NCBI RefSeq assembly: GCF_000003815.2
Contig: NC_049984.1
Coordinates: 14,175,664 to 14,239,663, forward strand
DNA: 64,000 nt
Direction of reading: 5' to 3'
DNA from: Branchiostoma floridae
Taxonomy: Eukaryota > Chordata > Leptocardii > Amphioxiformes > Branchiostomatidae
Part shown: positions 1 to 64,000 of the stretch, piece after piece
Layout of the letters: each line of letters starts with the position of its first letter
Position numbering within the stretch: position 1 is the first letter of the stretch
Position numbers and translations under genes: made by a program
Notes under the pieces: generated by a model
The model's database searches: none
What the model was told of the DNA's origin: nothing
Seen by the model: only the letters and a program-made list of their open reading frames with translations

Positions 1-578
1 GATCATCGAATAAAGTTCTTTGTGATGATACCAAACAGCATCTGGTAGTGTTATCGGGATACATCCAGATCTGATTTTGTACACGATTAATCATATCTGG
101 ATTTAACTAACCCTGGAATGAACGCAAATGGATTTTTCTGGATACACCCCGAATCTGGATATATCCGGATACACGAATCCTAGTATGAAGGGGGTCTTGG
201 ATTACTTTCTTCCTTTCGCTATACTATGACTATGATGTGCCACTGGTCTTATGCCCTAAAGGCTTGGGAAAGGCACTTAACATGACTTTTCTCACTTCAT
301 TCAGGTAAAAATGAGTACCAAGCTTTGGATAGGGCTGTCCTTCAGATAGGACATTAATTTAAATGGAGGTGACATTAATTTAAATGGACGTCCCGTGTTT
401 GAGGAGAGCCACACCTCGAGCATGTTAAAGATCCCATCGCAATTATCGAAAAGAGCATGGGTCCTTCCCAGTGTCAGTGGATCAAATGAATCTGTCCAGA
501 TATGCAGCTTGTACTGTTCAGTACAAACCTGGTGTGTTAAACTATTACTGGGTATGCAACACAAACAAATCAAAGCAC
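1..578. other. GPAA1 intron sequence, no exon recognised
   Basis: This stretch should be intron between visible and off-window GPAA1 exons. I find no segment resembling the next part of GPAA1. Positions 1-180 carry several short variants of a TCTGGAT/TCCGGAT motif. Open frames at 301-618 do not resemble a known protein and are probably a dispersed repeat. Confidence 0.4.
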
Positions 579-3500
579 CTGTTGATGTAGTTTGACCGTG
601 ACCCTCTCCCTGCCGCACAGCTGCACCACCAGGTTCACCAGGTCCAGGTTGGGCAGGAGGCCGTTCAACCCCTCCAGCTTCACATTGAAATGTGACACCT
701 GCTCAGTGTGCAGCTCCAGGTTGATAGCTGCCTGGATCGACCCACTGCGACCGTGCAGGGGGGAGCTCTTCAGAACTAAGCAGGAACATGGATGTGAAGA
801 TTTTTAAAAATGTTAAAATGCAACTCATACAGACTTGAATGTACTCTCAAGTGTGCACAAGGCCTACTCAATTATGTTTATATAAGATGTTGGATATATA
901 ATCCCTTGGGAATAGTTGACTTACGTGGTGACTTGGTGTAGTGGTACTCCTGAAGCCACGCCTCCATGCCAATTTCATCATAGTCCACCAGCAGGAAAAT
1001 TATGTCTTTGGACCAATAGCTGGACTCTGTGTAGGGTTGAAGGCATTAAAATGAGTCATTAAATTTTGTTTTATTCTTTTCCTGTGTTTGTGCCGCCATG
1101 TTAATGGGAAATTCCAAAACTGATACAGATCTCTTCAGTGTCCATGACGAAAGATAGTGGATGCTATCTGACTGTTTCCAAAACCACATCCAGTTGCTTG
1201 GGTAACTTTTTTGGCCTGGCTGTCTAACCTTCATCTCCATATGAAATAAACTTACTTCTGAAGTGCGTTGCCAGGGCGACCATGAGCCCGAAGGCGTGGT
1301 TGTTGTGATCCATGGTGATGTAATGTTTGTAGGGGGCGGACAGGACGATGGCCTCCGTACTGGCCGTCCGTGGGGCGCGGAGGATGGCGTACACGTTGGT
1401 GCCGTTCAGCGTCTGTGTGGACAGAAATCATCTTTTGTCACCTCTTTGCATTAAACACTGTAAAGGATTACTGAATACAGGAGCCAATTTTGTTTAATGG
1501 CATTATTCAAACACACTCATAGCACTGAAAAAATTGGGGTACGTCAGAACTTTAGATCATGGTCGGTTCTCCAATATTCAGGTCAAAAGATATCAATCTG
1601 AACTCTTAGGCTATCTTTTAGTGATAGCCTTTTATAAATTTGACAGCTTTGCCTATAAATCAACAAAACAAACTTGGATCAACATCCTTGCTTGGAGTTG
1701 GATAGAATGCAAGAAAAAGTGAAATGAGAGTACAACTTACTACAAACATGTCCTTGCCCTGCTCCTTAGACTTGCTTGCTGAAGGTACGGGGATAGTCTG
1801 GATGTACTCCTGGGTGTAGGTGTCCAGACCAAGGCCTTGGAACTGGTTCACTACCCAGGCAACGGGCATTGGTCTGTATAGGGGGCATGAAATACTTTTA
1901 TGTTTAACCTTCATTGATGCATGAAATACATGTCCTTAACCTGACATATTGCGTTGAGAACATTTACGTCTTACTGGGGAAAATAACCTGCATGAATGTC
2001 TAACAATTGCAAGGGAATAAACCTAATGCTCTCTGCACCAATAGCCATGCATATACGTGACTATAAAATCAAGACCATAGCATGTTTGTCTGTTTATTCT
2101 TTATCTAACCAGGGTGAAAGCATATCACCTGACATGTCACAACCAGAAGTTCTGCTGCAGTACCTCAGAAAACCACATTAATAATTATTGAAAATTGTAA
2201 CATAATAATTATCAAATTTGAGCTATGTCTTCCTGCCCATACCAACCTACCAAATAGGATCCATACATAACTTTTCAAGTTACGCTGTTCACAGAAGAAC
2301 ACAACCTTCTTGGCAAAGGTATTCTGTCAACGATTGTGCAACATAGATGTATATTCTATGCTATATCATTCCAAGCAGGATGAAAAACTATTTACTTTCT
2401 TCATTTAGTATGGATGTTCCATTAAGAACATTCTATTAGAATATAGTTCATGATTTAAAAAAAAACTTCAATCACATTTGTAAATGCCTTTTTTAGCTCA
2501 TCCTTTGTAATAGCCACAGGCTACTAGAAGTTGAGCAGCCCTGGCTGTTCATCCTAAACAGTCAAACCAATAAATATTAGTCTCTACCAGACTCCGGATC
2601 GCTGGAAAAATCGTAGAAATGGAACAAATAGAGGAGTAAGCCGGCCAGAGGAATATAGCTGGGTAGGGAACAGCACACGATCCGGAGTCTGGTAGAGACT
2701 AAATAAACATATGTATTCTGTCAACAACTGTGCAACATATATGTGTGTGTGTGTTGTCTGTTACATGTATATTCTATGCTATATCATTCCAAGCAGGATG
2801 AAAAACTATTTACTTTCTTCAGTTAGTTTGGATGTTCCATTATGAACATACTGTTAGAATATAGTTAATGATGCTGTCCATGTAAAAAAAAACTTCAATC
2901 CCATTTGTAAATGTCTTTGCCTTTTTTAGCTCATCCTTTGTAATAGCCACAGGCTAGTTGGGCAGCCATGCCTGTTCAGCCTAAACAGTCAAAGCAATAA
3001 ATATATGAATATGCCCACATCTGCCATATTTGATCAATTAATAATTGATGAGTCTTTCCAAAATGACCTCTCATGAATTATTGAACAGCTCCACTACAAG
3101 ACCTACTGTATACAAGATAAACTGTTAAAACATAGCCTTTCCTTGGCATGGCCATATTGTTACAAAATGTTAAAATGCCTCTTAAATGAACAATCAAGTT
3201 GACATCATCATCCCTATTATAGCCACAGCGGAAATTTATTCATTATCACAAATCTTATTCTATCATTTTAATTGTGTAACACTTCAGTAAGGTCAATATT
3301 TGTACATGACTAGTTTGTCACTATTGTTTACTCATTTTTTGCAACTGCCCTTTCTAGAGCATTTATTTTGTGTATTGCGCTAGTTTCATCTGTAATGAGT
3401 GTCTTATTTGTTTTAATGTCAAAGTACACAATTCAGCATTTTTTAAGCACTACGATGTATTTGATGATGTTGTTAAATGAATAATCTTACCTATCAAACT

Positions 3501-4507
3501 ATTCGAAAATGACATTTTAATACAAACATGTATGTACAATCTACAGTATTTACATTATCAAATAAACCACTATCTAATGCCATCAATAGATACCCACCCA
3601 TCTCTGCTGACATTCTTGATATCTCTCATGGCCTGGGAGATTCTGGTGGCGATGTTGTCGGACCTGAACTTGCCCTCCACAAGTCCCGGCAGTAAGGCGT
3701 TCTCCGAGAAGTACGTCTTGTGGTTAAAGGGTTTATAGGCAAGAGCCAAGAACCACACAACACCGACCACGTAGGCTATGAAACTAATAATAAAAACAAA
3801 TAGGTCCAAATGAGATGCAAGGAAAAATTGCATACTAGTAACATTGTATATGCAAATGTTCATGGTGGTTTTATGTTGAACAGTTCGCAATTTTCCCAAT
3901 GGCCCCTTCACCACGAACTAAAAACCAACAGGAACATTTTTCCATTTGGCGTTACTGCAAACACTCCATTTTCCCGCTACTTCCCCGCGAAATTTCGTTC
4001 CCTGTTAAACTTGAATGCATTTACAACTTGCAATGTAAATTTATTTCAGTATTCAATGATCTGATCTTATCATACATGTAAGTAAATAACCTGATACTTT
4101 GATGCATCTTGGACTTGTTTGATTATGCATGTCAAAATGCTAATTTGATGAAATGAAAAATGATTTTATGGGTTATCAACACATATTAACGAAAACTGTT
4201 GCTCATACAAGCTTTTCATTTTGAATTTTTCCTATTTTAAATTTGGTCACACTTTTGAACCAGCATATCCTTTCAAGTTACAAAAGTCACAAGTGTTAGA
4301 AGGAACTTTTTTGCTGATGGCAATAAGGGCCTATGCATATTTATCTCCTCCTCATAATGATAACAAGGAAGTTTGGGATGGGCCTGTACCCAGCCCACCT
4401 AGTGCTGGGCATAGCTCTCCGTGTTGTTCTTACCATAATGGACTGTTATATTTAGCCGCTATCCTGCTGAACCGCTCCCTGGACTTCGGGTCTGACAGGA
4501 GGCCCAT
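579..4507 (-). CDS. GPAA1: GPI transamidase subunit GPAA1, N-terminal part (gene runs off the left edge)
   Basis: Encodes the GPAA1/GAA1 subunit of the ER membrane complex that joins preassembled GPI anchors to proteins. Exons on the minus strand: 4507-4434, 3783-3598, 1873-1741, 1412-1256, 1026-925 and 775 to about 579, giving about 283 in-phase residues. The start MGLLSDP matches the family, followed by the first membrane segment (FIAYVVGVVWFLAL) and YFSENALLPG. The luminal part is recognised by GTNVYAILRAPRTASTEAIV, YWSKDIIFLLVDYDEIG and EGLNGLLPNLDLVNL, all close to vertebrate GPAA1. Introns begin GT and end AG; the last visible donor (near 579, CAG/GTGCTT) is the least certain boundary. 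The C-terminal multi-pass region is outside the window. It is divergent with CYC1 from a shared 380-bp promoter. Identity is secure; the exon limits are my reading. Confidence 0.93.
2320..2578. repeat. Tandem duplication, copy 1 (GPAA1 intron 2)
   Basis: About 260 bp starting TATTCTGTCAAC and ending near AATAAATAT is repeated at 2714-3004 with mostly point changes and small indels. Shared blocks include TCATTCCAAGCAGGATG, TAGCTCATCCTTTGTAATAG and CTAAACAGTCAAA. The two copies are separated by the MITE at 2579-2700. Confidence 0.85.
2579..2700. mobile_element. Short MITE with 23-bp perfect terminal inverted repeats
   Basis: A 122-bp element begins AGTCTCTACCAGACTCCGGA (2579) and ends with its exact reverse complement (2700). 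The perfect arms are 23 bp and extend outward as TTAG/CTAA with one mismatch. There is no coding capacity, so it is a non-autonomous DNA transposon. The target duplication cannot be resolved because the flanks are AT-rich. It sits at the junction of two duplicated flanks. Confidence 0.85.
2714..3004. repeat. Tandem duplication, copy 2 (GPAA1 intron 2)
   Basis: Diverged second copy of 2320-2578, with an extra TG-rich insertion near 2742-2770 and a short insertion near 2875. It lies directly beyond the MITE. Confidence 0.85.
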
Positions 4508-4887
4508 TTTTTGCTAACAACCGCGCGGAGAAAACCTCACTCTTTATAGAATTTCAAATAAATAACAACAAAAACTTGCAACAATCTTTGTTCACGCCGC
4601 CATGATGGTGACCTGCGCAGTGACCCTGCGTAAAAAACACTTTTATTTTACCCTATTCAGAGGTAGTCCTTCACAATAACTTCAGATTACACAATCAGAG
4701 AATCGGAAATACCAAAAGTTTCTTGACTATTTTGATGCAAAATTTGCGAGGTTTATCAATAGACATTTGTTTTGACTATGCTTACACAACATAATGCTTA
4801 ACTGAGCCACAAGGAATCTTTTTTTCAGGACGGTTACACAAGACCTTATACAAGACCATCGGGATACAAGGTAGATCACAGTACATC
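4508..4887. promoter_or_regulatory. Bidirectional GPAA1/CYC1 promoter
   Basis: The start codons of GPAA1 (minus) and CYC1 (plus) are only 380 bp apart, so both promoters must lie here or overlap the 5' exons. A GCCGCCAT core at 4596-4603 (ATGGCGGC on the minus strand) fits the YY1 element common in housekeeping first exons. TGCGCAG at 4614-4620 resembles half of an NRF-1 site. No TATA box stands out. The motif assignments are tentative; the divergent arrangement is direct. Confidence 0.7.
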
Positions 4888-7800
4888 ATGGCCGCCAACT
4901 TGTGTCGAGTGTCTGGCCGGAGCCTTCTAAAGGTCCAAAATGTGGTCACTCCGGCAAAAGTAAGTCTCCTTTCAAGATTTACTGCGTCTTAAGATGTTAA
5001 GGTTAATTTCTGTGCACAGGTAGAGTTTGGGAAATTGGTAATTTTGACGTTTCAGGCACATATTTCTTGGCAGCGCGAGTCCGACATGTTGAAGAAACTG
5101 AAGGTCAAAGCAGAAAATACTTCTTTAATTTCGTAGACCACTGCTGTTAGTATGAAACAAATGAAAACGAACAAAGAAATATTGAGCTCTTCTAAAGTCA
5201 CATATTGCGTAGTTTTCAAGGTATTGTTTTTTCTTAAGGTACACATAAGCATCAGGAAGAGAGAAAGGAAATAGTGACATACGTAACGTTTAATTTTATA
5301 ACTTAATTTTTTGCCTTGCCGCCGGCAAGGCTTTACGCCAGCTTTCTTCCTTGGACGGACGGACGGACCTGTTAACCTTGCTCTTCCAAAGACCCTTTCA
5401 AAGGCCCTTCCAAATCGCCTTTCTCATGGACAAGTTTGACGGCTTAGGCAGACAATGGTACATCCCCGTTGAATTTTAACCTGTCCAGTTTACGTATTTG
5501 TTTCTGTTTGCGGTCGGTTCTAAAAGCATTTAATATTTGGTTACATTGAATAAATGAAGCGTTTGTATGGTAAAATTCCAAATTCATTTGGAGTGACATA
5601 AAATCAAGTGCATTATCTCGCAACAAGAATTGCATTAGCTATTCATAAAGATGAAATATTTCCAAATCAGGCTAATAAATTGTATGTGAATATATAAGTA
5701 ACCATGACGTCATCAAAACGTTGGAGAGACCTTCTGAGACCGCAGCAAAACGCTAACGTGAGTTTAGGAGAGCGCCAGCTCAAAACGTCACACGAGAAGT
5801 CGCAATAGATAATATTTAGGATCATTTTGTTATATTTCAAATATCAACCCTAGTCCTGCGGCAAGCAATAACTGTTTGCTTGCAATGCATATTCTATATG
5901 CGCCGCATTTAAGAACGCATGCCTAAGAAACTCCGGTGTGACTGTGAGTCGAATCTTACATCAGCTTTGTGTTTTGTTACATCTTCATTCTACATCATTT
6001 CTTTCAAAGTTATCGCTAATTCAGAAATAAAATGTAACGCCTTGGAATATGTAAGATAATATTCTAGCTACTATATATGTCAAACTTCTAGTTTTATCGT
6101 AGTGATTCCTAAAATAATCATTGTTCGCTGTGGCTATTGACACACTGAGTGTTCCTATAGCCTAAACAGGCTATAATTTGACACACCGAGTTGCCACCCA
6201 GCCAATCAGAGCTTGTAACATGCCTTTCCCGACATTATTTTGCTGGGCTCTCGTCTCATTACAAACTTTTCACACAAATAACAGTTGATTAGACATTTTT
6301 CGGAAGATTAGACATTAGAATCTTTGAATCTTGGAATGAACGGACGTTATTCTAGTTATACCCTACATTTGAATACCTGTTAATACAACCCCCGCACGGT
6401 GAGAGTTGGGCATGGCTTAGTGGTTAGTGCGTTATCCCGCGAATATTCCAACCCCGGTTCGAATCCATGGACGGAAAGTGTTTTTTTTCAACTGTCCTTT
6501 TACCTTTTTTATAACATCCATCTGATGTAAGAATATTTTCAAAACCCACCTTTGGGACTTTTTGGTCTGCATTTTCAAGAGTGCATGTTTAGGTAACAGT
6601 TACGTTTATTTTTTTTTTCAGCCACAGAATCCACCCGCTACGTTCTTGTTTTGGACGGTACACTTATTATTTCTTTTAAATTGGACCAGGGACCCCTGAA
6701 ATAATAAAATGTGGGTTTTTGTAACCATAATTCTGCGGTATTTTTGCTCAAAATTTACGTTTTTTTCCCGTCGAAGCGGCGCGGATTTCCCCGCCGCTAT
6801 GTCATCCAACCATCCTAGCGGTTGTACTCGTAACAATTATCGGTTGCCTTGCCGGGCTTGAAGTGCCGACCTACTTTTTCCTGACGATATTCCTACCACG
6901 CGGCAAGGCACAGCTTTTTTTAAAAGATTTCTTGTTTGGAAAGTCGCTGTTGCGTTACGTATGATTTCTTTACTTCTTACTTCTAAAAGGACAAATCCCT
7001 TACGCAAGCACGAAAAATGTCTACATAATACCTTTCAAGCATTCGAAATGTTAATGTTTCAAATTGAACCCACCATATCTATTTTCTTTGATTTATTGTC
7101 ATATTTCAGTAGCTGATGCCCAAGGATGCAATGATGTATGGTTTACCTAAAATCTTGAAACTTGAGTGGTGCTTTTGATTTGAGATCCACAACACAGTGA
7201 ATTCATGCCAAGTTGCAAATATAAATTTCCAATGTGATACTGTGCAACGGAATCTTTAACACCATTAAAATCTCAATTTTCCACCGTGCTGTGAAATAAA
7301 ACCACAAGAAAAATAATGAATCAACAGCATCTTGTCAGTTTAAGTTGTTAGTACTTTCAGGTACTGCCATGATAAGAGTTTCTTGTTTTATTCCCTCTCA
7401 GGCCAACATGTCGTCATTTTCCAAGATGTCAACAGGCAAGAAAGTGGTAAGTTTTGGTGTTCATATCAGTTAGGAATTGATTCTTTTGTAATCAGCTTCA
7501 ATATTTTTTAACCAAAAGCTTCTATAATTTGTTGAAAGATAATAAGAAGAAATGTGCATTGTATAAGAAAAGGAAATGTAAAAGATAGAAGAATAGAGTC
7601 AGAAAAAACATCATAATATTCATATGCACATGAGAGAGCTGAAACAGAGGCTAAAGAACCATTACTTCTGCATCTGCATGGTAATACCCCCAAATGGCCC
7701 CGCGTGGGGCATCGTAGGGGGGGGGGGTAGCTGAGGCTCCTGGGTTAGGGCGGGAGGCCGCCTGCCTGGCACAGAAGCACTCAACGTTGGGAGCACTTAC

Positions 7801-10800
7801 AACTGTGCCAGGCAGGCTTCTATTGAATCAATGACAGATGTAATATCTTTTCCCTTTCTCCTAACAATTGCATATTGATAAAGATAACTTATAATATACA
7901 TTTGTAAGGTCTCTTTTTCAATGTCATTTCATAGACATGCATCACAGCAAAAATATTCAACATTAAAATCTAAAGCTAAACTGAAGCAGGCAGATGCAAT
8001 ACAATGACATTAAAAGCTAGTGAAAGTATTGTAACCCCTTGTATTTTTACTTGTAGCTGTTTGGCACCCTGGGAGCGGTGACGGCAGGCGGGGCAGGGTT
8101 GCTGGGTGCCCTGCACTACTCCACAACCGTCCATGCAGGGGAACTGGAGCTGCACCCGCCCAAGTTCCCCTGGAGCCACAACGGCCTGTTCAACGCACTG
8201 GACCATGCTAGGTGAAGACTAAAACAGTTTTCCATAAGTGATGACTTTGCAACACAACTGGCATCTGTAATCCTAAGCTAACTTCACAAGTAGTACAGCA
8301 AACAAAGTACATGTGCAATAGACCAATGAGCTTTTGTTTTGTTTTTCTGATGATTAGATTTCAAGAATATTCTGTATTCTGTTGTACAATTATAGTACAT
8401 GTACTACTGCTACTACCAGTACTACTGCTACCACTACTACTACTACTTCTTCTACCGGTGCATCTGCAATAAAAAATAAGATGCAATTAGCTCCAATTTT
8501 GGGTGCTAAAAGGTATGCATGCACCCAGTATTTCAAGCCCTGTCATAATGTCCCATTTTATATGTACTTGACTGTCTATTCATTTTTCTTTGCAACCTTT
8601 CAGTATCCGCCGAGGCTACCAGGTGTACAAGGAAGTGTGCGCTGCCTGCCACTCCATGCAGTACCTGGCCTTCAGAAACCTTGTAGGTGTCTCTCACACT
8701 GAGGAGGAGGCCAAGGCACTCGCTGAGGAGGTAAACTCAGAGTCAATAGGCACTCACATATGCATCTTGTTAAAAAATCTCAGTAAATTCTGATCAAGTG
8801 AAAAAAAAATCTTGTATAAAACGTATGTCTAATATAGGACAGTCCACAGATATGCATTCCAAATTATGATAGCAAGTTTTCAAGTTAAGTTTTAATTGGA
8901 GCAGCATACTCTCTTATGTATTCATTTCTGTCATACATACATGACACACATTAATGACCAGAGATTGGGACCTGGCTAGTTCACAAAATCAATAGTCTAT
9001 ACTCTCTAGTTGAAGTGTCCGTAGAAGTCAAACTTCTGCAATGTACCGGGCTACTCGGCTTCCGTAGTAGAACGAACGAAGCTAATTCTGTCATAAGTTC
9101 TTCAGGTTATGGAGATACAAAGTCAATTGTTCAAAAACTTACATTTTTATATGACCACTTTTACATGCATTGAATGAATGAATTGTGTCCACAAATGTTT
9201 CAGATGTTGTAATTGAATAAACGTGTTCTACCGTAGATCGAGGTGCTTGATGGCCCAGATGAGGAGGGAGAGATGTTCATGCGACCAGGGAAGCTGTCCG
9301 ACTACTTCCCACGACCCTACGCCAACGAGGAGGCAGCGCGAGCTGCAAACAACGGTAAACACTGGGCCATGCTTATATCAGCCTTTCTATAACCCACGCG
9401 AAGCTTTAGTCTTCACACTTTAAAAGGGATTTCTCACATAGAAATTTCTTCTTTCTTTTTATTATTACTGCTAGAAATCGCTTGTGTCGTTTTAGGTCGA
9501 ATGGCCTTTGTCTTTGTTTTACAGTTATTTTTAGTCCAGTTTGCATGTACATGTATTTTCAAGTTATGCTTTATTTTCAAAAGATCTACTAGTAGTATGT
9601 GCTTTATTTAGTATCTAACAGGTTGCTTCTGTTTTTAGGAGCGTACCCCCCAGATCTGAGCTACATCATTCTGGCCAGACACGGAGGAGAGGTAGGCTTT
9701 CTTCATTCACGATCCTTGCTGACTCTTGTGCCACTAGGCACTTCAAAGTTCTGAACAATAAACGAATGTACGCTATCAATATATTTATAAAGATGATTTT
9801 TTTTCTTTCACCTATTACAGGACTATGTGTTCTCCCTCCTGACGGGGTACTGTGATGCCCCAGCTGGGAAGGAGCTGAGAGACGGACAGTACTACAACCC
9901 TTACTTCCCAGGACAGGCCATCTCTATGGCACAGGCACTGTACAACGAGATCATCGAGTATGAGGATGGTAAGGACCCTCTTGGATATACTTGGAAATTA
10001 TTTATGACAGCACCAAAAGCTGTCAGATCTTGAACATAGAGACACAATGAATTTTACATGTATGTCGCATAAGAAATCAGAGAATCATCAATTGATGTAA
10101 GTATATTCGCTGTATCTACATTGGTTAGGCCTAAGAAAAAATGTTACCTGACCAACCCTAGCAAAAAACATACAACCCCAGCCTCTTTTGGGTTGACTGC
10201 TACATGTACCGCTTTCAAGGGACTCTTTTCTGCTGTTATAAAAAAACAGTGTCCTGATGTATTTCAGTTTTACATCATTGAACAGTATTTGATGGACCAC
10301 TTTGGCTGAAATCTAGAAAGTAAAGAGAATCCCTACCTACCGACACTTATTTTTTTTCGGATTTAATTGAAAATGCAGCATATTTTTTACTAAGAGTTAA
10401 CGTGCACAAGTACATCCAGGTTAACAAAGTTTCCTCAAATGTAAATTTGTAGAATATTGTAGAATATGTCTGATTTGTAGCTTTTTGAAGAAAGGGGCGT
10501 TATTTGTTCAGAAAAGCATGTACGTTTAGGATGCTAAATGAATATGAGTATCTCTAAACTATATATGACTTTCCTCAGGCACCCCAGCCACTCAGAGCCA
10601 GTTGGCTAAGGATGTGTGCACCTTCCTCCGGTGGGCGTCCGAACCTGAGCACGATCAACGCAAGAGAATGGGTCTCAAGGTAGGCTTCATTCTGAATACA
10701 GGCTTTTGTAATGATGATTTGGGTTTGGTGTATTCTAGAATTCTTAATGCCATACATCTCAGTGCATAGTCCTTGTAGGCCTTTTCTGTGACATGCAGAA

Positions 10801-11403
10801 CAAGTGGTATCAGTGGCATTTTGATCTTCCAAACTTAAAAGATTGGGTGACCCAAAATGTTTTGGGTGCACCATATGAAATATAGTAGAATGTCAGAAAA
10901 ACCTAATTTTGATGAACCCAAATTTCAACTTCCGATCCTTAAATACTATGAGAGACATTTTATTATCTTTCTAATGCTTAGAAGTCAAGAATATTGTGTA
11001 TACTAGTATGCTTTGATATCTTAACATACATAAACCTGCAACAATATTTAGGTGCACGGGTGCAATCACAGAAAAAAATTGGGTGCACAGCTCGAATTTT
11101 GTACCAGGGTGCACATGCACCCAGTATTTTGAGCCCTTACTAAATACTAGCAAGTACCGCATAGCTAGTTTGATATTAGTGTTATGGTCTGTGGTGGTAC
11201 AGATTATAGTGGCCCATTGCACTAAAATGCAAAAACATGTAGCTACATGTAGGACCCTTGCATCGTCTGACATCTATGTTTCCCCTTCTCCTCTCCAGGC
11301 TCTGATGATCGCCAGCATGGTCATCGCCTTCTTCTACTACCTCAAGCGCCACAAGTGGTCTGTGCTGAAGAGCAGGAAGATAGCCTACCGCCCCCCACAA
11401 TAA
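4888..11403 (+). CDS. CYC1: Cytochrome c1, haem subunit of mitochondrial complex III
   Basis: Passes electrons from the Rieske protein to cytochrome c in the bc1 complex of the inner mitochondrial membrane. Nine exons: 4888-4959, 7402-7446, 8057-8211, 8604-8730, 9237-9354, 9639-9691, 9821-9968, 10579-10679, 11299-11403; 924 nt, 307 aa, all phases consistent (vertebrate proteins are about 325 aa). Residues 1 to about 65 form a basic and hydrophobic bipartite targeting region. Haem c attaches at CAACH (103-107), and the axial Met is M226 in [17 protein letters not shown] and the C-terminal anchor ([31 protein letters not shown]) are near-identical to animal CYC1. The start follows the only plausible upstream ATG and gives [14 protein letters not shown]. 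Introns hold a tRNA-like sequence, a hairpin, an ACT microsatellite and a dispersed repeat. Confidence 0.97.
6408..6474 (+). repeat. tRNA-like sequence (tRNA pseudogene or SINE head)
   Basis: An A-box-like TGGCTTAGTGGTTAGTG (from 6412) is followed by a perfect B box GGTTCGAATCC (6456-6466) at tRNA-like spacing, inside CYC1 intron 1. CATG near each end could pair as part of an acceptor stem, but the stem is imperfect. A pseudogene or SINE promoter is more likely than a functional tRNA. Confidence 0.5.
7760..7817. repeat. Perfect 15-bp hairpin
   Basis: GCCTGCCTGGCACAG (7760-7774) is followed after 28 nt by its exact reverse complement (7803-7817), in CYC1 intron 2. It could be a solo inverted-repeat remnant or an expressed hairpin. 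Confidence 0.6.
8402..8452. repeat. ACT/GCT trinucleotide microsatellite
   Basis: Interrupted (ACT)n tract with TACTAC and GCTACTACC variants in CYC1 intron 3. Confidence 0.85.
8497..8540. repeat. Dispersed repeat fragment containing GCATGCACCCAGTATTT
   Basis: Shares GGGTGC...ATGCACCCAGTATTT(C/T)(A/G)AGCCCT with 11051-11137. Both lie in CYC1 introns on the same strand. Confidence 0.55.
11051..11137. repeat. Dispersed repeat fragment, second copy, with GGGTGCACATGCACCC palindrome
   Basis: Contains three GGTGCA blocks and the same ATGCACCCAGTATTTTGAGCCC end as 8497-8540. It lies in the last CYC1 intron. Confidence 0.55.
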
Positions 11404-11535
11404 CCCAGCCCTCCTCCATAGCACACATAACAAGGACCACAGAGTCACACACAAAATATATACACATCTTTATCTGGACAAAGGAGGGAGACGTTTTACC
11501 ATAGAATTCGCTACGATTAATCTTCAATACTTTAT

Positions 11536-11541
11536 AATAAA
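11536..11541 (+). other. CYC1 polyadenylation signal (AATAAA), proximal
   Basis: First AATAAA after the CYC1 stop, 133 nt downstream. A second AATAAA follows at 11777-11782, so two 3' ends are possible. Confidence 0.6.
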
Positions 11542-11776
11542 AGCAGCTGTTGCTTTAATGTAGTCTGTTTTAAGTGTTGAAAAACAATGTGAAGTGTTTA
11601 AAAAATGAATACTGCCTGTCATGAAAAAGGATTTAACATCTGTAACCCCTCTTTTGTAGTTTATACTATTCGGCATGCACACGACCAAAAACAACTTGTA
11701 TGAAAAAGCTCAACTCTTGTATAGTTTGTCACATTTGAGGGCCTGAAAACACTGAGGTTCTGGGAATGACTTCTGT

Positions 11777-11782
11777 AATAAA
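11777..11782 (+). other. CYC1 polyadenylation signal (AATAAA), distal
   Basis: Second AATAAA, followed within about 40 nt by T/G-rich sequence. Confidence 0.45.
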
Positions 11783-11887
11783 GGTGTGAAAGAATCAACA
11801 TTAAACATCCCTCTTACATGTTTTCATATTGTTGTGTATGTCATGTGTTTATTTGTATGAGAGAAATAATAGTAGTGATAGAACTCG

Positions 11888-11941
11888 TGTGTGTTTGTGT
11901 ATGTGGTTTTTTTTTTTTTTGTGTGTGTGTGTGTGTGTGTT
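11888..11941. repeat. TG microsatellite with T14 interruption
   Basis: Two (TG)n blocks flank a long T run, between CYC1 and the P450 gene. The rest of 11783-12274 shows nothing recognisable. Confidence 0.9.
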
Positions 11942-12274
11942 GTACAAAAGATAAGACATGTACATTATCTCCGGGGTTCTCACTTCCCCCATTTGGTGGA
12001 GAGGTGACAAAATCAGATTCAATACTTGAACAGAATTAGCTTACAATCGTCTGCTCGTATCTCCCCATATCTGTTTGAACATCAAAATGCTTCCCTTGTC
12101 ACCAGTGAACCCTGCTGACCCCGACTAGATTCCAATGTCATGGCGTAATCATCACCCCTACCCCCTGATAAATAAACGAACGGTCCCCTGTTTGGATTAG
12201 ATGGCGCAGTTCCAGACGTCTGAAGCTATCCGGACATCAAGGTCAAACTGTGCGGCCAAGGTCACGATACAAAG

Positions 12275-15200
12275 ATGGCGACCAGCTGGATCTCTCCCGT
12301 GGTAGATTTCATCATCTTATCTCTTTCGCCCGTGCAAATCTTCACGATTGTACTTTGCACGATTCTTTTCGGTTTTTACGCTCTATTGGGTCGAAAGAAA
12401 AACTTCCCGCCTTCACCGTCTGGGAGTTGGCCCGTTGTCGGACACCTGCCGCTGCTTGGGAGGGAAGCGCCGTACCAGAAGTTGACGGAATGGCGGCAAG
12501 AGTACGGAGACGTCTACAGCATAAGGATGGGGATGTCGGACGTGATCGTTCTGAACGGGCACCGCGCCATCAAGGAGGCGTTGGTGGACAAAAGGGAGAT
12601 CTTCGCCGACAGACCTGACAACTTCATCGTGGATGGTATGTCTGGATGGGGGCAAGGTGAGTTATATGTATATGCATGACGCAATACGTTGTCAGATAAA
12701 GCAAGGATGCTGAATGTTTCGAGAAGAAATATCGCAATGTTTGTACACAATTCTTAGAAAGCAAATAACGGGAAAGAAAGTTCTTTCTTCAGTTCATTTT
12801 GTCCATTTTGCTTTTCATAGAATACCCGACTTTTAAGTGGCAGCGCGCAAGCAAATTCTTTATCAAAAGCGAACACACTTAACGTTAAAGCCTCTAGTAT
12901 CGAGAACCAAAGGAGCGGGTACTGATAACGTTAAAGTTATGTGTTGATAAAAAAAGAAGTCTTTTTTACATTAGGTATTCATTTAGCTGTTTTAATGTGC
13001 ACTATACACTGTATACTATGTTTTGCTGGCCTTACTGAGGTCAGTGCCATTCGCTACGTGACATAAATGCAGTACCGATGTTGGCGCGCCCTTGGCTCAG
13101 AATCTAGGTGCTGAAGGACGACCTTCGCCTGAGACGAACACAAAGACACAGAGAGCCTAAGCCCTGCTGTCTCAGGGGCGGTCCGTTCAAAACTCCAAGT
13201 GAGGGACATCGGGAAACTTTGAAACAATCAGATGGTATTTGTATTCCTCTGAATGCCTATCACTCTTTGCAGGCCTTCTTGGCGGCGCTGGCGTTTATCT
13301 GTTATCATTTATTTTTAAGATTCGCGATTTTCAACGTATCGGGGTCAGGTATCTCACTGCTCTTGTGGCACCGGTGCTGCACTGCGGGGTTCGAAAGCTT
13401 ACTCAGCGAATTTTAGAGATATTAAGAACGCATTTTCTTACGTTTTGTGTATTTTGTCGTCTTCACAGTCATATTTTTACGTATTACGCAATGTCCAAAT
13501 TATTTTAAAAAAGGCGAAAATAACACAAAAGTGCCGCAATGAACGAACCCCGCAGTGCCGCACCGGTAGCAGTGAGAGATACCACCTGAAGCTGGCGAGA
13601 TCGGTGTTGACGGCTGCCCCGATATGTTGACAATCGTCAATCAGCGCTCCTCCAAAAATGATAAACACTGGCTCTACCAAGAAACCCACAAACGTGGCTA
13701 GGAATGCCATGACTTATTTACGCAATTGTTGTGCGCCAATGGTTGGAATGTATGTCAAATTCAGTTTACCCCTCGTCTGAATTTTACTCGATTGAAGCCT
13801 CCAAGTGATTGTGTCAGGTCGACAATGGTCGCTATATCAAAAGCTTGACACCGTGCGTCTATACAGGCGTAGACTTCGCCTCCGTCTCTCTTGGGATTTA
13901 AGTTTATTTGAGGTGAAAACTGGAAATGGTCTTGAAATATGGGGTAAACTCCCTGTCACGGTCGTGCGATTAATGTGATCAGATCCATGCCTGCCTTTGC
14001 CTTTGGCAATGGCAATGATCCGTCAACAAATGCTACGCTGTGTGTATTTATAGCATTCCACTAGAGGGCGATCGCGCTGCGCTCTCACTGCAACCTGAAA
14101 TGAATATTTGTAACTTTAGATTTTATACGGGTTATGATACAAAATGTAAAAGTGTGACTAAATAGACAGAAAAACAAGCAGGGCGTGAAAAGATTCGTTG
14201 TTTTTTTTAATGAATGAATGAAGACCTTTATTGCACATTTTTGCCCCACTGGGCTAAGTACAGGTCACACGGTAAGAATCACATATATGTAACAATGGAA
14301 ACAATCATACACATTTATATATGCAGATGTGCGTCTAATCTATTCTATGACATTCGACTTCCTCTCGCTTCTTGGTAATTGCATAAATGTAGCTAGCTGT
14401 ATGGTTGGTTAGAGTTGGTTTATCAAAAGCTGTCAGGAATATAAATTTCTCTTTACTGTTCAAGTGTCTAAAGTGGGGATATTTACTTAACACATAGTCA
14501 AATAAAATGTTCCTATCGCTATCATACAAAGGACAATCCATAGTAAAATGTACTTCATCTTCTACTTTCCCTAAACTACAAAATTGGCATATTCTTTGCT
14601 CTAGAGGAGTGTGGTTATGTCTTCCTGATTCGATTCGTAATTTGTGGCAACTGATTCTTAGTTTTGTGATGGTAGATCTGTGGCGTACATTGGCAATCTT
14701 CAGATATTCTTCTTGTTTATAATATTGTTTTAATAGTCTGTATGTTCGTAGTTTGTTTTTTGCAGTCGCAACTCTTTTATCGTTGTGGATTTCAGATAGA
14801 AAGGTCTGGAAATAAATATCTTTTAAACGTTGATAGATTGATGAAATAATTTGAGGTGTACTTGAGATTGATGACTGGGCGTTTTGCCAGACGAAAGCAT
14901 AGCCACATTTCTCTAGAGTGTTGCGTACATCAGAGGCCCAACATTTAGCACCTGATGCTTCTAAATCCATTTGGCACAAGAGAGCATCTGCTTGAAGGCT
15001 GTCAGCTGGCACATTCTTGCTAAGTCGAATGAAATACTTGATGGTATTTAGGGAGGCCTCCAGATGAATGGGGTACCTCCCTAGTTCTGCCTGTGCTGCG
15101 AGATTACTAGCTGTTTTGGGGATATTGAGTGAATATTTACAATGTTTTAGGTGTACAGATTCAATGGGACAATTTTTGGGACTTTTGAGAGTTCCCCATA

Positions 15201-18200
15201 TTTCGGACCCATAAAGTAATATAGGTTTAATACAAGAGTCGAAAAGCTTGTTTTTAACAGCTAGTGGGCAATCGGATTTGTCAAGTGATTGCCTGATACT
15301 AAACAAAGCTTTTAGACCCTTGTTTCTTAGATGTTTGTTGTTGGCCTTGAAGGTGCCAGCTGTACTTACCACTATACCTAAATAACAATATGACATAACA
15401 ATTTCAATTACATTACCATTAAACAAAAAGAAACAATTCTTTGGTAATCTACCTCCCTTGGTGAAGACAATAATCTTAGTCTTTTTTAAATTCACCTTCA
15501 GGTTCCAATGTTTACAATACCTTTCTAATCTAACTAGACATGATTGCAAGCCTTGTTGAGACTCGGAAAATAATACAAGATCATCTGCATACAAAAGACA
15601 CGGTACTTTCCTATTGTGTAAACTAGGAGAGTTGCAACAAATATCATCAAACTCAGAGGTTATATCGCTAATAAATAAATTAAACAAAGTTGGACTTAAA
15701 TTACAGCCTTGTCGGACCCCACAGTTAGTTAAAAAAGGCGCTGTAAGGCCGCCGTTGGTTTTAATGCAATTTGTAGTTTTTGAGTACATGTTTTTTAATG
15801 TCTTTAAGAATTTTCCTCCTATTCCAAGGTTGTTAAGTTTGAAAAATAGACCTGCTCGCCAAACGGAGTCAAAAGCTTTGCTGAAATCTACAAAACATGC
15901 ATAAATTTTTGCATTTTTGCTTAGGTATTTGCTGACTAAAGTGGTTAACACAAACAAATTATCAGATGTTCTAAAATTTTTCCTAAAACCGGCCTGTTGA
16001 GGTTTGAAAAGGCTGTACTGTTCTGCATAATTGACAAGACGATTGTTTAAAATAGAGGTGAATAATTTTCCTAAGCAACTAATGATTGATATTCCCCGGT
16101 AGTTATCAGGGAGTGAGGTATCGCCAGATTTATGTATGGGTACGATATGGCTGAGGGACCAATCGTCGGGAAAATAACCGTTCTGTAAGCAGGAGTTAAA
16201 TAGGTGTAGTAATGGGTTCTGTAGGATTTGTTTACCGCATTTCAACATTTCATTTGTTACCATGTCGCTGCTACTAGATTTATTGTTCTTGAGGTTTGAG
16301 ATTGCCGTGTTTAATTCTTCAGCTGTTATCGGGGAGTCTAGTGTGGAGTTTTCTACAGGTGTGAGAGGAGATTGGGGATGTATTTGGGCGTTTACAGTGG
16401 TGGAGAGTTCAGTTTCAGAATTGTTAATAGCGTCAGTTGAGCGTTTGTCAACTGCACTAAAATGTTCCAACCACATCTCATTTGATATTTGGGAATTTTG
16501 TTGCGTTTTATCTGGTTTAAGTTTGTTAATTAGTTTCCAAAAGCCATTTGGGTCTTTTTCCCTAAGGGAAGAAAGTTGGTCCATGATTTGCTGGTGAAAG
16601 TCTCTCTTTTTCTTTCTTAATAGTTTTCTATACTCCTTCTTTCTTCTGAAGAACTTTCCTCTAATATATGAGTTTGACGGATTTTTCTCAAGTAACGAGG
16701 CCAAGTTATTCAATTCGCGCTTCATTTCAGTACAGCTTTTATCGTACCATTTTTTATTTCGGGCTTTTTGTGAACGCTTTTTGTTGACTCTTACAAAGAG
16801 TGATTTGTGACCGACGTCCCTCAGCACTGAGTTCAAGTCGGAAACGTAGTTTTCAATATCTGCCTTTGCGTTTTTAGTTTCTATTACTGACATAGCGTTT
16901 AACTTGTCTGTTATGTGAGGTTGGCTAAGGGATTCAAGAAATTTTTGTGCTGAGTTTTCGTTCCAACGGAATCGTTTCGGGAGTGGTTTTGTGTTTGGAT
17001 TTTTATTTTTTGGCTTGTTGTTGTGGATAAAAGGCGTTGTGCGAAATATTACTGATAGCATGTTATGGTCGGAAAATATGGTTAGGGGGTTTACGCGAAA
17101 TAGAGATATGTGTTCAAATAATGGCTGGCTGGCAATCATATAGTCTACGGTACTACTTCCGTTAGGTTGGTGGCAAGTAAAATTGCCCTGCAAGTCACCG
17201 GCTACTCTACCGTTAAGGACTCTAAGGTTCGCTTGAATACACAAGTCGGTAAGAAATCTGCCGAATTTATTAGGAGGAGCTTTATCCATGTGTTGTCTGT
17301 CCTGATTATGATTTGAGGGGTTGTTTGGTATGTTTTCATGAAAGGTGTCTTCTTCTACAAAGTCATTTAAATTTCCAAGTCGGGAGTTAAAGTCACCACC
17401 TAGAAGGATAAAGCCCTCGGTATTATATTTTGAAATCTCCTCTTCTAGAATTTCGATTACGTGGTTTTCGGCAAATTTGTGAGTTTTAGATGTACTTGGA
17501 CTGATATAAACGGAACAGATAAACAGATCTTTGGATAACCCCAGTAGCTTTCGATCTACTCGCACCCATAAAACATCTGTCGATTTTGATGGTAGCTGTT
17601 TAACATAATGTTTGTATTGGTCTTTAAAGAACAATATTACACCTCCAGAATACCGTCTTGCTCGTTTGTTCTTTTCCCGATGTAAGTGGAAGTAACTGTA
17701 GTTAGGGATATTGATTTTTGTTTTGTCAGAGCTCCACGTCTCAATAAGCGAGATAAAGTCGAAATTATTTACATGGGACAAGAAATCTAAATCATCTAAT
17801 TTTGATCCTAAACCGTGTACGTTCCAACAACAGAAACTCTTATTTCCTCCTGGAAATACCTTCATATCAGAGACGGTTCAAAGAAATGTAAAAATTAAAA
17901 TATTGTGTCCTTATCCTAGCCGAATCTACAACAGTTAACAACTATAGATATGCATTATTATCATCATTATTTTTAAATCCTATTTCTTACTCAGCAGTTA
18001 CTAATTAATACTAAATCGCTAAAAGTAATATTATGTGTACAAAGTGAAAAATATACATTATACGAATGTATTACAGAATACTATCTAATCGCATATATAT
18101 CTACCTCTACCACATGGAAGGAGGCCCTCTCCACGGCGTGCCAGGTTGCCACAACCAGGCTGGGGGCTGGAACTGTTGTTTTGAGTTCTGGGCCGAACAA

Positions 18201-21200
18201 GGGTAGCTGTCGGGAAAGCGTCCACTTTTTCCTAAGAGGTGGCTGGGCGAGGGGAAGAACGGAGATATCCCCCATGGTCCGGGTTGATGGCTGGGAGGCG
18301 GTAGGTGAGGCGGTGCTCTCCACGGCCCCACCGGCGGAGGTCCCCATGGTCCCACGGGCGAAGGTCCCCATGGTCCCACGGGCGAAGGTCCCCACGGTCC
18401 CGCGGGTGGAGGTCCCCACGGTCCCGCAGGTGGAGGTCCCCACGGTCCCACGGTCGGATGGAGTCCGAAAGGAGGCGGTCGACGGTCGGGTGCAGGGCAG
18501 CGGTCAGATGATCCATTGACCGGATCATCCGAAGAGGTGTGGTTGGATGACCGGCGATCCTGGCTTGGAGCTGAAGGGTGTTCCTGTTTACGTGCTGGCT
18601 GGGTGTGTGGGGGTGGGCACGAACGTGTAGAAGGTTCTGGGGGCCCACCTGCCGGTGCACCGAGCACAGCGTCCCTGTATGAACGATTCGGCGTGTTTAA
18701 TACAATTCGTTTGGTGACCTGTGAAATAGGGCGTAGAGAAAGAGTGGTGAGAGCGCCAACCTAGTGGAAAGGGGGTATCAAAGACATCGAAAGTATCTGC
18801 ATGAGCGTGTGCCTGTCAAATAACGTTCTCTAAACTTTCTTCGAGGTATCGCAACCACCAAGTGGAGCCAGTCGTATAGAGAGAGGAGACGGTTCGCGAC
18901 AACCGCCTTAAAGACGCTCGGAATGAAGGCAGGGAGCGACAGTGTCGAGAAAAGCGTCTTAGAAGAGGTGCACGGTCTTGAAGATCGGGTAAGACATCAT
19001 GACTCACTTTTAATTTTACTTTACAACGAGAAATATGTAGCTGCATTGGTAGTATTGTGATCCAAAGAGGCTTGTTACGGTACTGCAGGGAAATCTTCGG
19101 TTTTGATATTTCGACTTCTGGACATGTTATGGTCGTGCTTTTTGAGTGGTAGATAGCTCGTGGATAAAAAGGAGGTTAACTTCAAGATCCGGTTTAGTTT
19201 CAGACTTTGAAAAATAATAACTATAAGGGTTTAACGGATTGTCATTATTTGTATTATTTCATTTCAACTCAGATATTGCAGAGTAAGGGACAACCCATTC
19301 ACTTGTCAGGGGACCTGGGTATCGCCACAGCCAACGTCATAGCCTCCATGGTCTTCGGCAGGCGCTTTGAGTACGACGACTCGTACTTCCGCGGCCTTAC
19401 CGACGCCTTGTTACTAGCCTACATCAAGATAGCAGAGAGCCAGGCCATCAACGTGTTCCCCGCGCTACGGTTTGTGCCAATCGGTGAGGATGTAGGTCTA
19501 AAGTAGTTATATCTTTTTGGCAACGCCTAAGGGGCGGATGCATTTATCATTTTTACCTTCATGAAATGGAGATATTGTAATCAGTGATGACTTTCTTTGT
19601 TTGTTTGTCCTAGTGTGTGTCCACAGTTCCATATAGTGGTGCGTACCTAAACTCATATTCAGGTTCAGGTCTGGATTCAAGTCCAGCAGTTCAGGTTCAG
19701 GTCCGGACTTTTAAGTCCGGACCTGAACCCATCATTGCATATTATGTGCGCTGGAAAGTTTTCTTTTTTGAGGGGGAGGGGGGATGGTGCATATAAAATT
19801 GCATGTTAGCATGAACTAAAGTGCAATGTGAAAAATACATGCAAATTATATACAGCCAGTGTAGACACAAAATGTTTTTTGTCCTTTTCCAGTGCAAATT
19901 TCACTGTCTATGGAAGGTTTTAGATGGTTTAGAGCAAGAAAAGGGAATATAAGTGATAGATAGCTTTTTGCAAGTCCGGACTTGAGTCCGGACATTTAGG
20001 TTTTTTTTGGACTTGGACCTAAACATTTTTAGGTCCAATTCCAAGTCCGGGCTTTAGGTACGCACCACTAGTTCCATAGTTATAATTTGAATGCTGGACA
20101 CGTTGGGAACACTGACATGAAGTTGGGACAAAGGTGCCATAAAGCTCCAATAAAGGTTGCAGGAAATGGAATGGAAAGTTTTCCCAATGGGCCTTAGTGT
20201 TTTATTCATGTTGTACTCAAGACAGCTTAGAGATTGATTGAACCTTAGAAACAAGGGCCTGCATGAATGTACAAAAAGATGGATTTTTTGTAGTTATCTT
20301 TCTGAGGGTATGAGATCCTCTTGAACAACGAGATGAACCTACATGTATTGCTGCCAACATTTGTGGAATAAAAAAAAACAACATTGAAGTAGTTGGGGCC
20401 AGAAAATGACGAAATGATGTCATTGGCAGTCAACAGGGCAGGATGGGAAGCCCTCGACTGTGGCAGGAAGGTGGACGACTTCATCCGGGAGGAAATACAG
20501 CGGCATCGCGAAACCGCGCCTCCTGGCGGCGAGCCCAGGGACTTCATCGACATGTGTCTTCAAGAGATCGTCAAGAACAAGGCGGAGGTGACGTCAGGGG
20601 CGGGAATCACCGAGGAGCACACGGTCTTCATGGTGCATGACCTTTTCTTCGCGGGGATTGAGACCATCCATTCCACCCTGCTCTGGGGGTTTCTGTACTT
20701 AGCCATGCACCGGGACATCCAGGAAAAGGTAGAGTAGACCATAACAAAGGTTTGTTTGAAATGAGGACAACTAAACCAGAACTTCTGGAATCTGGCTTTC
20801 ACAGCAGCCATTTCGTAATTTTTCCTGTTCGTTATTGATTGTTTCAATCATATTCTTTGAGTGTCAAAATTACAATTTTTGTTTCAATTTGTTGATGGAT
20901 ACTGTACATGTTAAGATTTAAATTTGTTTATAAACCATTTCATTGTGTGCAAGGGCCTGGTCACATACACGTTGGTGTGATCGTCATACGAACGTCATTC
21001 ATAGAAGTGTATGTGCCTTGTTACTTTAAAGACTGCTTTATTTCAATTAGGACCTCAATGTACGCGCAACTCATGCGAACTTGAATATAAACACTTGTGA
21101 CTGCACCCAATTTAAATTTGATCTTTGTCGGCTGTTAATTCCGTCGCAGTCAGCTGATCGCGAATTACAAAGCATCAAAATCGTGCGACGACCTATCACT

Positions 21201-22353
21201 ACGTTTATGTATTTCCTTTCCTTTCATGTTTTTAGGTCCAGGCTGAGCTCGACAGTGTGATGGGAAAAGACCCGTCCAACGATGTGACCCTCGCCCACCG
21301 CGCCCAGCTGCCTTACACCGAGGCTGCCCTGATGGAGGTGCAGCGTGTCCGCTATGTCGTCCCGCTCAGCATTCCGCACGCCACCACCGCTCCTGTCACC
21401 TTCCGCGGCTACCAGCTTCCGGCAGGAACTGCGGTGAGTTACTGTATGAAAATTTTATATTGTCAAATTCATTTTTAATCTCCAGGGCTGAGCTTTTTTT
21501 TTATCCTGTACTAAGAGGGAATCGAAGCTTTTGTGATATTTCTGTACAGGTTATCGCCAATCTGTGGTCAGTCCACATGGATCCGGAATACTGGCCGGAT
21601 CCGGAACGATTCGACCCGGAAAGGTTCCTGGACGCGGAGGGGAAGGTCATCAACAATCCGGATTCGTTCCTACCTTTCTCCGCTGGTAAGGACCCGACCA
21701 CATACGTCGCACAGTCGAAAACTGAGGACATTTGGGGTAAATTCATGCATGCGGCCGACAAAATTCAGCCGTCTTGTTACAAAAAAGGCTGTCTTTGATC
21801 TTTGTCGGCGGTTGGTTCTGTCACAGTCTGCTTGAAAATTCTATGTACAACACCAAATTTCTTACAGCTAACGTTACCCACGACGCATCTGACAGCGTGA
21901 CAGTAACAAGCCAGTAATAAGTGGCGTTCCAAAGGTCAAAGTGTATTAAATATATAAAACAACATTACATACTACATTAGATATTTTGTAAAATATCAAT
22001 ATAGACAGAGTGAATGCAGTTGTTCGACATTTTCGACCATTTTCGGCTGGGCTGTGTATCATACAACGCTCTGACAATGTTACTACTCAAACAAATGCGT
22101 GAAACGTTAAGAAAACGGTCTTAAAATGTTTTTCTATTTATAATCATTCACGTGCACATTCCCCACTGTTTCAGGTCGTCGCGTCTGCCTTGGCGGACTG
22201 CTGGCGAAGATGGAGCTTTTCCTTCTCTTCGCCTCGTTACTGCGGCACTTCACCTTTCAGCTGCCAGAGGGCGCTGCAGAGCCGTCTACGCTGGGGTGCT
22301 ATGGCATCACCATGTCACCACGCCCCTTCCAGCTGTGCGTCCGCTCACGTTGA
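12275..22353 (+). CDS. CYP2-like: CYP2-clan cytochrome P450, complete
   Basis: Predicted microsomal haem-thiolate monooxygenase. Seven exons: 12275-12656, 18846-18988, 19273-19483, 20430-20728, 21236-21433, 21550-21685, 22175-22353; 1548 nt, 515 aa, phases 1,0,1,0,0,1. Features: N-terminal membrane anchor (about 10-38); proline-rich hinge FPPSPSGSWPVVG (44-56); C-helix WSQSYRERRRF (from 134); I-helix oxygen-binding AGIETIHST (320-328); ExxR as EVQR (379-382); PERF-type DPERF; haem loop FSAGRRVCLG with ligand C461. All signatures are intact, so it is probably functional. The sequence resembles CYP2 enzymes (VLNGHRAIKEALVDKREIFADRP), but the exact subfamily and substrate cannot be told. Exon 2 is short and isolated after a 6.2-kb intron holding a LINE, so gene finders could miss it. 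CYC1 lies upstream on the same strand, the zinc-finger gene convergent downstream. Confidence 0.92.
13348..13586. mobile_element. Foldback/MITE-like inverted-repeat element in P450 intron 1
   Basis: The left arm 13348-13393 (GGTATCTCACTGCT...GCACTGCGGGGTTCG) is matched by the right arm 13544-13586 in inverted orientation (CGAACCCCGCAGTGCCGCACC...). The arms are about 45 bp with a few mismatches and one small gap. The AT-rich centre has no protein similarity. It is a probable non-autonomous element; the target duplication was not identified. Confidence 0.7.
13586..13710 (-). CDS. Candidate short hydrophobic first exon, unrecognised
   Basis: An ATG at 13710 opens a frame reading MAFLATFVGFLVEPVFIIFG, then a polar stretch ending NTDLASFR, followed by a plausible donor (TTCAG/GTGGTA). 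The first 24 residues could be a membrane segment or signal. The donor falls exactly at the edge of the inverted-repeat element 13348-13586. I cannot find a matching next exon on this strand. It may be a real exon nested in P450 intron 1, a fragment of a displaced gene, or chance. Confidence 0.2.
14335..17865 (-). CDS. LINE ORF2: endonuclease-reverse transcriptase
   Basis: 1176-aa uninterrupted protein that nicks target DNA and reverse-transcribes LINE RNA. The N-terminal apurinic-like endonuclease (about 1-270) shows WNVHGLG, LIETW, GGDFNSRLG and FSDHN. The reverse transcriptase (about 500-790) shows NYRGISIISCLGKLF, AGFRKN, FVDFSKAFDSVWR, GVRQGCNLSPTLF and the catalytic YADD in LLYADDLVLFS. 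A C-terminal cysteine-histidine motif (CQFCSLGKVEDEVHFTMDC) follows near 1100. All catalytic aspartates visible are kept and there is no stop or frameshift, so the copy is young or still active. It is transcribed opposite to the host P450 gene. Confidence 0.93.
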   Translation of the reverse strand: MKVFPGGNKSFCCWNVHGLGSKLDDLDFLSHVNNFDFISLIETWSSDKTKINIPNYSYFHLHREKNKRARRYSGGVILFFKDQYKHYVKQLPSKSTDVLWVRVDRKLLGLSKDLFICSVYISPSTSKTHKFAENHVIEILEEEISKYNTEGFILLGGDFNSRLGNLNDFVEEDTFHENIPNNPSNHNQDRQHMDKAPPNKFGRFLTDLCIQANLRVLNGRVAGDLQGNFTCHQPNGSSTVDYMIASQPLFEHISLFRVNPLTIFSDHNMLSVIFRTTPFIHNNKPKNKNPNTKPLPKRFRWNENSAQKFLESLSQPHITDKLNAMSVIETKNAKADIENYVSDLNSVLRDVGHKSLFVRVNKKRSQKARNKKWYDKSCTEMKRELNNLASLLEKNPSNSYIRGKFFRRKKEYRKLLRKKKRDFHQQIMDQLSSLREKDPNGFWKLINKLKPDKTQQNSQISNEMWLEHFSAVDKRSTDAINNSETELSTTVNAQIHPQSPLTPVENSTLDSPITAEELNTAISNLKNNKSSSSDMVTNEMLKCGKQILQNPLLHLFNSCLQNGYFPDDWSLSHIVPIHKSGDTSLPDNYRGISIISCLGKLFTSILNNRLVNYAEQYSLFKPQQAGFRKNFRTSDNLFVLTTLVSKYLSKNAKIYACFVDFSKAFDSVWRAGLFFKLNNLGIGGKFLKTLKNMYSKTTNCIKTNGGLTAPFLTNCGVRQGCNLSPTLFNLFISDITSEFDDICCNSPSLHNRKVPCLLYADDLVLFSESQQGLQSCLVRLERYCKHWNLKVNLKKTKIIVFTKGGRLPKNCFFLFNGNVIEIVMSYCYLGIVVSTAGTFKANNKHLRNKGLKALFSIRQSLDKSDCPLAVKNKLFDSCIKPILLYGSEIWGTLKSPKNCPIESVHLKHCKYSLNIPKTASNLAAQAELGRYPIHLEASLNTIKYFIRLSKNVPADSLQADALLCQMDLEASGAKCWASDVRNTLEKCGYAFVWQNAQSSISSTPQIISSIYQRLKDIYFQTFLSEIHNDKRVATAKNKLRTYRLLKQYYKQEEYLKIANVRHRSTITKLRISCHKLRIESGRHNHTPLEQRICQFCSLGKVEDEVHFTMDCPLYDSDRNILFDYVLSKYPHFRHLNSKEKFIFLTAFDKPTLTNHTASYIYAITKKREEVECHRID
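18107..18760 (-). CDS. LINE ORF1-like proline-rich protein, start missing
   Basis: A 217-codon open frame directly upstream of ORF2, separated from it by about 240 bp. It begins with a conventional segment (VTKRIVLNTPNRSYRDAVLG) and continues into a Pro/Gly-rich region with five to six GPWGPPPA-type octamers, encoded by a 24-bp minisatellite. No in-frame ATG is present before the upstream stop, so it is probably the C-terminal part of ORF1 cut by 5' truncation. The RNA-chaperone role normal for LINE ORF1 is an inference. Confidence 0.55.
   Translation of the reverse strand, partial: VGALTTLSLRPISQVTKRIVLNTPNRSYRDAVLGAPAGGPPEPSTRSCPPPHTQPARKQEHPSAPSQDRRSSNHTSSDDPVNGSSDRCPAPDRRPPPFGLHPTVGPWGPPPAGPWGPPPAGPWGPSPVGPWGPSPVGPWGPPPVGPWRAPPHLPPPSHQPGPWGISPFFPSPSHLLGKSGRFPDSYPCSAQNSKQQFQPPAWLWQPGTPWRGPPSMW
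18339..18450. repeat. 24-bp minisatellite inside LINE ORF1-like frame
   Basis: Four to five tandem units of the type GGTCCCCATGGTCCCACGGG plus GCGAA or TGGA, in multiples of 24 bp, so copy changes preserve the reading frame. Confidence 0.85.
19634..20070. mobile_element. hAT-type MITE with 8-bp target duplication (P450 intron 3)
   Basis: A 437-bp element begins TAGTGGTGCGTACCTAAA and ends with the exact reverse complement (TTTAGGTACGCACCACTA). It is flanked on both sides by GTTCCATA (19626-19633 and 20071-20078), the 8-bp duplication expected of hAT transposases. The interior is built from many copies of GTCCGGAC-containing blocks (AGGTTCAGGTCCGGAC and the complement) and has no coding frame. 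Confidence 0.93.
21117..21160. repeat. Short repeat shared by two P450 introns
   Basis: TTTGATCTTTGTCGGC followed by TGTTAATTCCGTCGCAGTC resembles 21793-21830 (TTTGATCTTTGTCGGC, then GGTTGGTTCTGTCACAGTC). It is probably fragments of one dispersed repeat in introns 4 and 6. Confidence 0.45.
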
Positions 22354-23263
22354 CTTGTCTCAACCCATCACGACTTGTCATCATGTATATTGCAAAGTTG
22401 CCGATCGCGACTTTGGGGTCGGCAACAGATGTGGATGGCATCTTTAGTTATTTTTGAGTGTTGTTGGTGCGTGTGTTTTGAAACATCATGCTAAAACGTA
22501 CAAAAGTTAAAGGAAAAAAAACTTCTTATGAGTGGACTAGTAAAGTACTAGTACATGTAGTTGATTCGTGGTTATGTGCATAGATATTGATCTTATACCA
22601 AAATGTATGATCTATTGTAACAGTAATAGAATGTAACATCGATGAAAGTGTAACTTAGGCTATCACAGAACTTTCTTTTACAGATATCAAGGAGCTTTTA
22701 TCACCCTTGCAGATATTGTGCCTTGTTACTGGAGCCTGCTAGCTCTAACAAATAGCCTTGTTATATGTATCTAACTTACATTTATATACCAGCAAAATAA
22801 TGCTAAAGCTGTCGCATTGAATTTTGAGAACTATCAAAAATTTCATGATTTATAAATCAAAGCATATGTATTTAAATACATTTTCATATCAAACATAATA
22901 TCAATTTTATCATATCTTTTATATACTCACACAGACACAAACACACACATTCACATGGGGACAATGAAGATAAAAATCATAATAATTAAAAAACACTGTT
23001 TATTTACTTAACATTACATGTGAGAAATATGTGCTAAGATAGAAAATTGTCAGTGTACATTTTTGTAAAAACATTGTATGTCAAAATCAAACCACAGGTG
23101 CAGGTGCGCCATTTAAATATGTGATTTATAGATATCAACACTAACATCACAACGGAGACCAACTGACGCTAAACCGGATAGTTTTAGACTTAAAAAATTT
23201 CTGTTCAAGGGAACATCATTTGCAAGAGTATTGACCTATCAATGGTCAAACATCATAGGTCAA

Positions 23264-23388
23264 ATTTAATTGTAATACCCAACACAAAATTGACTTCCAC
23301 TAAATTTTTGGCCAACCAATTCCAGTCTTGATCAAGAATGGGGAATTTGGGTCAGTTAAATTTTTGTGTTGGAAATTACAATCCAACC
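23264..23388. repeat. Imperfect inverted repeat, about 125 bp
   Basis: ATTGTAATACCCAACACAAAA (first 20 bases from about 23269) is matched in inverted orientation by TTTTTGTGTTGGAAATTACA near 23364-23386. It is a candidate MITE remnant between the convergent P450 and zinc-finger genes. The remainder of 22354-23842 is AT-rich with no gene visible. Confidence 0.5.
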
Positions 23389-23842
23389 ATTTTTTTTAGA
23401 ATTACAAAGATTGATGAGCTTTGAAAAAAAATGTTTAAAAAATCCTATTTCAGCATAACCATAAAAATGAACAACCTGTCAATGCAATACAGCAACTGTC
23501 AAATGATAACTGTATTCTCACTCCCTTATCAAGCCAATAAGATAAAAAAAAGTTGCCAACACTTCATCTGTAAAATCACAGGAAATCTACAGTATTACTG
23601 TATACAAAGTTGATACATTCAAAGGGAGTGAATTTTTTTAATACAGGTTTACTAATTTCAGCATCTAATAAGCAGAGCAATAAATAACTATACTATAAAT
23701 AAATATCAATTTTGGACAGCATCTCTCTTCAAGTTCAATGATTGCTTACAGTGTAATTATACGATTTTAAATTAGTGCCACTAAAGTAACTAAATTAGCT
23801 CTGATGATAAATTTGTATAAAAAGTAGCAGTAGTTTTGTAAC

Positions 23843-24014
23843 GCTAGTTCACCTTTATCCGGGTGTAACCTATATCCATTGTTTTTAAAAACAGGGTTTT
23901 TAGGGATATCAGGTTGACTGACAATAGTTTAAATTTTTTAAAAATATATTTCATATTCCTATGAACTACCAATTTTTTAAAAACATGTTACTCAGTGGAT
24001 AAAGGTGAACTAGC
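23843..24014. mobile_element. MITE with GCTAGTTCACCTTTATCC termini
   Basis: The left end GCTAGTTCACCTTTATCC (23843-23860) is matched by the right end GGATAAAGGTGAACTAGC (ending 24014), exact over 18 bp; the interior is AT-rich. A second right end, 36 bp including ATGTTACTCAGTGGATAAAG, follows directly and ends at 24050. Confidence 0.85.
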
Positions 24015-24053
24015 AAAACAATGTTACTCAGTGGATAAAGGTGAACTAGCATT

Positions 24054-24121
24054 ACCTAATTCAATCATGATGACATGGATAGTGTGCTATGTCTATAATT
24101 CAATCATGATGACATGGATAG
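24054..24121. repeat. Direct duplication of a 27-bp unit
   Basis: TAATTCAATCATGATGACAT plus GGATAG occurs twice, about 40 bp apart, immediately after the duplicated MITE end. Confidence 0.85.
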
Positions 24122-24689
24122 CTTATATAGCATAAAACTGCACTCTGAACACTTTGAGTTCCACAAATTGGCCATAGAAAATACAATATTATTATTAGAT
24201 TGTGTGGTACTGCACATCATCATAATCATTATCATCACATTGCTGATTTAACTTTAAATATTTGTCATAAAAACTAGTATTTTTCACACTGCTGGCATGC
24301 GTAATTTAATCAGCTACTGCTGGTCACCAGTAAGAGTAATTTTGTAGACCTCAAAAACATGGTTACAAACTGGATAATTTGAGCGGAAAACTTTGTTCTG
24401 GATACAAAAAATCTTGCCCTAGCCCTACTTTGTGCATAGGCCAGGGGCATCTCTACTTTTTACATTATATTTAATGTACATTATGATAAATACTAATGGT
24501 AGTAGTACACACCAAGACATGCAGTGCTGTGCCTCTTTTAAGCATCATTTCACATTAGTAAGAATTTAGGTGCCTGTATAGCGGTGAACACTGGCAGTGA
24601 TACAGCAAACTTTTCAATATTTTTGTAACAAATTTGTTTCATGCATTACATACATGTATTCTCTACTAGAGTGACAGATGCATCATTCT

Positions 24690-24695
24690 TTTATT
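24690..24695 (-). other. Polyadenylation signal for the zinc-finger gene
   Basis: TTTATT on the plus strand gives AATAAA in gene sense, 82 nt after the TAG stop. Confidence 0.55.
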
Positions 24696-24776
24696 TACAG
24701 CTTGTTTGATTCAAAAATTCTATTTTATATGTTTTATGCAGATAGCTATCTATTATTCTAATTGCAGCATTCAACT

Positions 24777-27700
24777 CTACAAGTCGTTTTTCAGCGCGGC
24801 GTGCCAGTTCCTCTGTCCGCTGTGCGAGGAGTTGTAGTGTGTGCGCATCAGTCTCCACTCGTCCGTGATGTAGTTACACAGGTCGCAGGTGAACCCGCCG
24901 TGGGCATCGTGCAGTCTCATGTGCAGCTCTACAGTCTTGCTGTACAGGTGACAGCCACATATGGGGCAGTCGTGTGCGCCCGCCACAGACTGACGCTTCT
25001 TCGGTGGGAGCATCCGCGGGCTGCTGTCTATCAGCGAATCACCTCGGCCAGGCTGCGTTACCGTTTGATTGACGTCCACATTCTCGTCATCTTTTCCCGT
25101 GGGGAGGGAGGACGGGAGGTCGATATCCATGACGTTTGTGACCGATGAGTGCGCTTCTTTCACGTGCTGTTGCAGCTGGTTCCCCGGGACCTCCTGTCCG
25201 CAGATGGAACAGACTGCGCTGGTCTTCTCTCTACAGTTCATCACGTCCCCCCGGAGGAGCTCGATCGTGGTGGCGAGGAAGCCACACTCCGGGCAGAGCA
25301 GCTTCTCCTTGTGGACGTTGCGGATGTGCGTCCTCATCTCCCGCCACGACGCCGTGGAAAACTCACACTTGTCACAGCTGAATCCGCCCTTGTCATCGTG
25401 GAGCAGCATGTGGCGTTCAACGCTCTTGTCGGAGACTTGCTCGCCGCATATCCCACAGTGCCCCACACTGCCTTGTTGGTCATCCTCTTCAAACACATCA
25501 CTGTCCATTTCTAATTCATCGTCTGAGAGTACCATAACTTCATCATGTTGATCTGAAGCCGTGCCGTGAGACGACAAGCCGTTGTTGACCGTCCCTTCCC
25601 CCTGAAGTGTTGTTTCCCTGGTGCTGTTCTCTCCCTTGCTGTCCTCTGCCGTGCAGCTGACCGTACCCTGTGGCCACCTGACGTGTGGCATCTTCATGTG
25701 TTTGGTGAGCATGTTGCGGTGCATGCACATCCCACAGAGCGGACACTGCACCTGGAGGTCTTTCTTCTCAGGCATGATGGTCATCAGTCCCTGGTTCACC
25801 TGAAGCGACACGTTGGAAGGATTTTGCGACCACTGGGGGTGAGGTTCGTCTAGATGTTTTCTCAGCGAGTCTGAAGGAATCTTCTTGCTACATAGAGGGC
25901 ACTCAATTTCGACGGCTGATGCGACGTTTGACCCTCCCTGTGTGCCTGGGTTTGCTGAGACGGGCGCTGCAAACGCTCCCTTGGGCCACTGCACGTGCGG
26001 CATGTCCAGGTGTTTCCTCAGCATCCTCCGGTGCACCTTGATCTGACACAAAGGACACTGGACAAAGGGGCTGGCCTCTTTGTCCTCCCCCTTCCCTGGT
26101 GAAGCGATGGCTTTGTCTGTGGACAGAACGTGTTCGCTGTCCATGTGCGATATCAGAGCAGAAGACTGTAGCTTTACTCCACACAGCGGACATACTAAAT
26201 GAGTCAGACTTTCTTTCGTGTTCCCACCAGAGTGGCATCTTTTCAAGTGCACCTGCATTTTAGTCTTGGCCCAGCTGCTGTAAGGGCAGTTGGGGCACGT
26301 GTATTTCTTCCTGACTCGCTCGTGCCAGTCCACGTGCTTCAGGATCTCCTTCCAGGTGTCGGTGGTGAAGTCGCACCTGGGGCAGCTGAACCCGCCCTCG
26401 TCATTGTGCAGCTGCATGTGTCGCTGCACTGACTTCCTGTACAACCTGACGCCGCACACGCAGCAGTGTCCCGAAGATGTCAGCTTGTCCTTGTACTTCT
26501 CAAAGTCATCTGCCTCCAAGTCCTGAGTCTCGTCATCCTCCATGCTCACATCTACAGCTTCTTCACCTTCTTCCAATACTCTACCATCTCCCTCAGATTC
26601 CCTGTCGCTGAACGTACAAGAACCGCTTTTAAAATGTTCTTCCAGTGTCGCCTTGGAAGACGTCTCAAACTCACAATTCGCACACCTGTACGCACTGTCA
26701 TGTTTGGAGGCGAGATGTGATTCAATGTCTTCCCATGTGGCCGAAGAAAAGTCACATTGATTGCACTTGAATCCTCCCTCTGAATCGTGCAGCTCTTTGT
26801 GTCTCTGCAAAGAATGACTCTTTATCTCTACATTGCACACCGAGCATGTTTCAGTATCCTCTGTATTGTCTACAGTTTCTCCTTCCACATTTTGATCAAT
26901 GTCTGGTTCTTTCTCTGTGATGTTATTTTCGTTAGCACCACCCTTAACTTGATCAGCTGTTGCTTCTGGGTCAGTTGCCATTGCTGTCTGCGCCCCTTTA
27001 CAGACATGTTTATCTAAAAATGATTCCGACAATGTCTCATACTTACAAGACGAGCATTTCAGCTTGTGGTTTTCCTGGAGGTGATCTTTAATCTCTGGCC
27101 AAGACTCTGTTTTGAATTCACACTTATCACAGGAGAATCCCCCTTCCCGGTTGTGCAGTGTTTTGTGGATGGTGACATCTTGTCCTTGAAGCTGCTCCCC
27201 ACATTCTGCACAAATTTCAAACTCCTCATCTGCAGCAGTTTCTTCATCTTCCAAGATTCCTTCCTGGGATTTTTCATCTTTATCAATGTCTTGAGAATGA
27301 CTTGCTCTCATGCTGCTGTCACTTTCACGTCTTGTACTACTGGATTTTCTTCTTCCCTTGCTTCCATCTCCTTCCTCCTCAGCCACGCACACTTCCATGT
27401 GTTCCGCAAACACCTCTGTGGACCAGGTCTCAAAGTCGCAGTTCTGACACCTCTGCTTGGGCTTGTGCTTCCTCTGCATGTGCGAGCGCATCTCGTGCCA
27501 CTGGTCAGTCTCGAAATCACAACCATCGCAGGAGAAGCCGCCTCGATCGTTGTGCAGGTCCATGTGCCTGTCCACGGTTTTCCTGTACAGGCGTGCGTTA
27601 CAGATGGGACACACTATGGACACTGTCTTCTTTAGTTTGACTCCAGATGATGACTGCCCAGTGCCTTTAGCTCCTTCGTCATCAGCGATCCTCGTACTTC

Positions 27701-28322
27701 CTTCTGAGTCTCCCCAGGTCGGATCCAGCCTCTCTGCATCTTCCTCTCCTTCAGACATTGGCTCTTCCTTGACTGTCATGCCACTGTCTCCTCCTACATT
27801 GTTTCCTAAAGACGTAGAGGAAGACAGCCCGCGTCTTGCAAACCGTCCCGAGGATGCAACAGAACTCGGTTGTTGGATCCTCTGGGCTGCAGCTGGACCT
27901 GACGCCTGCGAGAAATGTTCGAAAGACGGTGTGACGTATGAGACTGCTTCTCTCGGCCTTTCTTGTGATAGTTGCACAGGTGGTACAGTCCATCGGACCG
28001 GTAAGTCGTTGCCAATTGAGACAGCTGACGTGCCCTGAAGCCCGTCCTTCTGAAGCATCAGATGCCGCGACCTTAGCGCCTCCGACAAAGTGGAAACGCC
28101 ACTGTTCCCCGGCTGCCTGGTAAAGCTGTTCATTGCGGGAAAGCAGTTCACAGGTCCGTGTCCCAGCATCATCTGTTGATGCTCTGTCTTGATGTGGACA
28201 ATCACATCAGCCTTCCCGGTAGAGACGGCGAAGTGACACAGCCTGCACTTATAGAGGCACAGCACCTCGATGAGGTCATCAAAGCTGTTCCCCGACAAAG
28301 CTGAGGTCAAGTGCATCTCCAT
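24777..28322 (-). CDS. Large C2H2 zinc-finger protein with repeated GGF modules
   Basis: A single coding exon of 1181 aa, starting at the ATG at 28322 (MEMHLTSALSG). The frame is open further upstream but has no ATG before a splice acceptor (TTTCAG at 28423) that ends the exon at 28422. After an N-terminal finger (YKCRLCHF...HIKTEH) come six copies of a compound module: CxxC, HxxxLH, GGFxC, CxxC, W-x-E-[IM], HxxxH. Most copies are followed by a third finger. Four single fingers of the type CPLCxxK...LRKHLD.PH.QWP lie between modules 4 and 5. Acidic Ser/Glu-rich linkers separate the modules. It probably binds nucleic acid in the nucleus, but no known orthologue is recognised and the target is unknown. 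Confidence 0.85.
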   Translation of the reverse strand: MEMHLTSALSGNSFDDLIEVLCLYKCRLCHFAVSTGKADVIVHIKTEHQQMMLGHGPVNCFPAMNSFTRQPGNSGVSTLSEALRSRHLMLQKDGLQGTSAVSIGNDLPVRWTVPPVQLSQERPREAVSYVTPSFEHFSQASGPAAAQRIQQPSSVASSGRFARRGLSSSTSLGNNVGGDSGMTVKEEPMSEGEEDAERLDPTWGDSEGSTRIADDEGAKGTGQSSSGVKLKKTVSIVCPICNARLYRKTVDRHMDLHNDRGGFSCDGCDFETDQWHEMRSHMQRKHKPKQRCQNCDFETWSTEVFAEHMEVCVAEEEGDGSKGRRKSSSTRRESDSSMRASHSQDIDKDEKSQEGILEDEETAADEEFEICAECGEQLQGQDVTIHKTLHNREGGFSCDKCEFKTESWPEIKDHLQENHKLKCSSCKYETLSESFLDKHVCKGAQTAMATDPEATADQVKGGANENNITEKEPDIDQNVEGETVDNTEDTETCSVCNVEIKSHSLQRHKELHDSEGGFKCNQCDFSSATWEDIESHLASKHDSAYRCANCEFETSSKATLEEHFKSGSCTFSDRESEGDGRVLEEGEEAVDVSMEDDETQDLEADDFEKYKDKLTSSGHCCVCGVRLYRKSVQRHMQLHNDEGGFSCPRCDFTTDTWKEILKHVDWHERVRKKYTCPNCPYSSWAKTKMQVHLKRCHSGGNTKESLTHLVCPLCGVKLQSSALISHMDSEHVLSTDKAIASPGKGEDKEASPFVQCPLCQIKVHRRMLRKHLDMPHVQWPKGAFAAPVSANPGTQGGSNVASAVEIECPLCSKKIPSDSLRKHLDEPHPQWSQNPSNVSLQVNQGLMTIMPEKKDLQVQCPLCGMCMHRNMLTKHMKMPHVRWPQGTVSCTAEDSKGENSTRETTLQGEGTVNNGLSSHGTASDQHDEVMVLSDDELEMDSDVFEEDDQQGSVGHCGICGEQVSDKSVERHMLLHDDKGGFSCDKCEFSTASWREMRTHIRNVHKEKLLCPECGFLATTIELLRGDVMNCREKTSAVCSICGQEVPGNQLQQHVKEAHSSVTNVMDIDLPSSLPTGKDDENVDVNQTVTQPGRGDSLIDSSPRMLPPKKRQSVAGAHDCPICGCHLYSKTVELHMRLHDAHGGFTCDLCNYITDEWRLMRTHYNSSHSGQRNWHAALKNDL

Positions 28323-29957
28323 ATTTGGGAGCAGGTGTTCAGTTGGGGCAGGTGAGAAGAGAAATTTACAGCTCACATTGAAGGAACAGCATCCCCTTCT
28401 CTCTCCATAGTGACAGCCACACCTGAAATAGACAAAATAAAACGACTTTGTTAGGAAAAGGCTATGTAGCCAGCATTGATACTGCTGAGTTGAACTGTTA
28501 AAATTGTACAAACAACAATCAAACTGTTGCAAATATGTGCATGACCAGGTCCTAAAAGAAGAGAAGCACATCAGAATAATCTACCAGCAAATCTATAAAC
28601 TTTAAAAGGGGCTTGGAACCATGTTACAGTATTATTCTGTATACTCTGTGTGTTAAAATGACACAGAATGGATAAAATGGTTTATGATGGCAAAAAATAC
28701 TATATGTAACATTTTATCATAATACACTGGAGGCACTGGGGGACCTTATGCTTACAAACCAAGATTTAATAGTTTCATATAAGAAACATGAATTGAAACT
28801 TAAGTCTGGGTAATTTTTTGGCTCTCAATCAGTGCTGTCTGAGGGACCCGCCCCTAGGTTGGAAATTTGCTTGTTGGGATGGGAAAAACATCACCCTGTC
28901 AGCCCAATGAAAACATATTTTTGTAACCTTAAAATCACAGATTATCAAATAAAATCATAACAACATGGGATCCTAAACCATGAGTGGGACATAGAAAATT
29001 TAAAGTTGGTGATGTTCTCAATTTGAAAGTTACTCACAAAGTAACCACAAAAGACTTAATAACTTCTGATACACTTTAAGAATATTGATATGATTGCCAG
29101 CTCAACCCAACCCAACCTCAAAACAAAGTGACAAAAACCCTCACGCCCCAACACCTTTAACAACTTATTAACTTGACACGGCCCAGTCAAAACAAAACAA
29201 AGGCCACGCCCCTTTGGCGAAACCTTGGGCACTACAACAACAATGGATCGCATCTGAGACCTTGTAAACTTCCAGTAACAGAAGTACAAAATCATTTTGT
29301 ATCAACATTGAAATATTTAAACAGTCTCCTGCCTCAAATCAAAACATGAAAACAAATCATGACCACTATTACGTTACAACAAAAATCATATTCATAATCT
29401 TTGGCCAGAGCTCGAGTATTCTTAACAATCTATTCCGATACTGGCTCTACAAGGCAGAGATTGTTGACTTTTTAACATATAGGATATTGAATTAAAGGCC
29501 AAAGAAAAAATCCTGCGTACCAGATTTCCCCAGACAGTAGGCCCCATAGCCCACAGGCCGAAAAAAGCCCGGAATTTTTCAGGGGGCCCAGCGCAGGGCA
29601 ATCATCACAAAAAATAACAGCAAATTTTTCACGGGTCGTTTTCTTTCCTCTTGTTAACGTACAACTTACACGACAACCTGAACGTTTGGTAGCTTGTGTG
29701 GATTTTTCTGGAGTGAGAATTTTAGGGAATTAGAGAGAAAAGTCGATTGTTTATTAGGAGAGGCGTGCAGGAAAAGCTAGTCTGGCGCCGGGTCAAAAAT
29801 AAATCGCAGACCCCGAGCGTGCATAATAAATTTCCCCCTGCAAAAATAAACACGTCTCATCGCTTCACGCAGAAAAAACATTCGCCATTCGTGAGGAAAA
29901 TTGCAAGAATTTGAACCTGTTGTTGGTTTAAAATTACCGATTGTTCAGAAAACTCAC

Positions 29958-30190
29958 CTGTGTTCTTGGAAAAGAGGAATTATTGGAGAAATTTTTGGTT
30001 GAAATTTTCCAGTCGCTCCCAGGGAGCCCGGCCTCGATCTGGGTTGACACTTGGACTGTTCTATTCAGGAGTTGGCTGGGGGAGAGATTCTCAAGCTCTG
30101 GACTCGCCTTTAGATTTGGCACAATGTCAGAAGAAATTTTAACTGTTATTAATCATTGATTTCCCTCGTGTGTAAGGAAATGTAGCAAAG
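29958..30190 (-). other. Likely untranslated first exon of the zinc-finger gene
   Basis: A good donor (CACAG/GTGAGT at 29958/29957) lies about 1.5 kb upstream of the coding exon. Reading through the junction keeps an open frame but meets a stop upstream with no ATG, as expected for 5' UTR. The upstream edge is a guess; GAATATGGCGGCC near 30197 may mark the promoter. The intron 28423-29957 shows nothing else. Confidence 0.4.
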
Positions 30191-30197
30191 CAGACTG

Positions 30198-30208
30198 AAT
30201 ATGGCGGC
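30198..30208 (+). promoter_or_regulatory. YY1-type motif AATATGGCGGC
   Basis: Exact fit to AAnATGGCGGC, just upstream of the inferred first exon of the zinc-finger gene. Orientation is opposite to that gene. Confidence 0.4.
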
Positions 30209-31954
30209 CCTATTGTCTAAATATACAAATCAAATAAAGCAATGTGGACCCTAGAAAACAAATGAATTAAAATCTTAAAGGTGTTTCTGACCAAAGTGCA
30301 GTTTTCAAAAGCTCACGTATCTTTGAAGAAAAATAGAATATTTGAACTTTTCGAAAAGTCCAACAACGCTTTTGCAAGCTTTCGAAACCTTCGTGTTACA
30401 GATTCGCGATGTTTAAACATGATATTTTGGATTTCCAACCCCTACAATGTAACGATGGAACGAGCCGTCTTTTACGGCGCGCCGGTGCTGGGCCTATAAA
30501 ATTTGTCGGTAGTAAAACCGCACCTATCTTTGGTGTTAAACCACTTGGGCCTGTGGCTGCCATTTTAAATGTGTGCTTGTTGCTGTCGTTGTTGTTTTAG
30601 AAAATATAGTTCTTTTTTTCTTTTCTTTGAGAAAGTAAAGAAAAGTCAACAATAATCAAAGAGCAAACACGCGTTTCTCAAAATGAATCTTGGCCTTTTA
30701 TTTTCTGTCATTTACTTTCATAATCATAGAGATAATTTGCCTTTCCTGTTAAGAGTTTTGAGTGGAGCCGACCCATATAGAAAGAACCAACCCGGTCCCC
30801 GACCAAATACATGTATCTGTCTTGCCCCGTCCCTTGCACTGTATAAATCAAAACACATTTCAAGCGTCAAGACGGAAGTAAGACCTGTAAACTTTGACCT
30901 AGAAGTGACTTTCCAGCGTGCCCAGAAGCAAAACGTCTTTGATATGCATATTGTGTCATATAATTTACAAGTAGATGTCTGGACGGAAGATAATACAATT
31001 TTCCGGCAACCATTTGGCTACTGATAGTGATAGCGCGTTAGACAAACATTGCAGCCACAAAAGAAAATGTTTCGGTTTTCCATATTTCCGGATCTGCTTG
31101 GAGATAAGTTAAATACAGTGCAACGAACAGTTTGTCAAAGTCTGGAATGCATGTAGATGGTATTCAAGCTGGGTATATTTCCTTGTCATGTTTGTAGAGC
31201 ACTGTGTTTGTAAACTGCTCCTTCCCCAAAGTGTAAAATGGAATAGCCCCCAAAATGTCTGCACTCTGCACCTGTCGTCTGGAAATGACGTGTCCCGTTT
31301 CTGGGCCAGTGTCCCGGAGAATGTATCGCTTGCATTCCAGTGGGGGACCAACTGATGACTCTTGAAGGGGTATGTATCTCAAACATAAAGGCATGCCTTT
31401 CCCCGGAATTAGAACACATCAGAACTTGGATTCAAATTTTCTACCTTTTTTTTAACGGCTTCCCCTCCATCAAAATGTGACACCCCACAATCGAGTTGGA
31501 TTTGACAACCTGTTGCATTAATGTGAGATTTTCAATATCTATTCTGGCAAAAGAAATGGCAAATAAAATCGTATACTTGAATGATTTGATTATTTTTCTT
31601 TTGATTCAACCATGAATCTCGTATCAACCATCGATCCGTGAGGTAGCGTCGGCTGTATTATTTTTTCCCATTCTTCAATAAACAACTGTATCAAGGAAAG
31701 GACATGGAAAAGGAACATTTTCTTAAGTCAATTCTATATCATTTATCGTTAGTGATAAATTTTTGTCAATTGTTGTACAATTTCGATTAAGTAGAAATAT
31801 TTCTATTCTAAATATTTTCATGAACAAAAACTAAACTTTAATTTGCCCCTTAAAGCTTTCTGTGAGAACCAATAACAAGCCGCGGATCTGAGAAACGTCA
31901 GCCAATGCAAACTTTTCCCGCCCTTCTTACTAATGTTGCACCTGAGCGCAATCC

Positions 31955-31962
31955 TGACGTCA
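31955..31962. promoter_or_regulatory. Full CRE palindrome TGACGTCA
   Basis: Palindromic CREB/ATF site directly before an ATG (MERPGCYRAGGTE) and a strong donor CTGAG/GTAAGAA at about 32000. The arrangement resembles a plus-strand first exon, but no downstream exon was found. Confidence 0.35.
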
Positions 31963-32293
31963 TGGAACGCCCTGGGTGTTACAGAGCTGGTGGTACTGAG
32001 GTAAGAAAATTCTTTGTTTACTAAAGACAAAATACCCCGTTTCTTCCACTTCAAAGTAAAGTGCTTCCATATTTTACTTTGCACAGTGTCCCTAGAGGAA
32101 ATGAAGAGAACCCCTTCAGTTTCGAGATATGTCTTGCAAAATTTGTCTTGGAACGATTTTGACATGGCTCTTGGGCACCTGGTTCCTTGTGTCCAGGTGG
32201 CCAGCGACAAGGCTACGTGTAAATCAATTAGACGTTCGGCCAATCAGCAGCTAGAAGTTACACACGAGACTGTTACACTTACAGATGGAAATT

Positions 32294-32361
32294 CTCCTAC
32301 GCAGAGACATCCAACGGCAAACCGCCTCTTGTCTGTTGCCGTTGGATGGCTCTGTGTAGGA
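32294..32361. repeat. Hairpin element, 27-bp arms
   Basis: CTCCTACGCAGAGACATCCA plus ACGGCAA pairs with TTGCCGTTGGATGGCTCTGT plus GTAGGAG across a loop of about 14 nt, with two or three mismatches. It is a compact foldback, a possible MITE or structured RNA. Confidence 0.75.
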
Positions 32362-33041
32362 GAGTGCAAATAAACGGCGAATTTCCGAAGCCGATTGTTA
32401 ACCAAACTAATTTTGGAATACAGGGTCAGAATCATGATAAGCAGACAGTGCATGGTTGTCTGAACTTTCTGTGGGTTGAACATAGTATCGTGGAAAGGTT
32501 TATTGATGCCTGTAGACACGCCAATACAAGCCCAAGCCAGGTAAAACTGGGCAATAAGTGACGTTAGCAAGCTTACTACAACTTTGTGTGAATGTAGTAT
32601 TTTCTTTGAAATAGGATGTTGCATAGATTACAGCGTCTTGTTCATGAAAACTGATATTGTAAGTCGATCTGTGAAGAAATTGTAAAAAAAAAAATATTTG
32701 GAATGGAAGATGACAAATAGAAGGAATGTGGCACTTGCGTGACAGACTATCTACATACATGTCTGCCCTTTCTCAATTTTTGTGGCAAAGAATTATGTTC
32801 TCTTTGTATGTGTGATAACATTTTCAACACTTGTGTGAGAAAAAAAAATCTATGTCTGAGACCATTTTGAACACTTGTGTGTGACAGGACAAAACGTCTC
32901 TATGTGTAAGGCCTTTTTTGACACTTATGTGTTAGAGAAGATTGCTCTATATATATGTATAATTTTGCAGCACTTGGCCCGACCGATAGTAGGACTCGTG
33001 TCTTGCTGCAAACCCTGATAGCTGTTTCTTTGCAGTACATT

Positions 33042-33056
33042 AGCGCCACCTGGCGG
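33042..33056 (-). promoter_or_regulatory. Candidate CTCF site CCGCCAGGTGGCGCT
   Basis: Matches every position of the core pattern CCRSNAGRKGGCRS on the minus strand. It is the only such match I noticed and lies between two genes. Confidence 0.4.
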
Positions 33057-33675
33057 AAACGCGAGAAGTTGCAGATCGATAACTAGACAAGACTGTCAGG
33101 TTCATTTCTCAGTGTGCACACACTTTCATTTCAGGACATTGTGACACTGCCTTTTCAAGTATTCTTGCAGCTTAAGGTCCAACTTAGATACTAGTCTCCA
33201 CATCAGGATTTATCGCATCCATGGCAGCATAGACCATGCATTTTAGTATGTCTTATTCCAAGGGACATGCGTGTTTACAACAGAAGGCATTCAGCACCAA
33301 GGGCAGGTCCATACCATACTTCTTACAACAACAACAGCAGGACCTAGTGCACAACGTGTTGTTTATAAACTACTTCACGTTTACTGTTACAGTATATGCA
33401 ACGCACTTCTTCCAGTGGATTAACTGGTCTTTTTGTTGGGTTTCTCTGTGTATATAGTATATAGTATACATTACTTTATCCCAGCCATGTTCTTCCCATA
33501 TCTGGGCTAAAACAAAATTTGGTCACCTCTGCCCTTAAAACGAATTTCTAGACATGCCTCATCTAAATGATTCGTCCTAACCCTTATTCAATGCACATTA
33601 TGTGCCTGACGCAATGATACACATGATACTACAAAGAAAAAAAGACACAGACATACTGCACTTGGTTGTAAACGA

Positions 33676-35871
33676 TTTATTCATCTCTCAAAATCCCGGC
33701 GTAACATTTCCAAAAATGACAACCGTGCATGCAGTTTGAACATCGTGTGTTGGTGATTTTCTTCCAGATGTCGACGAAATAATTATCATCATCTTTAGGA
33801 GCAACATGTCATCAGACAACAATCAGAGAGTGTTTGCCGTGCATTTGGCATCGCACGTTAGTTTTGTCCTGACACTACTGTCTGCCGCTTCCATGACAAT
33901 CCTAATGCCGCTTATATCCCATCATGCTTAGGACCACATTGGGGTCAAAGGTTACCAGCAATTCACATGCGTTACTCTATTACCTTCATTCAATTCAATT
34001 ACCATGTTTAAGATAGCTGAATAGGATAGAAAGAACATTGAAAACGCTACAAGGTTACGATGATAATATCATGCACGCTGAAAGGAATATTGCACCATGT
34101 GATTACAAGGTTCCCCTAAATACTTTAAAATTGTACATACTATCTACCATCTAAACTAGTTTCGTAGAAGAAAATTCATTGATAAGGAGGGCTGGCAGCT
34201 TTTTCATATTTATTGCTTGGCGGTATAATGTCGATTAGTTCTTCTTTTTTTAAGATTTTGTTCGAAAGCTCGCTTATAGTCGCTTTCACGTGGGATTAGT
34301 ACAGACAAGGAGGTGACAAGATGTTCGTTTTGACTCCACACAGCTCTTACATGCACACTTGCCTACGAACCAGCTCTTTCTATGACGGTAAAATGTATCC
34401 ACCGTACAGTTTCTACATTGCCTGTAGTCCTTCTGGTTGGTTATATCATGATAGATTTGTTGCTAACATTCGTGTACAACGGTGTTGATGAGCACACATT
34501 ATGAAAGACTGACCGCAGGAAAACATTGATATTAATACCATCGCGACGATCACTGTTTAGCACAACGCTTGGATGAACAGAGTGCTACATAGTCATCAAG
34601 GCATTCGCACTTGTCCCATCGTCTCTCTGTAACATTACATCGAACCGCTGTTCATATGCAACAATAGAAACATTTTACTACGCCTAATAGTCGAACTAGC
34701 TTCGCACAAGGTAATGAGTTATACAGGAGGTTGACGGTATCGCTGGATAGAGTTGCCGGTCAAACTTACTGCAGAATACAAAAAACCACAACAGGTTCTG
34801 TTCTCTGCAGTTCGTTCAAATGATTCGGGTATAGTTGTTGTTAGCCAGTGCCTCTACTCTCTACAGTTGTTATTTCTACAAATACGGCAGACATTCTTTG
34901 CTCGTTAGGTACACACACCAACATTGACGCCACTAATCTTATTTACAGGTTTTTATCCATTATCATGTTATACTTACATCTATTGAGGGACGTTGCGTGA
35001 TGATCAACAAGTGGAATGAGGGAGAAATATTACCGTTAGTCGTATGGATGGGAAGGGTGATGCTACTATTTTGAGATAGAATCACGTTTTGAAACTTTCC
35101 CATTTTTTTTTACTCCTGACATGTTTGTGTCAGTTTGTAAAAGCCTCAGAAAACCATCCTTGTATTGATCCAATTCCAACATAACGTAACTCTATCCCTT
35201 TCCATCTATTGGGTACGTGTAGATATAGAAGAGGGAGAGTTCAGCAATGAATTCTAATGTCTTAAACAAATTGTTCCAGGGAGGATGTGAACGTAATCTA
35301 AGTTACATGGGGCGTTTTTGTCGCATTACATACAATACGAATGATTTGTCGGTGCAATCTTGTCATTTGTTTCATACACTAATCTATGGCTATGGTTAGT
35401 TTTCTCATGTTTCTAGGGTATAAGTACCACTATCTACAAGGACGATGTATCATATTCAGTCATTCCATTCTACCCCAAGCCCTTCCATTCCATATGAAAC
35501 ATACGAACTTCCTTTCATTTCCCCCTATCTATATAAATATCAATAGCTATTATTACAGAAGTTGAACAATTGATAAGCCATTTTTGAGCTGCTGCAAAGT
35601 CCGTTGACACTGTAGGCATTCTTAGTCTTCTAAAGTTGTTGCCCAGCATTTTAGAATATAGTAAGCTAGGTGACGTTTTTAAAGGGTCAAACTGTGAACT
35701 TGTAGAGTAAGTAATCAAGCAACCTCACTTGTTTGTCATTCTATTCCCGCTAGAAGCGTGGCAACTTATGACGGGCCTCGGGCAGTATCACGTGAACGTC
35801 ACGTGAATCTCACATGACGCAGCAATGCGCTTTGTGAGTTTAGGTGCATGTCTGCCAGCCATGCATGCAAT
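33676..35871 (-). other. Probable 3' UTR / downstream region of the calbindin-like gene
   Basis: After the stop at 35872 the first gene-sense AATAAA signals I see are near 34209-34214 and 33676-33681, implying a 3' UTR of about 1.7-2.2 kb. No coding exon is visible in between. Confidence 0.35.
35788..35806. promoter_or_regulatory. Two TCACGTGA palindromes 3 bp apart
   Basis: Perfect TCACGTGA at 35788-35795 and 35799-35806, the bHLH-ZIP (USF/MITF/TFEB, CLEAR-like) consensus. They lie 66 bp beyond the stop of the calbindin-like gene. Confidence 0.45.
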
Positions 35872-38800
35872 CTACAGTTCCGCGTCACAGAGGAGCATGG
35901 CAAGTTCGTCCTTGCTCAGCCTGCCATCCTTGTCAATGTCACAGATTTTCAACAACAGTTCCTTGTTCTCTTCAAGTACTTTGGCGTCCAACTCCTGTGG
36001 AAACAGACAACAGAACAACAATCAGCCATTCGTATGTATATCAGTGGAACTGCACCGTGCACACGTTGACATTGACGACACAGAGTCTCATCACTATGAT
36101 AAAGGTGATTTATACTTTCAAACATGCACAACTAACATACACTATCCAGTAACGCTCTCGTTGATATACAGTGCTTTTTTAAACATATCACAAGTTTTTT
36201 GTCTAAAATATATTACTTCATCACATGTAACTGGGGCGTGTTTACCCGCTTCTGTAAATGCAGCTACACACCGGAATCTTACACCTTAGACTTTTACAAT
36301 TGCATAATTGGTCAGTTTCTTGGCCAGTTTCTTTTTACAAGTGTTTTGCAATGGCGTCAATTGCTTTCGTTTTAATCTATTGGTTTCTCTTTTTTTTAAA
36401 CGACGGGACCTCGATGGTGCAATACAATGTCATATTTTGATTTAATTTGATTTAGTTACATTATGTTGTCCACCATTGCAAGTTGGGTCAAGAATAGCCT
36501 CGTTTCCATGCGCTCTCGCGAGATCTTGACAGTGCGAGATTCAACATGGTTTCTATCTATATATTAAAAAAGAAGACCAAGTAGTAATTTGTTGTCACTT
36601 ATTGTTCCCATTGGACTGACTTAAATGTAGATGATGGCAGTTCAGCACCATGAAGAGTATCAGATCATTATGTAAGGCCCCGTAGTTTTTATCTTTATAA
36701 CTTCCTCTTAATCGTATCATGAATATCGTAGAAATATCATACTTCACAGCCTTGTCACATTCAATTTGATTTGTAATGTATTGCAAGCAGCCAACTTATA
36801 GATAGTATTTGACATGCTTCCAATTTATGTAGTCCTATTCTGATGCCCTTGAGGCAAAGCATTTCCTTTATGATGAAGCTACAGTCTTTTCAGACAAAAT
36901 TAAAAACCTATAAATACTTCAGATTATAGCATTTAGTACCATGTCATTGCAATCCTACACAAAACAATTCATTTGCTACGGTGACGTATAACATGCTATG
37001 AATGATGTGTCTCAGTGGAAGAACTGACACTTGTGACGTCAAAGGCTCCCAGTAAATTAAGGACAGCAGAGCCCGAGGCTTCAGCAAATTTCAATAAAGC
37101 ACCCCTCACTTACTCTCCACCCCATCTAATGTGAAATGCGTAAGACCGCTTCTGATTCAAAATGAAATCGATTTTTCTAGCCTTTGGCAGCTGAGAAACG
37201 GATACGGGAACACGACAGAAGACAAATAGGAATCAAAATAGTTTCTGAAAGAAAGTGGCGGGGTTTGGTTATTGAGTTAGTCCGGTGTTTCCCGTTTTAG
37301 TCGTGGCTCCATGCAAGCAACAAACACCACACAAACACAGCGATACACAAGCAAAGGAATAAGCGTTAAGGTATTACCTTGTTTGTCAATCGTGCCTTTA
37401 ATTTCTGGAGCCAACCCAGCAGGCCCTTGGCAAAAAGAAAACGATTCAGTCTTTAAAAAGTCTCCAAGGAACCAACAATTCAACTAAAGCACTGAATTCA
37501 GCTTAGAATTGTCTGTATACAGCCAAATGGATAGGGCTAAATGGTGTATAGTTCATTATGGTTGATATAAATCTCTTCTACTGGACAGTACATGCATTTG
37601 TGACAACAGCTAGTAGTGCATGCGGTTAGTTCGCTTATGTTGTGACATGTCTCTGCCTCATAGCAATTACGGTCCATACCGCAGCAGACAACAAACAGCA
37701 CGCTTCTGCGGTGACTCCTCTGATATCATTTAGATACGATGTTTATAAAATTCTTAATGTAAATGTTGTTTCATGCATAATACATCTAGTTGTTTGTATG
37801 GAGCTGTAGTATAAGGTAAAGGAAACCATTGGTCGGAGTCAAATCATGGTGAGCATCAAATGCGTGAGCTCTTATGTAAATTTGAAAGTGTCCACGATAC
37901 ATATCTTCATTTTCATGTTAGCTGTGTAGTTGTACTATATGTAAATATGGGTTTTGCTTCGGTAACAACTGAATGTCAATTGGTCTGCACACAGTATGAA
38001 CCGTATTTGTATCATTTAACTCTAATTGACATGCAACAGTGATTGAGGTTCTGCTCTTGTCTACATCTCTACAGCTTTGTAAGAAAAAACAAATTGGAGC
38101 AGATCCGATGGCATTTTCCACAAGCTACGGCATTTTGGCAGATCTAGGAGGATGCGATACCTTTATAAAGCCAAGTGAATCATTTCCAAGCCAGTCTGCC
38201 TGCTGTGGAATAGGCACCAAACACAATAGATATAAATGGCAAGCCGCGGTAAGTGTTATTAGGCGGGGAGGTTGTGAGACAGAGCTTGAGGCGCCATGTC
38301 TAGGACGACACACTGAGCATGCCATCTAGAGCTTCTCTACGTTTGTTATTGATCCTAGCGATCGGGGCTCGGGCGGTGCTACGTAGGAAACAAAGGGCTG
38401 GGGTTACCTCAACAGAAAGAGTCTGTGGTAAGTGGGAGGTCTGTTGAAAAGATAAGATACCAAGACAAGTTGTGATACACTCCGGCAGACCAGGACATCG
38501 ATGGCACACAAGCTCTTAGACACAACACAACCACCAAAGAGCAACTTATTGCATGATTCATAGTTTTTTGACATGGTAATATTGAAACTGAATCTGACTG
38601 AGAAGCAAGATTGGATATTCTTTTTTCAATTTGTTCTAGCCGCTCTTTGTAGTAGAGTTGTTCTCATCTGATGCTATACATCACAAAACAAGGACATAAG
38701 AAAAAGGAGCAACAAGTTAGACAACATGTGATGGACCAGTCCCTGGGAGTAATGATTATAAAGTAACAATATCAGCTTGTGAATTCTTTGATAAACAATC

Positions 38801-41800
38801 ATCACCGGAAAGAGGTTTTAATAGGTGTGATATTTCAAAACGTCTGACCGAATCTTGCATTTCCTAAAACTTTACATTGAGATGGTGCATGCCTCAATAA
38901 TGCACAAAAGGAGATGAGACTGGTCCGTACAGCATAAGTACATAATACATGTACAGCATAATGTGTGGTGGGTGAGATTTACACAGATTTACATTCCACT
39001 CAACAATTATTGGTAGATCATTCCACAGGAGCACATCAGGTGTGGATTTGTGTGGGGGGTAGTAGTGTGACATAGAGAAGACTAGATTTTAGACTGGTGC
39101 AGTGTGTGTGGGGAGGGGGGTAGCAGTGTGGCACAGAGAATGCTGAAGTACTAGATTATAGAACGGTCTTATGGTGGGAGAGGGTAGCATTGTGGCATAG
39201 AGTAAAGAACAGTTAGTAACAAAATATTTGACACACACACGTACGACATGAAAGAGGAACAGAAACAGTGTTAGATCAACATATAACAGGAACAACTTCG
39301 AAGACACGAGACACAGGTACAGTTTACAAGACGAACAACAAACAACAAGTCAGGTATCAGTAATGTAATGTAAGGATTAATTTGTGCGCACATGTTCATG
39401 TTGTAATGATTACATTGTGACTCATCAAATCAAATTCAGTGATCAGACAATTTGGGGTTCAATCCACGGTGAATGTACCGTTTGATTAGTTTACAGTGTG
39501 AATGAATGCTGTGTATTTCCTAAACAATTGAAGAAGGTGGCCCGTTTTTTTTTAAATGAATAGATCAGGAACGCAACGCATCGGCGTACGTTGTAGTTCA
39601 ATTCGAAAACGGTAACTGACCAGGTTTTCAAGATGCACCTAGGCCTTTAATCAGTAGGCGGCGCTACGTGAAACTTACGTCTTTTTCGCCGTGCTCCATC
39701 AGGTCCTTCAGAAGCCCACACAGTTCACTGTCTTCAATAGTGCCGCTCTTATCCTGCCAGAATTAGAAAAAAAGATAGAATATCAGGGATTCATAGGAAA
39801 TTTCATTATTCCAGCAAACAGATTCTCCACAACGGATAGATACTAAGTTAGGGTGGAAACAAACGTTCTTGAAAATTACCAAGCGTGCTTTCTGACACCA
39901 TGACTCCCCACATAAGTCACATAGTTCAAGATCACGTGGTCATCGAGTCATTCCGCTTGACGAAGATTGGAGTGTCATGTGGAAATTTGAGTTAGCGTGC
40001 AGATATCTATCACTTCTCTTTCAAATATGCGAACATACTAAGATTACTCGTTTTAATGATGATGATTTAGTGTTGACACTTGACGACCCATACCTAGCTT
40101 GAAACAGACAGTCTGGACTATATTTGTGAATATGCAAAACCTTACCTTGTCATAGTGAGCGAAGATTTTGTCAAACTCTTCGCGGCTCACCCTTGACCCC
40201 TGTGGAAAAGATACGGCATTAGCATGTTGCCTTGGGCTGTGCTGCAAGCTGAGCTGTGGTCATGAAATGTGTTTGTAGTTTGTGTGGCTTGGACGGCCAA
40301 CTGATACTTGATTCTCCCAAATTTTATACCTACTGCTACTATGGGGTTTGAAAATGTTACAAAAAGAAGGTAGCTTAAAGTTATTATTTTACTTTATTCT
40401 TAAATGAGCTTTGCTGTTGCCTACAACTGTTAATACTCTTTGTTTTATTGTGTATGATGAGAAAAGCAGGGAGGGAGAGGGAATTCTTACCTCGAACTGT
40501 TGAAAGGGAAAGACATACGAAAAATGGCAAACATTATTCTCACTTCACAACATGCAATTTTCTCAAGGATGATTTGAGCCTTGATAATAGTAAGAACATT
40601 TCATAACTTTTTACGCATTTCATGATCGGTATTTTTCTCTAAAGCAAATTTATTTTCTATCTAGTTTCTTTAGCAACGAGTTGAACTGGATCTTTTTCAT
40701 GCACGGATTACAAAAATGAAACTCATGGCCGCCATGTTTTTTTTTTCACTGACGCGATAACAATACAGTTGCCTAAACCATGCAAGCTAGGTTAGATTGC
40801 TTGACTAAAAATTGAGCTTATCAACTAGCAACATACCCTACTACTATCAACTAGGAGGCACATTACATAGCCATTGCAAGCCACATTGCTTTATATTTTG
40901 AAGATGTGTTAATAACATAGAGCAAGGTACATCAAGACACGAGCACACAACAACAGACATCGAAAGCAGGACGCATGCAGAATTGAAGCCATGAGTAACG
41001 GGCAGGTAATGTATATCTCAGATAGGCATGTAAAAGAGTTCCTCCCAGGGAGCCATACTCACGATCTATGGACATGAACAGCGTGAGGGGAAAGAAAGTG
41101 GTGTCGATGAATCGTGAGACACTAAGGGGACAACACACAACACGTTACACTTACCAGCTATCAAAATATTCAACTCTGAGCGAGACCATGGCTTTTTTGG
41201 TGATGACTATCTATGTATGAATTGTGACATTCTCTTTATATCAAAATATTCCATGGCCTTTTAGATTCTCTTCTTCGCAAGAGAACTAAGTTTTGCGTCT
41301 TTGTCACAGACAAGTATACACAATTAGGGTAGTGAGCTCACTGTAACGACGGAAAACGTGAATTCCCTGATTTCAGAAATACGACCTTTTAATTCTTTGC
41401 TTTATGGAAATACTTTGACAAAATTCATCGATAGTGAGGGTTGTTCCAAAACCATACTCATCAACATCAAGTATGCCTGTATATCGACGTATTTTGACTG
41501 GACAACGTCTCAGTAGATAAATATAGATACATGTTGTCGTCTGTAGATCCAATTAGCTGAGTGCCCTTGCAGCTTGAGATCGTTTGTTAAAACTGGAAGT
41601 TTGATTTCCCTTCAAAGTTGCAGGGAAACGCAATTATTTACATCTTCAATGGGTTCTGGTTCTGTCACACAAAGGTCAATGCCCTCTGCAATAGAACCTC
41701 TCTTGTGTAACAGAGTTCCGTGACAAATGGTTGGTAAAATGCAACCGACAAGTTTTCGCTGCCTCTCTGCCCGGTGTCATTGGTCATGACCAATCTGGAG

Positions 41801-44800
41801 ACAAACCTGTGTCAAACCCGTATCTGCCGGTGCAGACTGCATTTGTCACTCGGTGACGGGGTGCGGGGATGGGGTTAATAGTGTTGAAGAAAAACTCCCC
41901 AAGCATGACGGGGGCGACAGAACGGGTGGAAAATGTCTCACCACGAGAGAACAACACGATGTATCACGAACAACCACAGTCAGAGATCACGAGATATGAT
42001 ATACTACCATTTGTACAAGTAACGTCACCTGGCTATAGACCAGGCGCTGCAGTCTACAGCAAAGAAATCGAAAAGCGTCTGTTCAGGGGCATTACACCCA
42101 CTCTTAGAGTAACACAACAAAACTGGGTCTTTCAGGTACTAGCATCAAATTGCAGTGTAAGTACTTACCTTTTTCAAATACACAGATGGACTGTGGCCAA
42201 TTAGAGAAACACCTAAAAACAGGAATTTATTTCTCGTAGACGCTGTGAAATACTTCAAACGTTTAGACACTTTTTGGACGTAATATTCAGCAAGAAAGGC
42301 CGTGTGAAAGTTTAGGTCAAACATGATCTAACAAGTAAACTTTGCGCTGTAGACACCATGTGTAGAAATGGTAGTACAGACACCAGGTTTAGATTATGTT
42401 GCAGGTATTTTAACTCACCTGAAATTGCGTGAGGAAGTTCTCTTTGACAGGGAGCAGTCTGGAGAAAGGAAAATGTAAATGAACGAACGATATTTTGACT
42501 GATGAAATATAACTTACACAGTGAGTACTTATGTAGTGAAACTGTTTACTGCAATATTGATAGGAGAAAAAAGTTAGGTACTGTAGTTTCAAAGATTGCT
42601 GACAGCCTTTCAGCCTTCCATAAGGAGACTTGAAGGTAACAATAAAGATAGCTTTCTTGATATAATGACGTTGGCCAGATATCATACATTTCTAAACCCA
42701 TATATTTGTAAGGTGTGGGTGGACATGGCAATTTTCTTGTGTTTTGATTTCTGCCTGCTGAATCAGCGCCGAATGGCATTCTAGGACAAGGGGGATACTA
42801 ACAGATAGAGGGATTCGACACTCAAAGACAGACACTTCATACAAACTTTGACAGTTCCTTTAGATCCAGTTTCCCATCCTCATTGGTGTCGAATATCTTC
42901 AGCTGTGAGAGAATATATTCACCTTGGAGTCAACTGTTCTACGGTAACTAATCTACTGATACTACGGTCACAATTGGTAAAGGGGTCCTGCCGGGTAGTT
43001 TACGGGCTCTTTTTATTTCACTCTCGAACATAGCTCCGTGGGACACCCTGCGGTTAGCGGGCTATTTTTCGGGCTCGGTAGGGCCTACAGATTTTTTTTA
43101 GATTCGCAGTTAAAATAAGCCCGGGACCCGGTGATTAATAGGCGCCTTAGCCTAGTCGTGAAGACACCGTGAGGAACAATAACGGTATCCAGCAGTCCAA
43201 TGGTACATATTTGTGGTTTTAAAGCCCGTCTAAGGCCTTACGGACACCTTAAACCCCTTACGGACACCGATGCAACTGTGGCCGTAGCATAATTAGGTGT
43301 TACGGTTAGCGAGTTACGAACGGAGGGTAGAAAAGGTTTTGGGATACGAACTGTGCCATTTCTTTCAGCTCCAGTTTCCTGTCATTGTTGGAGTCAAACA
43401 TCTTCAACTGCAGAGGGAACATTAGTAGTGGTGTTAGGTTGGTAAGGGTGTTAGTAGTGTAAGGATGCAACATATACAAAAGGGGTCTAGGTATGAAAAT
43501 GTGTTATATGTAGTCCCTGTCGGTAAAGCGGGAGTGCCTGTATCAGTTACCTGGACTACTAGTAAGATTGTCTTTATATAAGTTGTTATGTGCTTGTTTT
43601 TAAGGATCCAGATTAGAACGCGTTTAAGGGTCCAGTTAAAAGATCCATTAGAATACAATTAAAAAATCTTACAAAAGTTATAAATCGCGTTATTATAGGA
43701 ATAAGTATGGTCCTATTAAAGGGATATGTCGGATAGAAAGTGGAATACCAGGTATCATTAGAGGTATAATAATCATGGGTAGATTATTGTAGAAGTCACA
43801 AGTAATATTGAGCTTGTTTAAAAATCTTAGAACTGTACAGCAGTAACATAGTAGCATTCATTGTCATTTAATTAAATAGGCTTTAGCCGTATTCGGGAAA
43901 CAAAAGGACTACGAAACGTCTGATATTTTCGTGCAATTGTATGTCCCGATGACACATTACAAGCGACATGCAATAGCTTATACATACATGCAATGTCTAT
44001 AAAAACAATTTTGAACATAAGTAGTCGATCTACTGTGCGTTCAGGCATAAGAAGAAGGGTTTACACTGGTAGCAATACAGCTAACGTCGTTGACAGTACT
44101 TACGATGGTCTCCACGTATTCGGCTAGCTTATCCTCGGTGACGTCTTTCCCAGCCTTCGATAGCAGATCTGTTAGGAAACTCTGTGTTGGAAAGGATACA
44201 ATTTATAGAGTTTTAGATTCCATTTGAATGCGTTTGTGCATTGCCTCTAAAGTTCAGATACAACCTTTTTTTTAGACATGCCTGATGTAGGGTATCCTCA
44301 ATGGCAAACTATTGCCTGGTCGTTTAGGCAGTTACTTTGATGTAATACAAGTCCACGTGTTTTAAGGTGTGTGAGTCAGGTAATAAATAGGAGAGTGTGT
44401 GCTTACTCTTAATTCCTCGCTCTCGATGTAACCGCTGCAGTCCGCGTCATACTTACGCCAGATCTGTAAGACACGAGCAATATATCAAATAAATGCCAAT
44501 GACTCTACATACAAAAAGATTATGTAGCTGAATGCTTCTACATTTCACAATGGTTAAATCGCTAGCAATATGCATCATAGCAATATGCAAAAAAAATGCA
44601 GCGGTGACTGTTTTGCATTATCATAATGTTAATACTACGCCTTCAGTATATAGCAATATTCCTGATTTTGTGTCTAAGGCTCTTTCTTGATATGAGTTTT
44701 ATGGCACACTGTTGCAGACAGTGGAGTGACACCAAACAGTGAATTTGCTCAATAAGCCCTAAGAGCTGCTGAGGTCACGACAGGTAACCCTGATGGAGAC

Positions 44801-47800
44801 CTCAGCACCATTGTATGACGTATGCAGCTGGAAGTCGAAAGGCTTAAAACGATTGTTCATCTTCTTTTCCCGGAAGCAGTTCAAAGGTTATCAAGAGTAC
44901 GGGAGGCAGTTTCCCTAATTTGGTCATTAATCATCGCGATGATGCAGACGATAAGGTTCTTGAGGCACACAGGTTGCTGCCATGGACACCAATAAACATT
45001 GTGAGCTGTAGGAAATAACCTGTTACTGGAAAAAATTACGGGGCCAGAAAAGGTGGTAGTATTTATTCTTGAATGGCAAGGATCTTGATGGAAAGATCCC
45101 CACCCTGTAAGAAGAAAGATGGCGGACAGTGCGGAGAGGACGTCTTGTATATTCACGTCACGTACGCACATCACTCTTAGCCAATCGATGCAGCGCGCGC
45201 TGGGGTGCCCCAATACTGTGTGTCCTGTCGGTGTATCAATCAAGTGGGGAATTACAGGTAAACCCGGAGGAAATAAACACATTTTAAAGCCATCTCTCTT
45301 GCGCTATAAAAACATCTATTGAACTGTCGACGATTTAGGGTTCAATTCCATCCCGGCAAAATCCTGAAAGATGCCGGGCGTAGGCAGTGGAAACTGGCGT
45401 TTATGGTGATGAAGAATTGGTCGTGAATATAACAGATTGTCTTCCCCCCGAAAATTCCAATATGGCCTACCCGACTGACGAGTGATCAATCGTGCCCAGC
45501 TGGACCTCACTAATCTCGATAAAAGACGACTTATTCTTCACCGATTTTCAGAAAAGTGATGGACGAATGATTGTTGTTCACCAGGTAAACATGCAGTCAT
45601 TTTCATTTACACTATAATATGAAAGGTATACCAAAACCTAATTCAAAACATATATGAAACGTAAATGTTTTCAGTTAGTAACCACATCGATGATAGAACC
45701 TCTCAACTGAAACCTTGTAACATGGAATTGTCTGCAATTTTAGTCTTCAGGTTTTTGATACACCAACAGCCTCTTCCTCGGACTGCCAGACTATGAAACC
45801 CTCTTGATGACAACTGATTGCCTCCTGTGTACAAGCCTCCAAGCCCAATGTTCACTGATATTTCCTTACATAATAATTTCCACCACCCATCAGCTTAGTC
45901 CATTGCTTGGAGGTGGCATTGCATTGGAAAAACGTAAACAAATCAACTTATTGATAACTTATTCTAATGACGACACAAGCCTTATTCACGCCGAAATTAG
46001 AGAATTCTACAGGAGTTGTCCGTGTAATAACCGGTTAATCAAAGTCATTATCAGCTACAACGTGACGCTTTATGCTGCAAAACAGCCTGAAGCGAAATGT
46101 GATACACCAAAGATGTAGATGAAGATTACGATGATATATAGGATAACCGGATATCACGTTCTTCATTGAGACTTAACTATAGTCACTGCCACCAGCAAAT
46201 AAATGTAATAATATTACTGTTAACGTTGCATATTCTGCATCCCAAAACTACAGATTGATTTTCAAGGGCGCCTTTTTTCTGACAGGTTATATCTCGATCA
46301 TTGATGACAGGGTATTCCTGTAAGACCCAGATATTACCACTGCAAGCCATTGAGAAGGGGAGGACACACTCAAACGTTGAAATGTCAAGCGCTATGGCCA
46401 CATTTCCAGCACCAAACCCACCCCCAACACACACGCGAATGCAGCGGTTTATGGACTGGGAAAACAGCCGACATGCAGTGACAGAAGCTCATACTTCATG
46501 GGAGCAATAGGGATGGAATTACATGCATTGAATTCTATCAAACAAGCCAGGTTTTCTTTATTTTTCCCGAAAATCTGTATGAATCACGGTTAAAAACTTT
46601 GAATTAAAGCTGTGTGACACGATACATTCTCGGTCAATTGCTTAACCTTTTATTTTCTTTCATATCAACTAATGGAAGACAAAGTGCTGCAAGCACATAT
46701 AGACAGAATGACTACAAGTATGCAAACTGCACGCTAAATCCAAGGGAGAAGACCTGCTATTACTTCGCTCACATATTCAGACAAAGTGGCACTTTTATAT
46801 CTAGGTCACAGGGGATTCAAGGAAATAATGTGACCAAAAATTGTAACCTTCGTGAGAATTTGAAGGGCACGCATAATAAGTGTCTTTTTATCGATCCAAT
46901 GCGCCACCGGCGACTCGCGGGAACGCACCTCGGTTGAGTGAGCGACAACAACAGAAAGGTCTTTTCATTTACGGGTGTTTTACTCCTGCATTAACCCATG
47001 TAGAGCCCTAAAAGGCTGAAACTAAGGGCACCCATTACGTCAGCTGGACCCTCGATTTTTGGAAGGGAACCTCGGTGATGTGTGTTGTTGGCAAATTTTG
47101 TTCACCTTGAATTTTCAAAGAGGTATTGACCTCAATAGTTCTTAAGTGGATTCTAGATTGTCCTATGCGGCGTGGAAATGCCGTGGAATGATCCTGTTGA
47201 ATCGTTCAATTCGCCTGGGACTACGTTCTAATGAATATTCATGCCAGCCAGTGTAGAAATGCCCCCTCCCTTCATGAACCGCATTCATAACTTTACCACG
47301 ATACATTGAACATTAAAATCTTTCACTTCGTTATGAAGTAAGATCTATGAGAACAAAACTTAAAACATGTCACTACAAGATGAAACCCGATGTGACGGAT
47401 GTTTGTCTTCTTGTTACTATTGGCCTCCCCTGGGATGGGAGGATGCCTACTACAATTTGTAACTGCAAAGAGATAGTTGTTAGTGATTGTATAGGCAGGT
47501 CTACTGGACCTTAAAACGCTTTGAAATCCTCCTTCAATCTTCAAGCCTGAGCATTGTGTTTAATGTTACAGGAAATGTCTTCTGACTCACTCTTCTATAC
47601 ATGGCTAGCAAATGAGCCTCTGCTTACGAAATAATCTCCCACTGGAAGCGCCCGCCTATTTGAAGAATCTGTTTCCGGCTATCTGTGAAGTTTATGCCAG
47701 GCTGTCAATCATGACAAGCACATACTCGTGTATTTGTAGATCAAACCGTTAAGTTGTAGACGAATGGAAACACCGGAGTGGCCTTACAAATGTAGCATAC

Positions 47801-50800
47801 TTTGAAATAGATGGTTCCAGCTAACCTGCAAATGCAGAGTGACATCTTCAGTCATTAGAGAGATTTCGTCGGTTAAACGCTAGATGCGGGGACCTTTAAG
47901 TTATTCTTCAGGGGCAATTTCGAATCTCTAATAGGTGCGTAGACTTTCTTTCCTACATAAGCTTTCAACGTAAGGCATCCTTTAGTGGGTGCTTTTACTC
48001 GGATTGACTTGCCATCCTCCAGGAAAGTCAAAAAGGGTCCGGACGGCCTCATGAGAAAGGTGAGCTCAATGGAGGATCAGCAGCCGTTTCCCCGTAACGC
48101 TACCTCTACTGATTAAACACTTTTCTGATAATACTGGTCTAAAGCCCATCCATCTGTCTTTCAATCCACCGGAATGTTTCAAAGTGGGAGTGGTGGACTC
48201 TCAAGCGAATGTGGCAGGGAATTCGGGCACGTTGGCGTCGCAGGAAATTGATCTATGCCTTCGAACGGGTTCCCGTAAAAAGTTTTCACGTAAAGCACGC
48301 TCACGCCTACGGGGGGGGGATTGGCGACGCCAGTTTGTGACGTACGGACGTGGAAGAACTACTTTTCTAGTTTCCTGTTTGAAACAAGATCGATCGTTAA
48401 CGGAGATTGCTTGCTGCCTACAGGTAGGCAGAAAAATGTAGGAAACACAGTAGACAGACAGGCGTATAAAGTTTATAGAAGTGAGCAATGCATCCGGATC
48501 CTGTATCATCAAGAAACTACTTAAGAAGTTAACCATTGAGTGTCTTGGTGACTCATGGATCGATGGCAACCGTGGTTTGTGAAATTCAAAGAAAGAGTTA
48601 TTTCTACAAGTAGTATGCGCTGCGTTACTTGGTTGTAGATCGTATTTGACTAACTACTGCAGTAGCATACAAGACATTAAACGAAGAGAACTTTGGGGTA
48701 CGAAACGTTAACCAACATATATATCCTATGAAAGCCATAATATTTTATTGCATCGTGGCTTGTTGTATTATGCTGTTATACCTTACAGTCACACAATCGT
48801 GATGCAATCTCGCTGCGACCTGAATTGGATTTCTTAAACCTTGAACTAATTTAATAAGTAAAGTAAATCTTTGAAATATCAAATACATGAGTTGAAATAT
48901 CATGCAAAATGTAAAAACATGCCCGAAACAGAACATAGATATGACAAAAAGATTCGTTCTTTTATCTAACGTATGAAATTCATAGGGAACTCTGTCAATT
49001 GTACCTCGGTAGAATGGGGGAGGGGGGTACAAACACCATGACAAAAGTGACTCACCTCCATGAACTCAACGCTTGTCCCGACCTGTTGGCGAAACAGGAG
49101 CAGGAAGCTCTCCTCCATGGGCAAGATGGACGACATCTACAAGTGAACACGTATTTTGTCAACTTTCAAATCATCGTGTGTATGAGGCTATATGCTAAGA
49201 TCTTGCCTATCATTGGCTGAATAATACTGACCCTCAACGTTCTTATTACGATCGACGCATAGGCTGCCAAGATGATGTACATTGACTAGTTCCATTTGTG
49301 ACTACCTACCAGTTGAATTTAATTTGTTTTGTTTTTTTAATTTTTCTGGTGAAATATCCCTCTAATGCCGGTAAGTGTATCACTCAGTGGAGGTAAATGA
49401 GTGGCTAGAATACCGGATTCCAGATCGAGTGGTCAAATTCTGTCTGGACGTTGTGTTTCTTACACGGCTTTTGACCATCAGGTGTAAATGGTTACTTTGA
49501 TTGTGCAAGCATAAGGAGGTGGAAGAAGAAGGATGGGTTCTGCCTCGCAATGCCCTACCGGTCACTCAGTGGATTTACAACCCACTGCCCCTACGACCAC
49601 TAAAAGGCTATGGAGCTACCGGTAAATGTGTGGTTCACTCTGGTTCACTGACAGTACTTTGGTTAGTCTAGAAATGGAGCTGTAAGAACTCACAAGTTTG
49701 TATGCAATTCATCAATGGTTTAGGCTATTTGATTTTGCTACTTTTCTCGTATATATAGCTACAAACTGTCACTTCTGTTTAATATCTTACTGCTGTTTTC
49801 AACAAAATTGAAATTATCTCAGGTTCCAAACACTCTCATGGCGCATGACATGGAATCAACGATTTACGTCCATGATCATGAGCGTAACACCTCTGACCTC
49901 TGTTGTCTTATCTTAGATAGTTTCTGTCAGGTTTAATCGTCACATATATCATTGAGTAATTGTAGATATAGCTCGTGCAAATGTGAATGTAGGGCTTTAC
50001 ATTGTATTTTCATTAAGTAGGGTTGTTTAAGTACTCAATGCATGAAGATTAGTGTTACAAATGGTAAACTAATCTTTGATGAAACAAAAAAAAAACTTTT
50101 TAGACAGACGATGATGGCTCTTACCTCGTTCATCGAAATTCTGCCGTCCTTGTTGTCATCAAACTTAAGCATGATAGCTTCCCTCATGTCCGAGATCTCT
50201 TGGTCGGATGGTTGCTGTAAGACATGGAAGCAAAACAACTCTGAGTCAATGGTTAACACACAAACTACCATTAGTTTGTTGTTTTCATATCCTAACTTAC
50301 CATGCACTGTGTATATACCTTCAGACGTGTGTGTGTGTGTGCACTCACCTCGATTATTTGTTCTTAAATCTAGCTTTATAGAAGAAAAAATACCAAATGT
50401 CTGATTTGATATATCTATGACAAGCAGGCTTAATCTTGGGACTTGCACTACCACTACGAACTACTACTCATAGTAAAAGAGTACAACTGTACTGTATATT
50501 ATTATTGAAATACTGTATATTGGTAATAGAATAGCGCTAAGAATATGAACACTGTTAATAGATGTTAAGTTTTTAAGAATTGACTTGACTATGATAATGG
50601 CAGGTGAGTTGACACAAGGCAATATCCCAAAGGGATTCAACACACCAAATCCCATTGGATACAATATCTCTCGTTAAACTTGGTTGGTTAGCTGTTTAGT
50701 GTCTTGTTATCATCGTTAACTAGCTCTGTTAGTCTAGAGGAGATTAGGAAATCGTGCGAGTCACGAGGGACCACAATTCTCTTACCTCATCCTGTGTGGG

Positions 50801-53800
50801 TGGGAAAGACATAACAAGGAATGCAACAGTTAACTCGTCCTTCTAAGAAATAAATACCCTTTGGGGCTGAAGTTACCATTACAAAGAAAAAAGAACTACG
50901 CATGGAAGCTAAAATGCTACGTTTTTCTATCTAAAAAAAAAGAGTTGGTATACTCATTGCTTTCAATACTTATACAACAAGGTGTTGAGCATCTCCGTAA
51001 TCGCCATTGATCAAAACTACTACCAACTACATATGATGCAAAAGTATATTTGTCTTTATCATAGCCTTTGTCAATATCATAGTGAATTCCAATCTTTTGC
51101 GAAGAGAGGTTGAGAAGCGGTCGTTTCTAAACCAGATTCTCAGTTGGATAAATCATTTTGCTTGTCAATTTGAGAGTTCACTACTTTCTAGAGTGTCCCT
51201 AACGGCTGTTGCTGTTATTGGGAGTTAGAACTGTTGCAAATTGCATCGGTTGGTGAAAGGCAGTTGGTGAAAAAGGGTTTTGATCAATGGAATTACTGGA
51301 GCTCAGGGCAATTCCAATAGTTCCATGTGACCAAAGCGAATGACAAGACACAGCCACAATACACGTATAAGATGCATGTAACATTTGCAATAAGCAAACA
51401 AAATCATACATTATGTTTACATATAGCACAGATATAGGAGTTACGGAGGAATAGGGCAGTAATTCAAAAGTAATTCTCAAATACATGACCTAATTTTCAG
51501 TACTTTTGTTTTTTATGTTTGACCTCTTGACACAGCGCTAAAGCGTCAGGCCTTAAAAAGATATACATCCAGGTGGTAATCTGAGATTCAAATTGACTAT
51601 CAGCATCTCTTCGTTGGCAAGTTTTAAAAACGTGGTAGACAAAAGTGTTTATTGGATAATCTTTACAGATAAATACTATTTTCTGATGACACAGTGGTCA
51701 TTGAGCCATCTCTTATTTCAAAGAGTGTCAAACATAAAAGTTTTACTACTGAAAATTCATTCCTCCATTGGAGAATCACTTCAGAATACACTGCCCCATA
51801 CCTTCGACATACACTGCTCAAGTAAGACATCACAAGTTGCTACAACCCTATAGCTTACATGCTGTTAGTAGGAGATGGGCAAAGCTTGAGTATGATAAAG
51901 CGAAGACAAGCTAAGCCTTCAAGGCATATAAGGTTAAAGCTTAACACATGATCATAAGCCTCTTTGTGATGCCGTATTCACTGTGTGCATGACCAGTGAT
52001 CTAAACCACGTCTGGATCTGCCCCTCAAACATGTGCATGTATCATGTTTTATCTCATATTTCTAGAGGAATGCTGAAGAAGGGCAGATTAATTTGATATG
52101 CAATATGCAGGTGAAGGTCACAGGTCAACAAATACAGATAACACGACACCACGAAGTGGCTCATCAGGAATGCTATAGTCTCATTTGGGAAAAAAGGCCC
52201 ATACGGATAGTTTACGGGCTGTTTTTCTGGCGTTATTCCTATATGTGGCCCCGTGGAACACCGGCCGGCTACCGTTCTATTTGGGGGCACGGTCGGGTCC
52301 CTGGATTTTTTTAACTCGCACTTAAATAGACACCGTTGCCTAATCGTGAAAGCACCGAGTGGTACCCCCGCCGTATCCGGCAGTCCAACGGGACACATTT
52401 GTGGCTCAGAGCCCACCCATGCAAATGAGACCGTAGCATAAGTCTGTTTTAGGCTAGAATTTCGGCCACAATGATAGCTGCTATACGCGAATGTACTTTG
52501 TAGGCAGACAGCGCTTGCCAGCACAAACTGAATTAAACTCGCCCCTGAAGCTTCGCCAATAAAAATCATCGAATTTTCAGCCGTCTTTACTACAGCCTTC
52601 GAATGACCAACCATAAGCAATCTTTGGCGAACGTCACATCAGCCTGATACATTTGACCTTTTGCTGCCATAACGACTCCGTAAGGTCATTAGTCATTCAA
52701 ATATGAAGAAAGCTGTAGAAGAGATAATTCTATCCATTGTTTTGGATCACATTCAGCCATGCACAATATTTAAAAGCAAATTCCTGTGTGAGGAACAACC
52801 CAGTGGGGCAAGGGCGCTGAAGCCACGCTGGTTACTGATAAGCCACGTTTCCAAACTCGGGCCCGGCCGGGCTGTTTACGGGAACAAATTTGGAATATCT
52901 AGAAAAGTACGCAAATTCTGCTCATGAACCGTGAGTTTTGTTGTCTTTTATATCATACTTTTCTCGTAAACTTTCCGGCCGGGCCCCGGTTTGGAAACGT
53001 GACCCTAGCATCAGTCCGGTTCGAATGGCAGCAAACGGCAGTCAGCCGCAGGGTCCATCCAAGTATCGCAGCTTTTTTAAAAGCGGTTCGTCGCTGCACG
53101 AGATGAAGCACGGCAACAATGCACATGACGGGACAAGCGACAACACCATGTTCAAGTGACATGACATGGCATGATACATCATGCGAAAATGCATTCAAAT
53201 GGCGATGAGTTGCACTTTTAGTTTGGCTGATTGTACCCACCCTTTAATATTAGATTTCTTAAAGGCATTTGACATTTTCATTTTCTTTGTCCGTGGTTTC
53301 TGTAACATGTCTCCTTATATGATATGTTGTAATAAGTAATTATTCTCAGATCACATTGCATGCTGGGAGACCAGGGGCACTATAGGTAGCGTGAGTGGCA
53401 ACCAACATCATCACCATGACGACGAGTCTATGTTGCCATGGTGATTGTCTTGTTTGTTCCTGTGCTATCCATAGTGCCCAACGTCTCCCAGCATGCAATG
53501 GCACCCGTGCAAACATCTATTGTGGAAGGGAACACTAGACGCCATTTATTAAACGTAGCTGCTCTCTTTGAAATTTAAGAGTAAAGTAAAAATGAAACAT
53601 AACTAAAGACGTAGGTACGTATGTGAAATCAGAAGGAGAACCGGGCATTCAAATGTTACTTCTGCCACTGAAGAAAAAAGGAGTGGCTCTGCGTGAAGAC
53701 TTGAACGGAAAACAATTAAGATCATATCTTAGTTAGAGACCTCGTTGAGTTCTTATCAACAGGAAAAGGACCATTCCTTTCGATAATTTCTCTCTCGTCG

Positions 53801-56800
53801 TTTCAGGCAACTTGATGCAGTGCACCAGTAGCTGGATGCAATTGCCGCAAATTACCGTCTATTTCAGAAAGGGGGCTGTTTGTAGTGTTAGGCACGACTC
53901 CTCATAGCAGACGTACTTTTACATTAAGCAGGGCCGACAGCGTCATTAATTGCTAACATTGACTTGGAAAAGCATTTTGCTAATGGAGTTACCTCCTCGC
54001 ATTGCCGCGAAGAATTTCATGAGTATAGCAATGTGACAGTAGAGATTCAAAACCAACCGTCCCAAAACCAAAACCTACGCCTGTGTCCCAAATTAAAACA
54101 TAGAATTTGCACCAAAAAAAAAATGTAAGAGCGACTGCTTTTTCAATGAGCAATTTTTGTATGCGCGAAACAAAAACAAAACGCTGTCCGCACAATCGTC
54201 TGACTCGGAATATTAACCACGCATCTTTAACATTCCAAATGATTATTGCAGCTCTTCCATCATAGCGTAAACAAAGCAGTCAATTTCTCTCCCATCAAGT
54301 GTTCTTAGACATTTAATGTAAGATTAACGTTGCACAAGATCGATCTACATACGGCGGGACGCGCTGGGGATGATTTTGTATTCCAAGTCTGTCCTGGTAA
54401 TGATAGCGGTGTGTATGTGAGTGATTGATGATCGCGTTGTGTCTTTCTGGGGCGGCGGCGTTCTCTCTGCGAACAATAAACACTGCAGAAGAACCCATAA
54501 ATGATTCTGATTTATTGATGACGCCATTTTCCTGGCCAATTCCCATTGGATCTACTGAGCCTCCGCATGTATACAATATCCTTATAACGAGAAATATTGC
54601 TCCAAATGTTTGAAAAGGATGGAGCTAACTATTTTTGGCGTGTTATGACGAAGTCATCTTTTAAACACGTAAAGATACGACATTGATATAATGCAGGGCG
54701 ACAATAAGGCTTACTCTTGCAGAATTCTCCCTTGATAAGATACAGGAGTGCTGCGACCTCTCCAGACATTGCTTTTCTCAGCGTTTTATGCTGACCCTTT
54801 ACCCTGTGGGTTATCTGTGGATCCTTTGAACTCTCTGTGCCTTGCCTCCGTTCCGTGGGGTCTTACGTCACTGTTTCTTGGTAAGGCTATTACAAGTTCC
54901 CAGGGGTTAGCGCCCCCCCCCCCGCCAACAGTTTTTAAAAATCCAGTTTCTCACTGAAGCTGCGGCACATTGGCGACATCGCTGTGGTCCAGCGATTTGA
55001 CATAGCGCTCAACGAGTCACATAGATAGAAAACAAATCTTTTGACGTTTTATCTATTTTGTTGGCTTTTTAGTCAAACCTGCATGCTTTGTATGATATTC
55101 AAATTATAAAGGCAAGGATAATACTAATCTATCATTATCAAATTTAGGATGCAGCGAAGCCGCCGACGTACCCCAGTCCAGTGAGACACCCACTTGGAGT
55201 AGCACGGAAAGATATACTGTATATTACATGCACATATAAGGAAACTTAACCATTCTGAAATGTAGTTTCCAAAGCTTTTTGATTGGACATGTTAGGTACG
55301 CTACTCCTCCCCTCTTTCTCGCTCTTCCTCTATTGCCCTCTGATCTCAATGCGATTAAGAATAAGATTACCCGACCTTTTGGCCTGGTAGTGACGTCACG
55401 AGATCTATATCTAAACGATTTGCCATGTCCTCAGGAGAAATGTGGTTTGTCCAGTATATAAACTCCTTTGGTAGAAAATCTTTCAGGACGTATATGAGGG
55501 TGTGGCAGCTGATGTGGCGTGAGACGCCATGGAGACATTTTGAATGGGTTGTTGGTCTTAAGAGTGCGACTAGATAATAAAAACAGCCAACATAACCAAC
55601 AACCGCGAGCTGACATATAACCACTGTATTGATCGATCATGATTCATACAAAGCTTGTGTTTTTCGCGATCGTGTCTTCGCTTCAAGAACTTCCCACTTT
55701 CAGTTCAAGATCACAAATTCACTAGAAGAGGAACCTCGCTGTGCCCTACATTAGATTTGTTTAATCCTTGGTTATATAACTAAATGTCATGCAAAACGTA
55801 AAAGTATGACTGAAAAGACAAGAAAATACACAAAGCGTTAAATGATTTGATATTCTATCTATAAAATTCGTTAAATCACAGCGCGGACGTAACAAGGGCG
55901 GCGCCATGGTGTAATGAGGATGTAAAGAAGTATATCATAGTTCCTTTAAAAAGCTAGAAAATGAGAGATGGTGCCTTTAAAAAAATGCTCAAAGACCGTG
56001 GATGTCAACATGGCGATAAGTTTTATAACATTTATAACAGCAGCATGTACCGACAAGGCAGTGCGCGCTCGGAGCGCCATTCCCCGTCCCTGAACAGATG
56101 GCCTCGTCTCTGTCATTAGGTCAGGTTAGAAGGAATCGGAAAGCTAATCAAGAGGAATGAGATGGAGGCAATGATCGGGATTTCCTTTCAAAATGGCCGA
56201 CATGGCGCCATCATACGAGGAGAATAGACTGTAGACAGACAGATAGCAATGGAGACAGCGGTAATGTATTTTTTACATATAAAGGGGAAATTTTTCTGTG
56301 TTTTTGGACGTTTTTTTAAAGAGGTAAATGTGAGGGTTCTTAGGCTATTACTCCAAAGAGACATTCTGTTCTATTTTTTATGAAGCATTTTTAAAGATTC
56401 TGTGGCATGGGTGAAACTACTAGTCAGTGGAACTACAGCTGGGTGCTGACAGTTTTCTAGAAGAGCCGACATGCAAATTACCCTCTCTGGAAAGCTATCT
56501 TATGATTTCCACGTACGCCTGAATTTACGCGAGGAAACAACAATTTGTTTTGTAAAGAAGGGAAGGAAATTTTGCCAGCAAATATCTGGATTGTCCAAAT
56601 CGTCGGTCTCCTCGTTTGGCGGAAATGAGGAAGGTCTTGTGATCAATATTTCATGAGTTGCTCAATATATGGAAGAATGCGGACTTCAGTGTTGATGGTA
56701 AGAGGCAAACTGGTCTAAAGTACTTTCCCTCGAAGACGTGGTACATCACTCGCAGTGGGGGCGCGTTTAGATGAAAAGGCAATTGCTTTCGTGGCACATC

Positions 56801-59800
56801 TGCCCACTCGCCTATTTCCGGAGAAATGTGCCACCATTTGGTGACCAACAGGACGTATCGATCTTGAGATTCTTGCGAGATGAAAACAAATCACACGGTA
56901 CAGGGCCCCCGGCCGCTCGCGGCGCCTCATATTTACCGTGTCGTTCTCGGGCACACAGGGGGTCAGATTGGTTTGGTGCAGCCAGTGGTGCAAGAGGCGC
57001 TCGATAATTGTAGAACTGAGCAATACTATACCCTGTACAAAGTTTTTTTTCTTTGCTTTTGAATATATTTGTCTACTTTAGTTTTTTTGGTGTCAAGTAT
57101 AATTTTCCGTGTTTTCAAATTCGTCATAACTTTTGATAGCTACAGAACGTTTTAGGTATTAATTCTTAGTCATCGACTATTCAGATCATGAAGTCTGCCA
57201 AACGCTGATCAAGTTCTTTGATTGATTGATTGATTGATTGACTGATATATTACAGGGTTCAAACTAAAGAGAAAGCTAAGGAAAGTAATAGGTTTGACAC
57301 TTTGAGGGGGCCTTTTAAGACTGCACGTAAGATATCTGCAATGCAGCATTCTTTTTAGCTATATCCAGGTCATTCTAACAACGAAGATACTTTCAGAAGT
57401 GTCCGAAAGGCATATTGTTACACTTGCAGATAATACAGAGCCCCAACGCTGTTAGAAATACGTCGCTGTCCATGCATCAGAGAGTGCCATTTGGTTCAAC
57501 AAATGCTACAAACAACCCAGTAGACGACGCAGAAATGTGGGGTAGTTCCACAAAAAAATGGACTATTCAAAAAATGGTCTAGCCAGACATTTATGTGCAT
57601 TCATTTCGTTGGTATTTTTCCTTTAATCGCCGCCTCCACTCCCAACACACGTTAGAGCCAAAGCATATCGATGGGTAACAATCTTCAGAGGTTCATTGTT
57701 CTCGACCTATGGCATATTCGCTGAGACGACCCCACCCTTCTTTAATGAAAGCCGTGTCCTCAAATTGCTTAGTGCCTCCGCCACTCGAGCCATTAGAAAT
57801 CCATACAATAAATTGAGTCGGGTTATGTTATTGTCTAAGTTTCCCGATTGATGCTAGGAGAGATTGTATTATTTTGACGCCAGAGGGTCTGTAGTCCTTG
57901 GAGTTGCGGGCAATAAGGAATGCATAACGAAATGACATAGGCAGCACAGCACCCCTTAAGTGTTCTACAAAAACAAGGAAATCAAATAGGAGAATTAAAA
58001 GGGATCAATTGCTGTGATGTACGACCAACGTATTCATCCATACTCTCCTTGAAATAACTTCGTTTTTAGGCTACAGCAGAAACTTTTATGGATGACATCG
58101 ATGCCCTCATTAATCATCGCCTATAATTTTGAAGAAAAATTACTTCCATTCCGTAGGTGGTGAATATGACGAAAAAGTACTACAAAGAAAAGATATCGTG
58201 TGGTAGCCTTGATTGTGCTTGTAGAAGAGACACTATTGAGGAACATGTAACCATGACTGTAGTTGTAGAAGAGAAACCTTAACTAGTTCAATAGTAAAAG
58301 TGGCATCAATGTGATAGCCATGACTGTACCTATCAACTTGGTAAATGATACCAGTCTACCGCACTATTGTCACTTTGTGCACCTCTTAAATACAGACATG
58401 AAAGACTTGTTGACCGTGATACCATGTTTTGTCAATTCGTTATTACAACGTTTATGGTGTCTATTTCGAAAATCTAGATATCTCGTTTTTGTTTATCTTG
58501 TTTTTTCGCCCTCCCTCGCTAAATTTGGACTCTACAGGGGATGTTGTCCGTTAGTTTCACTAGCTGTGGTTTAAGCTGTGTTTTTTTCACGAACAATTTT
58601 CCCAATAAACTAGAGAATAGAAAACGAAAACAATGTACATAATTGTTCCCACATGCACATCCGTTAGAGTTGTTACAGTTTTGTAAAAGACCAATGAAAT
58701 ATACACAGTAGGGAGATTTTGTAACATCGTTGCGTTTTCCTGCGGTCTCTTATGAGTGACGTTGCTAAAAGATGTGCTAAATATTTTTCACTCAGCCAGT
58801 GGACCGAGAAGGCACACCTGGAACTTGAACGATACTCTCATCATCTTCTTCCCTGAAACGTAGAATATCAATTCTCGTTCAACTTGGCAGCTCGATCAAT
58901 ATGACGTCCAGAGATAAAAATCGCGTTCCGTGATCGCAGTTACGCCTATCAAGTAGATTCTAGCTCCAAGGCAGCTTTGATGGTTATCTCTGTGCAAGTG
59001 TGTTTATTTCAGTCAGTGCCAAGGGGAACTTCAGCTAAGGGCCCCTTTGGTATTAGAGATAAGAAGTTCTTCCATACCCTTAGACTATAAACTTGGGAAA
59101 CCTGCATCACGTTTCACTGTACACAACACTTTTGATGACGCTGAGAAAGAATATGCCCCGTGGGACCTATAAGACATAGCTACAGCACAGAATGCCTGTC
59201 GAGGATGATTACTTTCTATTTCTTCGTGGCGTGACTTCGCGCCATCCTTCTATGCTTTCACCTGTCCTCAATGTATCGCTTTTCATTCAGTAGCCGTTGG
59301 CCTTATCTCTGTTGGCAGAACGCCGCCCCCTCAAATGTTTCCCCTTTCTCTTCTACTACATCAACTTCAACTTCAAAGTCGGGCTTGAAAGGAATGGAGA
59401 ACAGGGAGATATTTAGTTCTTCTTCGATAACTCCGTGACTTGTCAATATTGCGATTTCTTCTGTTTCAGGCTCTGAAAGGCCTTGGAATTATGTAGAATC
59501 GTAGTGGCAAACGTTTACATGTAAAACAAAAATGACAAAAATGTACATGACTGTCCTGTTCAATGCAAAGGCTGGGGCTATGTTGTCCTGAGTCGTAACA
59601 GGAAGAAAAGATCCTATCTAAAAGGAACATTTGCCGGGGAATCCCACTAGGTAGTACGACTAATGAAAAGAGAAGAACGACCAATCCAATTGCTAGCCTT
59701 AGCATACAGAAGTACTTGTGCTCAATGGCCGTTTGACGTCATCATGGGGAGGGGGGCACACACTTTTCTGTTGATGAGGGATCTTAAAGCTTCAATCACT

Positions 59801-62800
59801 TTAAACTACACAACAACTTGTCGGCAAGTTGAAAGGGCAAACTTTTAAAGTACGAACCTCTTTCAGTCAAGGGGTATCTATCAGCCTCTGTTTAAAACCT
59901 TCTTCTTTCGTTTCAGCTGAGGCAACATTGATTCTATCATATGCATGACATCCTCTGGAAACCCAAAAACCGATGCGAGCGTGCGAATAAAAAAAAAAGT
60001 CTGACCAAAAAAAGTTTGCTGTCTTTATGAAATATAAGGTTAAGCATATGATAAGACATGTACATATCCATTTACATGTACATATTTTTGCTCATTTTAC
60101 AGATGCTATATTCGCTTTAATACACGGCTTAAACCTTTTAAACGACTAAAACTTGATGAACGCGCGGATGTCATCCATATAATCACCTCAACATGGCCTA
60201 AACAAAAAGATCAAACTTAAAGAACAAGGGGTGCTCAGGGGGTAGATGTTTACTATTGGCGCCTTTTGCCCCCCTCCCCACGATGTTTAGAATCAATATA
60301 TAGAATCGATCACTGGTGACTGCTTGTTTACATATCATTATTATTACAAACGAGCTGTTGTGACAACAGCTTATCTGGGTTCACTTAACACCGGAAACGT
60401 ATTTGTCAACCAAGATTTCGTAATTCGTGCAAAAACAAAACCCACTAAAGGCAACGTTAATTGATTGAGCATTGCAAATCCGTCTACGGTGATTTTGTGC
60501 CTAAAAATTCATACGGGAGGGGGGTGGGCATAAGATTAACTTAAATTTCAAGTGTTAAGGTTCGTACTACGTCTGGAGCAAAGGAAAACAGCCTTTTTTT
60601 AGAAAACAGACCCTTTGATCTTTTTGTCAAGTTCTTGTGTGCAACTAAAGTTGTCAGCTAGAATTTGGATTTTAGTCATCGCGTCCGTATCACGTTATAG
60701 CTAAACGAAATCTGTCAAAGTTTTACTAGATTTTTTTTAGGTTTCATACTAGTACTTGTTTTAACTTTCTTCTTTCGTTGCTGCTAAAGAAACCAACAAA
60801 ATGGTCCAAATTAAAAGAACAAGCATGTCTCTTGGGATTTGTGGGCGGTACCGATCCTATATTGCATCAGCCATAGCGTGTACCGCTCACCTACAATTTA
60901 GTTCCGCAGACCCTAATAGAAACGGTACAGGATTCCCCATCCTTCTTCTGCGTATTGACAGTCAGGCAACCGATATTTCTGCCTGCTCGATCACGGCATG
61001 CTAAACCTGGCGAGCACCGGGCAAACTCCTATAATACCGTATCGATTTTCGCGGGGCGTTTCAAAAATTAAAGTACGTACTCGCAGTAGATTGCTTTCGT
61101 CGGGCATAAGGAATTAAGGAAAGTTGTTTCGACTGGGTGTATAAAAGGATGGGGATGCGTTTATGACCCACGCCCAATATTGAGTTCCTCCTCGAATGAT
61201 TGCATGGCGGGGGTTTCTTGCAAGTGTATGCGCTGGGCCGTAAATCGATGCGCCAGCTTGTGAACTTTACGACACAGGAAGTGAAGCGTTTACGACAGGC
61301 GCAGTGACCCTTTTACGTAATTAAGCTTGAACAATAGCCACCCTCCACCTTGTGTGAACTGAGGGCCTACAGAGCTTCTTGGGTAGGAAGTATATAACGA
61401 GGAGTGGTCAGGGAGCGAGGTCCGAAATTGGGGTCACCGAAGGACCTTTAGAGTTCCACTAATAACGACAGCTTGCGCTCACTGCTTCAATTTTTCATCA
61501 CCTGTGCGCAAGGGGAGCACCCCTTGGCGTCAGGACCCGGCCGCCATCTTTGCATGCACGGCCCGCCAGGTACGGCGACTGTACAGAAGGTGCCATGAAT
61601 AAAATATGACCTAGAAATTGGACCACCAATCTGGGGTAATTCCGAAATACGCAGTGTGGGCTTCCTTATGGGTCGGGATGGTGCATTGCCATTGGTCGAG
61701 ACACACGTACAAGGGTTTCAAATGTTAACGGTACATATTATGTGTCATCAAATCTTGTATCCTGCTATTAAACTTGGGAAGTTCAAAGTCGGATCTCTAT
61801 AGCAGTGTATATGGCACTTACGACAACAGATTGAACACTGTACGAACATTTCAGTGGATTTTTAGGAAACTCGATGCGTTTTATATATAATATTCAATCA
61901 AAAGTGACTATGATAGAAATGTACATGGCAGATAAAAGATGATGAAATCCAGGTAGTTCTCTGAAGCAATGTTGATTCTTGTCAATAGAAATTCTATCAT
62001 TGCACTTAAACCCTACATTTTGATTCATTTGCCATGGTTAAAAGTTCAGTTGTAGGGTACCACTCACTCATATTTATGTCATTTCATTTTTGAACAACAC
62101 ATTAAAAGGACAAAGCTGTACTAAGTTTACTGGTTCAAGTATTGACACGAGAGGTTATACGTTTGGGCTGATTCTGCCTCTCAGTACTGAATTATATGAG
62201 GACAAGACAACTAACTAGTTTAGAATTGCGACGACAAAAGCCATTTTGAAGCCTCGGTTAAATGCACTGCGTTAGCGAAATCTCCAATGGCAAAAGACAA
62301 ACTCTTCGAGCTAATAGCCTAAGAAGGTGCAGACTAATACTTCAATAGCAACTTGCAATCCACATACAAATATGTATGCGAGCTGACTCCAATTTGTTGA
62401 GCCTATTTGGCTATCGTTGACTACGAGCCCAAGGAGTCTGGTAGAGGCTATAAGAAATGGCGCACTCCAGGTGGTACCCCAGGTTACTTCCCGACATGCT
62501 TTGCAGGATGTAGAGGACCCCTTCTGATGGGGGTTCTTCGCATCCAATGGGGGCGGAGCCTGTATGTAGATCTTGTATACATGATGGGGAAGGTATAATT
62601 TCAGATGATCGACCTAAATTTGGTGTCAATGTTTTGATAAATCCTTCACTCTTTCCCTGGTACTTGTGGGATTTTGCTGCATAAGTCTCGGATTAACAAC
62701 AGTCTCTTTTCAATCTGATACGGAGGTACGTTCTTTCCTCCACTACCCGTCTTTTAACAGGTCGTTGAGCATGGCCCCTGGGGAGCTTCCTAGTCTTTCG

Positions 62801-63821
62801 CACGGAGGTTTTTTATCGTTTATCACCGTGTAGTGTTGCAAAACCAAGCTACAAACATCTCAGCAGCTAGCGGGAGGTGAAATCTGGGCCAACGCCAGGC
62901 TGACCGCACAACAAACAACTCGCGGGAGAAAACGCCCTGCGCACTTCAAAATTCAATTTCGGCGCACAATCCCCGGCTGAATCACTATTTCACGCCAACC
63001 CTTTAATGGAACAATATGAGCAGACAGGTGAAAAGCTGCCGGCGTCGGTTGGTATTCCCGATCCGAACGTTTCACACCATAGTGAGTCTTGTACGTGAAG
63101 AGGTACGATTGGGTTCTGGGTGGATTCACCGGACGAGAATGGAAAATAGAAAAATGAAGGAAAGAAAACGAAATGAGAGATGTGGCGTCACTGATGGGGC
63201 CATTCCCTTGCAAGAGGGAACGTTATGCCTAATTTGATATTGGCTCATTTTGCCTGCGCATTATTATTATTCTACCAGTCGATTGAAGGGGGCCTTTATA
63301 ATCCACGATTGAGTTTTACCCTGTTCATTAAGCGAGACGACGGCGACATACATCGCCGCCAATCACTAGGGGAAGTGTTCCGCCCAGAAAACACCCCACT
63401 GCTTCGGTACCACTGATGTGGCACCATTACGGAAAATGGAAAGAGAAAGACGGATTATGTTGCTATCGGTGGATGAGAATGGTAACGAGTGATTTAATAC
63501 CTTTCCTCCCTTCTGCCGAGCCAGCTCGCGAAAGAAATCATCCAGTTCTTTGCCTTCGATAAAGCCATTTCCTACAAAGAAGAAAACACGAGAGAATATT
63601 GTTAAGTTTTATTGAAAGAGAGGATGGGGGTGAAATCGGTTATGATACCAAACATGCTCGAGGTAGCGTCATGTATAGGAATGCGGCGACAAGAAGACAC
63701 AAGTGTTTTTGAACCCACCGTCTTTGTCGAAGTGGTCCCAGACCTCCATGAACTGAGCGGAGGTTAGATCTCCAGTGTACTTGGCTAAAAAGCCGTCGAA
63801 AGCAGCGCTACCCTCCGCCAT
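35872..63821 (-). CDS. CALB1/CALB2-like: Calbindin/calretinin-like hexa-EF-hand Ca2+-binding protein
   Basis: Cytosolic Ca2+ buffer/sensor of the calbindin D28k-calretinin-secretagogin family. Exons in gene order: 63821-63719, 63571-63501, 50791-50786 (microexon), 50214-50125, 49136-49056, 44463-44407, 44181-44104, either 43407-43352 or 42902-42847, 42458-42419, 40496-40491 (microexon), 40199-40146, 39753-39679, 35994-35872. Length is 279 aa with both microexons, 275 without (vertebrate proteins about 261-271). All six loops look canonical: DKDGNGFIEGKE (32-43), DDNKDGRISMNE (79-90), DADCSGYIESEE (123-134), EF4 variable (167-178), DKDKSGTIEDSE (213-224), DIDKDGRLSKDE (258-269). Linkers ILPMEESFLLLFRQQ and LLPVKENFLTQFQ are family hallmarks. 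Every junction is GT/AG and in phase. Intron 2 spans about 12.7 kb. Confidence 0.93.
36514..36523. promoter_or_regulatory. TCTCGCGAGA palindrome
   Basis: Perfect copy of the element usually found in CpG-rich promoters (bound by BANP in vertebrates), here in the last intron of the calbindin-like gene. It could mark an internal promoter. Confidence 0.35.
39050..39205. repeat. Degenerate tandem repeat, three units of 61-64 bp
   Basis: Units start at 39058, 39119 and 39183 with GGTAG(T/C)A(G/T)TGTG(A/G)CA(T/C)AGAG and share ACTAGATT(T/A)TAGA. Intron of the calbindin-like gene. Confidence 0.75.
40491..40496 (-). CDS. CALB1/CALB2-like: 6-nt microexon (Phe-Glu) between EF4 and EF5
   Basis: TTCGAG lies between a strong acceptor (TTTCCCTTTCAACAG) and a strong donor (GTAAGAATT). 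It is phase 0 on both sides and adds FE between LTQFQ and GSRVSREEF. Vertebrate proteins lack the two residues, so the exon is probably optional. Confidence 0.6.
42847..42902 (-). CDS. CALB1/CALB2-like: Alternative EF-hand-4 exon, version A (canonical loop)
   Basis: 56-nt exon, phase 0 in and phase 2 out, encoding LKIFDTNEDGKLDLKELS plus part of a Lys. Acceptor CTCTCACAG, donor TCAAA/GTTTGT. The loop DTNEDGKLDLKE has D1, N3, D5, G6, D9 and E12 in place. It joins in frame to the exon at 42458 (LLPVKENF). It is a homologue of 43352-43407; see that entry. Confidence 0.88.
42996..43228. repeat. Dispersed repeat, copy 1 (between the two EF4 exons)
   Basis: Starts TAGTTTACGGGCT and is colinear with 52208-52418: shared CCGTGG(G/A)ACACC, CGGGCTCGGT-type block, CCTA(G)TCGTGAA, CAGTCCAA and ACATATTTGTGG. 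About 230 bp, same orientation, no coding capacity. Confidence 0.7.
43352..43407 (-). CDS. CALB1/CALB2-like: Alternative EF-hand-4 exon, version B (G6R loop)
   Basis: 56-nt exon with the same phases as version A, encoding LKMFDSNNDRKLELKEMA plus part of a Gln. Acceptor CCCTCTGCAG, donor GCACA/GTTCGT; the first intron bases GTTCGTATC parallel GTTTGTATG of version A, showing tandem exon duplication. The loop DSNNDRKLELKE resembles vertebrate calretinin more closely but has Arg at position 6 (AGG where version A has GGG). Splicing B to A would read CAC TGA, an immediate stop. Confidence 0.87.
44464..49055 (-). other. CALB1/CALB2-like: Intron of the calbindin-like gene without recognised content
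   Basis: 4.6 kb between the exon at 49056-49136 and the EF3 exon. A 133-codon minus frame at 44881-45282 has no family resemblance and is treated as chance. Confidence 0.5.
50786..50791 (-). CDS. CALB1/CALB2-like: 6-nt microexon (Asp-Glu) between EF1 and EF2
   Basis: GATGAG lies between TTTCCCACCCACACAG and GTAAGAGAA, phase 0 on both sides, adding DE between RQKGGK and QPSDQEI. Its acceptor region shares TATGTCTTTCCC with the other microexon, about 10 nt upstream of each. Confidence 0.6.
52208..52418. repeat. Dispersed repeat, copy 2 (intron 2)
   Basis: Diverged copy of 42996-43228 within the calbindin-like gene. Confidence 0.7.
52844..53001. mobile_element. 158-bp MITE with GC-rich inverted repeats
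   Basis: The left arm CACGTTTCCAAACTCGGGCC (from 52844) pairs with the right arm ending GGTTTGGAAACGTG (53001). Arms are about 40 bp with few mismatches and include CCCGGCCGG. AT-rich centre; no clear target duplication. Confidence 0.8.
53354..53500. mobile_element. 147-bp MITE with CATTGCATGCTGGGAGAC termini
   Basis: Left arm 53354-53384 and right arm 53471-53500 are inverted copies (CATTGCATGCTGGGAGAC...GGGCACTAT). The end TCCCAGCATGCAATG resembles the vertebrate ZNF143/STAF element. No coding frame. Confidence 0.82.
57217..57241. repeat. (GATT)n microsatellite
   Basis: Five to six GATT units in the long second intron of the calbindin-like gene. Confidence 0.9.
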
Positions 63822-64000
63822 CCTTGGTCGCGATAAAGGAAAAATACCCAGACAGCCGAGGCAAGGAAACGTAATGAGGAACACCTCTTTGCTCAAAAAT
63901 TGATTTCTCGTAAAATATCTACTGCGCACGCGCCAACCCGGGGGATGGGGGAGGTACTTGCAAGGTGTTCTGGTACTTTTGCTACTGGGTCGCCCCACAA

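Follow-up and report, generated by a model that had tools for sequence, protein, structure and literature searches.

A duplicated, probably mutually exclusive exon pair for the fourth EF-hand in a calbindin-type gene of the lancelet Branchiostoma floridae

A calbindin-type gene on the minus strand of the lancelet Branchiostoma floridae contains two adjacent, homologous exons of 56 nt, here called A and B, each of which codes for the loop of the fourth EF-hand (EF4) and of which exactly one has to be included for the full protein to be read. All coding exons of the gene (63821-35872) lie inside the window, by which is meant the whole stretch of 64,000 nucleotides that was analysed. With a probability put at about 0.78, the gene keeps A and B as a mutually exclusive pair that tunes EF4, and it is likely, as judged from the DNA itself, that both exons are used by the cell.

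Gene structure and protein family

The coding exons were placed by eye from their translations and splice sites (Table 1), and the resulting isoforms A and B are 275 aa long each and lie 8 residues apart. Six EF-hand loops can be recognized by eye in the translation of either isoform. Compared with the PDB at full length, which was done for isoform B only, the protein scores 236.4 bits against zebrafish secretagogin and 226.8 bits against human calbindin over query residues 18-272. With six EF-hands, collinear with the solved structures of calbindin and secretagogin, it belongs to the hexa-EF-hand family (calbindin, calretinin and secretagogin), in agreement with a preliminary description of this DNA, which had proposed a calbindin-like protein and numbered the affected EF-hand as the fourth.

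The slightly higher full-length score of isoform B against secretagogin runs opposite to the preference of the 57-aa EF3-EF4 segment, which with A scores 82.9 bits against calbindin versus 61.9 against secretagogin, and with B 79.1 versus 74.0 bits, a slight preference for calbindin. Among three PDB alignments of isoform B, the EF4-EF5 linker is free of gaps with calbindin only. Among NCBIfam models, isoform A matched only EF-hand models built for bacterial genomes, all below their cut-offs, which denotes EF-hand resemblance and nothing more.

Table 1. Positions in the window of the coding exons and of other features of the calbindin-type gene
Feature	Position	Strand	Basis or remark
Exon with start codon and first half of EF1	63719..63821	-	translation
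Exon with second half of EF1	63501..63571	-	translation
EF2 exon	50125..50214	-	translation
EF2-EF3 linker exon	49056..49136	-	translation
EF3 loop exon	44407..44463	-	translation, 57 nt
Exon 5′ of A and B (EF3 exit and EF4 entry helix)	44104..44181	-	78 nt, SFLTDLLSKAGKDVTEDKLAEYVETI
Two TACTAAY motifs, branch-point-like, candidate regulatory element	43421..43456	-	just 5′ of exon A
Exon A	43352..43407	-	56 nt, phase 0 in and 2 out, reads LKMFDSNNDRKLELKEMA+Q; Arg at position 6 of the EF4 loop DSNNDRKLELKE
A-B intron	42903..43351	-	449 nt, diverged interspersed repeat (~43228-42959) and one AATAAA at 43017
Exon B	42847..42902	-	56 nt, phase 0 in and 2 out, reads LKIFDTNEDGKLDLKELS+K; Gly at position 6 of the EF4 loop DTNEDGKLDLKE
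Exon 3′ of A and B	42419..42458	-	40 nt, LLPVKENFLTQFQ, takes phase 2 from A or B
EF5 first exon	40146..40199	-	translation
EF5 second exon	39679..39753	-	translation
EF6 exon with stop codon	35872..35994	-	translation

Other optional exons of the gene are conceivable. A candidate microexon of 6 nt, GATGAG (Asp-Glu), lies at 50786-50791 (minus strand), in frame between EF1 and EF2, with an acceptor of 8.0 and a donor of 10.8 bits; a scan for 6-nt microexons across 63500-35995 returned, at 5-bit thresholds, this one in sense and none in antisense, and at 4 bits one in each. The second 6-nt candidate, TTCGAG (Phe-Glu), at 40491-40496 (minus strand) between EF4 and EF5, has a donor of 10.8 bits and an acceptor of only 4.0. 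Between EF5 and EF6 there are possible in-frame exons, phase 0 at both ends, at 38440-38408 (33 nt), 38202-38161 (42 nt) and 37425-37378 (48 nt), all on the minus strand; the first and third exceed 5 bits at both ends and the second does not, and since the 5-bit scan also gave 2 rows in antisense, beside 6 in sense that include 2 known exons, chance may account for such candidates.

The duplicated exons and the reading frame

Exons A and B are identical at 41/56 bases. Without gaps, the best match that either A or B finds elsewhere in the window, on both strands, is 31/56, and by a binomial estimate about 3e-8 placements would be expected to reach at least 41/56 by chance. The two exons are therefore homologous, and the exon duplication that the preliminary description had claimed is borne out, together with its coordinates, exon lengths, 449-nt spacing, AG acceptors, phases and donors (GTTCGTATC for A and GTTTGTATG for B). 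The homology ends beside the splice sites: just 3′ of the exons the first 8 intron bases agree at 7 positions and the next 32 at 8, and the upstream flanks agree at 12 of 40. The donor, of the form GTTYGTAT, is unusual and common to both copies (7/8 bases), the 5 of 6 donor-side matches beyond GT having a probability of about 0.007 by chance. An assembly or allele artefact was considered and rejected, as the copies differ at 15/56 bases, their flanks are unrelated, and the 561-nt span that holds both is matched over its full length once in the genome.

The interspersed repeat of the A-B intron (42959-43228) has at least 40 further matches in the genome at 67-80% identity, and partial matches to it lie within the same gene at 52404-52325 and 52312-52204.

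All four exon combinations (A only, B only, A+B, neither) were translated. With A only or with B only the frame is open through all 275 codons. When both are included the junction reads CAC TGA, a stop after 179 aa that precedes the last junction by ~220 nt, and when both are skipped the frame is shifted and meets a stop after 182 aa, ~100 nt ahead of the last junction; the argument that only one-or-the-other use gives a full protein thus stands as first made. As would be expected of a mutually exclusive pair, A and B are neighbours, homologous and of the same phase, they are bordered by GT and AG (the donors being weak), and the protein is broken if both are used or both are skipped. By the so-called 50-nt rule, an RNA is sent to decay if its stop precedes the last junction by over 50 nt. 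Because the stops in the double-inclusion and the double-skip RNA both lie beyond this distance, these RNAs would be expected to decay.

Consequences for the fourth EF-hand

Both versions of EF4 keep the ligand positions D1, N3, D5, D/E9 and E12. At loop position 6, where Gly is described as conserved among EF-hands (PMC9177970), B has Gly and A has Arg; A is the more calbindin-like of the two overall. Judged from the conserved Gly, the Arg of A probably weakens calcium binding. Tested on the isolated 36-aa EF4, the Pfam model EF-hand_1 gives 24.4 bits for B and 20.0 for A, both below the cut-off of 25.4, and EF-hand_5 gives 25.5 bits for B on the 36-aa segment, A being unlisted; on the whole proteins EF-hand_1 scores 116.4 with B and 112.9 with A. 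EF3 and EF4 of calretinin likely form a cooperative pair (PMC3913827), and so the exchange of A for B would tune that pair.

Splice sites and candidate regulation

Splice sites, donors and acceptors alike, were scored with a matrix derived from 15 of each kind, 9 taken from this gene and 6 from a paralogue (described below). The donor of A scores 0.7 bits, below all 15, which range from 1.3 to 10.7 in leave-one-out scoring, and the donor of B 4.4 bits (3/15 lower). The acceptor of A scores 5.1 bits (2/15 lower) and that of B 8.6 (12/15 lower), the others ranging from 0.8 to 11.1. The earlier characterization of the pair as having strong acceptors and matching donors is accordingly only half right. 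Poor donors suit regulated exons, and they also leave room for a failing A. Moving the donors by 4 nt, which would make the exons 60 nt long, gives lower scores (-2.4 and 0.7) and a phase that does not match the next exon.

The two TACTAAY motifs fall in the last 50 intron bases before A and are the only two in the window that lie 50 nt or less apart; they could serve as strong branch points, and they fit ACUAAY, the motif of Quaking. This lead was picked after inspection, and the motif as such is no more frequent than expected (15 in the window against 17.5). Bipartite ACTAAY sites, for which 15.2 would be expected in the window and 12 are present, were set aside; here, as with TACTAAY, only the position stands out. 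Also discarded were a CAC cluster of the RBPMS type 5′ of A, with 3 CAC in 50 nt (4 or more occur in 1.6% of 50-nt windows), and a TGCATG pair at 43967-43992, 5′ of A, the hexamer being common across the whole window. TGCATG, the RBFOX motif, occurs 81 times in the window against 46 expected, a count that 0 of 100 shuffles reach.

Exclusion of one exon by RNA structure found no backing in local folds (z -0.16 for B and +2.26 for A, neither significant); five short inverted-repeat pairs lie in 42419-44181, one of which (24 nt, 75%) brackets B. The minimum length of an intron lies below 449 nt, and steric exclusion by a too-short intron is unlikely because the A-B intron has that length and holds a diverged interspersed repeat.

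A paralogue and the age of the exon form

A second gene of the family lies on the same contig, ~12 Mb away (C6:1948188 onward). Its EF3-EF6 part is secretagogin-like, and the 20 kb examined did not show its first two EF-hands. The EF4 exon of this paralogue is 56 nt long, has the same phases as A and B and is present in a single copy, the next best match to A in the 20 kb being 32/56, at the paralogue's own EF6 exon; the two exons that precede the EF4 exon are equal in both genes (57 and 78 nt). The form of the 56-nt EF4 exon is therefore older than the split of the two genes. Base identity is 42/56 between A and the paralogue, 41/56 between A and B, and 38/56 between B and the paralogue. Since A is about equally near to the paralogue and to B, the duplication may have followed the gene split, or may have preceded it with loss of one copy in the paralogue.

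Constraint on the two copies

Between A and B there are 6 synonymous differences at 10.8 sites and 8 non-synonymous differences at 43.2 sites, which gives a dN/dS of ~0.21. Under neutral change, at least 6 synonymous differences arise in 4% of the runs that stay open. A model in which both copies are neutral is rejected for A/B (p 0.018), and one with a single neutral copy is not (p 0.11-0.19), the test being of low power. In comparisons with the paralogue, likewise of low power, a single neutral copy gives p 0.03-0.07 for B and p 0.56-0.75 for A, and two neutral copies p 0.19 for A, neither model being rejected for A. Neutral drift of one copy keeps the frame, the ligands and the core in 0.4-0.6% of runs if it accounts for 15 differences, and in 7-8% if it accounts for 8. 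It is likely from these comparisons that selection acts on both copies. In favour of both also speak the resemblance of A to human calbindin, the ligands retained in either loop, and the unusual donor held in common although the intron sequence past it agrees at no more than background level (8/32).

Other features of the window

Apart from the calbindin-type gene, the window contains, as judged by eye, an open frame of 1176 aa at 14335-17865 (minus strand) that resembles a non-LTR retrotransposon, with an endonuclease followed by a reverse transcriptase; an open frame of 1264 aa at 24777-28571 (minus strand) with many Cys/His motifs of zinc-finger type; and, at 12275-12679 (plus strand), the first exon of an apparent cytochrome P450 gene. 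A tandem array with a unit of 24 nt (6.2 copies, 87% matches) lies at 18309-18458, and a search with ARAGORN gave no tRNA.

Proposed mechanism and alternative explanations

In the favoured reading, a 56-nt exon coding for the EF4 loop would have been duplicated in tandem, and both copies kept as alternatives. Exclusivity would be enforced mainly by the frame, since RNAs with both exons or with neither would be removed by decay, and the choice would be a regulated competition between A, upstream, whose donor is poor and whose acceptor is rich in branch points, and B, downstream, with better sites. A single buffer or sensor would be made with either of two EF4 variants, the one from B being canonical, and the Arg that replaces the conserved Gly 6 in A would weaken calcium binding and alter the cooperative EF3-EF4 pair. 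A more specific form of this proposal is tentative and rather less than an even bet: two lancelet calbindins would arise from one gene, one with a canonical EF4 and one with an Arg-6 loop, the EF3-EF4 pair would be tuned by cell type, and the choice would be made through a STAR-type (Quaking-like) protein or through branch-point competition at the doubled TACTAAY. If true, splicing would give lancelets the diversity of buffers for which vertebrates came to use two genes, calbindin and calretinin.

Several of the same observations can be read otherwise. One exon might be used while the other, most likely A, is silent or decaying, as the donor of A, the lowest of those scored, its Arg at the conserved Gly and the models with one neutral copy, rejected neither for A/B nor for A against the paralogue, would all allow. 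However, of 19 residues A shares 15 with human calbindin and B 11, and in simulated drift 8 neutral changes leave the frame open with at most 3 residue changes in only 3.7% of runs, compared with 41% for 5 changes, so that only a recent silencing of A fits easily. The unusual donor form is, moreover, common to both copies, and in B the sites are good and the ligands complete; a failing copy is for these reasons an unlikely explanation.

The weakness of both donors could also mean that they go unused and that A and B provide alternative 3′ ends, the protein being cut after EF4 and the RNA ending at an intronic polyadenylation signal. Read-through translations do end soon, as ...MAQFVSQNLFYPPFVTR (A) and ...LSKFV (B), each followed by a stop, an AATAAA lies 3′ of A, and the truncated calretinin-22k is an example of a shortened family member (PMC3913827). 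Yet A and B are both in phase with the exon that follows, and neither AATAAA nor ATTAAA occurs between B and that exon, which makes such ends very improbable. The premature stop of the A+B transcript, placed so as to provoke decay, is what would be expected of a so-called poison exon, where the second copy sets the level of expression and not the type of protein; a poison exon has no need of an intact EF-hand loop, yet one is kept in both copies, and this explanation is hardly credible. The mutually exclusive pair is thus the reading carried forward here.

Comparison with known systems

In vertebrates, calbindin and calretinin are calcium buffers and standard neuronal markers, a role that two genes share. 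An exon choice that varies one calcium site would diversify a buffer without duplication of the gene, and two isoforms that differ at 8 of 275 residues would allow calcium binding to be compared side by side. The duplicated exons of CaV channels code for an EF-hand-like segment. Duplicated mutually exclusive exons are described in calcium-related genes, namely those of the P/Q-type calcium channel and of OGDH, whose exon 4b codes for a calcium site (PMC9177970); these are an ion channel and an enzyme, however, and not small EF-hand buffers. The choice between exons IIIb and IIIc of the chordate FGFR genes likewise stems from a tandem exon duplication with one-or-other use, which predates the split of the chordate sub-phyla, and amphioxus Fgfr amplicons have been sequenced (PMC5703972), but there the exons code for a receptor Ig domain that does not bind calcium. 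The exon duplication of COE genes was rejected as a lancelet precedent, being described as vertebrate-specific (PMC2394523).

Within the hexa-EF-hand family the parallels are looser. Sea urchin calbindin-D32k is an invertebrate calbindin with two predicted isoforms, 1 and 2, but these differ in a variable segment at ~residues 195-212, where one isoform is nine residues longer, and not by a same-length exchange of the EF4 loop (PMC3296734). Alternative splicing also gives rise to calretinin CR-22k, where, in contrast, exons 8 and 9 are deleted and the protein is truncated, with no exon pair involved (PMC3913827). The preliminary description knew of no comparable switch in the calbindin or calretinin of vertebrates, which is in keeping with the calretinin variants named in extracts of that article, which are exon deletions, and with the titles and opening lines of abstracts on calbindin, which are silent on such a pair. 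Extracts of a paper on fly Cbp53E (PMC4500412) do not mention splicing, isoform or exon. The lancelet pair is likewise absent from the titles and opening lines of abstracts in the literature found, and it is quite possible that an annotation with two isoforms already exists.

A close counterpart is alpha-actinin (ACTN1, NM and SM forms), in which EF-hand exons are duplicated in tandem and used in a mutually exclusive manner, a case of alternative splicing described as limited to chordates (PMC9177970), with one version of the EF-hand binding calcium and the other not (PMC6613909). Alpha-actinin belongs to another protein family, and unlike its two versions, lancelet A and B both keep the ligands and differ by Gly or Arg at position 6 and by neighbouring residues. 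By analogy with alpha-actinin, the lancelet pair would be a further member of an established class of mutually exclusive EF-hand exons.
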